A DNA stretch of 64,000 bases from the NCBI GenBank assembly GCA_947497985.1, contig CANMIX010000009.1, forward strand, positions 62,001 to 126,000, in the 5' to 3' direction. This DNA comes from an uncultured Paracoccaceae bacterium. Its GTDB lineage: Bacteria; Pseudomonadota; Alphaproteobacteria; Rhodobacterales; Rhodobacteraceae. A program made the translations under genes and the position numbers. The stretch's first letter is position 1; each line of letters opens with the position of its first letter. Positions 1 through 64,000 of the stretch are shown here, in pieces. The notes below the pieces were generated by a model. It worked only from the letters and a program-made list of their open reading frames with translations. It ran no database searches and was not told where the DNA came from.

Positions 1-81
1 CGCCAGCGACATCACCAATAGAATCCGCACCCAGCGCGGCCCCTTGGAGCTCGTGTTGGGCTTTACATTGTCCTGGCTCAT
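1..81 (-). CDS. Periplasmic heavy-metal sensor-like protein, N-terminal fragment
   Basis: Only the first 27 codons lie in the window; the rest runs off the left edge. The minus-strand ATG overlaps the stop of the anti-sigma gene in an ATGA arrangement, so the two are translationally coupled. The visible peptide has a short polar N-terminus followed by an Arg-Trp-Val-Arg stretch leading into a hydrophobic segment. That fits a membrane-anchored Spy/CpxP-like periplasmic sensor of the kind found beside ECF sigma operons in Rhodobacterales. The product name is inference from this context and the N-terminus. Confidence 0.5.
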   Translation of the reverse strand, partial: MSQDNVKPNTSSKGPRWVRILLVMSLA

Positions 82-458
82 TGCAGGTCCTCGCTCATCA
101 ATTCGCTTAGGTCGAACCCGTCAAATGGATCACTGTCTAGGCTCACTGACGCTGTTGCCAGATCGACAGGGTCCGGTAGGAACGAAGGGGGGGCCACGCC
201 TATCCAGATACCGGCCAACCCGGCAGTGATCAGTCCACCAACCCCGAATCCGCCGCCAAGCGTTGCAAAGAAACGGCTCCAAAGGCTCGGCTGTCTCAGC
301 GCGGCACCTTCCATGCTGGTTGGGCGAAACGTATCCTGCACCCGTGTCGCGTCATCCAAAATCGCCGCCATCAGACCGTCAGATAGATCCGGCTGATCGG
401 TACGCGCAGTTTGAAAAAGCGCGTCCAACTCTTTCAGTGCTTTGTCCTGTTCAGCCAT
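78..458 (-). CDS. Putative membrane anti-sigma factor of the ECF operon
   Basis: This 126-residue protein has a soluble acidic/helical N-terminus (about residues 1-60), one glycine-rich transmembrane segment near residues 73-95, and a short acidic periplasmic tail. The start was taken at the ATG that overlaps the last codons of the sigma gene; an upstream in-frame ATG would lie entirely inside sigma coding sequence. Its size, single membrane span and position directly after an ECF sigma gene suggest an anti-sigma factor. I see no zinc-binding HxxxCxxC motif, so it is not a classical ZAS protein. The function is inferred from context. Confidence 0.55.
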   Translation of the reverse strand: MAEQDKALKELDALFQTARTDQPDLSDGLMAAILDDATRVQDTFRPTSMEGAALRQPSLWSRFFATLGGGFGVGGLITAGLAGIWIGVAPPSFLPDPVDLATASVSLDSDPFDGFDLSELMSEDLQ

Positions 459-1029
459 CGGTATACCCCAATTCTTGCTTTCGACTGGCCAATGCCTTGG
501 CCAATCCACGTTTCGCGCGTGCAGTCAGGCTCTCGACCGCCTCAACGCCGATGTCCATAATCGCTGCGATCTCAGGATTGGACAATTCTTCAATGTGGCG
601 CAACACCACCGCTTGCCTTTGACGCACTGGCAGGCGCATCAAAGCATCTTGTAAGGCATCCAGCCGCGCCTTGTCCTGCAATTGATCCAACGCACCGCGC
701 GTCTCGTCCGCAGGCTCGGGAATGGCATCCAGATCCAAAGTGCCGCCGCGTTGCCGACGCTTCAGGTCGATACACAGGTTGGTCACGACCCGAAACAACC
801 ACGTGGACACCTGCGCCTGACCGGGCTGCCAATCAGGAGCCATCCGCCAAAGTCGCATCATCGCGTCCTGCATGATATCTTCGGCCTCGGCCCGATTGCC
901 CAGCATACGCATGGCGACCCCCAACGCGCGGGGCGCTAAACGCTGTGTCAGGCTCGCCGCCGCCGCGCGGTCACCATTGCCAAACAAAACCAAAAGCGCA
1001 TCGTCGGAAAGATCCTCGACTTGGCTCAT
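451..1029 (-). CDS. ECF (sigma-70 family) RNA polymerase sigma factor
   Basis: A 192-residue sigma factor with the ECF layout. Region 2 lies at about residues 20-95, with the Arg-Ala-Glu-Ala-Glu-Asp-Ile-Met-Gln-Asp core-binding segment and the Trp-Leu-Phe-Arg-Val-Val-Thr-Asn motif typical of region 2.4. An acidic linker follows, then region 4 with a helix-turn-helix around the Arg-Gln-Arg-Gln-Ala-Val-Val-Leu-Arg segment. The start was set at the methionine of MSQVEDLSDDALL, because the longer reading runs back through the intergenic gap. It lies 64 bp downstream of the EF-hand gene and overlaps the anti-sigma gene by 8 bp. It probably controls its own operon and other stress genes; the signal is not visible. 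Confidence 0.88.
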   Translation of the reverse strand: MSQVEDLSDDALLVLFGNGDRAAAASLTQRLAPRALGVAMRMLGNRAEAEDIMQDAMMRLWRMAPDWQPGQAQVSTWLFRVVTNLCIDLKRRQRGGTLDLDAIPEPADETRGALDQLQDKARLDALQDALMRLPVRQRQAVVLRHIEELSNPEIAAIMDIGVEAVESLTARAKRGLAKALASRKQELGYTDG

Positions 1030-1093
1030 AGGCGCCCCCGCGATAGGGACACCTTGAGTGGTTTTTTGCGGATTATAAAGCACGCAACTTGGG

Positions 1094-1570
1094 TCAGTTT
1101 TGATCCTGTTGCTCTTCTTTCCACTGTTTTCTCCCCTTGTCGCCACGATGTGCTTTGCGGGCGGCGTCAAATTCGTCCTTGGAGATACCACCGCTCTCAT
1201 CTGCATCCAAGCGGGAGAAGCGTTTTGCCATATCACGGGGTTTGGGCAGTTCATCAGCGCTCAGCACGCCGTCGCCATTCGCGTCATGCTCCTTGAGCAT
1301 CCGTTCGGCACGCACGTCTGCACGCTTCGAGGCGCGGGCAGTCATCTCTTCCAGAGACAGCGCACCATCGCCGTTGGTGTCTGCTTCGGCAAAGTGGCGC
1401 GCGCGGACGCTTTCCAGCTCTGCTTTGCTGACTTCACCATCACCGTTGGTGTCCATTTCCTCAAAGCTCATACGCGGTCCGTGGTGCCCCGGGGATTTGG
1501 CCATCGCCGCACCTGCTCCGATAACGCTTGCGCCTGCAATAACCAATGCAATGAATGTCAGATGTTTCAT
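1094..1570 (-). CDS. Secreted EF-hand calcium-binding protein
   Basis: A 158-residue exported protein. Residues 1-24 form a Sec signal peptide ending in Ala-Met-Ala. The mature part carries several EF-hand loops of the DxNGDGxxSxxE type (for example Asp-Thr-Asn-Gly-Asp-Gly-Glu-Val-Ser, Asp-Thr-Asn-Gly-Asp-Gly-Ala-Leu-Ser, Asp-Ala-Asn-Gly-Asp-Gly-Val-Leu-Ser and Asp-Ala-Asp-Glu-Ser-Gly-Gly-Ile-Ser), so at least four potential Ca2+ sites. The tail is very basic and polar. It is the first gene of the sigma/anti-sigma operon and may be a target or signal partner of that sigma factor. That linkage is inferred from gene order only. Confidence 0.85.
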   Translation of the reverse strand: MKHLTFIALVIAGASVIGAGAAMAKSPGHHGPRMSFEEMDTNGDGEVSKAELESVRARHFAEADTNGDGALSLEEMTARASKRADVRAERMLKEHDANGDGVLSADELPKPRDMAKRFSRLDADESGGISKDEFDAARKAHRGDKGRKQWKEEQQDQN

Positions 1571-1752
1571 TCTTTACTCTCCTTTGGCAGTGGCAGCGTC
1601 TTGCTGCCTTATGCACAAGAGAAACGTGGGGGGACCGGATTTCCGTCGCGCCTTGCTGAAAAAAGTTGCGACATGCGGACGCAAGCGGAGCGCTATGGCT
1701 TTACTTCAACCGCGTTAATCCCACATTTGCGAGGAACATTTAGGATAGCGAT

Positions 1753-2184
1753 ATGATCGACAGTGTTGCCCAGACCCCGACCGAGACCGACGTCCCATTG
1801 GCCACACAGGACAGTGATGCGGCACGTCCAACCCGACCGGCATTGCTCAAAGGGTGGCGCTGCCGTTGCCCGCGCTGTGGTGAGGGGAAGGTTTTGCACT
1901 CCTACCTCAAGGTCAACGACACCTGCAGCAACTGCAATCTGGACCTGTCCAAAGCCCGCGCTGATGACGGCCCGGCCTATCTCACCATCCTGCTGGTTGG
2001 CCATTTGATGGCGCCATTGTTGCATATTGTCTATTTCAAGTGGGAACCGGCACCGATGGTGACGTTCTCAGTTTTTAGCATAGGCTGCCTGCTGTTGTCG
2101 CTGTTCTTGCTGCCCCGAATGAAGGGGATGATCATCGCCTATCAATGGGCACGCGGCATGTATGGGTTTGACAAGGCAGACTAA
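1753..2184 (+). CDS. DUF983 family membrane protein
   Basis: A 143-residue protein with the DUF983 pattern. A short N-terminal leader is followed by two CxxC pairs (Cys-Pro-Arg-Cys at about residue 39 and Cys-Ser-Asn-Cys at about residue 57) that look like a small zinc ribbon. Two transmembrane helices follow (about residues 80-98 and 104-122), then a positively charged C-terminus. The family is widespread in alphaproteobacteria and has no established function; some members sit near cytochrome oxidase genes. It is divergent from the EF-hand gene, with about 180 bp between them, and is followed at 62 bp by a Nudix gene on the same strand. Confidence 0.85.
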   Translation: MIDSVAQTPTETDVPLATQDSDAARPTRPALLKGWRCRCPRCGEGKVLHSYLKVNDTCSNCNLDLSKARADDGPAYLTILLVGHLMAPLLHIVYFKWEPAPMVTFSVFSIGCLLLSLFLLPRMKGMIIAYQWARGMYGFDKAD

Positions 2185-2246
2185 CCTGCATTTTGTATAC
2201 TGCAGGCTGACGTGCGATGCGTCGGCCGTCAGATGCTGGAACACAA

Positions 2247-2957
2247 ATGACGACACCGCCCGCGCAGGTCGATAAAACCGCGATACGCAATGCATCGAGC
2301 GTTATTGTATTGCGCGACAAAGATGGCGCATCCCCAAGCGTTCTTATGGGGCAGCGCGGTGCCAAAGCTGCGTTTATGCCCAGCAAGTTTGTCTTTCCCG
2401 GCGGTGCGGTCGACCCAGATGATGCCTCTGTTCCACTGGCAGCAGCCATTCCGTCCCATGTCGCGGAATTGCTGATGGACCATGCGCCCGATCATTTACG
2501 TGATGCTCTGGTCTGCGCGGCAATTCGTGAGCTTTGGGAAGAAACGGGACTTGTCCTGGGCCAAACAGACCTGTGGGAGGATCCGCCTGCCGACTGGACA
2601 GAGTTTGCGGCAACTGGACACAGACCAGACGCCAGCGCCTTGGAATTCGTGTTCCGCGCGATAACCCCGACTGGACGTCCACGCCGGTTTGATGCGCGCT
2701 TCTTCTTGGTAGATGCCAGCCATGTCGCAAGTGATTTGGATGATTTCTCGCGCGCCTCAGATGAACTGTCCAATCTGCAATGGGTCCCATTGGACCAAGC
2801 GCGCGGATTTGATCTGCCGTTTATCACGCAGGTCGTTCTGGCCGAAGTCGCCGCGCGCCTGCCCAATCTTACCCCTGTTACGTCGGTTCCCTTTTTTCAG
2901 AACAATGACGAAGAAAGCCTGTTCTTGCATCTGAATGGCGCATCGCCGCTCGGGTGA
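2247..2957 (+). CDS. Nudix hydrolase
   Basis: A 236-residue Nudix-superfamily protein. The Nudix box is clear near the middle, ending Arg-Glu-Leu-Trp-Glu-Glu-Thr-Gly-Leu, which supplies the metal-binding glutamates. The N-terminal strand segment and the Phe-Val-Phe-Pro-Gly-Gly-Ala-Val motif just after residue 50 place it with the larger RppH/CoA-pyrophosphatase-like hydrolases that cleave nucleoside diphosphates linked to another moiety. The second methionine (MTTPPAQ) was preferred as start because the upstream ten residues do not resemble the family. Its stop lies 7 bp from that of the convergent EamA gene. The substrate cannot be assigned. Confidence 0.85.
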   Translation: MTTPPAQVDKTAIRNASSVIVLRDKDGASPSVLMGQRGAKAAFMPSKFVFPGGAVDPDDASVPLAAAIPSHVAELLMDHAPDHLRDALVCAAIRELWEETGLVLGQTDLWEDPPADWTEFAATGHRPDASALEFVFRAITPTGRPRRFDARFFLVDASHVASDLDDFSRASDELSNLQWVPLDQARGFDLPFITQVVLAEVAARLPNLTPVTSVPFFQNNDEESLFLHLNGASPLG

Positions 2958-2964
2958 TCTGCGC

Positions 2965-3867
2965 TCAGATCGTCAACACCAGCACTAGAATCGACAAACC
3001 AAGGAACGCCATCCCCAGTATCTCACGTCGGGTGACCGTTTCTTTGAAGAACAAGATGGACGCTAGAAGTGAAAGCAATAGCTCCACCTGCCCTACTGCT
3101 TTGACATAGGCGGCGTTTTGCAACGTGAAGGCCCAGAACCAGCAAAAGGATCCGCCCATGCTGGTCAGCCCAACCCAAACAGCCACACGACGCGCTTGCC
3201 AGACACGACCAATTTCGGCCGGATCACGCAACACCAACCAAACTGCCATGATCAGGGTTTGCAAGCTCACAACTGCCCCCAAGGTAACCCCCGCGCGCAC
3301 GATTGGCTCCAGTTCCGCCAATTGCAGTGACGCCGCACGGTAGCTGACGGCCGAAAAGGCGAACAAGATGCCCGACCCAATCCCCAGCTTCGCCGCGCGG
3401 TTTGTCAGATGAAGATACCAAGCCCCGCTGCTGTCGCTTGGCTTGGACAAGATCAACACAGCAACCAACCCCAACAGGATCGCGCCCCATCCGCCAAGGC
3501 TGATCTGGTCTCCCAGAACCACCAGACCCACAATTGCCGTCTGAATGACCTCAGTCTTTTTGAAGGTGATCCCGACGGCAAAGTTGCGCTGCTTGAACAA
3601 TGCGACGACGCAGATGGTCGCGGTGATTTGCGACACCGCACCTATGGTGGCAAACAACCAAAACCGCGTATCCAACGTCGGCAGGCTGGCCCCGCTGTGC
3701 CAGAAATAGGCCGCAAGCCCGGCCAGGATGAAAGGCATCGAGTAGAAGAAACGTGAAAACGTTGCCCCGGCGGCCGACAAGGTGACGGAGGCCAGAACTT
3801 TCTGCAACATAAAGCGGATGGTTTGAAAACTTGCCGCGGCTAAGGCGATGACGATCCATAAATACAT
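2965..3867 (-). CDS. EamA/DMT-family transporter
   Basis: A 300-residue integral membrane protein with about ten hydrophobic helices arranged as two EamA repeats of five, the usual size for the drug/metabolite transporter superfamily. It probably exports a small metabolite or amino acid, but nothing in the sequence fixes the substrate. It stands alone, convergent with the Nudix gene and divergent from the GlxA-type regulator across a 314-bp gap. Confidence 0.85.
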   Translation of the reverse strand: MYLWIVIALAAASFQTIRFMLQKVLASVTLSAAGATFSRFFYSMPFILAGLAAYFWHSGASLPTLDTRFWLFATIGAVSQITATICVVALFKQRNFAVGITFKKTEVIQTAIVGLVVLGDQISLGGWGAILLGLVAVLILSKPSDSSGAWYLHLTNRAAKLGIGSGILFAFSAVSYRAASLQLAELEPIVRAGVTLGAVVSLQTLIMAVWLVLRDPAEIGRVWQARRVAVWVGLTSMGGSFCWFWAFTLQNAAYVKAVGQVELLLSLLASILFFKETVTRREILGMAFLGLSILVLVLTI

Positions 3868-4025
3868 GTCACGGCTTATGGCAGTTTCGCCCTCACTTCA
3901 CCACGCAAATCACGTCTTCGATACAATTCCAAGATGTCTGCACACAGATGACATCGCGCTGTTCTGGCCAACGACGACCGACAATTTGCGGTGGCTTGCC
4001 CCTGAGCAATTGGGCAAGAAATGTT

Positions 4026-4057
4026 AAGATTTGGCCGATTTTGGCCGTCAAAATCTT
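4026..4057. promoter_or_regulatory. Dyad and repeat element in the EamA/GlxA intergenic gap
   Basis: The 314-bp gap between the divergent EamA and GlxA genes (3868-4181) contains no gene I can support. It is AT-richer than its surroundings. An inverted repeat AAGATTT...AAATCTT (7-bp arms, 18-bp spacer) encloses a direct repeat GGCCG-ATTTT-GGCCG. It could be an operator for the downstream regulator or its neighbour, or an RNA hairpin. It lies about 125 bp before the regulator start. Confidence 0.35.
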
Positions 4058-4181
4058 CTCCTTCTTATGTACCGTGTTGTGCCACAAGTTATCCCCAGCC
4101 TTGTCCCCGGAAACCGATTTGCGGGTTTTTCGCCCTTCGCCCAGCCTTGTGGAAAGACTTATCACAAAGCGAATCGACTTG

Positions 4182-5249
4182 ATGAAATCCGCACAAAACA
4201 TCCTTCAGCCCGAAGCAAAGGCGCTCAATACAGCGGTGCTGGTTTTGGATGAAACCAACACACTGTCCTTTGCCGCAACGGTAGATCCCATGCGCGCCGC
4301 CAATCGTTTGGCTGGACGTCCGCTCTTTGACTGGGACTATGTCAGCGCCACGGACGAAGTGCCGATGCTGTCCAGCGGGCTGACGGTACCAAGCTTTCCG
4401 ATGGCGCAATTGGAGACATGTGACGCGTTGATCGTTCTGGCCGGTTTCCAACTTGCGCGCCATGCGACCCCCAGCCTGCTGTCTGGTCTGCGCCGCATTG
4501 CCAACACAGGGGCCACATTGATCGGCATCGACGGGGGGGCTTGGTTACTGGCTGAGGCCGGCCTGTTGGACCACCATCCTGCGACCTGCCACTGGGACGC
4601 GCAGGAGAGTTTCTCCCGCCGCTTTCCCGAAGTTGAATTTTGTGCCGAGCCCTTCACCACGTCTGAGGGTCGGATGACAGCCAGCGGCGGCACGGCAGCA
4701 GTTGACCTGATGTTGCACCTGATCAATGCACGGATGGGTGCCGGATTTGCCGGGCGCATGGCAGATCTGTTTGTCGCACCAAAACTCATGGATGAGCCCT
4801 TGCCCGATGACGGCTCTGTTGTATCACTCCCCTCCGGCAGCGCCCGCGACACCGCGTTGACCGATCAGGCCCACGCGCTGATGGAGGACACGCTGGCAAC
4901 CCCGATGCCGCTTGCCATGATGGCAGAGATTTTGGGGACGAGCGCACGCACTCTGCAACAGCAATTCCGCCTGCGTTTGAACACCACGCCACAGGATCAC
5001 TATTTGCAACTGCGCCTTGCAGAAGCACGCCGTTTGGTGACCGACACCAGCCTGCCATTGCTGGAAGTGGCCGAAGCCACCGGGTTTACGTCGCAGTCCA
5101 GCTTTTCTCGCGCCTTTCGCACCGCACATGGGATTTCCGCACGCGCGTTGCGCCAGGATCTTCCACAGCATCAAGGCACAACAGGAAGCCGCTTGCTCCC
5201 ACATAGCTTGGCCAAATTTGCGTCCCGCTCTTCGGCGACACGCCACTAG
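4182..5249 (+). CDS. GlxA-family transcriptional regulator (DJ-1/PfpI domain plus AraC HTH)
   Basis: A 355-residue regulator. The N-terminal half (about residues 15-190) is a DJ-1/PfpI amidotransferase-like domain. The C-terminal 100 residues form an AraC/XylS double helix-turn-helix, with the family signature in Leu-Leu-Glu-Val-Ala-Glu-Ala-Thr-Gly-Phe-Thr-Ser-Gln-Ser-Ser-Phe-Ser-Arg-Ala-Phe. Relatives control carnitine, glycine-betaine and other quaternary amine or amino acid catabolism, but no catabolic genes adjoin it here, so the target is unknown. The start chosen is the methionine of MKSAQNILQ; the longer reading begins in AT-rich intergenic sequence. Confidence 0.85.
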   Translation: MKSAQNILQPEAKALNTAVLVLDETNTLSFAATVDPMRAANRLAGRPLFDWDYVSATDEVPMLSSGLTVPSFPMAQLETCDALIVLAGFQLARHATPSLLSGLRRIANTGATLIGIDGGAWLLAEAGLLDHHPATCHWDAQESFSRRFPEVEFCAEPFTTSEGRMTASGGTAAVDLMLHLINARMGAGFAGRMADLFVAPKLMDEPLPDDGSVVSLPSGSARDTALTDQAHALMEDTLATPMPLAMMAEILGTSARTLQQQFRLRLNTTPQDHYLQLRLAEARRLVTDTSLPLLEVAEATGFTSQSSFSRAFRTAHGISARALRQDLPQHQGTTGSRLLPHSLAKFASRSSATRH

Positions 5250-5268
5250 GCCAGAAAACGCAACGGCA

Positions 5269-5353
5269 GCACCGCGCCAAAAGGCGCGGTGCCCGGCCCA
5301 ACGGGTCGCCTGCGATCTTGATCGCTGTGCAGACCGGGCGGGAGCCCCCGCCC
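5269..5353. terminator. Two stem-loops between convergent genes
   Basis: Between the convergent regulator and aldo/keto reductase genes there are two strong hairpins. GCACCGCGCC-AAAA-GGCGCGGTGC (5269-5292) is a perfect 10-bp stem. GGGCGGG-AGCC-CCCGCCC (5336-5353) has a 7-bp stem. Neither has a long U tract, so they may be bidirectional terminators or mRNA 3'-end stabilisers. Confidence 0.5.
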
Positions 5354-5373
5354 CTTTGGCCTAAGCACGCCGA

Positions 5374-6423
5374 TCAATACGGCATGGGATACGCTTTGTG
5401 GGTGGCATCAATCTCGGAAATGACATCCTCACCCAGTTCCAGATCTTTACCATCCAGGATATGTTGCAACTGTATCTGATCGGTTGCGCCAAAGATGATT
5501 GAGGCCATAAAGGGACGGGTTTTGCACCATGCCAGCGCCATGTGGGTCGGATCTAGACCGTGTTTGCTGGCAATCGCCAAATAGGCATCAACGGCTCCAA
5601 ATACACGCTCGGACACACGACCACCCAAATTACTATTGATGGTCATGCGTGATTTCTCAGGCACAGCACCGCTTTGGTACTTACCGGTCAAAAGTCCCGT
5701 CGCAAGGGGTGAATAAGACAACAGCCCCACGTCTTCATAGGTGCTCAGCTCCGCAAGATCCGTGTCAAACAAACGGCACAACAGCGAGTATTCGTTTTGC
5801 AACGTGGCCACGCGTGGGCCTTTGCCCGCCTCCGCCAACTCCAACCACTGGGAGGTGCCCCATGCGCTGTCATTGCTGAGACCAAAAGCACGGATATTGC
5901 CTTTGTCGACCTGCTCCTGCAGCGCTTCCAGACAGGTTTCGATATCTGCGCGGATATCTGATCGGGTTTGCCCCGATGTCCAGGGCTTAAACCCCCAGTT
6001 CTTGCGGAACATATAGCTGCCGCGATTTGGCCAATGGAATTGGTACAGGTCGATGTAATCCGTTTTCAACCGCCTCAGAGAGCCTTCGATGGTTGATGCG
6101 ATGCTCTCCTTACTGATCGGCGCGCCGTCGCGCACAGCCTTAAGACCTTCACCGGAATGTTTCGTCGCCAGAATATAATCGCCACGACGCCCGGTCTTCT
6201 CATTCCAATTGCCAATGATCGCTTCACTGTGGCCAATGGTTTCTGCCCGCACCGGGTTGACCGGATACATTTCTGCGGTGTCTAAAAAATTGATCCCGGC
6301 CTCGAGCGCCATGTCAATTTGCGTATGCGAGTCAGCTTCATCGGTCTGCGAGCCAAAGGTCATGGTGCCCAGGCAATACTCTGTGACCATGATATCTGTG
6401 CGGCCCAATCGGTTCTGTTTCAT
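5374..6423 (-). CDS. Aldo/keto reductase (Tas-like)
   Basis: A 349-residue NADP(H)-dependent aldo/keto reductase with a TIM-barrel layout. Visible features are the Leu-Gly-Arg-Thr N-terminal strand, the Gly-Ile-Asn-Phe-Leu-Asp-Thr-Ala-Glu-Met-Tyr segment carrying the catalytic Asp and Tyr, the Ala-Thr-Lys-His lysine motif and the Tyr-Gln-Phe-His-Trp histidine motif. This completes the Asp-Tyr-Lys-His tetrad. The length and the insertion after the Tyr fit the Tas/YghZ-like branch rather than short AKRs. The substrate is unknown. It is divergent from the SOS-regulated imuA. Confidence 0.88.
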   Translation of the reverse strand: MKQNRLGRTDIMVTEYCLGTMTFGSQTDEADSHTQIDMALEAGINFLDTAEMYPVNPVRAETIGHSEAIIGNWNEKTGRRGDYILATKHSGEGLKAVRDGAPISKESIASTIEGSLRRLKTDYIDLYQFHWPNRGSYMFRKNWGFKPWTSGQTRSDIRADIETCLEALQEQVDKGNIRAFGLSNDSAWGTSQWLELAEAGKGPRVATLQNEYSLLCRLFDTDLAELSTYEDVGLLSYSPLATGLLTGKYQSGAVPEKSRMTINSNLGGRVSERVFGAVDAYLAIASKHGLDPTHMALAWCKTRPFMASIIFGATDQIQLQHILDGKDLELGEDVISEIDATHKAYPMPY

Positions 6424-6506
6424 TGCACGTCCCTTCGCTGTCCGGCATTTTGTTACCGCAACCTAAGCCTCCATTGGTGTGATGCAACCCCCTCAGAAAA
6501 GATTGA

Positions 6507-6521
6507 GAACAAAATGAGAAC
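6507..6521 (-). promoter_or_regulatory. LexA (SOS) box upstream of imuA
   Basis: The sequence GAAC-AAAATGA-GAAC is an exact GAAC-N7-GAAC direct repeat. Read on the minus strand it is GTTC-N7-GTTC, the consensus LexA operator of alphaproteobacteria. It ends 15 bp before the imuA start codon, where a repressor would block transcription. A second small inverted repeat, CATGCC-N7-GGCATG, lies between the box and the start codon and overlaps the ATG. Confidence 0.8.
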
Positions 6522-6536
6522 ATGCCAATCTAAGGC

Positions 6537-7160
6537 ATGCCGACTCATCTTTTGACCCGCAGAACACATCGACCCAAAGACGGCCTGTGTCTGAGCGATG
6601 ATATCTCCCTGCCCCGCGCCCGCGCGCATGAGGCCTGCGGCCCGGCTCGCTGGGGGTTTGCCCTATGGCTGGCCTCGGCTGTGCCCGGCCCGATCCTCTG
6701 GGTGACACCCCAATGGGAGAAGGTACAGCTCAACCCCGATGGCATCGCGCCCTTCACCGATCCGAGCAGGTTTCTCTTTATCCGCGCCCCTCGGACAGAG
6801 GATCTTTTGTGGTGCACCGAAGAGATCCTGCGCAGCGGGGCTACGGGGCTTGTTGTCTGTGAACTTCCTGAACCACCTTTGATGACCCCAGTCCGCCGTC
6901 TGCATCTTGCGGCGGAGGAAGGCGGTACATTGGGGGCTGCCCCCCTCGCGCTGCTGCTGACCCCTGATCAAGGCGGCGCCCCCGGCATTGAGACGCGCTG
7001 GCATATGGCGCAAGCCCACAGCGCCACTCACAGCCACTGGACCCTCAAGCGTCTGCGCGCCCGCACTGCACCCCCCAAAGAGTGGATCCTCAAACGCGGC
7101 GCGGCCCCCAAGCCTTTTGCGGTGTCTCCAGCCAGCACACCAAACGTTCGCAATTCATAA
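6537..7160 (+). CDS. imuA: ImuA-family SOS mutagenesis protein (orphan)
   Basis: A 207-residue protein of the short alphaproteobacterial ImuA type (RecA/SulA-like, lacking a full RecA core). It shows the family's start motif, the Ala-Arg-Ala-His-Glu-Ala-Cys-Gly-Pro-Ala segment, the Glu-Asp-Leu-Leu-Trp-Cys-Thr-Glu-Glu-Ile-Leu-Arg helix, the Thr-Pro-Val-Arg-Arg-Leu-His-Leu-Ala-Ala-Glu motif and the C-terminal Trp-Thr-Leu-Lys-Arg-Leu-Arg-Ala-Arg tail. ImuA normally works with ImuB and DnaE2 in error-prone lesion bypass, encoded as imuA-imuB-dnaE2. Here the next gene is an AraC regulator, so the cassette is split or degraded. The upstream LexA box supports SOS induction. Confidence 0.8.
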   Translation: MPTHLLTRRTHRPKDGLCLSDDISLPRARAHEACGPARWGFALWLASAVPGPILWVTPQWEKVQLNPDGIAPFTDPSRFLFIRAPRTEDLLWCTEEILRSGATGLVVCELPEPPLMTPVRRLHLAAEEGGTLGAAPLALLLTPDQGGAPGIETRWHMAQAHSATHSHWTLKRLRARTAPPKEWILKRGAAPKPFAVSPASTPNVRNS

Positions 7161-7212
7161 CCCGTCGTTCAGCACCATGGACGGCAGGTCATCGGACCTG
7201 CATGATACATGC

Positions 7213-8154
7213 ATGATAGACACTCTAAGCGACATATTTTCCAAACTCTCCGTAAAAGGAACGCTCTATTTCCGGACCAGTTTTTCCGGCCATTGGGGTG
7301 TCTCCGTTCCAAATTACAAAAACGTCGCGCGTTTTCATTTCGCGCATCGCGGCGATTGCACCGTGCGTCTGCCAGCAAGCGGCGAGATGTTGCATCTGGC
7401 GCAGGGGGATTTGATCATCATTCCCCATGGCGCAGCACATGATCTCATTTCAGGTCCAGATCAGGCACACCGAAGCCTGCCTTTGGACCAAGTGCTGGAA
7501 ACATCCGGCTATCAAGGTGATGGAACGCTGGTTTATGGCGACGCTGACAGCAATCGGGAAACACAGCTCATATGTGGGCATTTCTCTTTCGCCCCCAATG
7601 CACGGCATCTCATATTTGATCGCCTACCGCCGTATATTCACATCAAAAACTATGGCGAACCTGCCGGTCGATGGATGGACGCAACTCTGCGCATGATTGG
7701 CGATGAAGCAGGCCGCACCCAGTTTGGAGGGGACCTTATTGCCCTGCGCCTGTCAGAAGTGATCCTCGCCCAGGCTCTGCGCTGTTTCATCGAAACACAG
7801 GGTCATAACTACAGCGGGCTTGCCGGTTTTGCGGACCCCAAACTGGCACAGGCCCTCGCCGCCTTTCACAATGCGCCCGCCAACGACTGGACCGTCGCGG
7901 ACCTTGCGCGGGAGGCCGGGATGTCCCGCACCGGCTTTGCGGTTCATTTCGCCGACAAAATGGGCATCCCACCAATGCAATATCTGACCAACTGGCGCAT
8001 GCAGATCGCATGTCAGTCCTTAGGGCAAGATCACGCCAGCATCGCCGAAGTGGCCGCGCGAACGGGGTATTCATCGGAAAGCGCATTCAGTCGCGTATTC
8101 AAAAAAGAAATGGGAATTAGCCCAGCAGCCTTTCGCGGACGCGCCTGTGCATAA
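7213..8154 (+). CDS. AraC-family transcriptional regulator with cupin domain
   Basis: A 313-residue regulator. Residues 1-190 form a cupin_6-type ligand-binding domain, with the His-Arg-Gly-Asp-Cys-Thr-Val-Arg-Leu strand and the Gly-Asp-Leu-Ile-Ile-Ile-Pro-His-Gly-Ala-Ala-His motif. The last 100 residues are the AraC double helix-turn-helix, ending with Ala-Arg-Thr-Gly-Tyr-Ser-Ser-Glu-Ser-Ala-Phe-Ser-Arg-Val-Phe-Lys-Lys. Start alternatives are 7213 and the in-frame ATG at 7177. The start region is rich in CATG/ATGCAT repeats. The SPW gene follows about 120 bp downstream and could be a target, but this is only proximity. Confidence 0.85.
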   Translation: MIDTLSDIFSKLSVKGTLYFRTSFSGHWGVSVPNYKNVARFHFAHRGDCTVRLPASGEMLHLAQGDLIIIPHGAAHDLISGPDQAHRSLPLDQVLETSGYQGDGTLVYGDADSNRETQLICGHFSFAPNARHLIFDRLPPYIHIKNYGEPAGRWMDATLRMIGDEAGRTQFGGDLIALRLSEVILAQALRCFIETQGHNYSGLAGFADPKLAQALAAFHNAPANDWTVADLAREAGMSRTGFAVHFADKMGIPPMQYLTNWRMQIACQSLGQDHASIAEVAARTGYSSESAFSRVFKKEMGISPAAFRGRACA

Positions 8155-8275
8155 CAGACTGAACGCCGCGTACGATCTGTTGAACGACCAGCAATAGGGT
8201 CACTGGAACGGACCACATATCCTTTGGAGACGCCACCGATTTCCGTCCGTGGCACGCAACATCAAAGGAGTTACC

Positions 8276-8644
8276 ATGTCCCTAAAATTCGTATCCAAAA
8301 CCGTTCATGCCTATCTGGATTATCCGGTTGCGCTGGCCCTTTTGATCGCCCCGTTTGCACTTGGGCTCGGCACAGACACCACGCTGGCTCTTTGGCTGTC
8401 CGTCACGGTTGGGGTCGCGGCCTTTGTCCTCACCTTATTGACAGACCACCACCTAGGCCTCTTTCGAATATTGCCGTACTCGGTTCATCTAGCCGTCGAC
8501 GCAGCAGTGGGCGCGCTCTTTCTCTTCGCACCGATGGCGTTTGGGTTCAAAGGGCTTGATGCCTATTTCTATTGGGCCAACGGCCTGGCTGTGGTGATTG
8601 TAGTTGGCCTGCATAAACCCGAAAACGAGTCAGCACACGTTTAG
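8276..8644 (+). CDS. SPW-repeat-type small membrane protein
   Basis: A 122-residue protein with four hydrophobic helices in two similar halves. Each half has a Tyr-Leu-Asp-Tyr-Pro/Val-His-Leu-Ala-Val-Asp type opening and a Pro-Phe-Ala-Leu-Gly-Leu-Gly or Pro-Met-Ala-Phe-Gly-Phe core, as in the Rhodobacterales SPW-repeat family. The start was set at the ATG after an AAAGGAG ribosome binding site. Function unknown; homologues are often induced in stress or envelope contexts. Confidence 0.75.
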   Translation: MSLKFVSKTVHAYLDYPVALALLIAPFALGLGTDTTLALWLSVTVGVAAFVLTLLTDHHLGLFRILPYSVHLAVDAAVGALFLFAPMAFGFKGLDAYFYWANGLAVVIVVGLHKPENESAHV

Positions 8645-8667
8645 ACCAGGCATTCGAACTTTCCCAA

Positions 8668-8692
8668 CAGGCGGCGCTCAAAATGCCGCCTG
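8668..8692 (+). terminator. Hairpin downstream of the SPW gene
   Basis: An inverted repeat CAGGCGGC...GCCGCCTG with a 9-nt loop starts 24 bp after the SPW stop codon. It lacks a strong T run, so termination may be weak. A further small hairpin (AAGGCC-CACAC-GGCCTT) lies just before the YHS gene. Confidence 0.45.
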
Positions 8693-8847
8693 CTTCAATG
8701 AAACCTTGCAGATCGTTCAAGCAACCAAACAGACCGTTCGCAAGATTTCCCGTTCCGTTGCTTTGATTTCCGAAAGCCATCTAAGTCATCCAGGAAGGCC
8801 CACACGGCCTTCAACAAAGCAAGATTTCTATATTGGAAGGACACGAC

Positions 8848-9330
8848 ATGATCACCAAACTGAACATCGCTGCATTGACCGTCATCGGAGCCCTCGCTGC
8901 TGCGCCCGTATTTGCCGCCGACGAATACAACGTCTCCAACGGGCTCACCGCGGCTGGTGCACAGCTGGGTCTGCACGGCGTTGACCCGGTTGCCTTCGTG
9001 CAATCCGGCAAGCCGGTCGAAGGCACTGCGGCCTATACCGCTGTGCACGACGGCGTTGCATATTACTTCAATAGCGCCAAAACTCAGGCGCAATTCGAAG
9101 CCGATCCGGCGGCTTATCTTCCGCAAAACGGCGGGTTCTGCACATTTGGCGTTTCTGTAGGCAAAAAGTTCGACGGCGACCCGGAATATGCGGCAGTCAT
9201 CGACAACAAGCTCTATGTCTTTTTGAACGAAGAGATCTTTGCCGCGTTCAACAAGGACCGTGCAGGAACCATCAAAAAAGCGTCCGAAAACTGGGGCACG
9301 ATCCGCAGCACAGCTGTCGAAAAACTCTGA
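8848..9330 (+). CDS. Exported YHS-domain protein
   Basis: A 160-residue protein with a Sec signal peptide (residues 1-23, cleaved after Val-Phe-Ala-Ala). The mature part carries a YHS domain, recognisable by His-Gly-Val-Asp-Pro-Val-Ala-Phe, Tyr-Tyr-Phe-Asn-Ser-Ala and Phe-Glu-Ala-Asp-Pro-Ala-Ala-Tyr-Leu-Pro-Gln-Asn-Gly-Gly-Phe-Cys. This is the pattern of YHS (seleno)protein-like metal-binding proteins, often linked to copper or heavy-metal handling. The ATG follows a GGAAGG ribosome binding site. It is a single-gene unit closed by a strong terminator. Confidence 0.85.
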   Translation: MITKLNIAALTVIGALAAAPVFAADEYNVSNGLTAAGAQLGLHGVDPVAFVQSGKPVEGTAAYTAVHDGVAYYFNSAKTQAQFEADPAAYLPQNGGFCTFGVSVGKKFDGDPEYAAVIDNKLYVFLNEEIFAAFNKDRAGTIKKASENWGTIRSTAVEKL

Positions 9331-9363
9331 TCGCCTGAGGCATCCCAGAACATTCCTCACACA

Positions 9364-9391
9364 ACGGCCCGGGAACTCCGGGTCGTTTTTT
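9364..9391 (+). terminator. Rho-independent terminator after the YHS gene
   Basis: A hairpin of ACGGCCCGG-GAACT-CCGGGTCGT (9-bp stem with one mismatch) is followed directly by TTTTTT. It lies 33 bp after the YHS stop and separates that gene from metG. Confidence 0.85.
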
Positions 9392-9504
9392 GTGTCTCGG
9401 TTGGTCATTGTCGAATTCCACGGCCGGATTGACCGCAGCTGGTCTTCCCCCTCGCGCTTGCTTCCTGTAGACGGTGCAGCAACTTTGTATTCTGGATGGA
9501 CCGC

Positions 9505-11223
9505 ATGGCACGTATTCTTATCACCTCGGCACTGCCCTACATCAACGGGATCAAGCACTTGGGCAACCTGATCGGAAGCCAGCTGCCCGCCGACCTCTTT
9601 GCGCGTTTTCAGCGTGGCATCGGCAATGAAGTTCTGTTCCTTTGTGCCACCGACGAACATGGCACCCCGGCTGAGCTGGCCGCCGCCAAAGCGGACAAGC
9701 CTGTGGCCGACTACTGCGCCGAGATGCACGAGGTTCAGGCCAAGATCGCGCAGGGCTTTGGTCTCTCGTTTGATCACTTTGGCCGGTCCTCAAGCGATGC
9801 GAACCACGCGCTGACGCAGCACTTTGCCGGCAAGCTCGCTGACGCCGGGCTAATTTCCGAAGTCGCGGATCGCCAAGTCTATTCAAATGCGGATGGTCGC
9901 TTTCTGCCGGACCGCTATGTCGAAGGCACCTGCCCCAACTGCGGCTATGAACGTGCGCGCGGCGACCAATGTGAAGAATGCACCAAGCAGCTGGATCCAA
10001 CAGATCTGATTGAGCCGCGCTCTGCAATTTCCGGCTCAACCGATCTGGAAGTGCGTGAGACTAAACACCTGTTCCTGCGCCAATCCGAGCTGCGTGACCA
10101 GCTTGATGCCTGGATCGACAGCAAGGCAGACTGGCCGGTGCTAACCACCTCAATTGCCAAGAAATGGCTGCACGATGGTGACGGCCTGCAGGACCGCGGG
10201 ATTACCCGAGATCTGGACTGGGGTGTTTCGGTCAAAAAAGGCGACCAACCTTGGGACGGCATGGAAGGGAAGGTCTTCTATGTCTGGTTCGATGCACCAA
10301 TCGAATACATCGCCTGCGCCAAGGAATGGGCAGAAGCAAACGGCAAGGACGACACCGCATGGGAGCGCTGGTGGCGCACCGATAAAGGCGCCGATGATGT
10401 CCGCTACGTGCAATTCATGGGCAAGGACAACGTCCCCTTCCACACACTGTCATTCCCGGCGACAATCCTGGGTTCAGGCGAGCCATGGAAAATGGTCGAC
10501 CATCTGAAGTCCTTTAACTACCTGAACTATGATGGCGGTCAGTTCTCTACCAGCCAGGGCCGTGGCGTGTTCATGGACCAAGCACTTGAGCTGCTGCCGT
10601 CCGATTACTGGCGCTGGTGGCTGCTGTCCCATGCGCCCGAAAGTTCGGATTCAGAATTCACCTGGGAGAATTTCCAGCAGTCGGTGAACAAGGATCTGGC
10701 CGATGTTCTGGGCAATTTTGTCAGCCGCATTACCAAATTCTGTCGTTCCAAATTCACCGAAGTGGTCCCCGCAGGCGGCAGCTTTGGCGAACAGGAAGCG
10801 GCACTGATCGCAGACCTCACCAAACGTGTCCGCGCCTATGAAGGCCATATGGAAGCGATGGACGTCCGCAAATCCGCGCAAGAGCTGCGCGCGATCTGGG
10901 TTGCGGGCAACGAGTACCTGCAATCGGCGGCCCCATGGTCGACCTTTAAAACAGATCCCGAGCAAGCGGCCGCACAAGTGCGCCTGGGCCTGAACCTGAT
11001 CCGCCTCTATGCAGTGTTGAGCGCGCCGTTTATTCCAGATGCCACAGACAAGATGATGACCGCGCTGAATTCCGATGATCGCAGCTGGCCGACGGATGTC
11101 GCGGCGTTCCTGTCGGGGCTACCAGATGGGCATGCTTTCACTGTTCCTGATGTGCTCTTTGCGAAAATTGCCGATGAGCAACGGGAAGAGTGGCAAGCAA
11201 AATTTTCTGGCACCCGCGACTAA
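9505..11223 (+). CDS. metG: Methionyl-tRNA synthetase
   Basis: A 572-residue class I aminoacyl-tRNA synthetase that charges tRNA-Met in the cytoplasm. The HIGH motif appears as His-Leu-Gly-Asn about 15 residues in. A zinc-binding CxxC pair (Cys-Pro-Asn-Cys and Cys-Glu-Glu-Cys) sits in the connective peptide, and the KMSKS counterpart is the Phe-Ser-Thr-Ser-Gln-Gly segment near residue 350. The anticodon-binding helical domain fills the C-terminus, and no C-terminal tRNA-binding (EMAP-like) domain is present. The ATG of [12 protein letters not shown] was preferred over the one three codons upstream because it matches the family N-terminus. Confidence 0.95.
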
Positions 11224-11248
11224 ACATCTGGGAAAACTGATTTTAAAG

Positions 11249-11271
11249 CGCGCCCACTGGGCGCGTTTTTT
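11249..11271 (+). terminator. Rho-independent terminator after metG
   Basis: A perfect 7-bp stem CGCGCCC-ACT-GGGCGCG is followed by six T residues, 25 bp after the metG stop codon. Confidence 0.9.
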
Positions 11272-11322
11272 CGTTTATACGCAAAAAATAATACCCTATT
11301 AAAAAACTCGGATTGACGTATC

Positions 11323-11337
11323 TGACTAAATAAGTCA
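11323..11337 (+). promoter_or_regulatory. Iron-responsive (RirA-type) box upstream of hemP
   Basis: TGA-CTAAATAAG-TCA matches the alphaproteobacterial iron-rhodo box TGA-N9-TCA, and it is the core of a longer perfect palindrome TCTGACT-AAATA-AGTCAGA (11321-11339). A TTGACG hexamer a few bases upstream could be the -35 element, so a bound RirA-type repressor would cover the promoter. The downstream genes are haem and iron uptake types, which supports the reading. Confidence 0.7.
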
Positions 11338-11393
11338 GAAAACACATATCCAGCCAGCCTGCCGAGTCAGGTCAGCCCGATGTCAGGAGATAG

Positions 11394-11600
11394 ATGAGGG
11401 TCCAGATGACCTCGAAACAGCGTCGGGTAGATGACATGAAACAGATCGATACAAACGAACTAACAACCGCAACTGAAGTTTTCCCCACTTTCTACGCCGA
11501 AGATCTGACCAAGGGCGGAAATCAGGCCCGTATCTTGCTGAACGGCCAGGTTTATTCCCTCCGGATCACCCGCGCTGGCAAGTTGATCCTGACCAAATAA
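11394..11600 (+). CDS. hemP: Hemin uptake protein HemP
   Basis: A 68-residue protein whose last 25 residues match the HemP/HmuP family, with the pattern Ile-Leu-Leu-Asn-Gly-Gln-Val-Tyr-Ser-Leu-Arg-Ile-Thr-Arg and the invariant C-terminal Gly-Lys-Leu-Ile-Leu-Thr-Lys. HemP is a small regulator or accessory protein needed for haem uptake gene expression in proteobacteria. The ATG at 11394 follows an AGGAG; in-frame ATGs at 11406 and 11436 are possible alternatives. It is the first gene after the iron box. Confidence 0.85.
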   Translation: MRVQMTSKQRRVDDMKQIDTNELTTATEVFPTFYAEDLTKGGNQARILLNGQVYSLRITRAGKLILTK

Positions 11601-11690
11601 CACACCCGCCTGGTTCCATTTCTTCCGGGCTTCCCCTTCTGGTGACTGCAACTGCGGTGCCGGGTATTCACAACTAGCGATGAGCACAAA

Positions 11691-12959
11691 ATGATCTCTA
11701 AGATTCTTCGCGGCACAGCAGTGTCTGCAACGATCCTTTCCGCAACTGCAGCATTTGCTGTCGAAAAAGACGCGGTACTGACAACTTACGCCGATATTGC
11801 TCTGGCCACATATGAAGACAGCCTGACCACGGCTAAGACCCTGCAGACCGCAGTAAACACCCTTTTGGCAGCCCCTTCCGCCGAAAACCTGCAAGCCGCA
11901 CGTGCCGCATGGTTGGCCTCTCGCGTTCCTTACCAGCAATCCGAAGTCTTCCGCTTTGGCAACGCCATTGTTGATGACTGGGAAGGTAAAGTGAATGCTT
12001 GGCCACTGGACGAAGGTCTGATCGATTATGTGGACGCATCTTACGGCGGCCCCAGCGATGAGAACGGTCTGGCGGCACTGAACATCGTTGCGAACCCTTC
12101 GTTTGAGCTGTCCGGCAAAGCAATCGACGCAGCCCACATCACCCCCACCCTGCTGGCAGAAACCCTGCACGAAGCTGATGGCGTCGAAGCAAACGTTGCA
12201 ACAGGTTACCACGCGATTGAATTCCTGCTTTGGGGTCAAGACCTTAAGGGAACCAACCACGGCGCAGGCGATCGTGCCTGGACTGACTTTGCAGCTGGTG
12301 AAGATTGCACCAACGGCAATTGTGACCGTCGCGGTGAATATCTGTCTGCTGCAACCGATCTTCTGGTTTCAGACCTCGAATGGATGGTTGCTCAGTGGAC
12401 ATCCGAAGGTGAAGGCCGCACCGCACTGTTTTCGGATCTGGACGCCGGTATCTCGACCATTCTGACGGGTATGGGTTCGCTGTCTTACGGCGAAACTGCG
12501 GGGGAACGCATGCGTCTTGGCGTTATGCTGAATGATCCCGAAGAAGAGCATGACTGCTTCTCTGACAACACCCACAACAGCCACTACTATGATGGTCTGG
12601 GCGTGCAAAACGTCTATCTGGGCGAATATGTCCGCGTGAACGGCGATCTGGTATCGGGTGCGTCTTTGTCCGAGTTGGTTGCTGAAACCGACGCAGCGCT
12701 AGACGGCGAGATCCTGACCAAACTGTCCACCACCATGCGGGCGCTGGGTCGCATCAAATTGGCTGCCGAAGCGGGCTTCTCTTATGATCAGATGCTGGAA
12801 GCAGGCAACGCCAAAGGCGAAGCACTGGTGATGGGTGGCGTGAACGGTCTTATCGACCAAACCCGGTCGTTTGAGCGCGCTGTTTCTGCGCTGAAACTGG
12901 ACGGCATCGCGTTTGAAGGTTCAGACTCCCTGGACAATCCAACAGCAGTCTTCCAATAA
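11691..12959 (+). CDS. Imelysin family protein (M75-type iron uptake protein)
   Basis: A 422-residue exported protein. Residues 1-23 are a Sec signal peptide ending Ala-Phe-Ala. The imelysin (peptidase M75) core includes the Gly-Tyr-His-Ala-Ile-Glu-Phe-Leu-Leu-Trp-Gly segment, the family's GxHxxE signature, and the Arg-Val-Pro-Tyr-Gln-Gln-Ser-Glu motif. Family members (IrpA-, ICMP-like) are periplasmic or outer-membrane iron-regulated proteins of unclear mechanism; peptidase activity is doubtful. The gene lies 90 bp after hemP and is followed by a strong hairpin terminator before the rest of the cluster. Confidence 0.9.
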   Translation: MISKILRGTAVSATILSATAAFAVEKDAVLTTYADIALATYEDSLTTAKTLQTAVNTLLAAPSAENLQAARAAWLASRVPYQQSEVFRFGNAIVDDWEGKVNAWPLDEGLIDYVDASYGGPSDENGLAALNIVANPSFELSGKAIDAAHITPTLLAETLHEADGVEANVATGYHAIEFLLWGQDLKGTNHGAGDRAWTDFAAGEDCTNGNCDRRGEYLSAATDLLVSDLEWMVAQWTSEGEGRTALFSDLDAGISTILTGMGSLSYGETAGERMRLGVMLNDPEEEHDCFSDNTHNSHYYDGLGVQNVYLGEYVRVNGDLVSGASLSELVAETDAALDGEILTKLSTTMRALGRIKLAAEAGFSYDQMLEAGNAKGEALVMGGVNGLIDQTRSFERAVSALKLDGIAFEGSDSLDNPTAVFQ

Positions 12960-12970
12960 TTTAACGAGTT

Positions 12971-13010
12971 CTCTGGGCGAAGGTGTCACCTTTGCCCAGA
13001 GCTTTTGTTT
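12971..13010 (+). terminator. Strong hairpin terminator inside the imelysin cluster
   Basis: CTCTGGGCGAAGGTG-T-CACCTTTGCCCAGAG forms a 15-bp stem with one mismatch, followed by CTTTTGTTT. It starts 11 bp after the first imelysin stop codon and precedes the di-haem oxidoreductase gene, so it should lower expression of the distal genes relative to hemP and the first imelysin. Confidence 0.85.
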
Positions 13011-13054
13011 GATTTACACCTTGTTTCAAACTCCCTCCCTACCCCGGTTCAGGC

Positions 13055-14599
13055 ATGTTTACCCAAACCACCCGCGCCTTGGCGCTCACCACGACAGCCC
13101 TATTTTGCGCAACCAGCATTGATGCCGCTGACTGGCCCGCCAGCGTCTACACAGATCCGCATCTCAACACGGTGCCACGCACTGCACAGGAAGCGTCCCG
13201 CATTGATGCGGCCCGCCGTGCAACATCCGATTTTTCCACGCCAGAACCGTTTGAAGCCCACCCTGCGGGTGCTGCAACAACGCGTGCACGCACTGATGCA
13301 GATGCGTTTTCTCAACACAGTGGCAACCTGTCGTTTGAGCAAGAGCTGGAGTTCAAACTCGGCAATGCGCTGTTTGAAAAGATCTGGGTCTTTGCACCGG
13401 CTTCTACCAAAGCATCCGATGGATTGGGCCCCTTGTACAATGCACGTTCCTGCCAGCGTTGCCACCTCAAGGATGGGCGTGGCCACACACCACAAAACCC
13501 AGATGATACTGCGGTTTCCATGTTCTTGCGCGTCTCGGTTCCCGGCCCGGTTCCGGAGCAGGTGAAAGAGATCACCGACTATATCGGAGACACGCCCGAG
13601 CCAAATTATGGCCGCCAGCTGCAGGATTTCTCCCCCCCTGGCATGCCGCCTGAATACAGCCTTTCGGTCACCTACGAAGACCTGCCCGTCCCGCTGTCCG
13701 ACGGAACAGTTGTGACCTTGCGCAAACCGACCTATCAGGCGCGCGATCTCGGCTATGGTCCTTTGCACAGCGATGTCATGATGTCTCCACGTGTGGCACC
13801 GCCAATGGTCGGCCTTGGCCTGTTGGAAGCCATTCCGGCCGCAGACATTCTGGCCAATGTTGATGAAGACGACGCCAACGGAGACGGGATTTCAGGGCGC
13901 GCCAACCTTGTGTGGTCGCAGGAATTTCAACAAATCCTTTTGGGCCGCTTTGGCCTCAAGGCCGGTAGCCCGACGGTACACGAACAATCAGCCGCCGCGT
14001 TTTCCGGCGACATTGGTATCTCGACACCCCTGTTTCCGGCCCATTGGGGCGAATGCACCCCGGCCCAGGTTCATTGCCGTACGGCCCCGCATGGCGACGA
14101 CGTTGCCCGTGGGACAGAGATCGACCAACCCAATATGGATCTTGTGACCTTTTACAGCCGCAATTTGGCTGTGCCTGCGCGGCGGAATTTGGAAGATCCG
14201 GCGGTTCTTCGTGGAAAAGAGTTGTTCTACGACACAGGCTGCACCAGCTGCCACACGCCAAAATTTGTAACTCATCGTCTGACAGATCGGGATGAACACA
14301 GCTTTCAATTGATCTGGCCCTACAGCGACATGTTGCTGCACGATATGGGCGACGGGCTTGCGGACAATCGCCCCGAAGCCCGTGCTACAGGACAAGAATG
14401 GCGCACCCCGCCGCTTTGGGGTATCGGTCTGACCAAACAGGTCTCCCCACTTGCCGGTTACCTACACGACGGTCGCGCCCGTACGCTGCTAGAGGCGATC
14501 CTTTGGCATGGTGGCGAGGCCGCAAATGCGCAGGCCCGCGTGGTGCAAATGTCCGCGGATGAACGCGCGGATCTGTTGAAGTTTTTGGAGAGCCTCTGA
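13055..14599 (+). CDS. Di-haem oxidoreductase (DUF1111, thiol oxidoreductase-like)
   Basis: A 514-residue exported cytochrome. A signal peptide (about residues 1-25) precedes two CxxCH haem-binding motifs: Cys-Gln-Arg-Cys-His near residue 133 and Cys-Thr-Ser-Cys-His near residue 396. The layout and length match the DUF1111 di-haem oxidoreductase family, annotated as putative thiol oxidoreductases, which often neighbours imelysins. The product probably does periplasmic redox chemistry on iron or an iron ligand during uptake; this is inferred from context. The next gene starts 3 bp after its stop. Confidence 0.88.
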   Translation: MFTQTTRALALTTTALFCATSIDAADWPASVYTDPHLNTVPRTAQEASRIDAARRATSDFSTPEPFEAHPAGAATTRARTDADAFSQHSGNLSFEQELEFKLGNALFEKIWVFAPASTKASDGLGPLYNARSCQRCHLKDGRGHTPQNPDDTAVSMFLRVSVPGPVPEQVKEITDYIGDTPEPNYGRQLQDFSPPGMPPEYSLSVTYEDLPVPLSDGTVVTLRKPTYQARDLGYGPLHSDVMMSPRVAPPMVGLGLLEAIPAADILANVDEDDANGDGISGRANLVWSQEFQQILLGRFGLKAGSPTVHEQSAAAFSGDIGISTPLFPAHWGECTPAQVHCRTAPHGDDVARGTEIDQPNMDLVTFYSRNLAVPARRNLEDPAVLRGKELFYDTGCTSCHTPKFVTHRLTDRDEHSFQLIWPYSDMLLHDMGDGLADNRPEARATGQEWRTPPLWGIGLTKQVSPLAGYLHDGRARTLLEAILWHGGEAANAQARVVQMSADERADLLKFLESL

Positions 14600-14602
14600 C
14601 AC

Positions 14603-15604
14603 ATGCGTCATATTTTCATTCCGCTGATTTGCGCAACCGTCGCAACCCAAGCCCACAGCGACGCGTTGACCCAATCGATTGTGGACACGCAAATTCTCCC
14701 CGCCTTTGAAACACTGGCACATCAGACCCGGGATTTGGCCCAGACAACCGCCGAAAACTGCATCAGCGCACCTGCCGCGATGGAGCAGGCATTCGCCAGC
14801 AGCTTTGATGCCTGGATCACCGCAAGCATCTGGCGCTTCGGTCCAAGCGAGACTGACTCGCGCGCGTTCTCCTTGGCGTTCTGGCCGGACAATAGGGGCA
14901 AAATCGGCAAGGCCGTGCGCACGCTCCTGAGCACCGAAAATCGTGATGTCTTGCCGCCAGAGGTCTTTGCGCAGCATTCAATCGCAGGCAAAGGTTTCTA
15001 TGCGCTCGAATATCTGATGTATGACGCGGACGCACAAAACCTCGCCAGTGCTGAATACCGCTGTGATTTGGCGCAAGCCATGACAACGGACATCGCCAAA
15101 ACGGCCGAGACCATCCATCAAGACTGGAGCAGCAGTTTTGTCGATGTGATGCAACCACCGTCAGATCGCTACCAAAACGACGCAGAAGTCCGCCAAGAGC
15201 TGTTCAAAACGCTGGGCACCGGTTTGCAGATTGTCGATGACCTACGCCTTGGGCGACCGCTGGGCACCTTTGACAAACCTCGCCCACGTCGCGCCGAAGC
15301 GTGGCGTTCGGACCGGTCGCTTCGCCATGTTGTCTTGTCGCTTGAGGCATTGGAACCGCTGGCGCTGGCACTCGCGCAGGATGCACCAGACTTACAGGCA
15401 CATCTGACCGAGAGTTTTGAGCACGCTTTACGCCGTGCAGCCGCACTTGATGATCCCCGGTTCGCAGGCGTTGCAGACGCCGGATCACGCTTCCGCATCG
15501 AGGCCCTGAAACAGGAAGTGGTGGAACTGCGCGCGCTTGTATCAGGTGAATTGGGTCCGCGTCTTGGCGTGGCTGCCGGATTTAACTCTCTGGATGGGGA
15601 CTGA
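14603..15604 (+). CDS. Second imelysin family protein
   Basis: A 333-residue exported protein, shorter than the upstream imelysin, with a signal peptide of about 19 residues. The Gly-Phe-Tyr-Ala-Leu-Glu-Tyr-Leu-Met-Tyr-Asp segment aligns with the GxHxxE region, but the histidine position is tyrosine, so a metal ligand present in the first paralogue seems to be missing. The two imelysins flank the di-haem oxidoreductase, a known gene order in proteobacterial iron uptake operons. They may act as a pair. Confidence 0.85.
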   Translation: MRHIFIPLICATVATQAHSDALTQSIVDTQILPAFETLAHQTRDLAQTTAENCISAPAAMEQAFASSFDAWITASIWRFGPSETDSRAFSLAFWPDNRGKIGKAVRTLLSTENRDVLPPEVFAQHSIAGKGFYALEYLMYDADAQNLASAEYRCDLAQAMTTDIAKTAETIHQDWSSSFVDVMQPPSDRYQNDAEVRQELFKTLGTGLQIVDDLRLGRPLGTFDKPRPRRAEAWRSDRSLRHVVLSLEALEPLALALAQDAPDLQAHLTESFEHALRRAAALDDPRFAGVADAGSRFRIEALKQEVVELRALVSGELGPRLGVAAGFNSLDGD

Positions 15605-15605
15605 T

Positions 15606-16679
15606 ATGGCCACACGTCGCGGTTTTCTAACAGGACTTTTGGCCGCCAGTGTCGCCCCACAAGCCACCTGGGCTGACGTTGGATATCCCGACTTTGTCAC
15701 AGCAGGTTTGGAGCAAAACGGGCAATACATCCTTGCCGGGTTAACCGCCGCAGGACAGGTTGTCTTTCGCCATCCCCTGCCGGGGCGCGGACATGCGGCA
15801 AGCGCTCACCCGCACCGCCCTGAGGTGATCGCCTTTGCCCGCCGTCCGGGCCGTTTTGCCGATGTGTTGGATTGCCGAACAGGGGCGCAAATCACCCGCC
15901 TGACCCCGCCAGAAGGGCATCATTTTTATGGCCACGGCTGTTTTTCGCCGGATGGGCAGCAGCTGTTCACAACCGAGAATGACTATGAGAATGCGCAAGG
16001 CGTCATTGGCGTTTGGGACAGCCATACCTATCGCCGCTTGGGCAGTTTCTCGTCAGGTGGGATCGGGCCGCATGACATTCTGCGCCACCCTGATGGGTAT
16101 CTTGTGGTTGCAAACGGCGGAATTGAGACCCACCCGGACAGCGGCCGTGCAAAATTGAACCTACCAACCATGGAACCGCGCCTGACCTATGTCGGATTTG
16201 ACGGTAAACTTCTTGAACAGATCAGTCTGCCCGCCGACCTCCACTTAAACTCTATCCGTCACCTGTCACTCTCTGCAGACGGAACGGTGGGGTTTGCGAT
16301 GCAGTGGCAAGGTGATCTGGGCGAGCTTGCGCCAATTGTTGGCCTGCATAGACCCGGGAAGACTCCGACCCTGTTGGCGGACGGTGACCCTCGCTTGCGC
16401 AACCTTAATGGCTATGGTGGATCAATCGCCTTCGCGCCTGATGGGCAAACCGTTGCCGTGTCGTCGCCGCGTGGGAGCCGTGTTCAGATCATGGAGACCA
16501 GCACCGGTGATATGGTCAAAGAGTTTGAAATCGCCGATGTTTGCGGCCTTTCAACGGACGCAAAAGGGTGGATCGCCACCACGGGTGAGGGCAAGATCTA
16601 TTCCCTGACCCTCGACCACGCGACCCAAAGCGCAACGGATACAACCGCTTGGGACAATCACTTGATCCCGATTGGTTGA
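15606..16679 (+). CDS. DUF1513 beta-propeller protein with Tat signal
   Basis: A 357-residue protein. It begins with a twin-arginine signal (Thr-Arg-Arg-Gly-Phe-Leu, then a hydrophobic stretch), so it is exported folded, possibly with a bound cofactor. The rest is a DUF1513 beta-propeller-like chain with repeated strand patterns such as His-Gly-His-Gly-Cys-Phe-Ser-Pro-Asp-Gly and Gly-Pro-His-Asp-Ile. DUF1513 commonly ends imelysin/di-haem oxidoreductase operons. The ATG directly follows the stop of the second imelysin with one base between them; the longer in-frame reading would overlap that gene. Confidence 0.85.
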   Translation: MATRRGFLTGLLAASVAPQATWADVGYPDFVTAGLEQNGQYILAGLTAAGQVVFRHPLPGRGHAASAHPHRPEVIAFARRPGRFADVLDCRTGAQITRLTPPEGHHFYGHGCFSPDGQQLFTTENDYENAQGVIGVWDSHTYRRLGSFSSGGIGPHDILRHPDGYLVVANGGIETHPDSGRAKLNLPTMEPRLTYVGFDGKLLEQISLPADLHLNSIRHLSLSADGTVGFAMQWQGDLGELAPIVGLHRPGKTPTLLADGDPRLRNLNGYGGSIAFAPDGQTVAVSSPRGSRVQIMETSTGDMVKEFEIADVCGLSTDAKGWIATTGEGKIYSLTLDHATQSATDTTAWDNHLIPIG

Positions 16680-16694
16680 CACTTCGTTCGATGC

Positions 16695-16720
16695 ACGCCC
16701 GAGGCTGGAACCCCGGGCGT
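16695..16720. terminator. Stem-loop between convergent DUF1513 and cobO
   Basis: An inverted repeat ACGCCCG...CGGGCGT with a 12-nt loop lies in the 52-bp gap between the two convergent genes. No U tract follows on either strand, so termination efficiency is uncertain. Confidence 0.4.
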
Positions 16721-16731
16721 ACAGCTAGACC

Positions 16732-17367
16732 TTAAAATTCCACACCTTTTTGGGCTTTGATACCGGCACGGAATGGATGCTTGATTTGCCCCATTTCTGT
16801 TACCAGATCCGCTATTTCGATCAGCTCTTCTTTGGCATTGCGCCCCGTCAAAACCACATGGGTCATAGCCGGTTTATGCTCCACCAGGAATTCCAGAACC
16901 TCGTCCAGGTCTAGATATTCATACCGCAACGCGATGTTGATCTCATCCAACAAGACCATCGTGTTGCGCTCGTCCAGGATCATCTCTTTGGCTTTTTCCC
17001 AGCCTTTGCGCGCTGCGGCAATATCGCGCGCTTTGTCCTGTGTCTCCCAAGTGAAACCTTCGCCCATCGCATAGAACTGGCAGAGATCGCCGAAATTCTC
17101 TTCGATCAAGGTCCGCTCACCGGTGGCCCAGGCGCCTTTGATGAATTGCACCACTGCACAGGGCATTTTATGCGCGATACAACGCATGATCATACCAAAA
17201 CCCGAGCTGGACTTGCCTTTGCCGGGACCCGTGTGAACGATGATCAGGCCTTTTTCGCCATCCTTCGTCTTCATCATCTTGTCACGGGCAGCTTTCTTTT
17301 TTGCCATCTTTGACGCGTGGCGTGCCGCTTCTTCTTCTGAGATGACGCTTTCAGACTTATCGCTCAT
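16732..17367 (-). CDS. cobO: Cob(I)yrinic acid a,c-diamide adenosyltransferase
   Basis: A 211-residue ATP:corrinoid adenosyltransferase of the CobA/CobO/BtuR family, which attaches the 5'-deoxyadenosyl group to the reduced corrinoid. The P-loop His-Thr-Gly-Pro-Gly-Lys-Gly-Lys-Ser-Ser follows a lysine-rich N-terminus, and the Val-Leu-Leu-Asp-Glu-Ile-Asn and Val-Leu-Thr-Gly-Arg-Asn motifs are typical. The start is the ATG of MSDKSES after a GGAGGG site; longer readings run through the riboswitch region. It is transcribed away from the main cob operon and is the only cob gene on that side. Confidence 0.93.
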   Translation of the reverse strand: MSDKSESVISEEEAARHASKMAKKKAARDKMMKTKDGEKGLIIVHTGPGKGKSSSGFGMIMRCIAHKMPCAVVQFIKGAWATGERTLIEENFGDLCQFYAMGEGFTWETQDKARDIAAARKGWEKAKEMILDERNTMVLLDEINIALRYEYLDLDEVLEFLVEHKPAMTHVVLTGRNAKEELIEIADLVTEMGQIKHPFRAGIKAQKGVEF

Positions 17368-17429
17368 GGGGAACCCTCCTGCGGTTTCGCCATGTCTTGA
17401 CAAGGAAGGGCGCAATAGCGCAAGGGGTT

Positions 17430-17616
17430 TTGTGTTGGTTCCCAGGTTTCGGCCTGGGCGAAGAGGGAATGTGACAGCAGGAGTGTCCTGCCAAGCACAG
17501 CCGCCCCCGCGACCGTGACCGGATGAGGGTTCCGAAAACCACTGGGATAAAACCCGGGAAGGATGGAGCCCACCGCCTGAGACCAGGCGACATCTGCAAG
17601 CCGGGAGACCTGCCAA
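17430..17616 (+). promoter_or_regulatory. Cobalamin riboswitch of the cobW-cobN operon
   Basis: The 359-bp gap between divergent cobO and DUF1636 holds a B12 element on the plus strand. The recognisable conserved blocks are the early GGTTCCC...GGCCTGGGC stem, GAGGGAAT, the core GCCGCCCCCGCGACCGTGA, CCACTGGGAT, and the 3' block GCAAGCCGGGAGACCTGCC. The element ends about 110 bp before the DUF1636 start. Bound adenosylcobalamin should shut off the operon. It does not read toward cobO. Confidence 0.9.
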
Positions 17617-17726
17617 CATCTGTAACAACGGGCGGACGGGGTGTTCTGCTACCGGATGTGGGCATTACAATTTCGCCCCGCTGGCTGCTTGCTCCCTTCG
17701 ACCAGAACCAAAAGGAGCGGCATGAT

Positions 17727-18122
17727 ATGGCCGAAACACGTGAACCTGCCGAGGTCATGCTGACCGTTTGCACAACATGCCGCCGTGCGGATGTCGACCC
17801 CGAAGGGCCGCGCCCGGGTGCGATTATGCTGGAAGCGCTCAAGGAAGGCGTTCTCCCCGAAGGCGTGACCCTGCGCGGAACCGAATGTCTTTCGGCCTGC
17901 ACCCGTGGCTGTTCGATGGTGCTCAGCGGTGGAAGCGAACGCTGGACCTATGTCTATGGCGACATGGACCCGAACATCCATGTAGAAGAAATCCTGCAAG
18001 GCGTCGCGGCTTATGCACAGACCACCGATGGTCTGGTGCCATGGCGTGAACGTCCGCAAAGCTTTCGCAAGCAAACAGTCGCTCGCATTCCCCCGCTCAA
18101 TTTGCCCGATAAAACTGCCTGA
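17727..18122 (+). CDS. DUF1636 (cysteine-rich, [2Fe-2S]/metal-binding-like) protein
   Basis: A 131-residue protein with a thioredoxin-like ferredoxin pattern. Cys-Thr-Thr-Cys lies near the N-terminus, and Cys-Leu-Ser-Ala-Cys-Thr-Arg-Gly-Cys lies near the middle, followed by a Tyr-Val-Tyr-Gly-Asp segment. DUF1636 proteins usually sit at the head of cobalamin operons next to cobW and may deliver or sense cobalt or supply electrons; no activity is established. A good AAGGAG site precedes the ATG of MAETREP. It is the first gene behind the B12 riboswitch, 12 bp ahead of cobW. Confidence 0.85.
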   Translation: MAETREPAEVMLTVCTTCRRADVDPEGPRPGAIMLEALKEGVLPEGVTLRGTECLSACTRGCSMVLSGGSERWTYVYGDMDPNIHVEEILQGVAAYAQTTDGLVPWRERPQSFRKQTVARIPPLNLPDKTA

Positions 18123-18134
18123 GGCCTGCCCCCT

Positions 18135-19211
18135 ATGACACCTTTGAACAAGATCCCTGTCACCGTCATCACCGGATTTCTCGGCGCAGGCAAAACCACT
18201 TTGATCCGCCATCTGATGCAAAACCCGCAAGGCAAGCGTCTGGCGGTTGTGGTCAATGAATTTGGCACTGCGGGTGTTGATGGCGATATCCTGAAATCCT
18301 GCGCGGATGACAATTGCCCGGCCGAAAACATCATGGAATTGGCCAATGGCTGCATTTGCTGCACGGTTGCAGATGACTTTATTCCCACCATCGAACAGCT
18401 GATGGCCCTGCCGGAAGCGCCCGAACACATCGTGATTGAAACCTCTGGACTGGCGTTGCCCAAACCATTGCTCAAAGCCTTTGACTGGCCCGCGATCCGC
18501 TCACGCATTACCGTGGACGGCGTAATTGCACTGGCCGATGCAGAAGCCGTGGCCAAGGGCCAATTCGCAACGGACCTTGACGCGGTCGAGGCACAGCGTG
18601 CGGCGGACGAAGGCATCGACCACGAAACCCCGCTGTCTGAGCTCTTCAAGGATCAGATTTCCTGCGCCGACATCATCCTCTTGTCCAAGGCCGATCTGGC
18701 CGGTGAAACAGGCATTGCAAAAGCCCGCACCGTTATCGAGGCTGAAGCTCCGCGGAAACTGCCGATCTTACCAATGAGCGAAGGCGTGATTGACCCGCGC
18801 GTGATCTTAGGGCTCGAAGCCGCCGCCGAAGACGATTTGGAGGCCCGCCCCTCCCGTCACGAAGACCATCACCATCATCACGATGACGACGATCACGATC
18901 ACCACCATCATCATGATCACAGCCACGACGATTTTGAATCCATCGTGGTTGAAATGGGTGAAGTCGCAGATCCTGAAGACCTGCAAAATCGGATTGTTGA
19001 AATGGCCCGTACCCGCAACATTCTGCGCGTCAAAGGCTATGTCGCTGTCGAAGGCAAACCGATGCGGATGTTGATCCAAGCGGTCGGCGAACGTCTGCGG
19101 GCACAATATGACAAACCCTGGGGCACGGAGCCGCGAAAAACCCAGCTGGTGGTGATTGCCGAGCACGACAATATCAACACCGCAGGTATTCACGCGGATC
19201 TGGGAGCCTAA
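18135..19211 (+). CDS. cobW: CobW GTPase, cobalt chaperone-like
   Basis: A 358-residue G3E-family P-loop GTPase. Walker A is Gly-Phe-Leu-Gly-Ala-Gly-Lys-Thr-Thr-Leu at the N-terminus, the metal-binding Gly-Cys-Ile-Cys-Cys motif is near residue 75, and the guanine-specificity Ser-Lys-Ala-Asp motif is about residue 185. A long histidine/aspartate-rich tract at about residues 242-265 could buffer Co2+ or another divalent metal. The C-terminal CobW_C domain follows. CobW is thought to deliver cobalt to the CobNST chelatase, and the next gene, cobN, starts 6 bp downstream. Confidence 0.93.
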   Translation: MTPLNKIPVTVITGFLGAGKTTLIRHLMQNPQGKRLAVVVNEFGTAGVDGDILKSCADDNCPAENIMELANGCICCTVADDFIPTIEQLMALPEAPEHIVIETSGLALPKPLLKAFDWPAIRSRITVDGVIALADAEAVAKGQFATDLDAVEAQRAADEGIDHETPLSELFKDQISCADIILLSKADLAGETGIAKARTVIEAEAPRKLPILPMSEGVIDPRVILGLEAAAEDDLEARPSRHEDHHHHHDDDDHDHHHHHDHSHDDFESIVVEMGEVADPEDLQNRIVEMARTRNILRVKGYVAVEGKPMRMLIQAVGERLRAQYDKPWGTEPRKTQLVVIAEHDNINTAGIHADLGA

Positions 19212-19217
19212 GCACCG

Positions 19218-22200
19218 ATGCACGTCGTCTTCCGCGAAAGCCACGGGTTGGAGGAAAGTGACACGCCACAGGATCTGGGGCAGTCGCCCGCAGACCTGAT
19301 TGTGTTGTCTTTTTCCGACAGTGACCTTGGCGCTTTTGCGGCGGGCTGGCATCGCGCGGACGGAAATTTGCCTTCGCTTCGCCTCGCCAACCTTGTGGCG
19401 TTGAAACACCCGCTCTCGGTTGATGTATACGCGGAACAAACGCTGGAGGGCGCCAAGGGCATTCTGGTGCGTCTGATCGGCGGGGAAAGCTACTGGTCCT
19501 ATGGTCTGGCCACCTTGCAAGACCTTGCGCGTCGCAAGGGGATCGCATTGGCGATCCTGCCCGCCGATGGGCGTGAAGATGCGCGACTGGATGAGCTGTC
19601 AACGCTCCCCGTCTCAACTTTACGAAGGCTTCAGCACCTCTGCGATGCAGGTGGCGCCGTCGCGGCACAGGCTGCGCTGGCGCAGTTTGCTTTGGCTGCA
19701 GGTCTTTATGCGGGACCCGTGCGCGGTGTCAAAACCATGCCGGAACAGGGGTTTTATGATCCTGATCAAGGCGTGATCGACGCATTCCCTGAAACAGATC
19801 AACCGCTGGTCTTGGTTACGTTCTACCGCTCGTATCTAACCGCAGCTGACACAGCGCCGATTGATGCCTTGATCCGTGAATTTCGGGCGCGCGGTTACGC
19901 GGCCTTTGGCGTCTTTGCCACCAGCCTAAAGGCACCAGCTGCGACAGCGTGGTTGCAACACTCCCTGCCAACCGTTGCACCTGCCGCTATTGTCAACGCC
20001 ACGGCATTCTCCGCCCAGGGGCGCGATGGGAGCGCATCGCCACTTTCCACCACCGGCTGCCCAGTGTTTCAGGTCTCTCTGTCGACCGCACGGCGCAAAG
20101 ACTGGGCCGAGGCCGACCGCGGCCTCTCACCCGCTGATCTCGCCATGCATGTGGTCCTACCCGAAGTGGACGGGCGCATCTTTGCAGGTGTCATCAGCTT
20201 CAAAGCGCCCGGTAAAAAAGACCCCGCACTGGAGTATTCTCGCTTTGCCCACCGCTCAGACCCTGACCGCATCCGCGCAGTTGTCGACCGGGTGACAGGC
20301 CAATTGGCTTTGGCGCAGAAACCCAACGCCGACAAACGCCTTGCCCTGGTTCTGTCCACCTATCCGGGCCGCGATCACAATCTGGCCCATGCGGTGGGAC
20401 TGGATGCACTGGCCTCCTGCGACACGATCTTGGCCGAGCTGTCATCGCAGGGCTACGCGGTGGAGGACATCACAAACGCAGGCCTGCGCCTGATGGAAGA
20501 CTGCATCGACCTGCCGCTTGATGAATACCTCGCGGCCCTTGAAACATTGCCCAAGACCCTGCGCGATGATCTCTTTGCCGCGTGGGGTTCTCCGCACGAA
20601 GATCCAGATTGCGACGGCAAGGCCATCCGGTTTCGCGCGCTCCGGGCCGGATCTGCGCTGGTTGCGTTGCAACCCGAACGGGGTGAGGTCAAAACCCGCG
20701 TCGATGACTACCACGATCTGGAACGCACCCCGCGCCACGCCTATGTGGCGTTTTATCTGTGGCTGCAGGCACAGGTCGATGCCGTGATACACATCGGAGC
20801 ACACGGCACATTGGAATGGCTTCCGGGCAAGGCCGTCGCCCTGTCCAGTGCCTGTTGGCCAGAGGCGCTGATTGGTCGCCTGCCGATGATCTACCCGTTT
20901 ATTGTCAATGATCCGGGCGAAGCCGCACAAGCCAAACGCCGCATCGCAGCCGTCACCATCGGACATTTGCCGCCGCCTCTTGCCCAGACCAACTTGCCCG
21001 ACGGTATGGGACGGCTGGAAAGCCTGCTGGACGAGTACTCCACCGCCGATGGTCTTGATCCGGCGCGCCGCGACCGCCTGATCGAAGACATCCGCGATGA
21101 GGCACAAGGCACCGGGGTTGAGGCCGATTTGGGCCTCACGCCTGACAGTTCCGCAGCCGAAGCAATCACGCGTATCGACAGCTTTGTCTGCGACATCAAA
21201 GAAAGCCAATACGGTGAAGGGTTGCACATCTTTGGTTCTGGTACATGCGGCGATCAGGAACGCGCAGGCCTTGTGTGCGCCTTGAACGGCCAACTTGTGG
21301 CCCCCGGCCCGTCAGGCTCTCCATACCGAGGTCGCACAGATGTTGTGCCAACCGGGCGCAACCTCTTTACCACCGACCCACGCGCGGTACCCTCGCGGTC
21401 GGCGCAAGCACAAGGGGTCAAGCTGGCGGAAGAGTTGCTGCGCCGCCATCTTCAGGACCATGGCGACTGGCCCAAAGGCTTGGTTATCGATCTCTGGGGC
21501 TCGGCCACCATGCGCACAGCTGGTGAGGAATTTGCCATGGCGCTGCATTTGGCTGGCCTCGCGCCAAAATGGGACGAAGGGTCTGAGCGCGTCTCAGGGT
21601 TTGAGGTAATCCCGCTGGCGCTGCTGGGACGTCCCCGCATTGACGTTACCTTGCGGGTCTCTGGCCTGTTTCGCGATGTCTTTCCCGGTCTTGCGCAAAT
21701 GTTTGAAAGCGCGGCTGGCGCCTTGGCCCAGCGTGAAGAAAGCGCCGCAGACAATCCCTATCTGGCTCAAAGCCCGCGCGTCTTTGGCCCGCGCCCGGGC
21801 CAATATGGCCTATCGATGGGCACCCATTTGGATGACTACTCCGACGGAGCCCGGACAGCGGCTGGTGAAGCCTGGCTTGCAGCATCGTCCCATGCAATCG
21901 ACGCCAAAGGCGAGATCCACGATGCCCGCGACGCGCTTGAACAGCGCTTGAAAACCGCAGACAGCTTTGTACACTTACAAGATTTGCCAGAAACTGACGT
22001 GCTTGTAGCCTCTGATTATGCCGCACATGAAGCAGGTTTTGCCGCCGCCATGGCACGCCTTGAGCAAGCGGCACCGGCGCTTTACCATATGGACGCCACA
22101 AAATTCGACAAACCACAGGCCCGCGCCCTGACCGAGGAAATCGCCCGTGTCACCCGCGCCCGGGCGGCCAACCCGGATTGGGCAACGTCAATGATGGCCC

Positions 22201-22463
22201 ATGGGTTCAGAGGGGCGGCAGAAATTGCCGCAACGCTGGACCACATGGCCGCCTTTGCCCATCTGGCACGCGCTGTGCCCGTACATCTGTTTGATCTTTA
22301 TTTTGATGCCACTTTGGGACGCGAGGATCTGGTGACTTTCATGGAGAAGTCCAACCCCGCTGCACTAAACGCTATGCGAGACCGCTTTCGCGCCCTCAAC
22401 GATGCAGGTCTGTGGCAGACGCGGCGGAACTCTATTGTGGCTGAGCTGGAACGCTTGCAATGA
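19218..22463 (+). CDS. cobN: Cobaltochelatase subunit CobN
   Basis: The large 1081-residue subunit of the ATP-dependent aerobic cobaltochelatase, which inserts Co2+ into hydrogenobyrinic acid a,c-diamide together with CobS and CobT (not in this window). It is slightly shorter than typical CobN (about 1200-1270). Family marks include Ile-His-Ile-Gly-Ala-His-Gly-Thr-Leu-Glu-Trp-Leu-Pro-Gly-Lys, Tyr-Pro-Phe-Ile-Val-Asn-Asp-Pro-Gly-Glu and Gly-Arg-Asn-Leu-Phe-Thr-Thr-Asp-Pro. Its ATGA stop/start overlaps cobG. Confidence 0.95.
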   Translation: MHVVFRESHGLEESDTPQDLGQSPADLIVLSFSDSDLGAFAAGWHRADGNLPSLRLANLVALKHPLSVDVYAEQTLEGAKGILVRLIGGESYWSYGLATLQDLARRKGIALAILPADGREDARLDELSTLPVSTLRRLQHLCDAGGAVAAQAALAQFALAAGLYAGPVRGVKTMPEQGFYDPDQGVIDAFPETDQPLVLVTFYRSYLTAADTAPIDALIREFRARGYAAFGVFATSLKAPAATAWLQHSLPTVAPAAIVNATAFSAQGRDGSASPLSTTGCPVFQVSLSTARRKDWAEADRGLSPADLAMHVVLPEVDGRIFAGVISFKAPGKKDPALEYSRFAHRSDPDRIRAVVDRVTGQLALAQKPNADKRLALVLSTYPGRDHNLAHAVGLDALASCDTILAELSSQGYAVEDITNAGLRLMEDCIDLPLDEYLAALETLPKTLRDDLFAAWGSPHEDPDCDGKAIRFRALRAGSALVALQPERGEVKTRVDDYHDLERTPRHAYVAFYLWLQAQVDAVIHIGAHGTLEWLPGKAVALSSACWPEALIGRLPMIYPFIVNDPGEAAQAKRRIAAVTIGHLPPPLAQTNLPDGMGRLESLLDEYSTADGLDPARRDRLIEDIRDEAQGTGVEADLGLTPDSSAAEAITRIDSFVCDIKESQYGEGLHIFGSGTCGDQERAGLVCALNGQLVAPGPSGSPYRGRTDVVPTGRNLFTTDPRAVPSRSAQAQGVKLAEELLRRHLQDHGDWPKGLVIDLWGSATMRTAGEEFAMALHLAGLAPKWDEGSERVSGFEVIPLALLGRPRIDVTLRVSGLFRDVFPGLAQMFESAAGALAQREESAADNPYLAQSPRVFGPRPGQYGLSMGTHLDDYSDGARTAAGEAWLAASSHAIDAKGEIHDARDALEQRLKTADSFVHLQDLPETDVLVASDYAAHEAGFAAAMARLEQAAPALYHMDATKFDKPQARALTEEIARVTRARAANPDWATSMMAHGFRGAAEIAATLDHMAAFAHLARAVPVHLFDLYFDATLGREDLVTFMEKSNPAALNAMRDRFRALNDAGLWQTRRNSIVAELERLQ

Positions 22464-23620
22464 CCTGTGCACCGCAAGAAACCCCGAAGGTCTATGGCTG
22501 GTGCCCCGGCGCCTTGCGCCCGATGCAGTCGGGCGATGGGCTTGTGGTGCGTATTCGGGCACCTCTGGGCCGACTTAGCCAAGAACAGGCCCATCGGATC
22601 GCGGATTTGTCGCAGCAATTTGGCAATGGATTGTTGGACCTATCCTCGCGCGCAAACCTGCAACTGCGCGGCGTTGCGCACAAAGACCACCCGCCGCTGA
22701 TCCAAGCTCTGCGCGAGATCGAATTGGTCGACGACACGCCAGCGGCTGAGGCAAAGCGCAATGTGATTATCACCCCGTTCTGGACCGCAGGCGACATCAA
22801 CACACAGATCGCTCAAGACTTGGCGAAACAACTGGCTGATACCTCGGACCTGACACTTCCCGGGAAATTCGGCTTTGCCATCGACGCGACAGGCATGCCG
22901 AATCTGCACAGCGCCGCAGCCGACATTCGCATCGAAGCAAGTGATCAAGGGCTTTTGTTGCTGGCCGATGGATGTGATCTGGGCAAACCTGTGACTGAGA
23001 TTTCGGCCGCGGCTGAAGCCGTCGCACTTGCACGCTGGTTCCTTGACCAAGGCGGCGCACCCGAAGGTCGCGGCAGGATGCACCGTCTCGTTGCGCGCCG
23101 CACTCTGCCCGCAACCTTTGCCGCAGCGCGTCGTACCCGCGTTTCCTTACCCACGCCCGGACCTGTGGCGAGCGGTCAATTGGTCGCCATCGAATTCGGT
23201 CAGATCACCGCGGAAACATTCCACGCCCTCGCCACTCTGGGCAATATTCGCTTAACTCCGTGGCGCATGTTGCTGGTGGAGAGCAAAGACCGCCTCCCTA
23301 CCAGCCCCGGTCTGATCCTTGACGCAACAGATCCCCGCCTGCAAGTGAGCGCTTGCACCGGCGCGCCCGCTTGCCTGCAGGCGCACGCGCAAACGCGTGC
23401 TCTGGCGCGCAGATTGGCCGCGCAAGTCCCACCCGGTAAAACGCTCCACATTTCGGGCTGTTCCAAGGGCTGTGCCCATCCAAAACCTGCGGATCTGACC
23501 CTCACGGCCCGCAGCGCCACGACATTTGACCTGATCCGCAACGCCACTGCCGCGGATCGTCCCGACCTGACCGAGCTGAACGCAGACCACCTGCCCAAGC
23601 TTCTGACATCCGAATTCTAA
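22460..23620 (+). CDS. cobG: Precorrin-3B synthase
   Basis: A 386-residue nitrite/sulfite-reductase-like monooxygenase that uses O2 to hydroxylate precorrin-3A before ring contraction. The ferredoxin-like repeats are followed by a [4Fe-4S] cysteine set, Cys-Thr-Gly-Ala-Pro-Ala-Cys and later Cys-Ser-Lys-Gly-Cys-Ala-His-Pro. CobG marks the aerobic pathway. It is translationally coupled to cobN (4-bp overlap) and is followed 15 bp later by cobH. Confidence 0.92.
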   Translation: MTCAPQETPKVYGWCPGALRPMQSGDGLVVRIRAPLGRLSQEQAHRIADLSQQFGNGLLDLSSRANLQLRGVAHKDHPPLIQALREIELVDDTPAAEAKRNVIITPFWTAGDINTQIAQDLAKQLADTSDLTLPGKFGFAIDATGMPNLHSAAADIRIEASDQGLLLLADGCDLGKPVTEISAAAEAVALARWFLDQGGAPEGRGRMHRLVARRTLPATFAAARRTRVSLPTPGPVASGQLVAIEFGQITAETFHALATLGNIRLTPWRMLLVESKDRLPTSPGLILDATDPRLQVSACTGAPACLQAHAQTRALARRLAAQVPPGKTLHISGCSKGCAHPKPADLTLTARSATTFDLIRNATAADRPDLTELNADHLPKLLTSEF

Positions 23621-23635
23621 AAGAGGGCACCAAAC

Positions 23636-24265
23636 ATGCTCCACACCTATGAAACAAATGGCGCGGCGATCTACGCCGAAAGCTTTGCCACCATCCGGGC
23701 CGAGGCTGATCTCGCCCGTTTTTCCAAAGATGAAGAAAGCGTCGCGGTCCGCATGGTCCACGCAGCTGGTATGGTTGGCCTGGAAGAACATATTCGGTTT
23801 TCTCCCGAGATGGCCAAAACCGCACGCGCGGCCCTGGCCCAAGGGGCGCCGATCCTCTGTGACGCCTATATGGTCAGCGAAGGCATCACTCGCCCGCGCC
23901 TGCCGGCCAACAATGAGGTCATCTGCACGCTTCGTGATTCACGTGTACCCGACATGGCCAAGGAGATGGGCAACACCCGCTCGGCCGCGGCGCTTGAACT
24001 GTGGCGTCCAAACCTAGACGGCGCCGTTGTCGCAATTGGCAACGCCCCCACCGCTCTGTTCCATCTGCTGAACATGCTGAAAGACCCCAATTGCCCGCGC
24101 CCCGCTGCCATCATCGGCTGCCCTGTGGGCTTTGTTGGTGCAATGGAATCCAAAGACGCCCTGATGGCGGACTTGCCGGTCCCGTCAATGATTGTAAAAG
24201 GCCGCCTTGGCGGGTCGGCCATCACCGTGGCCGCCGTCAACGCATTGGCCAGTTGGAAAGAGTAA
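23636..24265 (+). CDS. cobH: Precorrin-8X methylmutase
   Basis: A 209-residue protein that moves the methyl group from C-11 to C-12, giving hydrogenobyrinic acid. The catalytic histidine lies in the Val-Arg-Met-Val-His-Ala-Ala-Gly-Met segment near residue 43. The C-terminal Gly-Cys-Pro-Val-Gly-Phe-Val-Gly-Ala and Gly-Arg-Leu-Gly-Gly-Ser motifs are conserved in CobH/CbiC. Length is normal for the family. It precedes cobI with one base between stop and start. Confidence 0.95.
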   Translation: MLHTYETNGAAIYAESFATIRAEADLARFSKDEESVAVRMVHAAGMVGLEEHIRFSPEMAKTARAALAQGAPILCDAYMVSEGITRPRLPANNEVICTLRDSRVPDMAKEMGNTRSAAALELWRPNLDGAVVAIGNAPTALFHLLNMLKDPNCPRPAAIIGCPVGFVGAMESKDALMADLPVPSMIVKGRLGGSAITVAAVNALASWKE

Positions 24266-24266
24266 C

Positions 24267-24983
24267 ATGGGTAAAGTCATCTGCGCGGGCCTCGGCCCCG
24301 GTGATCCAGATCTGATGAGCGTCCGCTCTTGGCGTGCCATCGAAGGCGCGCGTCACGTGGCCTATTTCCGCAAAGCCGGGCGCAAAGGCCAAGCCCGCAC
24401 TTTGGTTGAAGGGCTCATTCCGCAAAGCGCAACTGAACATGCAATGGAATACCCGGTCACGACCGAGATCCATTTCAGCGACCCTGAATACAATCGCCTG
24501 CTTGCCGCGTTTTACGACCAATGGGCCGACACTCTGGCCGAGATTTCGGAACACGAAGATGTTGTGGTTCTCTGTGAAGGTGACCCCTTCCTCTATGGGT
24601 CTTTCATGCATCTTTATACCCGCCTAGAAGGGCGGACCGAGATGGAGGTGATCCCGGGCATCACTGGCATGTCTGGTTGTTGGACAGCCACGGGCCAGCC
24701 TATCACCTGGGGTGATGATGTCCTGACCGTCGCCATGGCCACATTGGACGAAGATGAGCTGGCGGCACGCGCAAAAAACACCGACGCGCTGGTGGTGATG
24801 AAGATCGGCCGCAACCTGCCCAAGCTGCGCCGTGCCCTTGATCGCGCAGGCCGTGCGGATGACGCTTGGCTCGTGCAACACGGAACCATGCCCCAGCAGC
24901 AGGTGCGCAAGCTTTCTGAGGTGGACGGGCCGGTTCCCTATTTCTCTATCGTATTGATCCACGGTCAGGGACGTCGCCCATGA
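24267..24983 (+). CDS. cobI: Precorrin-2 C(20)-methyltransferase
   Basis: A 238-residue SAM-dependent tetrapyrrole methylase. The Gly-Leu-Gly-Pro-Gly-Asp-Pro-Asp-Leu N-terminal loop, the Cys-Glu-Gly-Asp-Pro-Phe-Leu-Tyr-Gly-Ser motif and the Val-Ile-Pro-Gly-Ile-Thr-Gly-Met-Ser segment match the CobI/CbiL group. The ATG of MGKVICAGLGPG was chosen because the longer reading starts inside cobH. Its stop overlaps the cobJ start (ATGA). Confidence 0.92.
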   Translation: MGKVICAGLGPGDPDLMSVRSWRAIEGARHVAYFRKAGRKGQARTLVEGLIPQSATEHAMEYPVTTEIHFSDPEYNRLLAAFYDQWADTLAEISEHEDVVVLCEGDPFLYGSFMHLYTRLEGRTEMEVIPGITGMSGCWTATGQPITWGDDVLTVAMATLDEDELAARAKNTDALVVMKIGRNLPKLRRALDRAGRADDAWLVQHGTMPQQQVRKLSEVDGPVPYFSIVLIHGQGRRP

Positions 24984-25729
24984 CACAGAACCGCGCAGGC
25001 TCGGTTGTTATCGCAGGTCTTGGCCCCGGCAATGACGCCCTTGTAACAGATGAGGTCCGCCTCTCCTTGGACACGGCCACCGATGTGGTCGGCTACATCC
25101 CTTATGTCAAACGGATCACACCACGTGACGGGCTGACGCTACACGCCAGCGACAACCGGGTCGAAGTCGACCGCGCCAGCCACGCCCTGCAGATGGCTGC
25201 AGACGGGAAGCATGTTGTTGTGGTCTCCTCTGGCGACCCCGGTGTCTTTGCCATGGCCTCTGCCGTGTTTGAAGCCTTGGAGAATGGGCCGAACGACTGG
25301 CTGGATCTGGATATCCGCGTACTACCGGGCATTACCGCGATGCTGGCAGCCGCAGCACAACTTGGCGCGCCTTTGGGACATGACTTTGCAGCGATCAACC
25401 TCAGCGACAATCTGAAACCCTGGGACTTAATTGAAAAACGGCTGCGGCTTGCTGGTGAAGCCGGTTTTGCGATGGCATTTTACAACCCACGCTCCAAGTC
25501 ACGCCCGCATCAATTCGCCCGTGCGCTTGAAATTCTGCGCGAGGCCTGTGGGGGCGAGACGCTGATCAGCTTTGCCCGCGACGTGACCAAACCCACGCAA
25601 GAGATCACAACTGTGACGCTGTCCGAGGCCACGCCAGAGATGGCCGATATGCGCACCATGGTCATCGTCGGCAACCGCGACACCCGCCGGATCGGGCGTC
25701 ACGTGTTCACCCCACGTTACGCCGAATGA
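24980..25729 (+). CDS. cobJ: Precorrin-3B C(17)-methyltransferase
   Basis: A 249-residue tetrapyrrole methylase that methylates C-17 and drives ring contraction of precorrin-3B to precorrin-4. Motifs include Gly-Leu-Gly-Pro-Gly-Asn near the start, Ser-Ser-Gly-Asp-Pro-Gly-Val-Phe-Ala-Met, and the C-terminal Val-Gly-Asn-Arg-Asp-Thr-Arg, all typical of CobJ/CbiH. Its last 13 bp overlap the 3' end of the antisense cobK gene. Confidence 0.93.
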   Translation: MTQNRAGSVVIAGLGPGNDALVTDEVRLSLDTATDVVGYIPYVKRITPRDGLTLHASDNRVEVDRASHALQMAADGKHVVVVSSGDPGVFAMASAVFEALENGPNDWLDLDIRVLPGITAMLAAAAQLGAPLGHDFAAINLSDNLKPWDLIEKRLRLAGEAGFAMAFYNPRSKSRPHQFARALEILREACGGETLISFARDVTKPTQEITTVTLSEATPEMADMRTMVIVGNRDTRRIGRHVFTPRYAE

Positions 25730-26469
25730 GCCGCCAACCAGGCCATCACCTCTGCCACGCTGGCACGGATTGGACGATCGCTGACTTTGGGACGGTCAAT
25801 CATGATAACCGGCAACCCCAAGGCGCGCGCGGCAGACAGCTTGGCCTCGGCCCCCGTGCCTCCGGCGTTTTTGGCGACGATATGTGTAATTGCATGATCG
25901 GACATCAATGCTTGGTCCCCGGCCGCTTCAAACGGTCCGCGCGCGATAATCACCTTGGTGTCAGGCAACCGCAATGCCCCGTCCGGCGGATCAACCAAAC
26001 GCAGCAAGTAGTGGTTGTTGGGCTTCACCGCAAACGTATCCAGATTTTGCTTACCAATGGCCAAAAAAACCCGCGCACCGTGATCTGGAAGTGCGGCCAC
26101 CGCCGCATCCATATCCGCCACATGGCACCAGCGATCTCCTGCTCTCGCCTGCCATTCGGGTCGTTGCAGTCCAACAAGCGCAACGCCAACCTCGGCGCAA
26201 GCAGCGACCGCATTATTGCTCATCTGCGCGGCAAAGGGATGTGTGGCATCCACAACATGTGTAATCCCCTCGCTGCGGATATAGTCGACCAAACCCACCA
26301 CGCCACCAAACCCGCCCAGCCGCGAAGGCAAAGGTTGCAACGCCGGGCGCGCAGTTCGGCCGGCATAAGAGAACACCGCCCGACGCCCGGCTCCACCCCA
26401 CGTATCGGCCAAGGTTCTGGCCAACTGCGAGGCCTCTGTGGTTCCCCCCAGAAGGAGTACGTGTGTCAT
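25717..26469 (-). CDS. cobK: Precorrin-6A reductase, antisense within the cob operon
   Basis: A 250-residue NADPH-dependent reductase. It has the N-terminal Leu-Leu-Gly-Gly-Thr-Thr-Glu-Ala nucleotide-binding loop, the Val-Asp-Ala-Thr-His-Pro-Phe-Ala-Ala-Gln-Met-Ser motif and the C-terminal Lys-Asn-Ala-Gly-Gly-Thr-Gly-Ala-Glu-Ala-Lys segment of CobK/CbiJ. It lies on the opposite strand to its neighbours. The 3' end overlaps cobJ by 13 bp, and its ATG shares the tetranucleotide CATG with the cobL ATG. Any promoter for cobK must therefore sit inside the cobL coding region. Confidence 0.92.
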   Translation of the reverse strand: MTHVLLLGGTTEASQLARTLADTWGGAGRRAVFSYAGRTARPALQPLPSRLGGFGGVVGLVDYIRSEGITHVVDATHPFAAQMSNNAVAACAEVGVALVGLQRPEWQARAGDRWCHVADMDAAVAALPDHGARVFLAIGKQNLDTFAVKPNNHYLLRLVDPPDGALRLPDTKVIIARGPFEAAGDQALMSDHAITHIVAKNAGGTGAEAKLSAARALGLPVIMIDRPKVSDRPIRASVAEVMAWLAAHSA

Positions 26470-27667
26470 GTCTGATCCCTTTAACACGCCGTGGCTCACC
26501 CTTGTGGGCCTCGGCGAAGATGGACCAGCAGGGCTCAGTGATGCAAGCCGCAAAGCGCTGACCGAAGCTGAGGTTATCTTTGGCGGTCCCCGTCATCTGG
26601 AACTGATGCATGCAGGTGAAAAAGGACGGGCCTGGCCGGTGCCTTTCTCCATTGATCCGGTCCTTGCAGAACGCGGAAGGCGTGTTGTTGTACTCGCCTC
26701 CGGTGATCCCTTCTGGCACGGCGCTGGCGGCTCCTTGATGGGTGCCGTGACGCGCGATGAATGGATCTCACACCCCGTGTCGTCCACTTTCTCCCTCCTC
26801 GCCAATCGCATGGGCTGGAAGCTGGAAGAGACCCTGACTTTGGGGCTGCACGCTGCCCCCTATGCGCGATTGCATCCCTTGCTGGCGGATGGAACCCAGA
26901 TCCTTTGCACCTTGCGCGACGGTCAGGCCCCGGCGGAACTCGCAACCTTTCTGAACGACGCAGGTTTCGGCGCATCCACCCTGACAATAGCCGAGGCACT
27001 GGGCGGCCCGCGCGAACGCCTGCGTGAAACCACGGCAGAAGCCTTCGATCTCACAAACATCAATTCACCTGTTGCCGTGGCAATTTCGGTCGCTGGCGGC
27101 AAAGGCTTGCCCCAATCCTGTGGCTTGCCAGACGATCTGTTCCAAAACGACGGGCAGATTACCAAACGCCCCATTCGCGCTCTTACGCTCTCCGCACTTG
27201 CCCCCCGCGCGGGTGAGCTGCTGTGGGACATCGGTGGCGGATCTGGTTCAATCTCGGTAGAATGGTGCCTTGCCGCTCGCGGTGCCCGTGCACTCACCTT
27301 TGAACCACGCACCGACCGGCACGACAACATCACCGCCAATGCCGCCGCCTTTGGCCTCTCCCACCGGATGCAGGCGCATCTGGGTAAGGCCCCCGACTGT
27401 CTCGCAGATCAGCCCCTGCCCGATTGCGTCTTCATTGGCGGCGGTGGCTCGCAAGCCCTGCTCGATCACCTGTGGGAAATCCTCCCCCACGGCACCCGGA
27501 TCGTGGCCAATGGCGTCACGCTGGAAACCGAAACCCTGCTGATGCAAGCCCATGCCGAACACGGCGGACATCTGTTAAAGGCCGAGATCGCAGAAGCCGG
27601 TCCCCTAGGCTCCATGCGCGGCTGGGAGCGGGCGCGCCCTGTGATCCAATGGAGCGTTAACCGATGA
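26468..27667 (+). CDS. cobL: Precorrin-6Y C5,15-methyltransferase (decarboxylating)
   Basis: A 399-residue two-domain enzyme. The N-terminal CbiE-like tetrapyrrole methylase (about 1-200, with Val-Gly-Leu-Gly-Glu-Asp-Gly) and the C-terminal CbiT-like Rossmann methyltransferase (Asp-Ile-Gly-Gly-Gly-Ser-Gly-Ser motif near residue 258) together methylate C-5 and C-15 and decarboxylate the C-12 acetate. A GAAGGAG site 10-16 bp upstream, inside the antisense cobK gene, supports the start MSDPFNTPW. Its 3' end overlaps cobE. Confidence 0.93.
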   Translation: MSDPFNTPWLTLVGLGEDGPAGLSDASRKALTEAEVIFGGPRHLELMHAGEKGRAWPVPFSIDPVLAERGRRVVVLASGDPFWHGAGGSLMGAVTRDEWISHPVSSTFSLLANRMGWKLEETLTLGLHAAPYARLHPLLADGTQILCTLRDGQAPAELATFLNDAGFGASTLTIAEALGGPRERLRETTAEAFDLTNINSPVAVAISVAGGKGLPQSCGLPDDLFQNDGQITKRPIRALTLSALAPRAGELLWDIGGGSGSISVEWCLAARGARALTFEPRTDRHDNITANAAAFGLSHRMQAHLGKAPDCLADQPLPDCVFIGGGGSQALLDHLWEILPHGTRIVANGVTLETETLLMQAHAEHGGHLLKAEIAEAGPLGSMRGWERARPVIQWSVNR

Positions 27668-28032
27668 AGATCGCAGGCCTTGGCTTTCGCAGCAGCGTGA
27701 CCACAACCGCATTGCAAAAAGCGCTGATGCTATTGGACACAGAGATCGACGCGCTGGCTGTGTTGGAAAGCAAAGCAACAGCTGCCGGTTTTCATGCATT
27801 TGCCGAAACCACAGACGTGCCTGTGCTATTTATCCCTGAAACTGCAATCGCCGACATCAAAACGCCAACCCAGTCAGAACGCGTTATTGCCCGTTTCGGC
27901 ACCGGTTCCGTGGCCGAGGCTCTGGCCTTGGCGGCCGCCGGGCGTTATGGATCAGCCCGGCTGATCAGCCCAAGACTGATTACCCCGGATGGCCTTGCCA
28001 CCGTGGCCCTAGCGGAGGTTTACACCCCATGA
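27664..28032 (+). CDS. cobE: Cobalamin biosynthesis protein CobE
   Basis: A 122-residue protein equivalent to the C-terminal domain of CbiG, with the Gly-Leu-Gly-Phe-Arg start, the Ala-Val-Leu-Glu-Ser-Lys strand and the Ala-Arg-Leu-Ile-Ser-Pro-Arg segment. CobE is required for cobalamin synthesis in aerobic producers, but its chemical role is not settled. It is coupled by 4-bp overlaps to cobL upstream and cobM downstream. Confidence 0.85.
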
Positions 28033-28814
28033 CCGTACATTTCATCGGAGCAGGCCCCGGCGCCGCTGACCTGATCACCCTGCGTGGCCGCGACCTGATC
28101 GCCGCCTGTCCTGTCTGTCTTTATGCAGGCTCCTTGGTGCCCGAGGCGCTGTTGCAGCACTGCCCCGACGGCGCACGTATCATCAATACCGCGTCCATGT
28201 CTCTGGATGAGATCATCGCCGAGATCAAAGCCGCTCATGACGCAGGCCACGACGTCGCGCGGCTGCATTCCGGTGACCTCTCGGTCTGGTCCGCGATGGG
28301 CGAACAGCTGCGCCGCCTGCGCGCCGAAGGCATCCCCTATGATGTCACACCCGGCGTGCCTTCCTTTGCTGCCGCCGCTGCCGCCCTTGGGTCTGAACTC
28401 ACGCTGCCGGGCGTTGCACAGTCCTTGGTTTTGACCCGCACCTCCGGGCGTGCTTCCTCCATGCCCGATGGCGAAACCCTTGAAAACTTTGGCAAGACCG
28501 GCGCGACCCTCGCCATCCACCTCAGCGTCCATGTGCTCGAGGATGTAATCTCCCGCCTCACGCCTCACTATGGAGCGGATTGCCCTGTCGCTGTAATCTG
28601 GCGCGCCACATGGCCAGACCAGCGCATCGTCAAAGCCACGCTCGAAACGCTTGAGGACGCGACCCAAGGCGAACGAGGCCGGACGGCGCTGATCCTTGTG
28701 GGTCGCGCTATCGGAGCGGAAGATTTCGACGAAAGCTGCCTGTATGCGGGCGACTATGACCGCCGATACCGCCCCGTCGGCACTGACCCACGTTTCCCAG
28801 AAGGAACAGAATAA
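28029..28814 (+). CDS. cobM: Precorrin-4 C(11)-methyltransferase
   Basis: A 261-residue tetrapyrrole methylase that methylates C-11 of precorrin-4. Marks are Gly-Ala-Gly-Pro-Gly-Ala-Ala-Asp-Leu at the start, Tyr-Ala-Gly-Ser-Leu-Val-Pro, the [10 protein letters not shown] motif and the C-terminal Tyr-Asp-Arg-Arg-Tyr-Arg, all characteristic of CobM/CbiF. It overlaps cobE by 4 bp and shares its last base with the cobB start codon. Confidence 0.94.
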
Positions 28815-30121
28815 TGGCCAAAGGCATCCTGATTTCTGCGCCCTCATCGGGCACTGGCAAAACCACCGTTATGCTGGGCCTGCTGCGCGCTTTGGCCGAA
28901 GACGGGCTGGCGGTACAACCGTTCAAAAGCGGGCCGGACTATATCGACCCTGCGTTCCATCTGGCCGCTGCCAAACGCGCGTCTTTCAACCTTGATACTT
29001 GGGCGATGGACAACACCCTGCTGAACGCCATTTCGGCGCAGGCCGCTGGCGCGGATATCTGCGTCGCCGAAGGTTCAATGGGCCTGTTTGATGGCGTCGC
29101 CACCAAGGGCCAGACCGGTTTTGGCTCTTCTGCGGAAACCGCCAAACGCATGGGCTGGCCTGTGGTTCTTGTCATCGACGTGGGCGGGCAAGCGCAATCT
29201 GCCGCAGCCACCGCACTGGGCTTTAAGGCTTACGATCCTGATCTGCCTTTTGCAGGTGTGATCCTGAACCGCGTTGCAAGCCCGCGCCACGAACGTCTGA
29301 CCCGTCTGGGCATGGAACGTGCGGGCGTCAAGGTTCTCGGCTCCCTGCCCCGACGCGGTGATCTCGCGCTGCCTGAACGCCATCTTGGCCTGATCCAAGC
29401 GGTTGAACATCCCGATCTTGAAACCGCAATTTCGGGCTATGCCAATTTTTTGCGCGAACATGTGGATCTAGAGGCGATCAAGGCGGCAGCTCTCTCAGGG
29501 CCTGACACACCATCAGCCCCGTTGCCAACACCGCCAGCCCAACGCATTGCACTGGCGCGCGATGCCGCGTTTTCCTTCACCTATCCGCATCTGCTGGAAG
29601 GCTGGCGCAAAGCCGGGGCAGAGATTCTGCCATTCTCCCCGCTCGCGAATGAGGCGCCTGAGACGGATGCCGATCTGGTCTGGCTGCCGGGCGGCTATCC
29701 CGAACTCCATGGTGGCACGCTTGCTGCAGCAGAAACCTTCCGCAAAGGCCTGCAAAAACACGCAGAAACCAAACCCGTTCATGGCGAATGCGGTGGCTAT
29801 ATGGCCTTGGGCGAAGCGCTGATCGACAAACATGGCAATCGCCACCAAATGGCCGGGCTTTTAGGGCTTGTGACCTCATACGAGAAACGCAAATTCCACC
29901 TTGGTTACCGCCGCGCCGTTCTGCAAAATGCGATGCCGGGATTTGACGCGGGCCATGCGCTGCGCGGCCATGAATTCCACTATTCCACCATTTTGGATGA
30001 ACCGGATGCCCCCTTGGCCAATGTGTATGATGCCGATGGCAACCCTGTGCCTGAAACCGGATCGATCAAAGGCCATGTGACCGGCACCTTCTTTCACCTG
30101 ATCACCGGAGAGACGGCATGA
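28814..30121 (+). CDS. cobB: Hydrogenobyrinic/cobyrinic acid a,c-diamide synthase
   Basis: A 435-residue ATP-dependent amidotransferase that amidates the a and c carboxylates with glutamine as donor. The N-terminal dethiobiotin-synthetase-like domain has the P-loop Ser-Ala-Pro-Ser-Ser-Gly-Thr-Gly-Lys-Thr-Thr. The C-terminal type I glutaminase (GATase_3) has the nucleophile in Val-His-Gly-Glu-Cys-Gly-Gly-Tyr-Met near residue 326 and a late Gly-His-Glu-Phe-His-Tyr-Ser histidine motif. In the aerobic pathway it acts before CobN. It overlaps cobA by 4 bp. Confidence 0.94.
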   Translation: MAKGILISAPSSGTGKTTVMLGLLRALAEDGLAVQPFKSGPDYIDPAFHLAAAKRASFNLDTWAMDNTLLNAISAQAAGADICVAEGSMGLFDGVATKGQTGFGSSAETAKRMGWPVVLVIDVGGQAQSAAATALGFKAYDPDLPFAGVILNRVASPRHERLTRLGMERAGVKVLGSLPRRGDLALPERHLGLIQAVEHPDLETAISGYANFLREHVDLEAIKAAALSGPDTPSAPLPTPPAQRIALARDAAFSFTYPHLLEGWRKAGAEILPFSPLANEAPETDADLVWLPGGYPELHGGTLAAAETFRKGLQKHAETKPVHGECGGYMALGEALIDKHGNRHQMAGLLGLVTSYEKRKFHLGYRRAVLQNAMPGFDAGHALRGHEFHYSTILDEPDAPLANVYDADGNPVPETGSIKGHVTGTFFHLITGETA

Positions 30122-30840
30122 CGGGTTTTGTCTCCTTCGTCTCCTCTGGCCCCGGCGATCCTGAACTGTTGACCGTAAAGGCGGTGAAACGTTTGGAAGC
30201 GGCCGAGGCGATCTTGTTTGATGATCTGTCCTCAGGCCCGATCCTGGACCACGCGAACAAAGATGCCGATCTGGTGGGCGTGGGCAAACGCGCAGGACGC
30301 CCGTCACCAAAACAAGACCACGTGAGCCGGCTGTTGGTGGACTATGCCAAAACCGGCGCGCATGTGGTGCGGCTAAAATCCGGCGATGCAGGTATTTTTG
30401 GCCGTCTTGAGGAAGAAATCACCGCCCTACGCGCCGCCGATATCCCGTTTGAGATCATTCCGGGTGTCACCGCCGCCTCGGCTGCCGGTGCTGCAGCCTG
30501 CATCCCTTTGACCCGGCGCCTGACTGCGCGGCGTTTGCAATATATCACCGGACACAGCGCCACGGGTGCCTTGCCCGAACAGCTGAATATGGCCGCATTG
30601 GCGGATCCCGAAGCCACAACCGTGGTCTATATGGGCAAACGCACCTTCGCCAAACTGGCCGAGAAGTTGTTGGCTCATGGTCTGTCACCGGATACGCCAA
30701 CGCTTTTGGCAACCGGTGTGTCGACGCCGGATCAGGACATCCGCCGCGAATCCCTTGGAATGTTGCCCGATCTTCTGCCCAAGCTGGAGACCAAAGCCCC
30801 GGTGCTGATCCTTTATGGGGCACTGGCCGACGAGGCATAA
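30118..30840 (+). CDS. cobA: Uroporphyrinogen-III C-methyltransferase
   Basis: A 240-residue SUMT that makes precorrin-2, the entry point to the corrin branch. Ser-Ser-Gly-Pro-Gly-Asp-Pro-Glu-Leu-Leu-Thr, the Val-Arg-Leu-Lys-Ser-Gly-Asp-Ala-Gly-Ile-Phe-Gly-Arg motif and Val-Tyr-Met-Gly-Lys are diagnostic. It is a single-domain form without the CysG dehydrogenase/ferrochelatase half, so it serves cobalamin rather than siroheme synthesis. It appears to be the last gene of the riboswitch-led operon. Confidence 0.93.
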   Translation: MTGFVSFVSSGPGDPELLTVKAVKRLEAAEAILFDDLSSGPILDHANKDADLVGVGKRAGRPSPKQDHVSRLLVDYAKTGAHVVRLKSGDAGIFGRLEEEITALRAADIPFEIIPGVTAASAAGAAACIPLTRRLTARRLQYITGHSATGALPEQLNMAALADPEATTVVYMGKRTFAKLAEKLLAHGLSPDTPTLLATGVSTPDQDIRRESLGMLPDLLPKLETKAPVLILYGALADEA

Positions 30841-30952
30841 CGCTAACATCCACACGCTGTGCCCAGGACCTTGCCCTTTGGTCGCATTATTGCGCGCGCT
30901 TGACGGTTTCAAACTTGACCTGGGCGCGCGCAGGATGACAGATACCCCTGAT

Positions 30953-31143
30953 ATGGTGCCCAATTCCAACGCCAAGCGTTGTGGGCTGAAACGGGAATGA
31001 GGACGGGTGGACCCAATCGCGGCACCCAAAGCCTCAACCGCCCCCGCGACTGTGCGTGGCAAGCGGGTTTGCATCACCACTGAAGTGTATTCTTCGGGAA
31101 GGGCAGACCACAGCGTTCGAGCCACAAGTCAGGAGACCGGCCA
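30953..31143 (+). promoter_or_regulatory. Second cobalamin riboswitch, upstream of the CbiM-like gene
   Basis: The 354-bp gap after cobA contains a complete B12 element. Visible blocks are GGTGCCC, the ACGGGAATGAGG block, GGTGGACCCAATCGCGGCACCC, the core AACCGCCCCCGCGACTGTG, and the 3' block GAGCCACAAGTCAGGAGACCGGCC. It ends about 52 bp before the CbiM-like start codon, in reach of the ribosome binding site region. The rest of the gap shows no gene. Confidence 0.92.
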
Positions 31144-31194
31144 TGTATTGGACATAACTCAATCCGCCGGGTGTGGCGGGACTGGAGAGATAAA

Positions 31195-31872
31195 ATGCAT
31201 ATCGAACCTGGCATCGTTGACGGTGCCAAAATTGCCTTTTCTTACGCAACGGCTGCAGGCGCTGTGACCTACGCCGCCAAAGAGACCTTTGCCGACCTAC
31301 GCAAATCCAACTTTGCGTCCTACGCGGCGCGTGCGCTGATCGCCACCGTTGGCGTGTTCTTCTTCTTCGAAGTGCTGCCGCATTTCCCAGTTGGCGTGTC
31401 AGAGGTCCACTTTATCCTTGGCTCGACTTTGTTCCTGTTGTTGGGCGCAGCGCCGGCGGCCTTTGGCCTGGCTGCGGGTCTTTTGATCCAGGGCGCGTTT
31501 TTTGCCCCAATCGATCTTCCGCAATATGCGATCAACCTGACCACGCTTTTGGTGCCGCTCTTTGCGCTGCACGCGCTGGCCAACCGGATCATTGCGCCAA
31601 ACACAGCCTATGTTGACCTTAAATATTCGCAAGTTCTGGCACTTTCGACCGCTTACCAAGGTGGCGTTGTGGCCTGGGTTGCGTTCTGGGCCTTCTATGG
31701 TCAGGGCTTTGGCGCAGCAAATATCGCGTCGGTCTTCTCCTTTGGTGCGGCCTATATGCTGGTTGTTCTGGTTGAACCCATCGCCGATTTGGCAGTGTTG
31801 TTTGCCGCCAAATCCCTGCGCGGGCTTGAGCGTTCGGGCGTCTTTACTGCACGTCTGTTCAACGCGGCCTGA
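31195..31872 (+). CDS. CbiM-like energy-coupling factor transporter permease (solo)
   Basis: A 225-residue membrane protein with about six to seven helices, starting Met-His-Ile-Glu-Pro-Gly, the CbiM/NikM N-terminus in which the amino group and His2 bind Co2+ or Ni2+. The start was chosen for this motif. The Glu-Val-Leu-Pro-His-Phe-Pro-Val-Gly-Val-Ser-Glu-Val-His segment is also typical. No CbiN, CbiQ or CbiO gene follows, so it is either a solo transporter or shares an energising module encoded elsewhere. B12 riboswitch control points to cobalt import. Confidence 0.85.
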   Translation: MHIEPGIVDGAKIAFSYATAAGAVTYAAKETFADLRKSNFASYAARALIATVGVFFFFEVLPHFPVGVSEVHFILGSTLFLLLGAAPAAFGLAAGLLIQGAFFAPIDLPQYAINLTTLLVPLFALHALANRIIAPNTAYVDLKYSQVLALSTAYQGGVVAWVAFWAFYGQGFGAANIASVFSFGAAYMLVVLVEPIADLAVLFAAKSLRGLERSGVFTARLFNAA

Positions 31873-31901
31873 ACCGCAGGCAACAGTTGACCTTTTCTTC
31901 G

Positions 31902-31934
31902 CACGGCCCCATCACCGGGGCCGTGTTTGTTTTT
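31902..31934 (+). terminator. Rho-independent terminator between the CbiM-like gene and cobF
   Basis: A perfect 9-bp stem CACGGCCCC-ATCACC-GGGGCCGTG is followed by TTTGTTTTT. It ends immediately before the GGAG ribosome binding site of cobF, so cobF needs either read-through or another promoter. Confidence 0.88.
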
Positions 31935-31944
31935 GGAGCCCGTC

Positions 31945-32724
31945 ATGACCACGCCGCAGTCGCCTCAGTACATGCTGTCCCTTGTGGGTATCGGCACCGG
32001 CAACCCCAAGTACCTAACGCTGCAAGCAGTTGAGGCGTTGAACACGGTCGACCTGATCCTGATCCCCAACAAAGGTGCGGGCAAAGACGACCTAGCCGCG
32101 CTGCGCCAGACCATATGCTCCGATGTGATCCGCGCGCCGGGGCCCAAGATCGTGGAATTCGACCTGCCCACGCGGGACGAGGCAACACAGGACTACCGCA
32201 CCCGCGTGGATGACTGGCACGACGCAATTGCTGAGATCTGGTGGCAGAACATGGTGGACGCGCTGCCGGCGGGCGGCACGGTGGGATTCCTCGTCTGGGG
32301 CGACCCTTCGCTGTATGACAGCACAATGCGCATCGCGGATCGGCTGAAAAGCATGGGCGACATCGCCCTGCACGTCATCCCTGGCATCACGTCGATCCAG
32401 GCGCTGACGGCCGCCCATGTTGAACCCCTGAACCAAATCAACGAGGCCGTGACCATCACCACTGGACGACAACTGCGAGACCACGGATGGCCTGCGTCTG
32501 CGGATACATTGATTGTGATGCTGGATGGGCAATGTTCGTTTGAGACGCTTGCGCCGGATGGGATAGATATCTGGTGGACCGCTTATGCGGGAATGGAGAA
32601 CGAGATCTCGATTTCCGGGGAACTGCGCGACGTCAGTCCAAAGATCCAGCAAACCCGTGCCGCCGCGCGTGCCAAGCATGGCTGGCTGATGGATATCTAC
32701 ATGCTGCGGCGCACTGTGCGTTAG
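31945..32724 (+). CDS. cobF: Precorrin-6A synthase (deacetylating)
   Basis: A 259-residue tetrapyrrole methylase that methylates C-1 of precorrin-5 with loss of acetate. The Gly-Ile-Gly-Thr-Gly-Asn-Pro-Lys-Tyr-Leu-Thr N-terminal motif and the Ile-Pro-Asn-Lys-Gly-Ala-Gly-Lys-Asp-Asp-Leu segment are specific to CobF. The start is the ATG of MTTPQSPQY, seven bases after a GGAG. It sits apart from the main operon, behind the CbiM-like gene. Its stop codon overlaps that of the convergent CYTH gene. Confidence 0.92.
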   Translation: MTTPQSPQYMLSLVGIGTGNPKYLTLQAVEALNTVDLILIPNKGAGKDDLAALRQTICSDVIRAPGPKIVEFDLPTRDEATQDYRTRVDDWHDAIAEIWWQNMVDALPAGGTVGFLVWGDPSLYDSTMRIADRLKSMGDIALHVIPGITSIQALTAAHVEPLNQINEAVTITTGRQLRDHGWPASADTLIVMLDGQCSFETLAPDGIDIWWTAYAGMENEISISGELRDVSPKIQQTRAAARAKHGWLMDIYMLRRTVR

Positions 32725-33188
32725 GACGGTAATCCGTTCACAGCCATGACCTGATTTTTATACCGCCGGTCCTCGGTCACATCCGTCCCGAACCATGCGG
32801 GCGGTTGAAAAGCCTTGGCGGCCTGTTCGGTTTCAAATTCAACTTCGACCAGCACCAACCCCGCCAAAGCGCCCTCAAATACATCCAACTCAAAGGCCAA
32901 CTCGTCCGGCAGCCCGCCGCGCCAGCGCGTTTTCTCGATCCGACGCCCGGTGGTTTCGGGCCAGAACGTGTCGAATTGCTGTTGGGTGATCGCAGCTTCG
33001 CGTTCAACCCGCACTAAGCCCTGCCCGGATTTGAAGGTCAAAACATAGCTGTCGTTGCTCTGACGCAACCGCATTTGAACTGCATCTGTCGGGTGGGTGA
33101 TATACCCTTGCCGGATCGTAGACCTTATGGCCGCAGTTAGGTCTGGCCGTTCACGAACCAGAAACTTGCGCTCGATCTCAAAGCTCAC
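32721..33188 (-). CDS. CYTH-domain protein (CyaB/thiamine triphosphatase fold)
   Basis: A 155-residue CYTH protein beginning Glu-Ile-Glu-Arg-Lys-Phe-Leu-Val, the family's ExExK metal/phosphate motif. Arg and Lys side chains on successive strands (Met-Arg-Leu-Arg, Leu-Thr-Phe-Lys, Lys-Thr-Arg-Trp) would line the triphosphate tunnel. Family activities include tripolyphosphatase, thiamine triphosphatase and class IV adenylate cyclase, and the sequence does not choose between them. The start is a GTG that overlaps the stop of the upstream ribbon-helix-helix gene (GTGA), so the two are coupled. Confidence 0.88.
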   Translation of the reverse strand: MSFEIERKFLVRERPDLTAAIRSTIRQGYITHPTDAVQMRLRQSNDSYVLTFKSGQGLVRVEREAAITQQQFDTFWPETTGRRIEKTRWRGGLPDELAFELDVFEGALAGLVLVEVEFETEQAAKAFQPPAWFGTDVTEDRRYKNQVMAVNGLPS

Positions 33189-33364
33189 TCTTTCTTCTTT
33201 CCATCCGCCAGATAGGCTTCGACCAGGCGCTCAATGATTTTCTGAACGCTGGTGTCTTCCTCGATGGCGCGAATTTTTAACGCCTTCAGGGTCTTTCGAT
33301 CCAATCGCAGCGACGTGTTTTTCTTGTCACCCTCCGAGGATTTTGGTTGTTTGTCTTTGGCCAT
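33185..33364 (-). CDS. Small ribbon-helix-helix DNA-binding protein
   Basis: A 59-residue protein. After a basic, disordered N-terminus (about residues 1-16) comes Asn-Thr-Ser-Leu-Arg-Leu-Asp as the beta strand. An Arg-Lys-Thr-Leu-Lys-Ala-Leu-Lys-Ile-Arg-Ala-Ile-Glu-Glu helix and a second helix with Ile-Ile-Glu-Arg-Leu-Val-Glu-Ala-Tyr-Leu follow, the ribbon-helix-helix pattern of CopG/Arc/ParG-like repressors. A GAGGGAG site precedes its ATG. The stop overlaps the CYTH start codon, so it may regulate the pair. It could also be an antitoxin-like or partition protein. Confidence 0.75.
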   Translation of the reverse strand: MAKDKQPKSSEGDKKNTSLRLDRKTLKALKIRAIEEDTSVQKIIERLVEAYLADGKKKE

Positions 33365-33378
33365 GAATGCGCTCCCTC

Positions 33379-33397
33379 ATGACGTCATGATGACGTT
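33379..33397 (-). promoter_or_regulatory. Candidate operator upstream of the ribbon-helix-helix gene
   Basis: The palindrome ATGACGTCAT, followed by a further TGATGACGT copy on the plus strand, lies just upstream of the ribosome binding site of the small regulator. Repeated TGACGT half-sites are the kind of compact operator bound by ribbon-helix-helix dimers. Autoregulation is an inference. The rest of the 141-bp gap to pqqE shows nothing else. Confidence 0.4.
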
Positions 33398-33505
33398 GAA
33401 GTCCCGCGAAGTCAAACAGGCAAAGCGCAAGGAAACCCATCACAAGCGCCCCCTTGATCAGATAGAAAATCAAGCGTTGGACATCACGCCAAAAGCCCTT
33501 GCGCG

Positions 33506-34597
33506 TTACTTGGGGGGCGCCGCAATCCGATAGGTGAATTCATTGTTGTCGCCCGCGTGGGCTGCGGCCAAAACTGCATCAACAGCGGCACGGCCCGGCG
33601 CACGTGAACAGACCGGATCGGTTGCATTGGCATCTCCGGCCAAGGCCAGCGCCTGACAACGACAGCCGCCAAAGTCGATCTCTTTGCGATCACAGCTCTT
33701 GCAGGGGTTCGGCAACCATTCAGTGCCGCGGTAGGCGTTAAACGCCGCGCTTTTGTACCAGATATCCCCCAAGGGGCGATCCTTTACAGTCTCAAACTGC
33801 AAATGAGGAATGGTTTCGGCTGCGTGGCACGGCAACACCTTACCTTCTGGCGTCACGTTTACCCCCGCGCTGCCCCATCCGCCCATACAGGCCTTGGGGT
33901 ATTCGGCGTAGTAATCAGGCGGGACAAAATCGATCGCCAATATGCCCTGCAACCGCTGCGCGGCCTCTGCGACCTTGCGCTTGGTCTCGGCGGTCTGTTC
34001 ACGGGTCGGCAGCAACATGCCGCGATTTTTGGTGGCCCAGCCGTGAAATTGCACACATGCCACCTCAAGCCTGCGCGCGCCCAGCTCTTGTGCCATCTCG
34101 ATGGTGCGGTCCAGATCATCCAGATTGTGGCGATGCATCACCGCATTCACTGTCAATGGGATGCCGCGCGCCTTGATCTCGGCCGCGACCTGCATCTTGC
34201 GATCAAAGCCCCCTTTGTAGCCCCCAACCCAATCGGCCAGGTCTGCATTGGTGCCCTGCAACGACAGTTGGATGTGGTCCAAGCCTGCGTCCTCCAACTG
34301 GCCAATACGACGTGGCGTAAGGCCTATGCCGCTGGTGATCAGATTGGTGTAAAGCCCGGCGTCCCGCGCCCCTTGCATCAACTCCACCAGATCCGGTCGC
34401 GCGGCAGGTTCACCGCCAGACAGATGCAATTGCAATACGCCCAGCTGTGCTGCCTGTTGAAAGACATCTAGCCAAACACTGGTCGACAGCTCGTGATCTT
34501 TGCGCACCAATTGCAATGGGTTTGAGCAATAAGGACAAGCCAAAGGACAGCGATGGGTGAGTTCCGCCAACAGGGCGATGGGGGGCGGGACCGTCAT
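33506..34597 (-). CDS. pqqE: PQQ biosynthesis radical SAM protein PqqE
   Basis: A 363-residue radical SAM enzyme that forms the Glu-Tyr carbon-carbon crosslink in the PqqA peptide. The CxxxCxxC cluster motif is Cys-Pro-Leu-Ala-Cys-Pro-Tyr-Cys near residue 18. The C-terminal SPASM region carries the auxiliary-cluster cysteines (Cys-Lys-Ser-Cys-Asp and Gly-Gly-Cys-Arg-Cys, then a final Cys). It is the last gene of pqqABCDE and overlaps pqqD by 4 bp. Confidence 0.95.
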
Positions 34598-34881
34598 GGG
34601 GCGACATCCAGAAACATCCGGGCCCGAAGCCCCACAAGAAAGGTCTGCACGTCGCCCTCGATCTGCGGGATCGGCGCGTTGTATGTGACCGATAGGTCAT
34701 GGACCAATCCAGCAAAGCTAGTTTCCCCGTCCACCCGGCTCAGAATTGCGGTGCCGATGGCATCCAGCGCGACAGCTTTTTCTGGTCCAAGCAGGACCAT
34801 CCCCCCACGCACCCGATCCTCGTGCAGGCGAACACCGCGAGGCAAGACAGGCCGATCTGTGGCGGTGAGAGTTAAGTTCAC
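34594..34881 (-). CDS. pqqD: PQQ biosynthesis peptide chaperone PqqD
   Basis: A 95-residue RiPP recognition element that presents PqqA to PqqE. The segment [13 protein letters not shown] and the following Leu-Leu-Gly-Pro-Glu-Lys strand are typical. The start was placed at a GTG overlapping the pqqC stop (GTGA); a longer in-frame reading would run through the 3' end of pqqC and has no family similarity. Confidence 0.85.
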
Positions 34882-35606
34882 AACAAGCCCTCGCCCGGTT
34901 GCCACGCACCGGGTGGAATGCGCCCCGGTTCCACATAGGCCGCAGAAAGCGCATCCAACTGCGCCCATAAGACATCGGTCTTGAACGTTAGTGCTGCGCA
35001 GGCCATGTCTTCTTTTTCTGGCGTGTCCGCGTGTTTCAGCACCCAAGCCAGGCCAAAAGCCACGTCCTTTGGCGCTTCGTTCAAGCGATTGCGGAAATAC
35101 GACAGGCTGTCAGGGTTGGCAAAATCATAGTGTTCCAACAGGCCTTCGATGCGGCGTTCATGGATCGACGGCGCAAAAAGCTCGGTCAGCGAGGACGCCA
35201 CCGCTTGCAGCAGTGGCATGTCCCGCACATAGCGCACATAGGCATCAACCGCAAAGCGCGTGGCAGGCAGGATCCCCTGCCCCGAAGCCACGTAATCCGG
35301 GTCCAGCCCCACAGCTTCGGCCAGTTTCAACCAGCGCCGCAAGCCACCGCCCGTGTCGGTCCCGCCATCATGATCCTCAATCCGTGAGCGCCATTCGCGC
35401 CGCATTGCGGGATCCGAACACCGGGAAAGGAATGCGGCATCTTTCATCGGGATCGCCGCCTGATAGGCCCAGCGGTTGATCACCCAGGCGCGCACCTGAT
35501 CGGGTGAACACGCCCCATCATGCAGCCGGTGATGAAACGGATGCTTGTCGTGATACCGCTCTGCCCCGATCGCACGCAGCCGGGTTTCCAGGCTTTCTCG
35601 GCTCAT
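34878..35606 (-). CDS. pqqC: Pyrroloquinoline-quinone synthase PqqC
   Basis: A 242-residue cofactorless oxidase that catalyses the final ring closure and eight-electron oxidation to PQQ. Diagnostic segments are Tyr-His-Asp-Lys-His-Pro-Phe-His near residue 18, the Trp-Val-Ile-Asn-Arg-Trp-Ala-Tyr-Gln motif and the Ile-Glu-Asp-His-Asp-Gly metal-like motif. The start [10 protein letters not shown] overlaps the pqqB stop; the longer reading lies within pqqB. Confidence 0.95.
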
Positions 35607-36490
35607 AAGCTCAGCTCCTGCCCATCCTGCGCGATCTTCCAGCCCTGCGCCTCGGCAAAGGCGCGCTCGGGACTGTTTGGCTGCCACACGGGGTTGGTAT
35701 TGTTCATATGAATGAAGGTTTTGCGGCACATCACATCGGCCAGTTCGGCAATGGAGCCGTCTGGCCCGGACATCGGGATATGTCCCATCCGGCGCCCGGT
35801 TTTGATGCCAGTCCCACTGCGGATCATTTCCTGATCATCCCACAGGGTTCCGTCAAAGAACAACATATCTGCATCGGCAATTATTGCCCGCAGACCGTCA
35901 TCCACTAGGGCACAGCCTGGGATGTAATAGGCAACACGCTCACCGTCATCCAAGCGCACACCAACGGTCTGTTCGCCAACCAGATCGGTCTGCACGCTAT
36001 CGCCTTCCATATAGAGCGGCACTTTACCAGGCACCGGAAAAACCGTGGCCTGCAAAGTGTCAAGCAATGCAAAGGCAGCGCCAAGCGTGATCGGGCGACG
36101 GGACACCACATCCCGGTTCACCGCGTCAAAAATCCGGTTCTCGGCCAAAACTGCATGGATGTCCCCTGTTGCAAACAGCTGAAACGGTGTTTGTTCCCGC
36201 AGGCTCAACAGACCCGCAACATGGTCGATATCGCCATTGGTCAACAAAACCGAAGCAACCGGGCTGTGCCGCAACGCAATGGGCCCTAAGGGAGAAACAG
36301 CCTGCATCTGCATCCGAATGTCAGGGGAGGCATTCAGAACAGCCCAGCTTTTACCATCGACAGAAACCGCCAAGGATGACTGGGTCGCAGCGGGGATAAG
36401 ACCGCTGCGCGCATCGTTGCAATTGGCACAGCCACAGTTCCACTGCGGCAGGCCACCACCCGCCGCAGCACCTAAAACGATAAACCTCAT
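35603..36490 (-). CDS. pqqB: PQQ biosynthesis protein PqqB
   Basis: A 295-residue metallo-beta-lactamase-fold protein, proposed to hydroxylate the tyrosine-derived intermediate. The N-terminal Gly-Ala-Ala-Ala-Gly-Gly-Gly-Leu-Pro-Gln-Trp-Asn-Cys-Gly-Cys motif is specific to PqqB. The Thr-Asn-Gly-Asp-Ile-Asp-His-Val-Ala-Gly segment is the degenerate metal motif. It follows pqqA by 27 bp. Confidence 0.95.
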   Translation of the reverse strand: MRFIVLGAAAGGGLPQWNCGCANCNDARSGLIPAATQSSLAVSVDGKSWAVLNASPDIRMQMQAVSPLGPIALRHSPVASVLLTNGDIDHVAGLLSLREQTPFQLFATGDIHAVLAENRIFDAVNRDVVSRRPITLGAAFALLDTLQATVFPVPGKVPLYMEGDSVQTDLVGEQTVGVRLDDGERVAYYIPGCALVDDGLRAIIADADMLFFDGTLWDDQEMIRSGTGIKTGRRMGHIPMSGPDGSIAELADVMCRKTFIHMNNTNPVWQPNSPERAFAEAQGWKIAQDGQELSL

Positions 36491-36517
36491 GCACGCACCT
36501 CGCGTAGCATGACAGGT

Positions 36518-36628
36518 TTAAAACAGATCAGGGTCGTGACCGCGGCTGCCTTCGTCCTCGGACGGGCTGTACATGTTGATTTCCATGCCGCAATTGATCT
36601 CTTTCAGTGTGGGTGCAGTCCAGGTCAT
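36518..36628 (-). CDS. pqqA: PQQ precursor peptide PqqA
   Basis: A 36-residue peptide, the ribosomal precursor of PQQ. The conserved Glu16 and Tyr20, in Met-Glu-Ile-Asn-Met-Tyr, are the residues crosslinked and excised to make the cofactor. The N-terminus Met-Thr-Trp-Thr-Ala-Pro and the acidic tail are typical. A CGGAGG ribosome binding site stands 6 bp before the ATG. It heads the pqqABCDE operon. Confidence 0.93.
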   Translation of the reverse strand: MTWTAPTLKEINCGMEINMYSPSEDEGSRGHDPDLF

Positions 36629-36700
36629 ATTTCACCTCCGTTGGCTGGATTGATGGGGTTGAGGATAGGCACGCGCGCGGCCTTCGACCAATGCTCCTTT

Positions 36701-36712
36701 GGTCGTACGACC
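36701..36712. promoter_or_regulatory. Perfect palindrome GGTCGTACGACC between pqqA and the NosR-like gene
   Basis: A 12-bp perfect palindrome sits roughly midway in the 151-bp divergent gap, about 73 bp from the pqqA start and 67 bp from the NosR-like start. The same 11-mer GTCGTACGACC recurs upstream of the PQQ dehydrogenase. A half-site CGACCA 10 bp to the left forms a further inverted repeat with TGGTCG. It is a plausible operator for the island's LuxR-type regulator. Confidence 0.5.
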
Positions 36713-36779
36713 CCAACCGAGCGGATCTCAGACCAACGTCGCATAGCCGCAAATAGGGGGTAAACTTAGGCTGTAGCGC

Positions 36780-38876
36780 ATGTTGATACGCGCCTTCATC
36801 CTTGCTGCAATTGCACTCTGGTTTGCCCTTTTATCCCCGGCGCAGGCTGAACCGCGGACGCAGGACGCATTGGCAGAATTTGTCATGCCGCCCTTTTCCT
36901 TGGGGGATCCGATCAACGAAAAAGGTGTCTACAGCCTGTTGAACTCAGGCGGGGCCGAGGCAGGATATGTCTTTGAAACCGGCCCTCTTGCACCGCTTCC
37001 AGGATTTTCGGGCGGTGTCATAAACATGCTGGTGGTGCTGGACCTAGAAGGCACATTTCTGGACGTGCGCCTGCTGGATCATAACGAGCCGATCTTTGTC
37101 TCGGGCCTGGGCGAAGCGCCCTTTCACAAATTTTTCGAACAGTATCCGGGCCTGTCGATCTCCTCCTCCATCGTGGTGGGTACACCTTATGGCGATGGTG
37201 GCGACAGCTCATCACTGGTCTATCTGGATGGCGTGACCAAGGCGACAGCCTCGGTCCGGATTGCCCATGAATCGGTGATGGGGGCGGCTTTGGCCGTTGC
37301 TCGCGAAAAGATGCAAGGTATCTCAACCGCGCCGCCCGCTCGACCGGATCCAGACCATGATGAAGTCCTGACATGGCAGGGCTTGGTCGACCAAGGGCTT
37401 GCGACCCACAAGGTCCTCACCAACGCCGAAATTGACGCAGCCTTTGCAGGAACCACCTGGGCCGACGACGACCCCGTGGCGCGCGATTACCCGGATGAGG
37501 CCTATCTGGATCTGTGGATCATCGACCTTGGCCCCCGCTCCATTGCGCGCGCAGCCCTTAGCCCGAGCGGATTTGAAGAGCTTCAAAGCTTCCTCAAAAT
37601 CTCAAACACGGACGAGCCCTTGCTGGTGATCGAAAGCGGGCGCCACGGTCTGGTGACCGAGGACTTTGTGCGCAATACCGCCCCCGATCTGTTGAGCGCA
37701 GAACAGGACGGCCTGCCAGTTGCCCTGCGCGACGCGGATCTGCTGGTTGACCTTGCCCCAGACGCGCCCGAAGGCGTGGCCATGATCCTGCGCACGGATC
37801 GCCGACTTGGATTTGATCCGTCACGGCCCTGGACCCTAAATATCCGTGCGACGCGCGAACACGGGATCTTTCGCCCTGAAACAGGTTCGGTCACATTGGC
37901 CGCCGAGCACAGCACAGATGCCCGGTTCTTTCTGCGCGAAGAGCCGCCCAAGCCTACGCCGCCCTGGCTGGATGCGCTGCGCAACCGGCAACCGGACATG
38001 ATCGTTCTTGCCGCGGCTCTGACATTACTAACACTCACACTGTTGTGGCGCATGAACCCTTTGGCAAACCTGCGCCGTTTTACCCCTGTGCGACTGGTCA
38101 TTCTGGCCTGTGTCACCGGCTTTGTCGGATGGTGGGGCCAGGGGCAGCTGTCCATCGTCACCCCGCTGGCGACATTGCGCACCACGCTGGAAGGCGGAAG
38201 TTTTTCATACCTGCTCTATGATCCGTTTTCGCTGTTGATTTGGGCCTTTGTGATCGTTGGATTTGTGCTGTGGGGGCGTGGATTTTTCTGCGGATGGCTG
38301 TGCCCCTTTGGCGCGCTGCAAGAATTCACCCACCATTTGGGCCGTCTGTTCCGCTTGCCGCAAATCACACCCAGTGCGATCTGGGATGCTCGCTTGAAAT
38401 GGCTGAAATATCTGGTGCTGGCTGGGTTGGTTGGTGTGACCCTTTTTGCACCCGATCATCTGGACAAGGCGGCAGAGGTTGAGCCGTTCAAAACCGCGAT
38501 CACCACGTTTTTCGTTCGCGAATGGTACTATGTCGCCTATGCGGCGCTGTGGCTGTTATCCGGCATGGTCTTGTTCAAAGGGTTCTGCCGCTACGTCTGC
38601 CCATTGGGTGCGGTAATGGCCATCGGCGGGCTTTTGCGCGGGCGGGACTGGATCGCACGGCGCGATGACTGCGGCTCTCCCTGCCAACTGTGCCGCGTCA
38701 AATGTAACTATGGTGCGATCAAAAAATCTGGTGAGATCGCATATGACGAGTGTTTCCAATGTCTTGATTGCGTGACCATCCACAATGATGCGTCCCAATG
38801 CGTGCCCTTGGTCCTGGCCGCGCGTCGCAAGGACCGCGACGCGCCCTCTACCAAACAGATGGAGCCCGCCGAATGA
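36780..38876 (+). CDS. NosR/NirI-like flavo-iron-sulfur membrane protein
   Basis: A 698-residue protein of the NosR/NirI family. A signal peptide leads into a periplasmic FMN-binding domain (about residues 30-190) whose Asp-Gly-Val-Thr-Lys-Ala-Thr segment is the covalent FMN threonine site. Several transmembrane helices follow (about residues 400-610). CxxxCP motifs lie near residues 504 and 603, and a C-terminal ferredoxin-like cysteine set holds [4Fe-4S] clusters (Cys-Gln-Leu-Cys-Arg-Val-Lys-Cys and Cys-Phe-Gln-Cys-Leu-Asp-Cys). Classical NosR supplies electrons to N2O reductase; no nos genes are here. Its place in a PQQ dehydrogenase island suggests a different electron-transfer or regulatory role. 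Confidence 0.85.
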   Translation: MLIRAFILAAIALWFALLSPAQAEPRTQDALAEFVMPPFSLGDPINEKGVYSLLNSGGAEAGYVFETGPLAPLPGFSGGVINMLVVLDLEGTFLDVRLLDHNEPIFVSGLGEAPFHKFFEQYPGLSISSSIVVGTPYGDGGDSSSLVYLDGVTKATASVRIAHESVMGAALAVAREKMQGISTAPPARPDPDHDEVLTWQGLVDQGLATHKVLTNAEIDAAFAGTTWADDDPVARDYPDEAYLDLWIIDLGPRSIARAALSPSGFEELQSFLKISNTDEPLLVIESGRHGLVTEDFVRNTAPDLLSAEQDGLPVALRDADLLVDLAPDAPEGVAMILRTDRRLGFDPSRPWTLNIRATREHGIFRPETGSVTLAAEHSTDARFFLREEPPKPTPPWLDALRNRQPDMIVLAAALTLLTLTLLWRMNPLANLRRFTPVRLVILACVTGFVGWWGQGQLSIVTPLATLRTTLEGGSFSYLLYDPFSLLIWAFVIVGFVLWGRGFFCGWLCPFGALQEFTHHLGRLFRLPQITPSAIWDARLKWLKYLVLAGLVGVTLFAPDHLDKAAEVEPFKTAITTFFVREWYYVAYAALWLLSGMVLFKGFCRYVCPLGAVMAIGGLLRGRDWIARRDDCGSPCQLCRVKCNYGAIKKSGEIAYDECFQCLDCVTIHNDASQCVPLVLAARRKDRDAPSTKQMEPAE

Positions 38877-39757
38877 TCACCCGACGACGTTTCCTCACCC
38901 TGTCTGCGGCCTCCCTCGCCTGCCCTGTACAAGCCGCACCTGTCCGATGGCAGGGTTTTGCCCTGGGGGCAGAGGTCACGCTGACCCTGCAGGCGGCCCC
39001 AGATTTGGCGGATAAGGCGATCCAAACCGCACAACAGATCCTTGCTGAGGGTGAGGCGCTGTTCAGCCTCTACGACCCCGCATCTGATCTGTCGCGCCTG
39101 AACGCATCGGGGCAGCTCCTTCACCCGGCAAAACCGTTTCTTAGCCTGATGCAAATCTCCGGTCAGGTTCAAAGCGCCACCAAGGGACGGTTCGACCCGA
39201 CAATCCAACCGCTGTGGACCGCCTTGGCCCAAGGCCAAAACCCCGAATCCGCACGTGCTGCAATTGGCTGGTCGAGAATTCGCACGTCCTCCGAAAAGGT
39301 CACGCTGGACGCAGGTCAATCGCTCACCTTCAATGGTATCGCCCAAGGGTTTTTGACCGATCTGTTGCAGACACGTTGGCGCGAAATGGGGTTGGAGCAT
39401 TGCCTGATCAACCTTGGCGAATTTGCAGCCCTTGGCGGTCCGTTCACCTTGGGCATTTCAGATCCAGATCGCGGATTGGTGGGAAAACAAACCCTGACCA
39501 ACAACGCGATTGCGACTTCAAGCCCTGGCGCCATGTCACTGGGTCAGAATAGCCATATTCTGGACCCAAAAGGAGCGAAACCACAATGGTCGACCGTTTC
39601 GGTCGTGGCGCAAACTGCGGCGATTGCCGATGCGGCCTCGACCGCGTTTTGCGTGATGACACGGGATCAAATCCTGACCAGCTGCGCCGCGCTGCCGTCG
39701 ATCACCTCCGTGGTATTGGTCGCCCGTAACGGCGTGACCGAGCGATTAACGCTGTAG
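38873..39757 (+). CDS. apbE: FAD:protein FMN transferase ApbE, Tat-exported
   Basis: A 294-residue flavin transferase that attaches FMN to threonine of exported flavoproteins. A twin-arginine signal (Thr-Arg-Arg-Arg-Phe-Leu) starts the protein. The ApbE core has Phe-Asn-Gly-Ile-Ala-Gln-Gly-Phe, Asn-Leu-Gly-Glu and Ile-Ala-Asp-Ala-Ala-Ser-Thr-Ala motifs. The ATGA overlap with the NosR-like gene, together with that protein's FMN site, makes it the likely maturation factor for its neighbour. Confidence 0.9.
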   Translation: MITRRRFLTLSAASLACPVQAAPVRWQGFALGAEVTLTLQAAPDLADKAIQTAQQILAEGEALFSLYDPASDLSRLNASGQLLHPAKPFLSLMQISGQVQSATKGRFDPTIQPLWTALAQGQNPESARAAIGWSRIRTSSEKVTLDAGQSLTFNGIAQGFLTDLLQTRWREMGLEHCLINLGEFAALGGPFTLGISDPDRGLVGKQTLTNNAIATSSPGAMSLGQNSHILDPKGAKPQWSTVSVVAQTAAIADAASTAFCVMTRDQILTSCAALPSITSVVLVARNGVTERLTL

Positions 39758-39761
39758 CCGA

Positions 39762-40655
39762 TTAGCGCAGGTCAGGCGGGGCATGGGACAGGCCGAAATC
39801 GGCAAAGATCTGCGCCATCCGACCGTCTTGCAACGCGGCATAAATCGCATCCTCAACCGCATAGGCCAAGGGACGATAGGAGAAATGCACGCCCACGCCG
39901 ACGGTCCACTTGCCGACTGCAAATCCGGGCAAGGGTGGCGTATGCACAGCCAACCCCTCGTTCAGTTCGAACTCCAACTGCGCCAACGGCCCCATCGCGG
40001 CCATGGTTGTCCCCGCGGTTAATCCTTCCATTGCCTCGCTCATGGACGGATAACGCGTCACATTGTGGGACAATTGCCCACCGGGAAAGGCAGACAGGTA
40101 AAAATCAGCAATGGAGTCATTCTCAACGCCAACCGTATCAAACCTGAAATAGGCTGGGATTGGTGGGTCCTCTGGATAGGCCGCCTCACGATAGGCGATT
40201 GCGACTTCTTCGGTGTGGTATTGGCCGGTGAAAACCACCTGTTCGATCCTGCAGGCCAGCTCACTGTCGTAGGGCACATGCAACATCACATTCGCCACCT
40301 GACCGCCGACAATTGGCCCTTTCCAGACCCAATTGCGCAAATCCGTATCCAGGTTTTCTCCGGCGGCGACAAGTGTGAACCGGGCTTGTACGCCCAGCGC
40401 TTCGGCAATCAATTTGCCGATCTCAATATCAACACCTTTGGGAGAGCCTCCATCATCCCAAGACCATGGCGGGAAATCTTCATAGGCCGCAAAGGTCATA
40501 AACCCGCGCTGCTGGATCCGGTCCAGATCCTGCCCCACGATATCTCGTGAGGCATTTTGCGGTTTGGCTTGGGGCACGTGATCGGCGCAACGGGCCAATG
40601 CCCCCCCAGCGGTAAGAGCAATTGCACATATTGCAGCAACCCATGTGTTCCCCAA
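39762..40655 (-). CDS. MoxJ/XoxJ-like quinoprotein-associated binding protein
   Basis: A 297-residue exported protein of the type 3 solute-binding fold, of the subgroup tied to PQQ dehydrogenases (MoxJ/XoxJ, TIGR03871-type). A signal peptide precedes Asp-Leu-Asp-Arg-Ile-Gln-Gln-Arg-Gly-Phe and Phe-Pro-Pro-Trp-Ser-Trp, followed by Gly-Val-Asp-Ile-Glu-Ile-Gly. XoxJ is thought to help mature or activate the dehydrogenase rather than bind a transported solute. It is downstream of pedF on the minus strand and convergent with apbE. Confidence 0.85.
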   Translation of the reverse strand: MGNTWVAAICAIALTAGGALARCADHVPQAKPQNASRDIVGQDLDRIQQRGFMTFAAYEDFPPWSWDDGGSPKGVDIEIGKLIAEALGVQARFTLVAAGENLDTDLRNWVWKGPIVGGQVANVMLHVPYDSELACRIEQVVFTGQYHTEEVAIAYREAAYPEDPPIPAYFRFDTVGVENDSIADFYLSAFPGGQLSHNVTRYPSMSEAMEGLTAGTTMAAMGPLAQLEFELNEGLAVHTPPLPGFAVGKWTVGVGVHFSYRPLAYAVEDAIYAALQDGRMAQIFADFGLSHAPPDLR

Positions 40656-40693
40656 GACCTTCCTCCTGTTTGCAAACCTTTGTTAGGGTCGGC

Positions 40694-41374
40694 TTAATGC
40701 GCCGCTGACAAACCAATTGTCAGCACTTCGGCGGCTTTGGCAAAATCAGGCGCATCACCAGCAAGCAGGTCTGCCGCGCGTAATGCAACGCTGTCGGCTA
40801 TCGGCGCGCCGGATCCGGTTTCAACCTTTTCCGCAATGCCTGCCAGCTCTGCCTGCAACGCGACCACTTCACCGGTTCCTGCGTCAGCCATCCCTTGCAG
40901 CGTGTCCCGGATTTCTTTCAAACGCGGTGACGCTTCGTCCAGTGCCCCATCGTCGGGCCGGGTCTCGATGTAGGTGCGGATCGCCCAAGCGGCCTTTTGG
41001 CCCAGCAGATCGCCAAACCCCGGCATTTTCGTGATGCCGTTCTGGGTATAACCCGTGCGGAACCGCTCCACATACCATTCATCGCCAAATTCCTCGGCCT
41101 CAAGGTAGCGCAGGTCCGGAGCCAACCCTCCAGACACCACACCAAGGCCATGACAGCGCGCACAATTCTGGTTGTAGCCACTGTCGCCAATGTCGATCGC
41201 GGCCTGCCAGACCTCTTCGCCTTGATCGCGATATGGGTTTTCTATCAGCCAGTCTTCCCCCACATCCGGCAGGGCATCGGTGTTCATCGGCTGAGGTGCA
41301 ACATCGCCATGGGCCAAAGCCAGTGCAGGTGCCATCAGCAGAAGAGAAGCGGTCAGCGCGCGTTTCAAAGTCAT
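40694..41374 (-). CDS. pedF: Cytochrome c-550, PedF type
   Basis: A 226-residue exported cytochrome c. After a 21-residue signal peptide comes a class I cytochrome domain with one CxxCH (Cys-Ala-Arg-Cys-His-Gly, about residue 76) and the axial methionine in Lys-Met-Pro-Gly-Phe. An extra alpha-helical C-terminal region, about 90 residues long, follows. The arrangement matches PedF, the electron acceptor of PQQ alcohol dehydrogenases. It is divergent from the ABC substrate-binding gene, across 155 bp containing three CCTTGG repeats. Confidence 0.88.
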   Translation of the reverse strand: MTLKRALTASLLLMAPALALAHGDVAPQPMNTDALPDVGEDWLIENPYRDQGEEVWQAAIDIGDSGYNQNCARCHGLGVVSGGLAPDLRYLEAEEFGDEWYVERFRTGYTQNGITKMPGFGDLLGQKAAWAIRTYIETRPDDGALDEASPRLKEIRDTLQGMADAGTGEVVALQAELAGIAEKVETGSGAPIADSVALRAADLLAGDAPDFAKAAEVLTIGLSAAH

Positions 41375-41529
41375 CGTATTCCTCCCTTTCGAGCGTTGGC
41401 ATAGGTCTTAACGCAGCCACCAAGCCTTGGGATATTCGACCTTGGTTTAAGGTGCAGGGCAAATCCTACCTTGGTCCTATAGCCGCGCACGGGGACAACG
41501 CCCTAGCCTTCCAAACGGGAGGAGACCAA

Positions 41530-42696
41530 ATGCTAAGAGGTTTGTTTGCAACGCTATTTCTAGCGGCGCATCCGGCGTTCGCCGAGCGCGCGCCGCTGGA
41601 AATCCCAATCACCTACATCACCCAGGCCCGCGACGCGGCGATCACCTTGTCGAATTTGGACCCTGTTCCAGAGGATCTCGGCTTGGCCGGGGCCCAGGTC
41701 GCGCTGGGTGACAATCTGACCACCGGAAAATTTCTTGGTCACAGCTATAGCCTTGAGGTGATGCGCATCGAACTCAATGGCGATCCCGTTGCCGCCGCCG
41801 ATACGGCACTCGCGACTGCGCAGGTCTTGGTGCTGGATCTACCAGCCGATCAGTTGTTGGAGATCGCCGATCTGCCCGATGCAAAATCCGCGATCCTGTT
41901 CAACGCAAACGCAGGTGACAGCGTATTGCGCGATGCCGAGTGCCGCGCAAACCTATTGCACACTGCACCCAGCAACGCCATGCGCGCCGACGCGGTGATA
42001 CAGTTTGCACGCAGCAAACGTTGGGACAATCTGGCGCTGATTTCCGGCCCCAATCCCATCGACACGACTTTTGCCGAAGCCTTGCACAAAAGCGCCGCGA
42101 AATTTGGGATGAACATCAGCGCCACGCAGACCTGGGACATCGACGCGGACATGCGCCGAAATGCAGCGCAAGAGGTGCCGTTGCTGACCCAGGTCTTGGG
42201 CGATTATGACCTGCTGTTGGTCGCGGATGAAACCGATGATTTCGCCCGCTATATCCCCTATAATACATGGCGCGCGCGCCCCGTGGCAGGCTCTGCCGGT
42301 CTGATGCCTGTCGCCTGGAGCCGCGTGGTCGAGCAATGGGGCGCTGCCCAGCTGCAAAGCCGTTTTTTGGATCACGCGGGCCGTGATATGCGTGCAGGTG
42401 ACTATGGTGCTTGGGCAGCCGTGCGCAGCATCGGAGAGGCCGTGACCCGCACCAACAGCGCGGATGTCACCGTGTTACGCAATTTCCTGTTGTCAGAAAG
42501 TTTTGAACTGGCTGGTTTCAAAGGGCGCCCCCTTAGCTTTCGCGCCTGGAACGGGCAATTGCGCCAACCCATCCCACTGGTGACCCCACGCGCCGTTGTC
42601 GCCCAAGCGCCCCTGCCCGGATACCTCCACCAGCACAGCGAGATGGACACACTGGGGCTCGATCGCCCGGAAAGCAAATGCGAGGCCTTCAAATGA
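41530..42696 (+). CDS. ABC-type substrate-binding protein of the PQQ dehydrogenase locus
   Basis: A 388-residue exported periplasmic binding protein (branched-chain amino acid receptor-like fold), corresponding to the PQQ-associated ABC binding proteins (TIGR03863-type) of ped/exa clusters. The signal peptide is about 18 residues. A GGGAGGAG site precedes the ATG; an earlier in-frame start would lie over the divergent promoter region. The ligand is unknown. It overlaps the beta-propeller gene by 4 bp (ATGA). Confidence 0.82.
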   Translation: MLRGLFATLFLAAHPAFAERAPLEIPITYITQARDAAITLSNLDPVPEDLGLAGAQVALGDNLTTGKFLGHSYSLEVMRIELNGDPVAAADTALATAQVLVLDLPADQLLEIADLPDAKSAILFNANAGDSVLRDAECRANLLHTAPSNAMRADAVIQFARSKRWDNLALISGPNPIDTTFAEALHKSAAKFGMNISATQTWDIDADMRRNAAQEVPLLTQVLGDYDLLLVADETDDFARYIPYNTWRARPVAGSAGLMPVAWSRVVEQWGAAQLQSRFLDHAGRDMRAGDYGAWAAVRSIGEAVTRTNSADVTVLRNFLLSESFELAGFKGRPLSFRAWNGQLRQPIPLVTPRAVVAQAPLPGYLHQHSEMDTLGLDRPESKCEAFK

Positions 42697-43658
42697 CCCT
42701 GAAATCCCTGTTCACAAGCGTCGCCTTGATCCCGCTTGCCACTTTTTCCCAGGCAGCAGAAGTCTGGGTGACCAACGAAAAAGACGACACCATCTCGGTG
42801 ATCGACATCGACACGCTGGAAGTCACGCGCACCATTGAGACGGGCGAACGGCCGCGCGGCATCACCTTTTCCAAGGATTACAGCCGGGTCTATATCTGCG
42901 CCTCCGACAGTGACACGGTTCAGGTGATGGACCCCGAGACCGGTAAGGTCCTGTATGATCTTCCCTCTGGCGAAGACCCGGAACAATTCGTCCTGCACCC
43001 TGATGATCGTCACCTGTACATCGCCAATGAGGACGACGCGATCACCACCGTGGTGGACACCCAAACCCGCACCGTTGTGGCCCAGATCGACGTAGGGATT
43101 GAGCCCGAAGGCATGGCCGTATCCCCTGATGGAAAAATTGCCATCACCACATCCGAGACCACCAATATGGCCCATTGGATCGACACCGAGACCCAAGAGC
43201 TGTTTGCCAACACTCTGGTGGACAGCCGACCCCGCCATGCGGAATTCACCGCCCAAGGCGGCGAGCTGTGGGTCAGTGCCGAGATTGGTGGCACAGTGTC
43301 GATCTTTGATGTCGCCAGCCAAACCGAAAAAGGCAAAATCCGCTTTGATGTCAAAGGCGTCCACCCTGACCGTGTTCAACCCGTGGGGTTTGAGTTCACC
43401 GAAGATGAGAAAACCGCCTTTGTCGCGCTGGGACCGTCCAACCACGTGGCTGTGGTAAATGCCAAAACCTATGAAGTTGAGGACTACATCCTTGTGGGGC
43501 GTCGTGTCTGGCACATGGCGTTCTCTCCCGACAAATCCCAACTGTTCACGACCAATGGTGTGTCAGGCGACGTGACCGTGATCGACGTGGCCAAACGTGA
43601 CCCCATCAAAACCATCAAAGTCGGCCGCTTCCCCTGGGGTGCCGCCGTCCGACCCTAA
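42693..43658 (+). CDS. YVTN beta-propeller protein of PQQ-dependent catabolism
   Basis: A 321-residue periplasmic seven-bladed propeller with repeats of the form Val-Thr-Asn-Glu-Lys-Asp-Asp-Thr-Ile-Ser-Val-Ile-Asp, Ala-Ser-Asp-Ser-Asp-Thr-Val-Gln-Val-Met-Asp and Thr-Asn-Gly-Val-Ser-Gly-Asp-Val-Thr-Val-Ile-Asp. This is the PQQ-dependent catabolism-associated beta-propeller family (TIGR03866-type). A signal peptide covers about residues 1-22. Its role in alcohol oxidation is not established; it may bind PQQ or assist the ABC system encoded around it. Confidence 0.85.
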   Translation: MTLKSLFTSVALIPLATFSQAAEVWVTNEKDDTISVIDIDTLEVTRTIETGERPRGITFSKDYSRVYICASDSDTVQVMDPETGKVLYDLPSGEDPEQFVLHPDDRHLYIANEDDAITTVVDTQTRTVVAQIDVGIEPEGMAVSPDGKIAITTSETTNMAHWIDTETQELFANTLVDSRPRHAEFTAQGGELWVSAEIGGTVSIFDVASQTEKGKIRFDVKGVHPDRVQPVGFEFTEDEKTAFVALGPSNHVAVVNAKTYEVEDYILVGRRVWHMAFSPDKSQLFTTNGVSGDVTVIDVAKRDPIKTIKVGRFPWGAAVRP

Positions 43659-43680
43659 GACAAATTCTGAGGAAGCTCTG

Positions 43681-44133
43681 ATGAAACACACACTGCTATT
43701 GGCCGCCGCAACCTGCATTGCCCTGACCGGAACCCATGTATGGGCAGACGACGACGATGACGGCGGCTTTGGCCTTGCTGGTCTGCTGTCGGCCAAGAAC
43801 AAAGAAGACCTGCCCCCCATCACTTTGTCAGCGGGTATGCCCCTGTCCGATGCCCCGTGGGAGCTGCAGTCCGGCACCTATTACGAGTTTGAAATCCAAG
43901 GCGACGGCAGCCAGGAATTGGCCCTGATCGGTCCCGAATTCTTCCGCGCTATCTGGGTTGATGAAATCGTTGTCGAAGGCCTGGAAATCCGCCCGCTGGG
44001 GCTGGACAGCGTTGAATTTGATGAGGCCGGCGAAATGGAAATCGGTTTTGTGGCCATCAAACCCGGGCGCTATTACCTAAAAGTCCCCGGCAGCACAGGT
44101 GAGACCCAGCGGCTGGAGATTAACATCAAGTGA
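43681..44133 (+). CDS. Conserved periplasmic protein of the PQQ locus, unknown function
   Basis: A 150-residue exported protein. A 22-residue signal peptide is followed by an Asp-rich stretch of five aspartates, then a compact beta-rich domain with Glu-Phe-Phe-Arg-Ala-Ile-Trp and a C-terminal Pro-Gly-Arg-Tyr-Tyr-Leu-Lys-Val-Pro strand that recalls cupredoxin-like folds. I see no full copper-binding set. The start ATG follows GAGGAAG. It lies between the propeller and ABC ATPase genes and overlaps the latter by 4 bp, so it belongs to the same operon. The Asp cluster could bind Ca2+ or lanthanides, which is speculation. Confidence 0.7.
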   Translation: MKHTLLLAAATCIALTGTHVWADDDDDGGFGLAGLLSAKNKEDLPPITLSAGMPLSDAPWELQSGTYYEFEIQGDGSQELALIGPEFFRAIWVDEIVVEGLEIRPLGLDSVEFDEAGEMEIGFVAIKPGRYYLKVPGSTGETQRLEINIK

Positions 44134-44849
44134 GCGGTCTGTGCATCAACAGTCTGACCTATGCCTTTGGGGCAAAAACCGCCCTGTCAGATGTGTCTTT
44201 CTCTGTTGAAGAGGGCCGTTTCTGCGCACTTCTGGGGCCAAATGGCGCGGGTAAATCCACGCTTTTTGCTCTGTTGACCCGCCTTTTTACCACGCGCCAG
44301 GGACAGATCATGGTGGCCGGTGCCGATCTGAGCCGCAGCCCTCGGGCTGCCCTCGCGCAGATCGGCGTGGTCTTCCAACAGACCACGTTGGATTTGGACC
44401 TGACGGTTGAGCGCAACCTGCGCTATTTTGCGGCGCTGCATGGTCTGTCTGGGCGCGCCGCAGACGCATGTATCACTGCCGCGCTGGAACGGCTTGATAT
44501 GGTGGAACGCCGCCACGAACGCGCCCGCGATTTGAACGGTGGTCACCGGCGTCGGGCCGAAATTGCGCGCAGCCTGCTGCATGATCCTGCCGTCTTGTTG
44601 CTGGACGAACCTACGGTCGGCCTGGATGCGGCCAGCCGCCGCGCGATCACCGATTATGTGCACGCCCTGTCGCAGGACGCAGGTAAAACGGTGTTGTGGG
44701 CGACCCACCTGACAGACGAAGTGCAAGACGGCGATCAATTGGTCCTGCTGCACCACGGTCAAATCCTTGCCAATGGAAACTGCGCCCAATTGCGCGCAGA
44801 CCAAGCCCTGGCGGATTACTTCCTGCTGCAAACCGGAGCCACCGCATGA
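44130..44849 (+). CDS. ABC transporter ATP-binding protein (PQQ/ped type)
   Basis: A 239-residue ABC ATPase of the PQQ-associated family (TIGR03864-type). Walker A is Gly-Pro-Asn-Gly-Ala-Gly-Lys-Ser-Thr near residue 38 and Walker B is Val-Leu-Leu-Leu-Asp-Glu-Pro-Thr. The signature reads Leu-Asn-Gly-Gly-His instead of Leu-Ser-Gly-Gly-Gln, a variation found in this group. The start is a GTG overlapping the previous stop. It pairs with the ABC-2 permease directly downstream. Confidence 0.9.
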   Translation: MSGLCINSLTYAFGAKTALSDVSFSVEEGRFCALLGPNGAGKSTLFALLTRLFTTRQGQIMVAGADLSRSPRAALAQIGVVFQQTTLDLDLTVERNLRYFAALHGLSGRAADACITAALERLDMVERRHERARDLNGGHRRRAEIARSLLHDPAVLLLDEPTVGLDAASRRAITDYVHALSQDAGKTVLWATHLTDEVQDGDQLVLLHHGQILANGNCAQLRADQALADYFLLQTGATA

Positions 44850-45637
44850 GGCCCGCGCTGATCGCCTTACAGGCCATCGTCCTGCGTGAGGCATTGCGGT
44901 TTGTACGCCAACGCAGTCGGTTTATCGCAGCGCTTGTGCGCCCGCTTGTCTGGTTGGTGGTCTTTGCCGCAGGGTTTCGCGCAGCACTTGGCTTGTCGAT
45001 CACCCCGCCCTACCAGACCTACATCACCTACGAGATCTATATCGTGCCAGGGCTGTGTGGGATGATTATCCTATTCAACAGCATGCAAAGCGCCTTGTCC
45101 TTGGTCTATGATCGCGAGATGGGGTCGATGCGCCTGTTGTTGACCAGCCCGCTGCCACGTTGGTGGCTGCTGATGTGCCGCCTCATCGCCGCAACCGTCA
45201 TGTCCATTGTGCAAGTCTACGCCTTTCTCGCCATCGCGGCGTTGTATGGCATTCGCCTGCCGTGGGAGGGGTATATTCTCGCTCTCCCGGCCCTCATTAT
45301 TGCTGGTCTCACGCTTGGGGCGCTTGGTCTTGCGTTGTCATCCCTTATCCATCAGCTGGAAAATTTTGCGGGCGTGATGAACTTTGTCATCTTCCCGATG
45401 TTCTTCCTGTCCTCCGCGCTCTATCCGCTTTGGAAGATGGCCGAGAGTTCGGAAACCCTGCACGATATCTGCGCCGTCAATCCCTTCACCCATACGGTCG
45501 AGTTGATCCGCTTTGCCCTTTATGGGGAATTCAACGTCGGCGCATTGGGCTGGACTGCACTGGCCGGAGTGATTTTTCTGGCGCTCGCGCTATGGGGATA
45601 CGACCCAGCACATGGTCTGACCCGCCGCAAAGGTTGA
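44846..45637 (+). CDS. ABC-2 type permease (PedC-like)
   Basis: A 263-residue membrane protein with about six helices and the ABC-2 layout (Trp-Leu-Val-Val-Phe-Ala near the start; Pro-Phe-Thr-His-Thr-Val-Glu-Leu-Ile-Arg near the end). It corresponds to the permease of the ped-type transporter in alcohol and phenylethanol oxidation loci. The ATG overlaps the ATPase stop (ATGA). The cargo is unknown; export of a toxic aldehyde or alcohol has been suggested for such systems. Confidence 0.85.
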   Translation: MRPALIALQAIVLREALRFVRQRSRFIAALVRPLVWLVVFAAGFRAALGLSITPPYQTYITYEIYIVPGLCGMIILFNSMQSALSLVYDREMGSMRLLLTSPLPRWWLLMCRLIAATVMSIVQVYAFLAIAALYGIRLPWEGYILALPALIIAGLTLGALGLALSSLIHQLENFAGVMNFVIFPMFFLSSALYPLWKMAESSETLHDICAVNPFTHTVELIRFALYGEFNVGALGWTALAGVIFLALALWGYDPAHGLTRRKG

Positions 45638-45719
45638 AACCCGCCGATTTTTGCGACCAAAGTCGCGATGACCAATGCCCCGACAGCTTCTAGTCTGTTG
45701 CCAGATCAGGAGGTCACCG

Positions 45720-46268
45720 ATGCGATATCTGACACTTTGTCTGGCCTTGGGCTGCGCCCCCCAACTGGCGGCCAAGGACATAACCGTCACCGACGACCAC
45801 GGCACCTTGAATCCGCAAGACAGCGGTTTTGGCCGGGTGTTCAGCAATATCGAAAACGGCGTCACCGATATGACCACCTGCGCGACTGGATATTACATCA
45901 CCAAATCCGGTCAACATGAGCTGGCACGCGATCTGTTCAAAGCCTGTGCCGACGCCGGATACACCGGCGCGATGACCTGGATGAGCCAGTTGGACAACAA
46001 TGGATTGGGTGGAGATTACAACCCGGAGACCGCAGCCGACTGGGATCGCCGCGCAGCTGAGGCCGGAGATCCCGTGGGCAAGTTCAACTATGGCCTGGAT
46101 TTGATGCGCGGACATGGCGTTGCACAAGATCAGTTACAGGGACGTACGCTGGTCGATCAGGCCGCGCGCGACGGTCTCGAAATAGCGCGCCGATTGCAGG
46201 GCGCGGACTACGATCTGGACGAGGTCACACCAGACGCTGACAACTGGAAATACGGTCCACTGTTCTAG
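45720..46268 (+). CDS. Exported SEL1-like repeat protein
   Basis: A 182-residue protein with a signal peptide (about 1-19) and two or three SEL1/TPR-like helical repeats, recognised in Ala-Arg-Asp-Leu-Phe-Lys-Ala-Cys-Ala-Asp-Ala-Gly-Tyr and Arg-Arg-Ala-Ala-Glu-Ala-Gly-Asp-Pro-Val-Gly-Lys-Phe-Asn-Tyr-Gly. The start chosen directly precedes the signal peptide; the longer in-frame reading adds a non-hydrophobic extension. It lies 82 bp after the ABC-2 permease gene and is probably a scaffold or adaptor of the same locus. Confidence 0.75.
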   Translation: MRYLTLCLALGCAPQLAAKDITVTDDHGTLNPQDSGFGRVFSNIENGVTDMTTCATGYYITKSGQHELARDLFKACADAGYTGAMTWMSQLDNNGLGGDYNPETAADWDRRAAEAGDPVGKFNYGLDLMRGHGVAQDQLQGRTLVDQAARDGLEIARRLQGADYDLDEVTPDADNWKYGPLF

Positions 46269-46312
46269 GAACTTGCAAGAAGCCATCGTCAGGAAATCGC
46301 GTTTAAAACCTG

Positions 46313-46333
46313 TCCACCGCACCATGGTGGACG
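46313..46333 (+). terminator. Hairpin after the SEL1-like gene
   Basis: GTCCACC-GCACCAT-GGTGGAC is a perfect 7-bp stem, 44 bp after the stop codon, followed by GGGTCTTT. It separates the ABC operon from the dehydrogenase gene. Confidence 0.5.
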
Positions 46334-46401
46334 GGTCTTTGGCGCGCACAGGTCGACGCAACAAACCTTCATCAAATCAACCACTTGAACATGGATACAT
46401 A

Positions 46402-46412
46402 GTCGTACGACC
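46402..46412. promoter_or_regulatory. Palindrome GTCGTACGACC upstream of the PQQ dehydrogenase
   Basis: The 11-mer is identical to the core of the palindrome between pqqA and the NosR-like gene. It lies about 110 bp before the dehydrogenase start and is followed at once by a second palindrome, ATTGGCCAAT. A related half-site TACGACC lies about 70 bp before the response regulator gene (48352-48358). It is a plausible shared activator site. Confidence 0.5.
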
Positions 46413-46521
46413 ATTGGCCAATATCATACAGCGCCCTCTGATTTGATACTGTTCCCAGCTTGCAAACCCAGAATCGACGGGTCTGAAAGCTGCGGAGAGG
46501 AAAGATTAACGGGAGGACTCC

Positions 46522-48285
46522 ATGAACCGGTTCATAACAACGGTTGTCGCGGGCGCATTGGCAGCGGGCATGTCCCATGCAGCCGTCACCGAAGACGATC
46601 TGAAGAACGATCAAACCATCACCGACCAGATTGTGACCAACGGCATGGGGCGCCATCTGCAGCGCTACAGCCCGCTGGACATGCTGAACAAAGACAATGT
46701 GAAAAACCTGGTACCCGCCTGGGCGTTTTCGCTGGGCGGCGAAAAACAGCGCGGACAAGAAGCACAACCGTTGATTTACGACGGCATCATGTATGTCACC
46801 GGCTCTTACAGCCGGGTCTATGCCATTGATGTCAAAACAGGCCAAGAAATCTGGCAGTACGACGCACGTCTCCCCGAGGGCATCTTGCCTTGCTGTGACG
46901 TGATCAACCGCGGCGGCGCGATCTATGGGGACAAATTTTATTTTGGCACCCTGGACGCGCGTATCGTGGCTTTGGACCTTAAGACCGGCAAAGTCGAATG
47001 GCGCAAGAAGATCGCCGACTACAAAGCCGGCTATTCCTATACCGCAGCGCCGCTAATCGTGGATGGCAAGGTCATTGTCGGCAATTCCGGCGGCGAGTTT
47101 GGTATCGTTGGCATGGTCTACGCCTATGACGCCGAAAACGGTGATCTGGTCTGGACCCGTCCGATGATCGAAGGCCACATGGGCACGCTGAACGGCGAAC
47201 CTTCCACCATGACGGGTGAGCTGAACGCGACCTGGCCCGGTGATATGTGGAAAACCGGCGGCGGCGCGACCTGGCTTGGCGGATCCTATGACGCCGACAC
47301 CGACACGTTGATCTTTGGTGCAGGCAACCCGGCCCCTTGGAACAGCCACCTGCGCGGTGCAGGCACGCCGGTCGAAGGCAACAAAGGCGACAACCTTTAT
47401 GCGGCCAGCCGTGTCGGCATTGATCCTTCAAACGGTGAGATCAAGTGGCATTTCCAGACCACACCGCGTGAAGGCTGGGATTATGACGGTGTGAACGAAG
47501 TTGTTCCCTACACGGATGCCGAAGGCAACAAACGCTTTGCCACCGCAGACCGCAACGGGTTCTTCTATGTGCTGAACCGCGAAGATGGCGCCTTTGTCTC
47601 TGCGACCCCATTTGTGAAGGACATCAACTGGGCCGACGGCATTGATGAAAACGGCCGTCCGATCTTTAACGAAGGCAACCGTCCTGGCAATCCAGCCGCT
47701 GCTGCCGATGGTAAAAAAGGGGATGTGATCTTTGCTTCGCCTTCCTTCTTGGGTGGCAAGAACTGGATGCCGATGGCCTACAGCCAGAACACAGGCAACT
47801 TCTATGTGCCGTCCAACGAATGGGGCATGGACATCTGGAACGAGCCGATCACCTACAAGAAAGGCGCGGCCTACCTTGGTGCAGGCTTCACGATCAAGCC
47901 CAACTATGAGGACCATATTGGCAGCCTCAAAGCGATTGACCCAACCACCGGTGAGATCAAGTGGGAGTTCAAAAATGACGCCCCCCTCTGGGGTGGTGTG
48001 ATGACCACAGCTGGTGGTCTGGTCTTTACCGGCACGCCTGAAGGCAAGTTTATCGCATTTGACGATGAGACCGGCGAAGAGCTTTGGTCCTTCCAGACGG
48101 GCTCTGGCATCGTTGGTCAACCGGTCACATGGGAACAGGACGGCGAACAGTTTGTCTCAATCCTCTCAGGTTGGGGCGGCGCTGTTCCTCTGTGGGGTGG
48201 CGAGGTCGCCAAAAAGGTCAACTACCTGAACCAGGGTGGCATGGTTTGGACATTCAAACTGCCCAAACAGCTGGCCTCTAACTAA
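46522..48285 (+). CDS. PQQ-dependent alcohol dehydrogenase, lanthanide type (PedH/ExaF-like)
   Basis: A 587-residue exported quinoprotein with an eight-bladed propeller. Residues 1-20 are a signal peptide. The vicinal disulfide Cys124-Cys125 (Leu-Pro-Cys-Cys-Asp), the metal ligands Glu192 and Asn269, and the catalytic Asp320 are all present. Asp320 is followed by Tyr321 and Asp322 in Trp-Asp-Tyr-Asp-Gly-Val-Asn. The Asp at +2 is the extra ligand that distinguishes lanthanide-dependent enzymes (XoxF, ExaF, PedH) from calcium enzymes (Ala in MxaF). The overall sequence is closer to ethanol-type than to classic XoxF5 methanol enzymes. It oxidises alcohols in the periplasm and passes electrons to the nearby cytochrome c550. 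Confidence 0.92.
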
Positions 48286-48311
48286 GCCTTTTGTCACCGC
48301 TACACACACAG

Positions 48312-48340
48312 CTGCGCTCCCGCATAGGGGGCGCAGTTTC
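48312..48340 (+). terminator. Terminator after the PQQ dehydrogenase
   Basis: The hairpin CTGCGCTCC...GGGGGCGCAG, with a short loop and a short TTTC tail, starts 26 bp after the stop codon. It closes the dehydrogenase as a monocistronic unit ahead of the regulatory genes. Confidence 0.65.
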
Positions 48341-48428
48341 CATTGATGCTATACGACCTTTCTCCTAATGGGCTTGCTTTCAAGGGTTTGCTACCATCAG
48401 ATAAGCCACACAGAGATAGAGAGATTGG

Positions 48429-49115
48429 ATGACTGACCTAGCCGAGCGACAGCCCCAAGTGTTCAAGACAGCGTTGATAGTGGATGATCATCCCCTGTTC
48501 TGCGACGCGCTGTCGATGACCCTGCAGGCGTCAATCGGCATAGCCACAATCGAAACCGCACCGGATCTGAACACCGCCATGGCCAAGATCAAGGCCGAAG
48601 GCGCGCCCGATGTGGTGGTTCTGGATCTGAACCTGCCTGACGTAAACGGGCTCGAAGGGGTGATTTCCCTGCGCAATATGGTCAAAGTGCCGATCGTGGT
48701 GGTGTCATCCATGGCCGACAACCGGGTGATCAGCTCGGTCATTCACGCGGGCGCTTCGGGGTTTGTGCCCAAACACAGCCAGCGCACCGTGTTTCAGGAT
48801 GCGTTTGAAACGCTTGAAGCTGGAAAACGGTTTGTGCCGCCGGGCTATATGTTGCTGGACAAAGACAGCGAAGCGGCCACCAATGATGCGGTGTCCCGAC
48901 TGACATCGCTGACCAATCAGCAGGCGCGTATTCTACGGCTGATCTGCGAGGGCAAACTGAACAAGCAGATCGCCTATGACCTGTCGATTGCGGAAACCAC
49001 GGTCAAAGCGCATGTCACGGCGATTATGCGGAAATTAGGCGTGCAAAGCCGCACGCAAGCGGTTCTGATCGCCAAAGAAGCCAGTTTCGGCAGCGTCTTG
49101 CAAGATCGCGCCTGA
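48429..49115 (+). CDS. LuxR-family response regulator (ErbR/AgmR/PedR-like)
   Basis: A 228-residue two-component regulator. The receiver domain (about residues 14-130) has the acidic Val-Asp-Asp-His pocket and phospho-acceptor Asp66 in Val-Leu-Asp-Leu-Asn-Leu-Pro-Asp. The LuxR/NarL helix-turn-helix follows, with Leu-Thr-Asn-Gln-Gln-Ala-Arg-Ile-Leu-Arg and Ala-Glu-Thr-Thr-Val-Lys-Ala-His. Regulators of this type activate PQQ alcohol dehydrogenase genes in pseudomonads. It probably binds the GTCGTACGACC sites here and is phosphorylated by the downstream hybrid kinase; both points are inference. Confidence 0.88.
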   Translation: MTDLAERQPQVFKTALIVDDHPLFCDALSMTLQASIGIATIETAPDLNTAMAKIKAEGAPDVVVLDLNLPDVNGLEGVISLRNMVKVPIVVVSSMADNRVISSVIHAGASGFVPKHSQRTVFQDAFETLEAGKRFVPPGYMLLDKDSEAATNDAVSRLTSLTNQQARILRLICEGKLNKQIAYDLSIAETTVKAHVTAIMRKLGVQSRTQAVLIAKEASFGSVLQDRA

Positions 49116-49158
49116 ACCGCGTAAACTGTGCCGACATAATTCGGGGGGAGGAGACCGA

Positions 49159-50328
49159 ATGCGTCAGACGCTTAGGGAGGATCCAGAGGCACATGCTTCT
49201 GGAAAAATAGTGCGTTCTGCTTTTGCCAATGCCCGTGATCCAGATGCAGTTGAACAGCTGGCGCATAAGCTTGGACCGAATGATCTGGAAATTGTCATTT
49301 TGTTCGTGTCACCGGACGCAGATGTGGCCCGTATCACCGCACAAGCCGCGCGTTTCTTTCGCCCGGCCCCTTATGTTGGTTGCACCACCGCTGGTGAGCT
49401 TGCAAGCGACGGCTATACCGAAGGCGAAATTGTCGCCATTGGCCTGCCCCGCCAACACTTCTGTTCGCGAGTTCTGCCCATCGACGATCTGGAAAACTAC
49501 ACCAGCCAGTCGCTTATCGACCAGCTAGTACGCAACCGACATGAGATGGCGCAGGAAACACCCGACTGGGAGCATGAATTCAACTTTTTAATGATCGACG
49601 GCCTGTCGACCAAAGAAGACAAGCTCACCAGCGATCTGGCCCCCGGTCTGGGCCCCGTGCCGCTGTTTGGTGGCTCATCCGGGGATGGGGCAAACTTCAA
49701 ACGTACCTTTGTGATCAACAACGGCATTGCCCGCACCAACGCCGCCGTGCTGGTGCAGATCCGTACCCGCTGCCCAGTGCGGATGATCAACACGGACCAT
49801 CTGATGCCATCAACCGAGCGTATGGTGGTCACCGGTGCGGACCCCGACAAACGCATCGTGACCGAAATCAACGCCGAACCTGCCGCCCGTGAATACGCGC
49901 GCCTTCTGGGTAAGGATCCCGAAAACCTGACCACGTTCACCTTTGCTGCCCACCCGGTGGTCGTACGCGTGGGGGGCACTCACCATGTCCGCTCCATCCA
50001 ACGCATGTGCAAAAACGGTGATCTGGTGTTCTATTCGGCCATCGACGAAGGGGTTGTTCTGACCCTTGCGGATCCCACAGACATGGTGGACCATCTGGAG
50101 CGTGAAATGGCCGATCTATGTACGGACGCGGAACCAGAAATCGTGCTGGCCTGTGATTGTGTCCTGCGGCGTCAGGAAGCCATGGAAAAACAGACCACCC
50201 GCGCCCTGTCCCGTATCCTGACCAAACATCGCGTGGTGGGGTTTTCCACCTATGGCGAGCAAGTGAATTCCATGCACGTCAACCAAACCATGACCGGTGT
50301 CGCCATCTACCCACCCCCGTCGGAGTAA
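49159..50328 (+). CDS. FIST-domain sensor protein (NosP-like)
   Basis: A 389-residue protein with N-terminal FIST and C-terminal FIST_C domains. Visible segments include Tyr-Val-Gly-Cys-Thr-Thr-Ala-Gly-Glu, Phe-Gly-Gly-Ser-Ser-Gly-Asp-Gly and the C-terminal Val-Gly-Phe-Ser-Thr-Tyr-Gly-Glu-Gln-Val. In Pseudomonas aeruginosa the equivalent protein NosP binds haem, senses nitric oxide and controls the adjacent hybrid kinase NahK. The same gene order here (sensor, then kinase 3 bp downstream) supports a partner role. Haem binding is not provable from sequence. Confidence 0.85.
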   Translation: MRQTLREDPEAHASGKIVRSAFANARDPDAVEQLAHKLGPNDLEIVILFVSPDADVARITAQAARFFRPAPYVGCTTAGELASDGYTEGEIVAIGLPRQHFCSRVLPIDDLENYTSQSLIDQLVRNRHEMAQETPDWEHEFNFLMIDGLSTKEDKLTSDLAPGLGPVPLFGGSSGDGANFKRTFVINNGIARTNAAVLVQIRTRCPVRMINTDHLMPSTERMVVTGADPDKRIVTEINAEPAAREYARLLGKDPENLTTFTFAAHPVVVRVGGTHHVRSIQRMCKNGDLVFYSAIDEGVVLTLADPTDMVDHLEREMADLCTDAEPEIVLACDCVLRRQEAMEKQTTRALSRILTKHRVVGFSTYGEQVNSMHVNQTMTGVAIYPPPSE

Positions 50329-50331
50329 CAC

Positions 50332-52557
50332 ATGCTGTCCACGCTGATTAATCCAAAGGACTCCCTGGAACGTCAGAACCAAAAACTGTTGCGCATTGTC
50401 GAAACCCTAATGCGCCGGGTGGAACAGGACACCGATGCCTCGGGCGTGGCATATACTCAATTCCAACGTGCTGTACTGCTGGAGGATGAGGTTCGCAGTC
50501 GCACCAGGGATCTGGAACGGGCGCTGGATCTGCTGAATGTGTCGAACGCCGCCCTGACACAGGCCAATCGCGAGACTGAGGCCGCACGCTCAAACCTCGC
50601 CAATGCGATTGAAACCGTCCACGAAGGCTTTGCGCTCTTCAACTCACAAGAAGAACTGGTGATGTGCAACAGCCGCTTTGGCATGCATATGCCCGACATC
50701 CGCAAACATCTGAAACCGGGTCTGAAATTTGACGACTATGTGGATGTCGTCTCGCAAAGCCGTTTTCTGGCCCTGCCCCGCAGCGAATGTACCCGGGACT
50801 GGGCGGCAAAACGGCTGGAGCGCCATCGTGAATCCAGTGTGATTTTCAATGTGCGCATGATGGGCAATCGCTGGGTGCAGGTTAGCGAACATCGCACCTC
50901 GGACGGCGGCACGGTCATTCTGCAAACCGATGTCTCGGACATTATGCGGCTCGAACGCAAAGAGCGGGAGAAACTGGTCGACGATCAGGCCCGGCTGATC
51001 CAGGCCACGTTGGAGCATCTGAAACAGGGCGTCTGCATCTTTGACGCGCCGGGGCGATTGGTTGGCTGGAACCGCCGCATCGGCGAGCTGCTGTCGATCC
51101 CGGCCGGACGGTTTCACATTGGCAGCCGGTTTGAGACGATTTTTGGCCAGTTGCGCACCAGTTTTTCGTTTCTGGGTCAAACCTCAGACGACGATCTTGA
51201 GGCGTGGATAGACGGGCGCCACAGCCGCGCCCCCCTGACCATCGAATTACAAGATCCCGACGACCGGTTCCTCACCGCTTTCATGCAGGAAATGCCCAAC
51301 GGCGGTTTTGTGATCAGTTTCACCGATGTCACTGCCGAACGCCAGGCGATCCGCACCATGACAGAAGCCAAAGAGACATTGGAACAACGGGTTCTGGAAC
51401 GCACCCTGGAATTAGAAGATGCCCTCAGCGATGCGGAACGCGCCAATGCGTCCAAATCCCGTTTTGTCGCGGCCGCTTCGCATGATCTTCTGCAGCCGCT
51501 GTCTGCGGCAAAACTGTATCTGGCAACTGTTGAACAGGAGACTACACGAGAACCTTCCCGCGCATTGCTGTCCAAGGCAGGCAGCGCGCTGCAAAGTGTT
51601 GAAAGCATCCTCGAAGCGCTGCTGGATATCTCCAAGCTCGATGCCAAAAAAGTCGCAGTCCATGTCTCAGCCGTACCACTCAATCAGATTCTGCAGCAAC
51701 TCTGTGATGAATTGAACCATCGCGCCGTTGAAAAAGGGCTTGAGTTCAAGGTGCTACCGACATCCGCCGTCGTGATGAGCGACCCGACCTATCTGCGCCG
51801 CATCCTGCAAAACCTGATCTCCAACGCGCTGCGCTATACCGAACGGGGCAAGGTTCTGGTTGGGGTGCGCAATCTCGCCAATACCGTCCGGGTCGAGGTC
51901 TGGGACACAGGGCCCGGCATTGATGAATGCCAACAGGGCAAGATCTTTACCGAATTCCACCGAGTCCACGCTACCGCCAGCGCAGCAGATGGCCTGGGCC
52001 TTGGCCTGGCAATTGTCGAACGCGCCTGTGGTCTCCTGCGCCACCCGATCAGCCTGCGTTCGACCATGGGCAAGGGAACTGTCTTCACCGTCGAGTTTCC
52101 CCGCGCCAAGGAGTGGACCCCGCTTGTGCCTGTCGACCCAAGCGCGCCACATACAGACGACGGCGGCTTTCTGGATCTGATCGTCTTGCTGATCGAAAAC
52201 GATCAGGATCTGCGCAATGCTCTGTCGATTACAGTAGAAAACTGGGGGGCGAGCGTCCTCCCTTGTGCAAGCGAGACTGAGGCCTTCGAGCTGTTAGAAG
52301 AGATCGGCGTGGTGCCGGACTTTGTCGTTGCTGACATGCAACTGGATGACGAAAAACTGGGCAGCGACGCCATCGCCAATCTACGCAAACGCTACGGCTT
52401 TACCCCTGCTTGCCTGATCACGGCCAATCGCAATATTGAACTCGGTCAGACCGCACGCGATCTGGAAGTTGAATTGCTCTACAAGCCCTTTGCGCCAGAG
52501 GAGTTAAAATCTCTTTTGATCCAACACGCACGGGACACAAAACAGATAAGCCATTGA
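50332..52557 (+). CDS. Hybrid sensor histidine kinase (NahK/ErcS'-like)
   Basis: A 741-residue cytoplasmic kinase without membrane segments. An N-terminal coiled coil (about residues 10-85) is followed by two PAS_7-type domains (about 90-210 and 225-345). A second coiled coil leads to a HisKA domain with phospho-acceptor His384 in Ala-Ser-His-Asp-Leu-Leu-Gln-Pro and a HATPase with Asp-Thr-Gly-Pro-Gly-Ile. The C-terminal receiver has Asp668. The layout matches NahK/ErcS' kinases that act with FIST proteins and regulate ethanol oxidation. It should phosphorylate the LuxR regulator two genes upstream, directly or through a phosphorelay. Confidence 0.88.
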   Translation: MLSTLINPKDSLERQNQKLLRIVETLMRRVEQDTDASGVAYTQFQRAVLLEDEVRSRTRDLERALDLLNVSNAALTQANRETEAARSNLANAIETVHEGFALFNSQEELVMCNSRFGMHMPDIRKHLKPGLKFDDYVDVVSQSRFLALPRSECTRDWAAKRLERHRESSVIFNVRMMGNRWVQVSEHRTSDGGTVILQTDVSDIMRLERKEREKLVDDQARLIQATLEHLKQGVCIFDAPGRLVGWNRRIGELLSIPAGRFHIGSRFETIFGQLRTSFSFLGQTSDDDLEAWIDGRHSRAPLTIELQDPDDRFLTAFMQEMPNGGFVISFTDVTAERQAIRTMTEAKETLEQRVLERTLELEDALSDAERANASKSRFVAAASHDLLQPLSAAKLYLATVEQETTREPSRALLSKAGSALQSVESILEALLDISKLDAKKVAVHVSAVPLNQILQQLCDELNHRAVEKGLEFKVLPTSAVVMSDPTYLRRILQNLISNALRYTERGKVLVGVRNLANTVRVEVWDTGPGIDECQQGKIFTEFHRVHATASAADGLGLGLAIVERACGLLRHPISLRSTMGKGTVFTVEFPRAKEWTPLVPVDPSAPHTDDGGFLDLIVLLIENDQDLRNALSITVENWGASVLPCASETEAFELLEEIGVVPDFVVADMQLDDEKLGSDAIANLRKRYGFTPACLITANRNIELGQTARDLEVELLYKPFAPEELKSLLIQHARDTKQISH

Positions 52558-52885
52558 AATCACGCCAAGGCACCACTCGTTTTATTGCCCCGAAAACGTT
52601 CAGCTCCAGCCACAAGCACGCGGCAGTCTAGCGCCACAAACAATGTGCCCGCGATCTTGTCATCAAAGCCAAAACAATCCGAAACTGTGAATGGGGCCGA
52701 TGGGCCAAACAAAACCGGTAGCCCCCCAAGGCTTGCGCTTCGAACCTGCATTGGGGGGAGCAATAACGCAACTTTATCGATCATCGCTTTGCCTGCAGTC
52801 GGGTCTCATATGGTGAAATGAATAATGTCTGTTATCATCGCCGCTGATTTTATTTGAGCCACCGCTTTTTCTCACAGGATTTCTC
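52558..52885 (+). other. Intergenic region without a supported gene
   Basis: This 328-bp stretch separates the kinase from the acyltransferase. Short open frames exist on both strands but match no family I recognise and lack good ribosome binding sites. It probably contains the acyltransferase promoter; a GCCACCG-type site precedes that gene. No clear hairpin terminator for the kinase was found. Confidence 0.5.
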
Positions 52886-53860
52886 ATGTCAAAACAACGT
52901 GTTCATTGGATGGACTTCGAACGGGGGATTTTCATCTTCCTCGTTGTTTTTTTCCATGCCGCACCCGCCGTCACAGCCGTCGGTTTCGAATATTCGCCCG
53001 CATTCAAAGCGATCAATGACTTTTTCCTCCCCTTCAGAATGTCATGTTTGATGTTCCTGTCCGGCATGTTGCTGCACAAATCATTGGGAAAATCATTTAA
53101 ACCTTACGTCTGGGGCAAATTTGCCCTGATCTTCTGGCCCTTCCTCATATGGAGCATGGTCGTCTACACAGCAGAGGGTCGTCTGACTTTGGAGTTCATC
53201 CTCAAGACACCCATCAGTGCCCCGTCGTTTCTGTGGTATCTTTGGTTCTTGTTTGCCTATTACATTTTGGCCCTGGGTCTGCGTCGGTTCTCTCTCCCGC
53301 TGATCCCTATTATTGTCGGCAGCCTCATTTTGTCGGCCTTCCTGCCTGAATTTTTGCGTATAAACCGATTTGCCTTTCTCTTCGCCTTTTTCCTGTCTGG
53401 GCATTTGGTTATTGAAAAAGGCCTTGCCGAGAAAATCCCGACCGCTTTGGGGCTTGCTGCGCTAGGCGTGGCTATAGCCGGAGGTTTGACCAGCGCATTT
53501 GCCTTTTCGATAAACTACAACGCGGTCTTTGCCTTTATCCCTTTTGCGATGATCATCGCAATCCTATGGGCGGCGCGGTATTACCGTCGTAACCCAGTGT
53601 CGGCATTTGTCGAATGGGTGGGGCGCAATTCCATTGTGTTTTATGTGGTCCACCTGCCTGCCCATTTCTGGATCTCACGTGCTTTGGTGGACGTAATCGA
53701 CGTGCCGTCGAACCTCTTTTACATTTTGGTCTCGGTCAGCAGCTTCCTGGTAGCCGTTTTGTTTCAAGTTGCGCGGCAATACTTTGCCCCTGTCGCGGCA
53801 TTGTTCGATCTGCGTGTTTTGACCCGACGCAGTCCCCGATTGGAGCAGGCGAGCAGCTAA
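52886..53860 (+). CDS. Acyltransferase 3 family membrane protein
   Basis: A 324-residue integral membrane protein with about ten helices, of the acyltransferase-3 (OafA/NodX) group. The N-terminal Trp-Met-Asp-Phe-Glu-Arg-Gly and the Phe-Phe-His-Ala motif in the first helix carry the family's catalytic histidine. Members O-acylate surface glycans or exported small molecules. It stands alone, and its codon use looks more AT-rich than that of its neighbours. The acceptor is unknown. Confidence 0.82.
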   Translation: MSKQRVHWMDFERGIFIFLVVFFHAAPAVTAVGFEYSPAFKAINDFFLPFRMSCLMFLSGMLLHKSLGKSFKPYVWGKFALIFWPFLIWSMVVYTAEGRLTLEFILKTPISAPSFLWYLWFLFAYYILALGLRRFSLPLIPIIVGSLILSAFLPEFLRINRFAFLFAFFLSGHLVIEKGLAEKIPTALGLAALGVAIAGGLTSAFAFSINYNAVFAFIPFAMIIAILWAARYYRRNPVSAFVEWVGRNSIVFYVVHLPAHFWISRALVDVIDVPSNLFYILVSVSSFLVAVLFQVARQYFAPVAALFDLRVLTRRSPRLEQASS

Positions 53861-54973
53861 CGCAGTCATCGGCTGGCCGTTCCCATATACGACAGCCATA
53901 TCCAGATCTAAGACCACACATAAGTCAATCGCGCGCTACGCCTCGCGGTTGACATCACGCAACATGCGGTAAAATTTCGCAGCAACAGCCCACTTCAAAT
54001 CGGTCTAAATGCTATGGCGCGTCTGTCGTGACTGCTGCCGTCCTTATGAGGGATGCAGCCCTTTGAGGGTCAGGGCAGCAACGCCAAGAATAGGTGGCCC
54101 AACCTTAGGCGAGTTCGACACAACATAGCCGAGCAGTCTCGTCTTTCGAAGCTTGAATGTTTTTCCGGCCGAGATCGCAAACATGGGATCTCCTGTCGCT
54201 TCGATCGAAAGCTCCAAGAGGCGGAGTTCATTGCGAACATCAACAAAACCCGGCGGAGTTGCGAAGGTGTCAGCCGGTAGGTTGGCGGATTTTAGCAGCG
54301 ACGCGACATCTGAACCCCGGTTTTCCAAAAGCTTGGCCAGGTGGTGCACACCAAATCCAGGGACATTCCAGACAGCGCTATCAGATTTCACCTTGCTCTC
54401 ATTCGTACAGAAATGTCACCCGAAACTGAAACCCGCCACTCGACTGTGGCGCTTGGTGTGTTGGGCGATAATAAACAGGGTCCAAAAGCGATGCCAAGCC
54501 GTCGTTTGGCTACCGCCTGAAAGGAAAGCGAATGCGTTTATTCACGTTTGTGGATCCTCCAGCGCACAGGTGGCTAGAGTTACGGGTTTGGCCAAGTTGA
54601 ACATCAGGATGTTTTTCGCAAAGCCTGTTGCGCTGAACTGCAACTACGACTGACAAATTCGACGTGTTTTAAATAAGTGACCGCGGCGTAGAACGCGGCA
54701 CCTGTTGATAGACGGATATATATAACACAGAGACTTACACACACATCCAGCAGGACTTCGCCGGTTTCAACATCGTTTCCTTGCTCAGACAATTTACAAT
54801 CGTGTCCAATCGCGTCACCTACTAAACGGCCACTCGCAAGTTCCAGCCATCCCGCCAAAAGTGGCCCATAGAAATGGCGTTGAACGACAGTCGTTCTCAA
54901 CTTTACCAATTCTTAGAATGGTATCCGCAATATGCGCTTTAGATGTATTTTCTTAAAATAAGGAAGATCAGAA
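53861..54973. other. Gene-poor stretch, possible decayed region
   Basis: About 1.1 kb lies between the acyltransferase and the methyltransferase. The only recognisable item is the truncated AraC-type fragment on the minus strand at 54044-54391. The remaining sequence, especially 54400-54970, is AT-richer than its surroundings and has only short frames without family similarity. The stretch looks like decaying sequence rather than a regulatory region. No insertion sequence ends are evident. Confidence 0.5.
54044..54391 (-). pseudogene. Truncated AraC-family regulator (N-terminal arabinose-binding-like domain only)
   Basis: The 115-residue reading matches the start of AraC regulators of the OruR/ArgR type. 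It contains a helix with Leu-Leu-Lys-Ser-Ala-Asn-Leu-Pro-Ala-Asp-Thr-Phe, then Leu-Arg-Leu-Leu-Glu-Leu-Ser-Ile-Glu-Ala-Thr-Gly-Asp-Pro-Met-Phe and Leu-Leu-Gly-Tyr-Val-Val-Ser-Asn-Ser-Pro. Such proteins are normally about 320-340 residues with a C-terminal helix-turn-helix. Here a stop follows soon after, and no helix-turn-helix remains in the 180 bp downstream before the next gene, so about two thirds is missing. Confidence 0.7.
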
Positions 54974-56203
54974 TTGTTCGAAGAACATTCCCCTAAAGCC
55001 GCAGCAAAGATCCCCCCTTTCCCGACGCTCGACGGACAGGCGGAATTGGACAAACAAAAGGCCAAGAAGCTTATCGCCCAGGCAGAATCCGCGCCGCTGA
55101 CGGACGGCGGTTTGCACACGGCGGAGCTTTTGTCAGAAGCGCTTGCACTCGATCCGACAAACCACCAAGCGCAGATTCTTCGCGAACGCCTTTACCAGAC
55201 CTTTGTTCCGCGGTGGCACTTCCCGATGCTGGCTGACACCGCGCGCAACACTGCCTACGCCCGCGCGATTGAGGCCAAAGTGCAACCCGGTGACATTGTC
55301 TTGGACATTGGCTGCGGTGCAGGTCTCACAGCCATGCTGGCCGCACGCGCCGGGGCCAAACATGTCTATACCTGTGAATGCCAGCCTTTGATCGCAGAGG
55401 CCGCCAAACAGGTGATTGCCGACAATGGGTTGAGCGACCGCATTACCGTCATTTCCAAATGGTCCCATGACATTGTTGTGGGCGTGGACATCCCCGAACC
55501 AGCCGATCTCGTGGTGTCGGAAATCGTTGATGCCATGCTGCTTGGTGAGGGCGCATTGGCGACACTCACCCATGCGATGAAAGCGCTAGCCAAGCCTGAC
55601 GCGCGCGCAATCCCAGAACGCGGCACTTTGATGGCGCAACTCGTTCAAAGCGATAAGTTGTTGGAAATCTGGCACCCAGAACAGGCCGAAGGTTTTGATT
55701 TAAAATCGTTTCACCGCCTGGCGAACATTGCACAGGTCACGCCGAATGATCTGACGGCCTGTGGCATGCAGCCCCTAGGTCCGACCCAGGATCTGTTTGA
55801 CTTTGACTTCACCAATCCAAACATCAACCCCGCGCATACGGTTGAGCAGCTCATCTGCACAACCGCCGGAACACTGCACGCGGTCTTTGTCAGTTTTGAG
55901 ATGGATTTGGCCGAGGGGATCACGGTCGACAATGAAATCCATTCTGGCGGCCATTGGGGGCGCTCAGCCTTTATGTTGGATCGCCCTTGTGCGGTAACGC
56001 CCGGAGAGCAATGGACGATCACGGCGCAGCATGACGCCTCTCGGCTGAGTGTGCATGTTCATGACGAACGGCAACCCGCGATCAAATCGTCCTGGGCAGC
56101 CGACGCATGGCGCACGGATGCATCCAAGGGAGAGCCCGCGCATCTTCCAGCAGCCACGATCTCAAAACAGGATCCCGCCGCGCAAGCGCATCGTCTGCAT
56201 TGA
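54974..56203 (+). CDS. PRMT7/9-like protein arginine methyltransferase
   Basis: A 409-residue SAM-dependent methyltransferase. The N-terminal 80 residues are helical and TPR-like. Motif I is Val-Leu-Asp-Ile-Gly-Cys-Gly-Ala-Gly at residue 109. The double-E loop Ser-Glu183-Ile-Val-Asp-Ala-Met-Leu-Leu-Gly-Glu192 and the later Gly-Gly-His327-Trp328 segment correspond to the two catalytic loops of eukaryotic PRMTs (double-E and THW), closest in form to PRMT7/9. After it the C-terminal beta barrel pattern continues. The start is a TTG preceded by AAGGAAG; the next in-frame ATG is at about residue 76. Substrate unknown. Confidence 0.78.
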   Translation: MFEEHSPKAAAKIPPFPTLDGQAELDKQKAKKLIAQAESAPLTDGGLHTAELLSEALALDPTNHQAQILRERLYQTFVPRWHFPMLADTARNTAYARAIEAKVQPGDIVLDIGCGAGLTAMLAARAGAKHVYTCECQPLIAEAAKQVIADNGLSDRITVISKWSHDIVVGVDIPEPADLVVSEIVDAMLLGEGALATLTHAMKALAKPDARAIPERGTLMAQLVQSDKLLEIWHPEQAEGFDLKSFHRLANIAQVTPNDLTACGMQPLGPTQDLFDFDFTNPNINPAHTVEQLICTTAGTLHAVFVSFEMDLAEGITVDNEIHSGGHWGRSAFMLDRPCAVTPGEQWTITAQHDASRLSVHVHDERQPAIKSSWAADAWRTDASKGEPAHLPAATISKQDPAAQAHRLH

Positions 56204-56275
56204 CGCGACCATGAAACGCCCCGGCATCGCGCGCCCCAAAACGAGCGATGCCGGAGCAGTCAAACTGATGTGGCT

Positions 56276-57181
56276 TTAACGGTCGCCTCGCTGGTGGCCA
56301 TCCAGAATATCGGCAATATCAGCCGCAAGCCCTGCCAGTTTGTCACCCATCGGATTGGTGTTCCGCCAGACCAGGCCGACCTTACGGCTGGGTTGCTGGC
56401 TCTCGAACCGGGCAATTGAGACATCGGCAGAACGGGTTTCAACTGGCACCGCCATTTCCGGCAACAAGGTCACGCCCAGACCTGCGTTCACCATCTGCAC
56501 CAACGTCGACAGCGACGAGCCATCCATCACCTCGCGTGGTTGGCTGGGACGCAACTCGCAAAAGCTGAGGGCCTGATCGCGAAAGCAGTGCCCCTCTTCC
56601 AGCAACAAAAGCTGCATCTCCCGCAGGCTTTCGCGGCTGGGCACAGGTTTCCCGGCATCGGACACCGGACGCACCAAAACAAATTCCTCGTCAAACAGCG
56701 GCTGTTCGGCAAATCCCGTCTCACCCACCGGTAGCGCCATGATGGCAGTGTCCAGTTGGCCTTCCTTCAACGCCCGGGTCAGGTGCTGGGTCTGGGTTTC
56801 ACGAATACGGAACTCCAACTGCGGATAGCGCGCGCCCAACCCCGTCACAATCTGCGGCAATAAATAGGGGGCAATTGTGGGAATCACGCCCAGACGCAAG
56901 CGTCCAGCCAACCCCTGTTTCGCGGCCCGCGCCAGATCCCCCAACTCATCAACCGCGCGCAGGATCTCTTGAGCACGGGTGCGGAACTCTTCGCCAAAGC
57001 TGGTGAGCTGCACCGACCGTGCCGTGCGCTCAAACAAGGGCATGCCCAAATTCGCCTCTAACTCTTTGATCTGAACCGAAAGAGCGGGCTGGGAGACCGC
57101 TGCCGTTTCGGCCGCCCGTCCAAAGTGACCTTGTTGGGCGAGAGCTTCAAAATATTTTAATTGGCGTAGGGTAATGTTCAT
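56276..57181 (-). CDS. oxyR: Hydrogen peroxide-sensing regulator OxyR
   Basis: A 301-residue LysR-type activator. The N-terminal winged helix (about 1-60) is followed by the peroxide-sensing domain with Gly-His-Cys-Phe-Arg-Asp-Gln-Ala-Leu-Ser-Phe-Cys. Counting from the second of two adjacent ATGs puts the redox cysteines at 199 and 208, exactly as in E. coli OxyR, so that start was used (the first ATG is 3 bp upstream). A GGGAGA site precedes it. It is divergent from katG, the expected target. Confidence 0.95.
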   Translation of the reverse strand: MNITLRQLKYFEALAQQGHFGRAAETAAVSQPALSVQIKELEANLGMPLFERTARSVQLTSFGEEFRTRAQEILRAVDELGDLARAAKQGLAGRLRLGVIPTIAPYLLPQIVTGLGARYPQLEFRIRETQTQHLTRALKEGQLDTAIMALPVGETGFAEQPLFDEEFVLVRPVSDAGKPVPSRESLREMQLLLLEEGHCFRDQALSFCELRPSQPREVMDGSSLSTLVQMVNAGLGVTLLPEMAVPVETRSADVSIARFESQQPSRKVGLVWRNTNPMGDKLAGLAADIADILDGHQRGDR

Positions 57182-57214
57182 CATAACTTCTCCCTATCAC
57201 CCTTATCACTTAAT

Positions 57215-59491
<2,277 letters not shown>

Positions 59492-59510
59492 TCACGGGCA
59501 ATATCAACAC

Positions 59511-59541
59511 AAAAGGCGGCTCCGATCGGGCCGCCTTTTTT
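59511..59541 (+). terminator. Rho-independent terminator after katG
   Basis: AAAAGGCGGC...GCCGCCTTTTTT forms a perfect stem of at least 8 bp with a 9-nt loop and a T6 tail, 19 bp after the katG stop. It can also serve the convergent GNAT gene. Confidence 0.9.
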
Positions 59542-59561
59542 CGTAAGTGGATGGGTGTCGT

Positions 59562-60038
59562 TCAGGCCGCCCGGCGCAGGGGCAGGCACATAAACGCACT
59601 GGCGGGATCCGCTGCATATTCACCAAACGGCTCGCAGTATTGAAAGCCCAGCGACTCATAGAGCCCGCGCGCCGCATCATAGCCTGGGCATTGCGATGAG
59701 CCCGTCTCCAACACCAACGCGCTATGCCCTGCGGCCATCGCCTCTTCGGCGAGATGTATCATCATCTGGCGGGCCAAACCGCGTCCACGCATCTCTTGCA
59801 GAACGTGGACAGACTTCACTTCAGCAGAACCATCCGGCAAAGCTGACAGCGCACCGCAACCGACAGCGCGTTCCTCGTGAAAGGCCACCCAGAACTGCAA
59901 GCCACTGTCTCGCATCTCTTGCGGGTCAAGTGTATGGTTGCTGCCTTCCGGGCTGTTTTCGGCCGAGTACTGTACATGTGCCGTCAGCAACTCCTTCAAT
60001 TCCGGCGCGGCTGGATCTCCCAAGCGAATATCGATCAT
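59562..60038 (-). CDS. GNAT family N-acetyltransferase
   Basis: A 158-residue acetyl-CoA-dependent acetyltransferase. Motif A, Val-Leu-Gln-Glu-Met-Arg-Gly-Arg-Gly-Leu-Ala-Arg, binds the acetyl-CoA pyrophosphate. The following strand Ser-Ala-Leu-Val-Leu-Glu-Thr-Gly and the C-terminal Tyr-Glu-Ser-Leu-Gly-Phe-Gln-Tyr complete the fold. The acceptor is unknown. It stands alone, convergent with katG. Confidence 0.88.
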   Translation of the reverse strand: MIDIRLGDPAAPELKELLTAHVQYSAENSPEGSNHTLDPQEMRDSGLQFWVAFHEERAVGCGALSALPDGSAEVKSVHVLQEMRGRGLARQMMIHLAEEAMAAGHSALVLETGSSQCPGYDAARGLYESLGFQYCEPFGEYAADPASAFMCLPLRRAA

Positions 60039-60228
60039 TTTGTCCGGTCTCCCCCACTGCGTCCCCCAATATAGGCCGCAAACTTACAATCGAAACGAGC
60101 TATTCTGCTCGCGCTGACCGTGTACCATTGTACACCGCCCTCTGTCCTGCTTGTTTTGAGTAATTAGAGAATTTTTATAAAATACTTGCAATGAATACGT
60201 AAACTTACGGAGTCTCACATGTCAAATT

Positions 60229-60262
60229 AAGGGCGGTACATCCCCCTGACGCACCGCCCCTT
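60229..60262 (-). terminator. Probable terminator of the haem-rich operon
   Basis: Read on the minus strand, a stem of AAGGGGCGGT...ACCGCCCTT with one bulge is followed by AATTTGA, 27 bp beyond the globin stop codon. It is the likely end of the globin operon transcript. The rest of the 250-bp gap (60039-60288) has no gene. Confidence 0.55.
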
Positions 60263-60288
60263 CCAAACCTGCTGTCACCGTCAACAGA

Positions 60289-60753
60289 TCAGGCCCAGAA
60301 TTTCCAAAATGGTTTTTTGCCACCGCCCGCAGCCATGGCGACCGGCGGGTAGGCTGCGTCCTTCATCACACCTGAAAGCGTGGTATAGGCAACGGTCCAG
60401 GCTTCGGCGACTTCAGGTGTCCAGGCTTCGCCCAGACCTTTTTCCAAGGTGCGCAAAAGCGAGCCGCCAACCTTGTCATAATCCTCGGCTTTTACACCGT
60501 AATCCACGTGGCCAATCGCCAATTTCTGGGCAACGGGCACGATCTTGTCCAGATCACGCAGACCGTTCACAACAACGCCCAGGGTCGCCATCAGTTTTGA
60601 GCCCTGATCGCTCATGTCTGTATTGGCGAAATAGGGTTTCACCTCGGGTGCGGTTTCAAACAGATCGTTATAAAAGATCTCAGCAGCCGCGTCTTTGATG
60701 GGCACCACTTTGGCAAAGCTTTCCTGGATCAGAGTGATTTGATTGCTATCCAT
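60289..60753 (-). CDS. Bacterial globin (single-domain haemoglobin)
   Basis: A 154-residue globin of the Vitreoscilla/flavohaemoglobin-like class, without a reductase domain. The proximal histidine is His82 in Ala-Ile-Gly-His-Val-Asp-Tyr-Gly-Val, and the distal region has Ser-Asp-Gln-Gly-Ser-Lys-Leu-Met. A Gly-Lys-Lys-Pro-Phe-Trp-Lys-Phe-Trp tail extends the C-terminus. Relatives bind O2 or NO and can act as NO dioxygenases with a partner reductase. It is the last gene of the haem-rich operon, after the small cytochrome c. Confidence 0.9.
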   Translation of the reverse strand: MDSNQITLIQESFAKVVPIKDAAAEIFYNDLFETAPEVKPYFANTDMSDQGSKLMATLGVVVNGLRDLDKIVPVAQKLAIGHVDYGVKAEDYDKVGGSLLRTLEKGLGEAWTPEVAEAWTVAYTTLSGVMKDAAYPPVAMAAGGGKKPFWKFWA

Positions 60754-60797
60754 GTTCTCAGTCCTCCTGTCGGGGTTCGTATGTGTTCAATTGCACG

Positions 60798-61250
60798 TTA
60801 TTCAGTTGCCAGGACGTCACCGCCGCTAGCCCAGACCATGAAACGCACCGCTGCCTGAACCTGTGCGTCGCTCAGATCATCATTGCCGCCGCGCGGCGGC
60901 ATCTGGGTGTATTTTGGTCCGGTAAATCCGTTGATGGCATGGTCAAATAGCACCGCCAGCCCCTGCTCGATCCGGGGGGCCCATGCATCTGTTGCGGTGA
61001 TTTTAGGCGCACCGGTCAACCGGTTGCCGCCATGGCAGTTCTGGCAGGTCTCTTCCCAAACTGCGCGCCCCTCTAGAAGCTGCGCATCTTCGGGCAAAGG
61101 CAGGCGCTCGACAGTGACAAAACCATCAATGCCCTTGTCAGCCAGCAGATCTGCAGGAAAAGGCTCTGCCCGCAGCGGAGTGGCTGCCGCGATAAACGCG
61201 GCAACCCCCAGCAACGGCCAGAGCCGGAGTTTATGTGTCGACCCACGCAC
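60798..61250 (-). CDS. Small exported cytochrome c
   Basis: A 150-residue class I cytochrome c. A signal peptide covers about residues 1-28. The haem motif is Cys69-Gln-Asn-Cys72-His73 and the likely axial methionine is Met117 in Thr-Gln-Met-Pro-Pro. The start is a GTG, and its neighbour's stop lies 5 bp upstream. It may shuttle electrons between the multihaem cytochrome or the membrane cytochrome b protein and another acceptor. Confidence 0.88.
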   Translation of the reverse strand: MRGSTHKLRLWPLLGVAAFIAAATPLRAEPFPADLLADKGIDGFVTVERLPLPEDAQLLEGRAVWEETCQNCHGGNRLTGAPKITATDAWAPRIEQGLAVLFDHAINGFTGPKYTQMPPRGGNDDLSDAQVQAAVRFMVWASGGDVLATE

Positions 61251-61255
61251 AGCGA

Positions 61256-61828
61256 TCAGTTGACCGGGATACGGATCACAACGCCGCCCATTACATCACC
61301 GCCTTCAAAGTCGGTGCGTGGGCTGTCTTTGTGCTCGTTGTGGCAGGTATAGCAAGCAGGTGCGACCGCGACGTCTGCGTAAACAGCCGTGAAATACTCT
61401 TCGCCGCCCAGCTCTTCTACGCCATAGAAGTTTTCGCCTGGGTTATCATTGATGTACTGCAGACCTTCTTCTTCCATCGGAGTGGTTGGCGCGTTCTGCT
61501 TGTTGATCGGCCACAGCGACAGCAGGGAGTATGAGAACTCATCGGTGTTCTCTGCCACCATCTCAGCACCAAAACGGAACATCTGCGCCGGCAGAACCAG
61601 CGCCTTGTCGTCGACAAAATGTTCAGACGCGGTGATCACGCCTTCCTCATTGGCCAGACGGTTCACAACCATCCGCGTGTAAACCGTACGGTCCGAACTC
61701 ATGACCAGGTGCAGAAGGTCTGCCACTGTCTCATATTCCATACCATCGGCCATTGCGCTGGTCGCGGTGGTGCCCATCAGGGCTGCGCCCAGAATTGAGG
61801 CTTTGATTTTTCCTATTTTATTTCCCAT
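61256..61828 (-). CDS. DUF3365/Tll0287-like monohaem periplasmic protein
   Basis: A 190-residue exported protein. After a signal peptide of about 27 residues comes a Tll0287-like (DUF3365) domain with a C-terminal haem motif Cys159-Tyr-Thr-Cys162-His163. Segments Arg-Met-Val-Val-Asn-Arg-Leu and Pro-Ala-Gln-Met-Phe-Arg-Phe-Gly are typical. Family members are sensor or redox haem domains with PAS-like topology. Its place between the eleven-haem cytochrome and the small cytochrome c suggests a signal-sensing or electron-transfer subunit. Confidence 0.82.
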   Translation of the reverse strand: MGNKIGKIKASILGAALMGTTATSAMADGMEYETVADLLHLVMSSDRTVYTRMVVNRLANEEGVITASEHFVDDKALVLPAQMFRFGAEMVAENTDEFSYSLLSLWPINKQNAPTTPMEEEGLQYINDNPGENFYGVEELGGEEYFTAVYADVAVAPACYTCHNEHKDSPRTDFEGGDVMGGVVIRIPVN

Positions 61829-61879
61829 ATGTAAGGTCTCCTGTGCCTTTCGCGGGTTGCAGGGTGCGTGGCCAGCCGG

Positions 61880-63370
61880 TCATTGGTTGGCGCCTTCGGT
61901 TGGCTCGGTCACGCGTTTCAACGCCCAATCGATACTCTCGATGTGGCGATTTGGCTGGCCCGAGAAGTTGCTGTTCACCAGCTCCGGGTCCGCCAAAGCA
62001 TCAATGGCAAATTCCAGACTGTGGCATTCCAGACAGGTCGGGCGGATCATTTTCTCGTTCGGACGCAGCGTGTCGTTTTGGTTGTGATTGGTGGTGATCA
62101 CACCGCGTTTCTCGGTTTTGGGCATGTGGCATGTGGCACATGTGACACCGGATCCCGGCGGCAGATCTCCTGCCAGCTCACCCTGCCACAGGGCAAAATG
62201 CGGGCTTTGGGTGAAATTCTGGCTGTGCTCATCCGCATGGCACGACAGGCAGGCACCGACGGCGGCAAATTGCAGATCCTGTTCATGCGGGTCATGACAG
62301 GTGGAACAGGTCAGCTCCTCACCATGGGCTTCGGGCAGCAGCGGCACGCGGGCTTCGGCCGTGCTCATCAAGGGGGCCGGCGTTGGGTCAACCAGATAGG
62401 CCTCAAGGAAAGCAATCGCGCCATCAGACGGATCAGACCAGCCCAGACGTTTCAGCATCCGTTTGGCGGGGCGTGGATTTGACACTTCGGGGTGGCGACG
62501 CATGCCGTGACGCCCCAGGGCAAAGGTCTTGGCCTCATCCTTGTGGCAGGTTGCGCAGACCTTTTCTTCGGGGTGCTCGATCCATTGCGCCTCGACCTCT
62601 TCTTCGGTCTCGGCTTTGGGGGCATGACAACTGGCACAGCTCACATCCGCCAGCGCATGGGCAGATCCTGCCCAATGGGCCTCGACCTCTTGGTCACGGG
62701 CGGTGGCAGGTGCGGAAACCTCAGCCAAATATGTCTCGATGTCAGCCGTTTCGGGACGGGGTTTCTCACGCGCGGCCGCTTCAATCGAATGGGTGGGGTC
62801 TTCCTGCAACCAGGGTTGATCCGCATGTTTCAACAAGAAATCTTCGTAGAGCGCACGGTTGTCGTGGAAGTTGTGACAGCCGGCCGTTGCACAGGTTTCA
62901 AAGCCCAGATCCTTGTGGCTTTCGCGGTTAACCCGCACGTCCTGATCACCTTCGCTGTGACAGGCCACGCAGAAATCACCCGGCTGGGTGACCAGACCCG
63001 CTGATGTGATCTCGGGCCGGTGTTCGCTGTGGCAGGATGTGCAAAACCGCGCATCAATATCATCCCAATAGGCAGACATGCGCGGCGGTTTGAATTTCTT
63101 GATCGGATGGCTGTCATCAGACGCGTTCAGCTCATCCTTGTGGCAATTCACGCAGGTCTTGTTGATGTCCTTGCGGATTTTCTTTTGTCCGGCAAAGGGT
63201 TTGGAGGTATGGCAGGTCTCACAGGCCAGCTCGATCTGATGGTGTACGCCCGCCGTCTGGCCCGGTAACAGATCGGTCCGGTCGCCCGTCACATAGATGC
63301 GCGCAAGACCCACACCTGCCAATGCAAATGTGCCAACGCCCCAGGCCATCCAAAGTAATTTGCTCTTCAT
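61880..63370 (-). CDS. Undecahaem c-type cytochrome
   Basis: A 496-residue exported multihaem protein with an N-terminal uncleaved-looking helix (about residues 5-25). Ten CxxCH motifs begin at residues 50, 73, 110, 134, 245, 272, 355, 374, 411 and 446. An eleventh, CX4CH (Cys-Ala-Thr-Ala-Gly-Cys-His), begins at residue 160. No CxxCK site is present, unlike NrfA or octahaem tetrathionate reductase. Many additional histidines could serve as distal ligands. I cannot match it to a characterised enzyme; it could be a reductase or an electron store. It follows the cytochrome b protein by 10 bp. Confidence 0.85.
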   Translation of the reverse strand: MKSKLLWMAWGVGTFALAGVGLARIYVTGDRTDLLPGQTAGVHHQIELACETCHTSKPFAGQKKIRKDINKTCVNCHKDELNASDDSHPIKKFKPPRMSAYWDDIDARFCTSCHSEHRPEITSAGLVTQPGDFCVACHSEGDQDVRVNRESHKDLGFETCATAGCHNFHDNRALYEDFLLKHADQPWLQEDPTHSIEAAAREKPRPETADIETYLAEVSAPATARDQEVEAHWAGSAHALADVSCASCHAPKAETEEEVEAQWIEHPEEKVCATCHKDEAKTFALGRHGMRRHPEVSNPRPAKRMLKRLGWSDPSDGAIAFLEAYLVDPTPAPLMSTAEARVPLLPEAHGEELTCSTCHDPHEQDLQFAAVGACLSCHADEHSQNFTQSPHFALWQGELAGDLPPGSGVTCATCHMPKTEKRGVITTNHNQNDTLRPNEKMIRPTCLECHSLEFAIDALADPELVNSNFSGQPNRHIESIDWALKRVTEPTEGANQ

Positions 63371-63380
63371 CTGCTCACCC

Positions 63381-64000
63381 TCAGAACGCGTAAGAGGCCA
63401 GAACGTGCAGCAGGATCAGCACGGGCAAAGGCCAGATAGTGAGGATATGCACCCAAGTGGGCAGTTTACGCGGCGGATTGCGGCTGTTGCCGATGCGGCG
63501 GGCGCGCAATTCGTGATCGCCCCCGGTGGTGAGACCCGCAATCGCACCAAAGACCGCGGTCAGAATAAACCCAAGCCCCAAAGCCATGTTCAGATTACTG
63601 CCCAATCTGAAACCCGTATGGGCCACAAAACCGATGATCGCAGCAATCCCGATGCCCAGATGCACCAGCCTCCAGGCGTCAAAGCTGCCCAATCGGTCGG
63701 TCCAACGGATCCGTTTGCGCAGGCCAATCACCATGGCCGAGACAAACAGCCCCAACAGGATAAACCCGCTCCATTGTTTGACGATATTGTCGCGCCACAG
63801 CCAGACGCGCAGGCTGTCCGCGTCGAAACTGGTCGGCAGTGGCACATGACCCGCCAACAGTGGATACAACGCGCCGAGACCGGCAATTGAAGACAGGGCC
63901 AATACCGGTTTCCACAAAGGCATCGGTTTTGGCTTCCCACCAACATCGATCAAATCTTCTACCAGCGGACGGCAAGTGCCGCAAACCGTGGCGGCCCCGG
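63381..64000 (-). CDS. BFD-type [2Fe-2S] plus cytochrome b-like membrane protein, C-terminal part
   Basis: The reading frame is open to the right edge of the window, so the N-terminus is missing. The visible part starts with Val-Cys-Gly-Thr-Cys-Arg-Pro-Leu-Val-Glu-Asp-Leu, a BFD-like [2Fe-2S] motif as in NirB. A membrane domain with about five helices and several histidines (for example His-Leu-Gly-Ile, His-Thr-Gly-Phe, His-Ile-Leu-Thr, Leu-Leu-His-Val-Leu) follows, like a cytochrome b. Such fusions usually carry an N-terminal flavin reductase domain. It is the first visible gene of the haem-rich operon and would pass electrons from NAD(P)H toward the periplasm. Confidence 0.7.
   Translation of the reverse strand, partial: GAATVCGTCRPLVEDLIDVGGKPKPMPLWKPVLALSSIAGLGALYPLLAGHVPLPTSFDADSLRVWLWRDNIVKQWSGFILLGLFVSAMVIGLRKRIRWTDRLGSFDAWRLVHLGIGIAAIIGFVAHTGFRLGSNLNMALGLGFILTAVFGAIAGLTTGGDHELRARRIGNSRNPPRKLPTWVHILTIWPLPVLILLHVLASYAF

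Follow-up and report, generated by a model that had tools for sequence, protein, structure and literature searches.

What does a haem-rich operon of five genes do at the right edge of the 64,000-nucleotide stretch of DNA analysed here (the window)? A first-pass annotation had described five tightly packed minus-strand genes with at least 14 haems and an apparent electron path from the cytoplasm through the membrane to the periplasm, and had named no known system of this composition. All five genes are present, and the literature searched contained no report of an operon with these genes. What was computed here covers the gene set and how far it is conserved, the motif in the leader, the link to nas genes, and the inventory of haems and ligands. 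The features are:

63381..64000, minus strand: part of the reductase gene that lies in the window, its 3′ part (BFD [2Fe-2S] and four-His cytochrome b)
61880..63370, minus strand: 11-haem c-type cytochrome, 496 residues, candidate electron wire
61256..61828, minus strand: Tll0287-like (sCache_heme) mono-haem c protein, 190 residues, candidate terminal site
60798..61250, minus strand: small class I cytochrome c, 150 residues
60289..60753, minus strand: single-domain globin, 154 residues
60224..60261, minus strand: hairpin and short A/T-rich stretch 3′ of the globin, plausible terminator

From the globin to the reductase, the intergenic distances are 44, 5, 51 and 10 bp, in agreement with the 5–51 bp first given. 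Pfam returns the same Tll0287-like, cytochrome c and globin assignments, together with Fer2_BFD. The minimum of 14 haems also holds, as 11+1+1+1 haems plus two predicted haems b amount to about 16. The probable terminator placed after the globin is upheld in part: a 14-pair hairpin is found there (z −3.1, folding against shuffles), with an arm ending in TT followed by AATTT, which makes it a plausible terminator but one weak in T, and a simple terminator scan after the globin found none.

The first gene was completed by extending the sequence past the right edge of the window. It spans window positions 63381–65405 (6382–8406 of the extended locus, L002), starts with GTG and encodes 674 residues. 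Its earlier description as a BFD/cytochrome b protein captured both of these parts but was incomplete, since residues 31–407 form a NirB-type FAD reductase, fused to the BFD [2Fe-2S] domain and the four-His cytochrome b. The protein shares the N-terminal FAD/NADH domains, Rubredoxin_C and BFD [2Fe-2S] with the assimilatory nitrite reductase NirB, but has the cytochrome b membrane part instead of the sirohaem half. It scores 417.8 bits against the NirB family model over profile positions 1–466 of 794, below the cut-off of 578, and with no sirohaem half matched it is not a full-length NirB. Among PLSDB plasmids the reductase query returned 168 records, none covering 80% of its length; among the 15 matches listed, the annotation is nirB in 11, and the other 4 have none at that place. 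The proposed redox chain from cytoplasm to membrane to periplasm is supported, and fits both the completed gene and its conservation.

Loci were compared across several proteobacterial families, and 40 of the 45 keep the order reductase–11-haem cytochrome–Tll0287, which rules out a chance grouping; among the 45, three loci belong to a single genus and two to a single genome (G978). Genes in the relatives' loci were called as longest frames, so that starts and overlaps are rough, and the reductase frames of L027, L136, L144 and L155 are partial. The cytochrome c and the globin often follow this core (the cytochrome c in 22 of the 45 loci and the globin, by profile, in 28) and are dispensable to the operon. 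The carriers considered below belong to the family of the window, which we take from two named relatives to be the Rhodobacteraceae, and to a second class, believed from gene content to be the Gammaproteobacteria. A neighbouring nitrilase/radical-SAM cluster, presumably of the Nit1C type, was rejected as a functional partner: among the loci compared for it, only L002, L041 and L042 have it next to the operon, and these three belong to the same genus.

The leader of the operon suggests how it is controlled. Tandem hairpins, P1 and P2, with six-base loops, A1, G4 and a C:G closing pair, lie ∼48–124 bases 5′ of the GTG start, beyond the window (about 8454–8530 of L002). They match the ANTAR target consensus given in PMC7496416 and PMC3369936. 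Tandem A1/G4 hexaloop hairpins occur in 12 of 16 leaders, compared to 0.27 by chance. The strict form is found in 12 of the 15 leaders of the window's family and in 7 of the 24 of the second class (0.055 by chance), and is absent from the other 3 and 17, respectively. The stems covary, most clearly in P1. In the window's organism, shuffled sequences fold about as stably as the leader (z −0.7), and a search for a U-tract terminator overlapping P2 gave nothing convincing, the other leaders being read for one only by eye; an Rfam search of the leader gave no match. Promoter sites for FNR/Dnr/NnrR were rejected, as a scan gave a single match, in L039, which has no upstream DNA there.

The same motif is present in 8 of 12 nas loci, in all eight of them 5′ of an NMT1_2 (Pfam) gene. 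In the window's family, 25 loci totalling 469 kb contain it 16 times, eight times 5′ of the operon, eight times 5′ of the gene for the nitrate transporter in the nas cluster, and nowhere else. The two-hairpin NasT-type leader before this operon is new here and, at the level of sequence, regulation by nitrate through it is well supported. An ANTAR gene, which is not always NasT, is found in the same genome in 15/15 family carriers and 22/26 second-class carriers; none was found in the remaining 4/26, nor in G550 and G568. It lies within 2.5 kb of the operon in 10 of the 26. ANTAR and NMT1_2 genes stand beside the operon in L026, and NMT1_2 genes are near it in L138, L142, L145 and L159. Fisher tests show an enrichment of ANTAR and NirB genes among carriers relative to controls; the tests count related genomes as independent, and the controls, 28 from the window's family and 26 from the second class, were picked by hand among the listed non-carriers.

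The small cytochrome c contains one CXXCH and an invariant Met117. The globin matches PF00042, with Y28, F42, Q50 and H82 invariant (26 sequences for Y28, Q50 and H82). Its distal Tyr/Gln pair, at what we take to be positions B10 and E7, and its proximal His make it a Bjgb-like single-domain globin by sequence. In Bradyrhizobium, narK-bjgb-flp-nasC provides globin–flavoprotein NO detoxification under NasT control, and that report (PMC4724949) describes a single-domain globin, an NAD(P)H flavoprotein and co-regulation with nitrate assimilation via NasS–NasT, all of which have counterparts here. The operon differs from that module in having no nitrate reductase, and its membrane cytochrome b, 11-haem cytochrome and Tll0287 protein would carry electrons to the periplasm. 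A later study tells against the precedent, since loss of nasT under denitrifying conditions increased narK-bjgb-flp instead of decreasing it (PMC6759348).

We consider it an even chance that the operon encodes a chain that is induced by nitrate, driven by NADH and ends in a periplasmic N-oxide sink, with the globin acting on cytoplasmic NO. The nitrogen-oxide role first offered as a guess is backed by three features, namely the NasT-type leader, the occurrence of the operon together with nas genes, and the slot for a globin; what is reduced we infer. Rrf2 genes of the NsrR/RirA group, found in three carriers with a palindrome that they share upstream, also speak for this reading. The operon would be an accessory module of nitrate assimilation, in which nitrate or nitrite frees NasT, NasT reads the two-hairpin leader, and transcription runs on. 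The predicted topology and electron order place NADH oxidation at the NirB-like FAD head, from which electrons would pass to the BFD [2Fe-2S] cluster, the two membrane haems b and the periplasmic 11-haem bis-His cytochrome. They would then reach the Tll0287 haem protein, which would bind and reduce the N-oxide, most likely NO and possibly nitrite. Where present, the small cytochrome c could be an extra carrier, and the globin would remove cytoplasmic NO, perhaps also being fed by the FAD/BFD head.

The eleven haems first counted in the multihaem cytochrome correspond to ten CXXCH and one CX4CH (CATAGCH). Of 15 other full-length copies, 14 keep the latter and one (L039) has an ordinary CXXCH in its place, so that it is a real haem site. 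All 22 Cys lie within these motifs, and the N terminus has a hydrophobic stretch, as judged by eye. Over 39 sequences, the 11 haem sites are accompanied by exactly 11 other invariant His, so that the protein looks like a bis-His electron wire, although ten ligands and one active-site His would also fit. No CXXCK, the catalytic haem motif of the cytochrome c nitrite reductase NrfA, is present. The multihaem query matched no PLSDB plasmid.

The top PDB matches of the multihaem profile are the haem modules of octahaem nitrite reductase, NrfA and HAO. Together with nitrate control, these matches favor a periplasmic nitrite-to-ammonium reductase that recaptures nitrite leaked while nitrate is assimilated. 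The 11 haems would then keep electrons in reserve for a six-electron reaction, which would take place either at the Tll protein or at one of the multihaem protein's haems; we regard this reading as possible but rather unlikely. The similarity to NrfA/NrfB, octahaem nitrite reductase and HAO is local, in CXXCH modules, whereas the cytochrome here has 11 haems, and the missing CXXCK counts against such a reaction. Electrons would here be delivered by an NADH-type reductase instead of by quinol via NapC/NrfH-type proteins. Full NirB is present in 15/15 family and 21/26 second-class carriers, so the operon is no plain substitute for it, and a simple NirBD replacement is unsupported (36/41 carriers of the two classes with full NirB). 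The five carriers without full NirB (G818, G858, G930, G978 and G1079) speak for the nitrite reaction; however, a NasA-type gene ends at the contig end in G858 and G930, where nirB may be lost in the gap, and the G1079 genome is 72% complete. Moreover, G818, G858 and G930, like G000 and G940, carry another sirohaem gene, which scores best to NirA models but under the cut-off. In the first three it had been read by eye as CysI, an assignment now withdrawn, and it may encode a cytoplasmic, NirA-type nitrite reductase.

The Tll0287-like protein is the best conserved of the five (58% between the two classes, compared to 35–49% for the other four). This and the lack of a conserved distal Cys favor it as the terminal site. 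It scores 70.0 against PF11845, above the gathering score of 24.1. CXXCH is invariant in 40 sequences, in which no Cys outside this motif is invariant; R57, R85, Y100 and Y145 are further invariant residues of the protein. The window's copy has no other Cys; in 17 operon copies, any further Cys lies close to the N terminus or in a part of the frame that is over-extended (the frames of L037, L136 and L148 being so). The Tll profile has no match among PDB chains, and in PLSDB the Tll query gave 10 records, all at ≤32% identity, two of them annotated as chemotaxis proteins. With the described sCache_heme (DUF3365, PF11845) proteins it shares the PF11845 match, a mono-haem c and a stand-alone form, but the stand-alone protein of that study has an axial Cys, and the operon protein is fixed beside a multihaem donor (PMC12889525). 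A Cys-less signaling member binds NO tightly, whereas the stand-alone protein binds NO weakly even after replacement of the axial Cys by Ala, so that tight NO binding does not follow from the lack of the Cys by itself; redox roles were assigned to stand-alone domains by the authors (PMC12889525).

The domain fused to signaling parts behaves as an NO sensor (PMC12889525), and in L036 a chemotaxis-protein gene directly follows the Tll gene. Both would suit a Tll protein that is a chain-fed redox/NO sensor or buffer, balancing redox during nitrate use with no dedicated substrate. We find this improbable, as the protein has no output domain, no signaling gene was recognized right after the Tll gene outside L036 (loci read, neighbors partly scanned), and there would be little need to feed a sensor through 11 haems. 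More doubtful still is an assimilatory metal (ferric) reductase supplying iron for the iron-rich nitrate/nitrite reductases: the multihaem wire resembles the DmsE-type decahaem NCBIfam model (79.7 bits) well below the cut-off of 192.2, and one adjacent Rrf2 protein scores best to RirA, but no outer-membrane cytochrome or MtrB-type porin was recognized among the neighbors examined, the porins near some loci are of the Alginate_exp type, and nitrate control fits less directly.

The NADH-driven chain to an N-oxide sink could go further and represent a new class of N-oxide reductase that bypasses the quinone pool, with the Cache-fold Tll0287 haem protein as its catalytic part. Electrons would arrive over the 11-haem bis-His wire from a reductase derived from NirB, in which a membrane cytochrome b takes the place of the sirohaem half. 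We offer this new class tentatively, as it is unlikely on present evidence. If true, nitrate assimilation would have a periplasmic arm, and a sensor fold would have been turned into an enzyme. Nitrate assimilation is textbook biology, yet a widespread multihaem chain seemingly shares its switch, with no description in the literature searched. If NO is removed, or nitrite recaptured, in the periplasm, this would link assimilation to nitrosative stress and to marine NO/N2O release, and would give stand-alone Tll0287 proteins a testable job.

The operon proposed by the first-pass annotation (minus strand, 60289 to past the window edge; the window is C9:62001-126000 of a 4.19 Mb genome) was confirmed in all five genes and in their gaps, and extension past the edge, which that annotation had called for, completes the first gene at 674 codons. 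The genes encode a reductase, an 11-haem (multihaem) cytochrome, a Tll0287-like protein, a cytochrome c and a globin. The reductase starts with GTG, with an alternative TTG four codons in, behind AGGTGG (read by eye). It matches Pyr_redox_2, Rubredoxin_C and Fer2_BFD (Pfam), as well as model positions 1–466 of 794 of NirB, below the model cut-off. Its invariant Cys441, Cys443, Cys475 and Cys478, together with His582, His596, His653 and His667, which form two pairs with a spacing of 14 (35 sequences >600 aa), would be as expected of one [2Fe-2S] cluster and, presumably, two membrane haem b groups. Among the papers listed in searches of the open PMC library, which mostly lacks subscription papers, none describes the gene set in its title or abstract.

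Two hairpins with six-base loops precede the reductase gene, in the stretch that separates it from the upstream gene. Each loop starts with A, carries G at position 4 and is closed by a C:G pair, the form defined as the ANTAR target for NasR and EutV (PMC7496416, PMC3369936). Of 16 leaders (L039, a locus with no upstream DNA, was omitted), 12 carry tandem hairpin pairs, whereas 200 Markov resamplings averaged 0.27 and never exceeded 2; for each of the 15 remaining loop letter pairs the count was 0 or 1. Within the window's family, Rhodobacteraceae, 12 of 15 leaders have the strict C:G-closed form (absent in L027, L030 and L033), as do 7 of 24 leaders of a second class, where chance gives 0.055 (maximum 1) and control letter pairs 0 to 2. 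We take this class, that of genome G550, to be Gammaproteobacteria. Among 17 leaders selected for carrying such a hairpin pair, pairing at stem positions 2–5 of the first hairpin and position 2 of the second exceeded every one of 2000 shuffles; positions 3 and 4 of the second did not exceed all of them, and its position 5 is paired in only 8 of the 17.

Across 469,207 bases (25 loci, both strands), 16 strict pairs were found, 8 before the operon and 8 in nas loci, and each of the latter precedes a gene with Pfam NMT1_2; no strict pair was found in 4 of the 12 nas loci scanned. As this gene adjoins NirB and NasT-type genes, it probably encodes an NrtA-type nitrate-binding protein. The Paracoccus nasA leader is reported to be bound by NasT (PMC3795266), and a hairpin-I mutant of it lost growth on nitrate (PMC5424462). 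We consider control of the operon by the nitrate switch very probable.

Genomes with the operon (carriers) were compared with non-carriers. In the window's family, an ANTAR gene is present in 15/15 carriers vs 17/28 non-carriers (Fisher p 0.008) and a full NirB in 15/15 vs 14/28 (p 0.0006). For the second class, G550 excluded, the corresponding values are 22/26 vs 6/26 (p 1.7e-5) and 21/26 vs 9/26 (p 0.002). G550 itself has NirB and no ANTAR match, and a match to neither was found in genome G568. By coordinates, the ANTAR match lies ≤2.5 kb from the reductase match in 10 of the 26 second-class carriers. ANTAR and NMT1_2 (NasS-like) genes are adjacent in locus L026, and NMT1_2 genes adjoin the operon or lie within about 2 kb of it in L138, L142, L145 and L159. 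With a threshold of E 1e-60, a NasA-type reductase was detected in 28 of the 32 carriers tested, weaker matches possibly being other molybdoenzymes. Separately, a sirohaem protein with two repeats and a length of about 555 aa (L163–L167; genomes G000, the window's own, G818, G858, G930 and G940) scores best against NirA models, but below the cut-offs of all listed families; it may act on nitrite or on sulphite.

A second input is suggested by an Rrf2 regulator upstream of the operon in L027, L033 (found by tblastn) and L034. The L027 and L034 proteins have four closely spaced cysteines, and their best-scoring models are NsrR and RirA, respectively, both below cut-offs. Of the 30 loci scanned, these three alone contain the palindrome TTAATCATTCAT-N5-ATGAATGATTAA (0 to 4 mismatches). 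Among the three family leaders without the strict NasT motif are those of L027 and L033, which suggests a regulator swap there. The Rrf2 signal is likely to be NO or iron-sulphur status.

Counting the window's own genome, the multihaem gene was found in 5/61 relatives, 13/394 genomes of the window's family and, at E 1e-10, 4/398 genomes of the phylum (G290 being a weak match), and in 27/369 genomes of G550's class with the alignment as query. Two genomes of the window's genus, G007 and G017, have the operon. Conservation of gene order, a check proposed in the first-pass annotation, holds: reductase, multihaem and Tll0287-like genes follow one another on one strand in 40 of 45 loci (script-read). 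Among the rest, the three genes of L148 fall in long frames that overlap, L160 is truncated at a contig end, and L040, L161 and L162 deviate. Cytochrome c was called in 22 of the 45 loci and globin in 28, once upstream (L148); in L139 and L151, the latter outside the 28, the globin slot is occupied by a truncated haemoglobin from a different family (PF01152). The three core proteins show correlated pairwise identities (r 0.73 to 0.86), a pattern consistent with their inheritance as a single unit. The 1.7 Mb genome G978 has two copies (L136 and L137), one resembling the window's family, with a far higher profile score (698 bits), and the other its own class; we read this as transfer or contamination. 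Other features at or near these loci are as follows.

Window 56276-59491, other flank of the operon: divergent genes for an OxyR-like LysR protein and a KatG-like catalase-peroxidase, both read by eye, with similar genes at the same place in L041 and L042
L002 (window locus extended rightwards) 8698-15309, immediately right of the window: nitrilase / radical-SAM / MSMEG_0569-type (Nit1C-like) cluster whose last gene, of the LnmK/Pnap_2097 family, lies immediately upstream of the operon; of the loci compared, only those of the window's genus have it next to the operon
L026 6711-11250: molybdopterin oxidoreductase (Pfam) with Fe-S and membrane subunits after the operon, SoeABC/DmsABC-like by eye
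L027 8788-10229: parts of reductase and multihaem missing, leaving frames of 289 aa and 232 aa (5-haem); Rrf2 gene adjoins
L040 9588-11562: distant three-gene set of a 5-haem cytochrome resembling the multihaem N-terminal half, a Tll0287 domain carrying an additional C-terminal part, and a 160-aa protein with no Pfam match
L139 5227-6573: truncated haemoglobin, then a ferredoxin-NAD reductase-type gene (Fer2, FAD_binding_6, NAD_binding_1), possibly a dedicated globin reductase
L142 2275-3516, L143 5542-6750, L145 11663-12874, L153 4977-6137: Alginate_exp-type outer-membrane porins beside the operon, perhaps for nitrate or nitrite; in L142 and L145 between operon and an NMT1_2 or ANTAR gene

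The multihaem protein has ten CXXCH sites and one CX4CH. Of 15 other full-length copies, 14 retain the CX4CH, and the one in L039 has CXXCH instead. Across 39 aligned sequences ≥420 aa, none of the 11 sites varies, and exactly 11 further histidines (43, 88, 117, 152, 169, 238, 288, 362, 382, 391 and 429) are likewise invariant. The simplest reading of this alignment is that all 11 haems would be bis-His ligated, forming a wire without an open site; alternatively, ten histidines may be ligands and one an active-site residue. The first local PDB similarities are to octahaem nitrite reductase, NrfA and HAO modules, which is weak evidence of function because those multihaem structures are also well represented.

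Among the five proteins, conservation is highest in the Tll0287-like one, with a mean between-group identity of 58%, compared to 49% for globin, 43% for multihaem, 39% for reductase and 35% for cytochrome c (G550 and G568 placed in the second group, and L136 pairs taken as between). It has no conserved cysteine other than those of CXXCH. In PMC12889525, a stand-alone family member with an axial Cys is described as binding NO weakly, also after Cys-to-Ala substitution, and a HAMP-fused member that naturally lacks the Cys as binding it tightly; according to the authors, stand-alone domains have redox roles. The operon protein, being both stand-alone and Cys-less, matches neither of these cases exactly. 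The window's own genome encodes a second Tll0287 domain (L107; G000:C15:88431-88910) in a 535-aa frame, with related plasmid matches from Leisingera annotated as chemotaxis proteins.

Electrons would pass from NADH through FAD, [2Fe-2S], two haem b and 11 haem c to the Tll haem. In Bradyrhizobium, NasT-controlled globin and flavoprotein genes are reported to detoxify NO arising during nitrate assimilation (PMC4724949), although under denitrifying conditions a later study describes mutation of nasT as raising narK-bjgb-flp rather than lowering it (PMC6759348). Despite the latter, the suggested electron path and the Bradyrhizobium precedent lead us to favour, at about even confidence, a role of the operon as a sink for nitrogen oxides, NO first and nitrite second.
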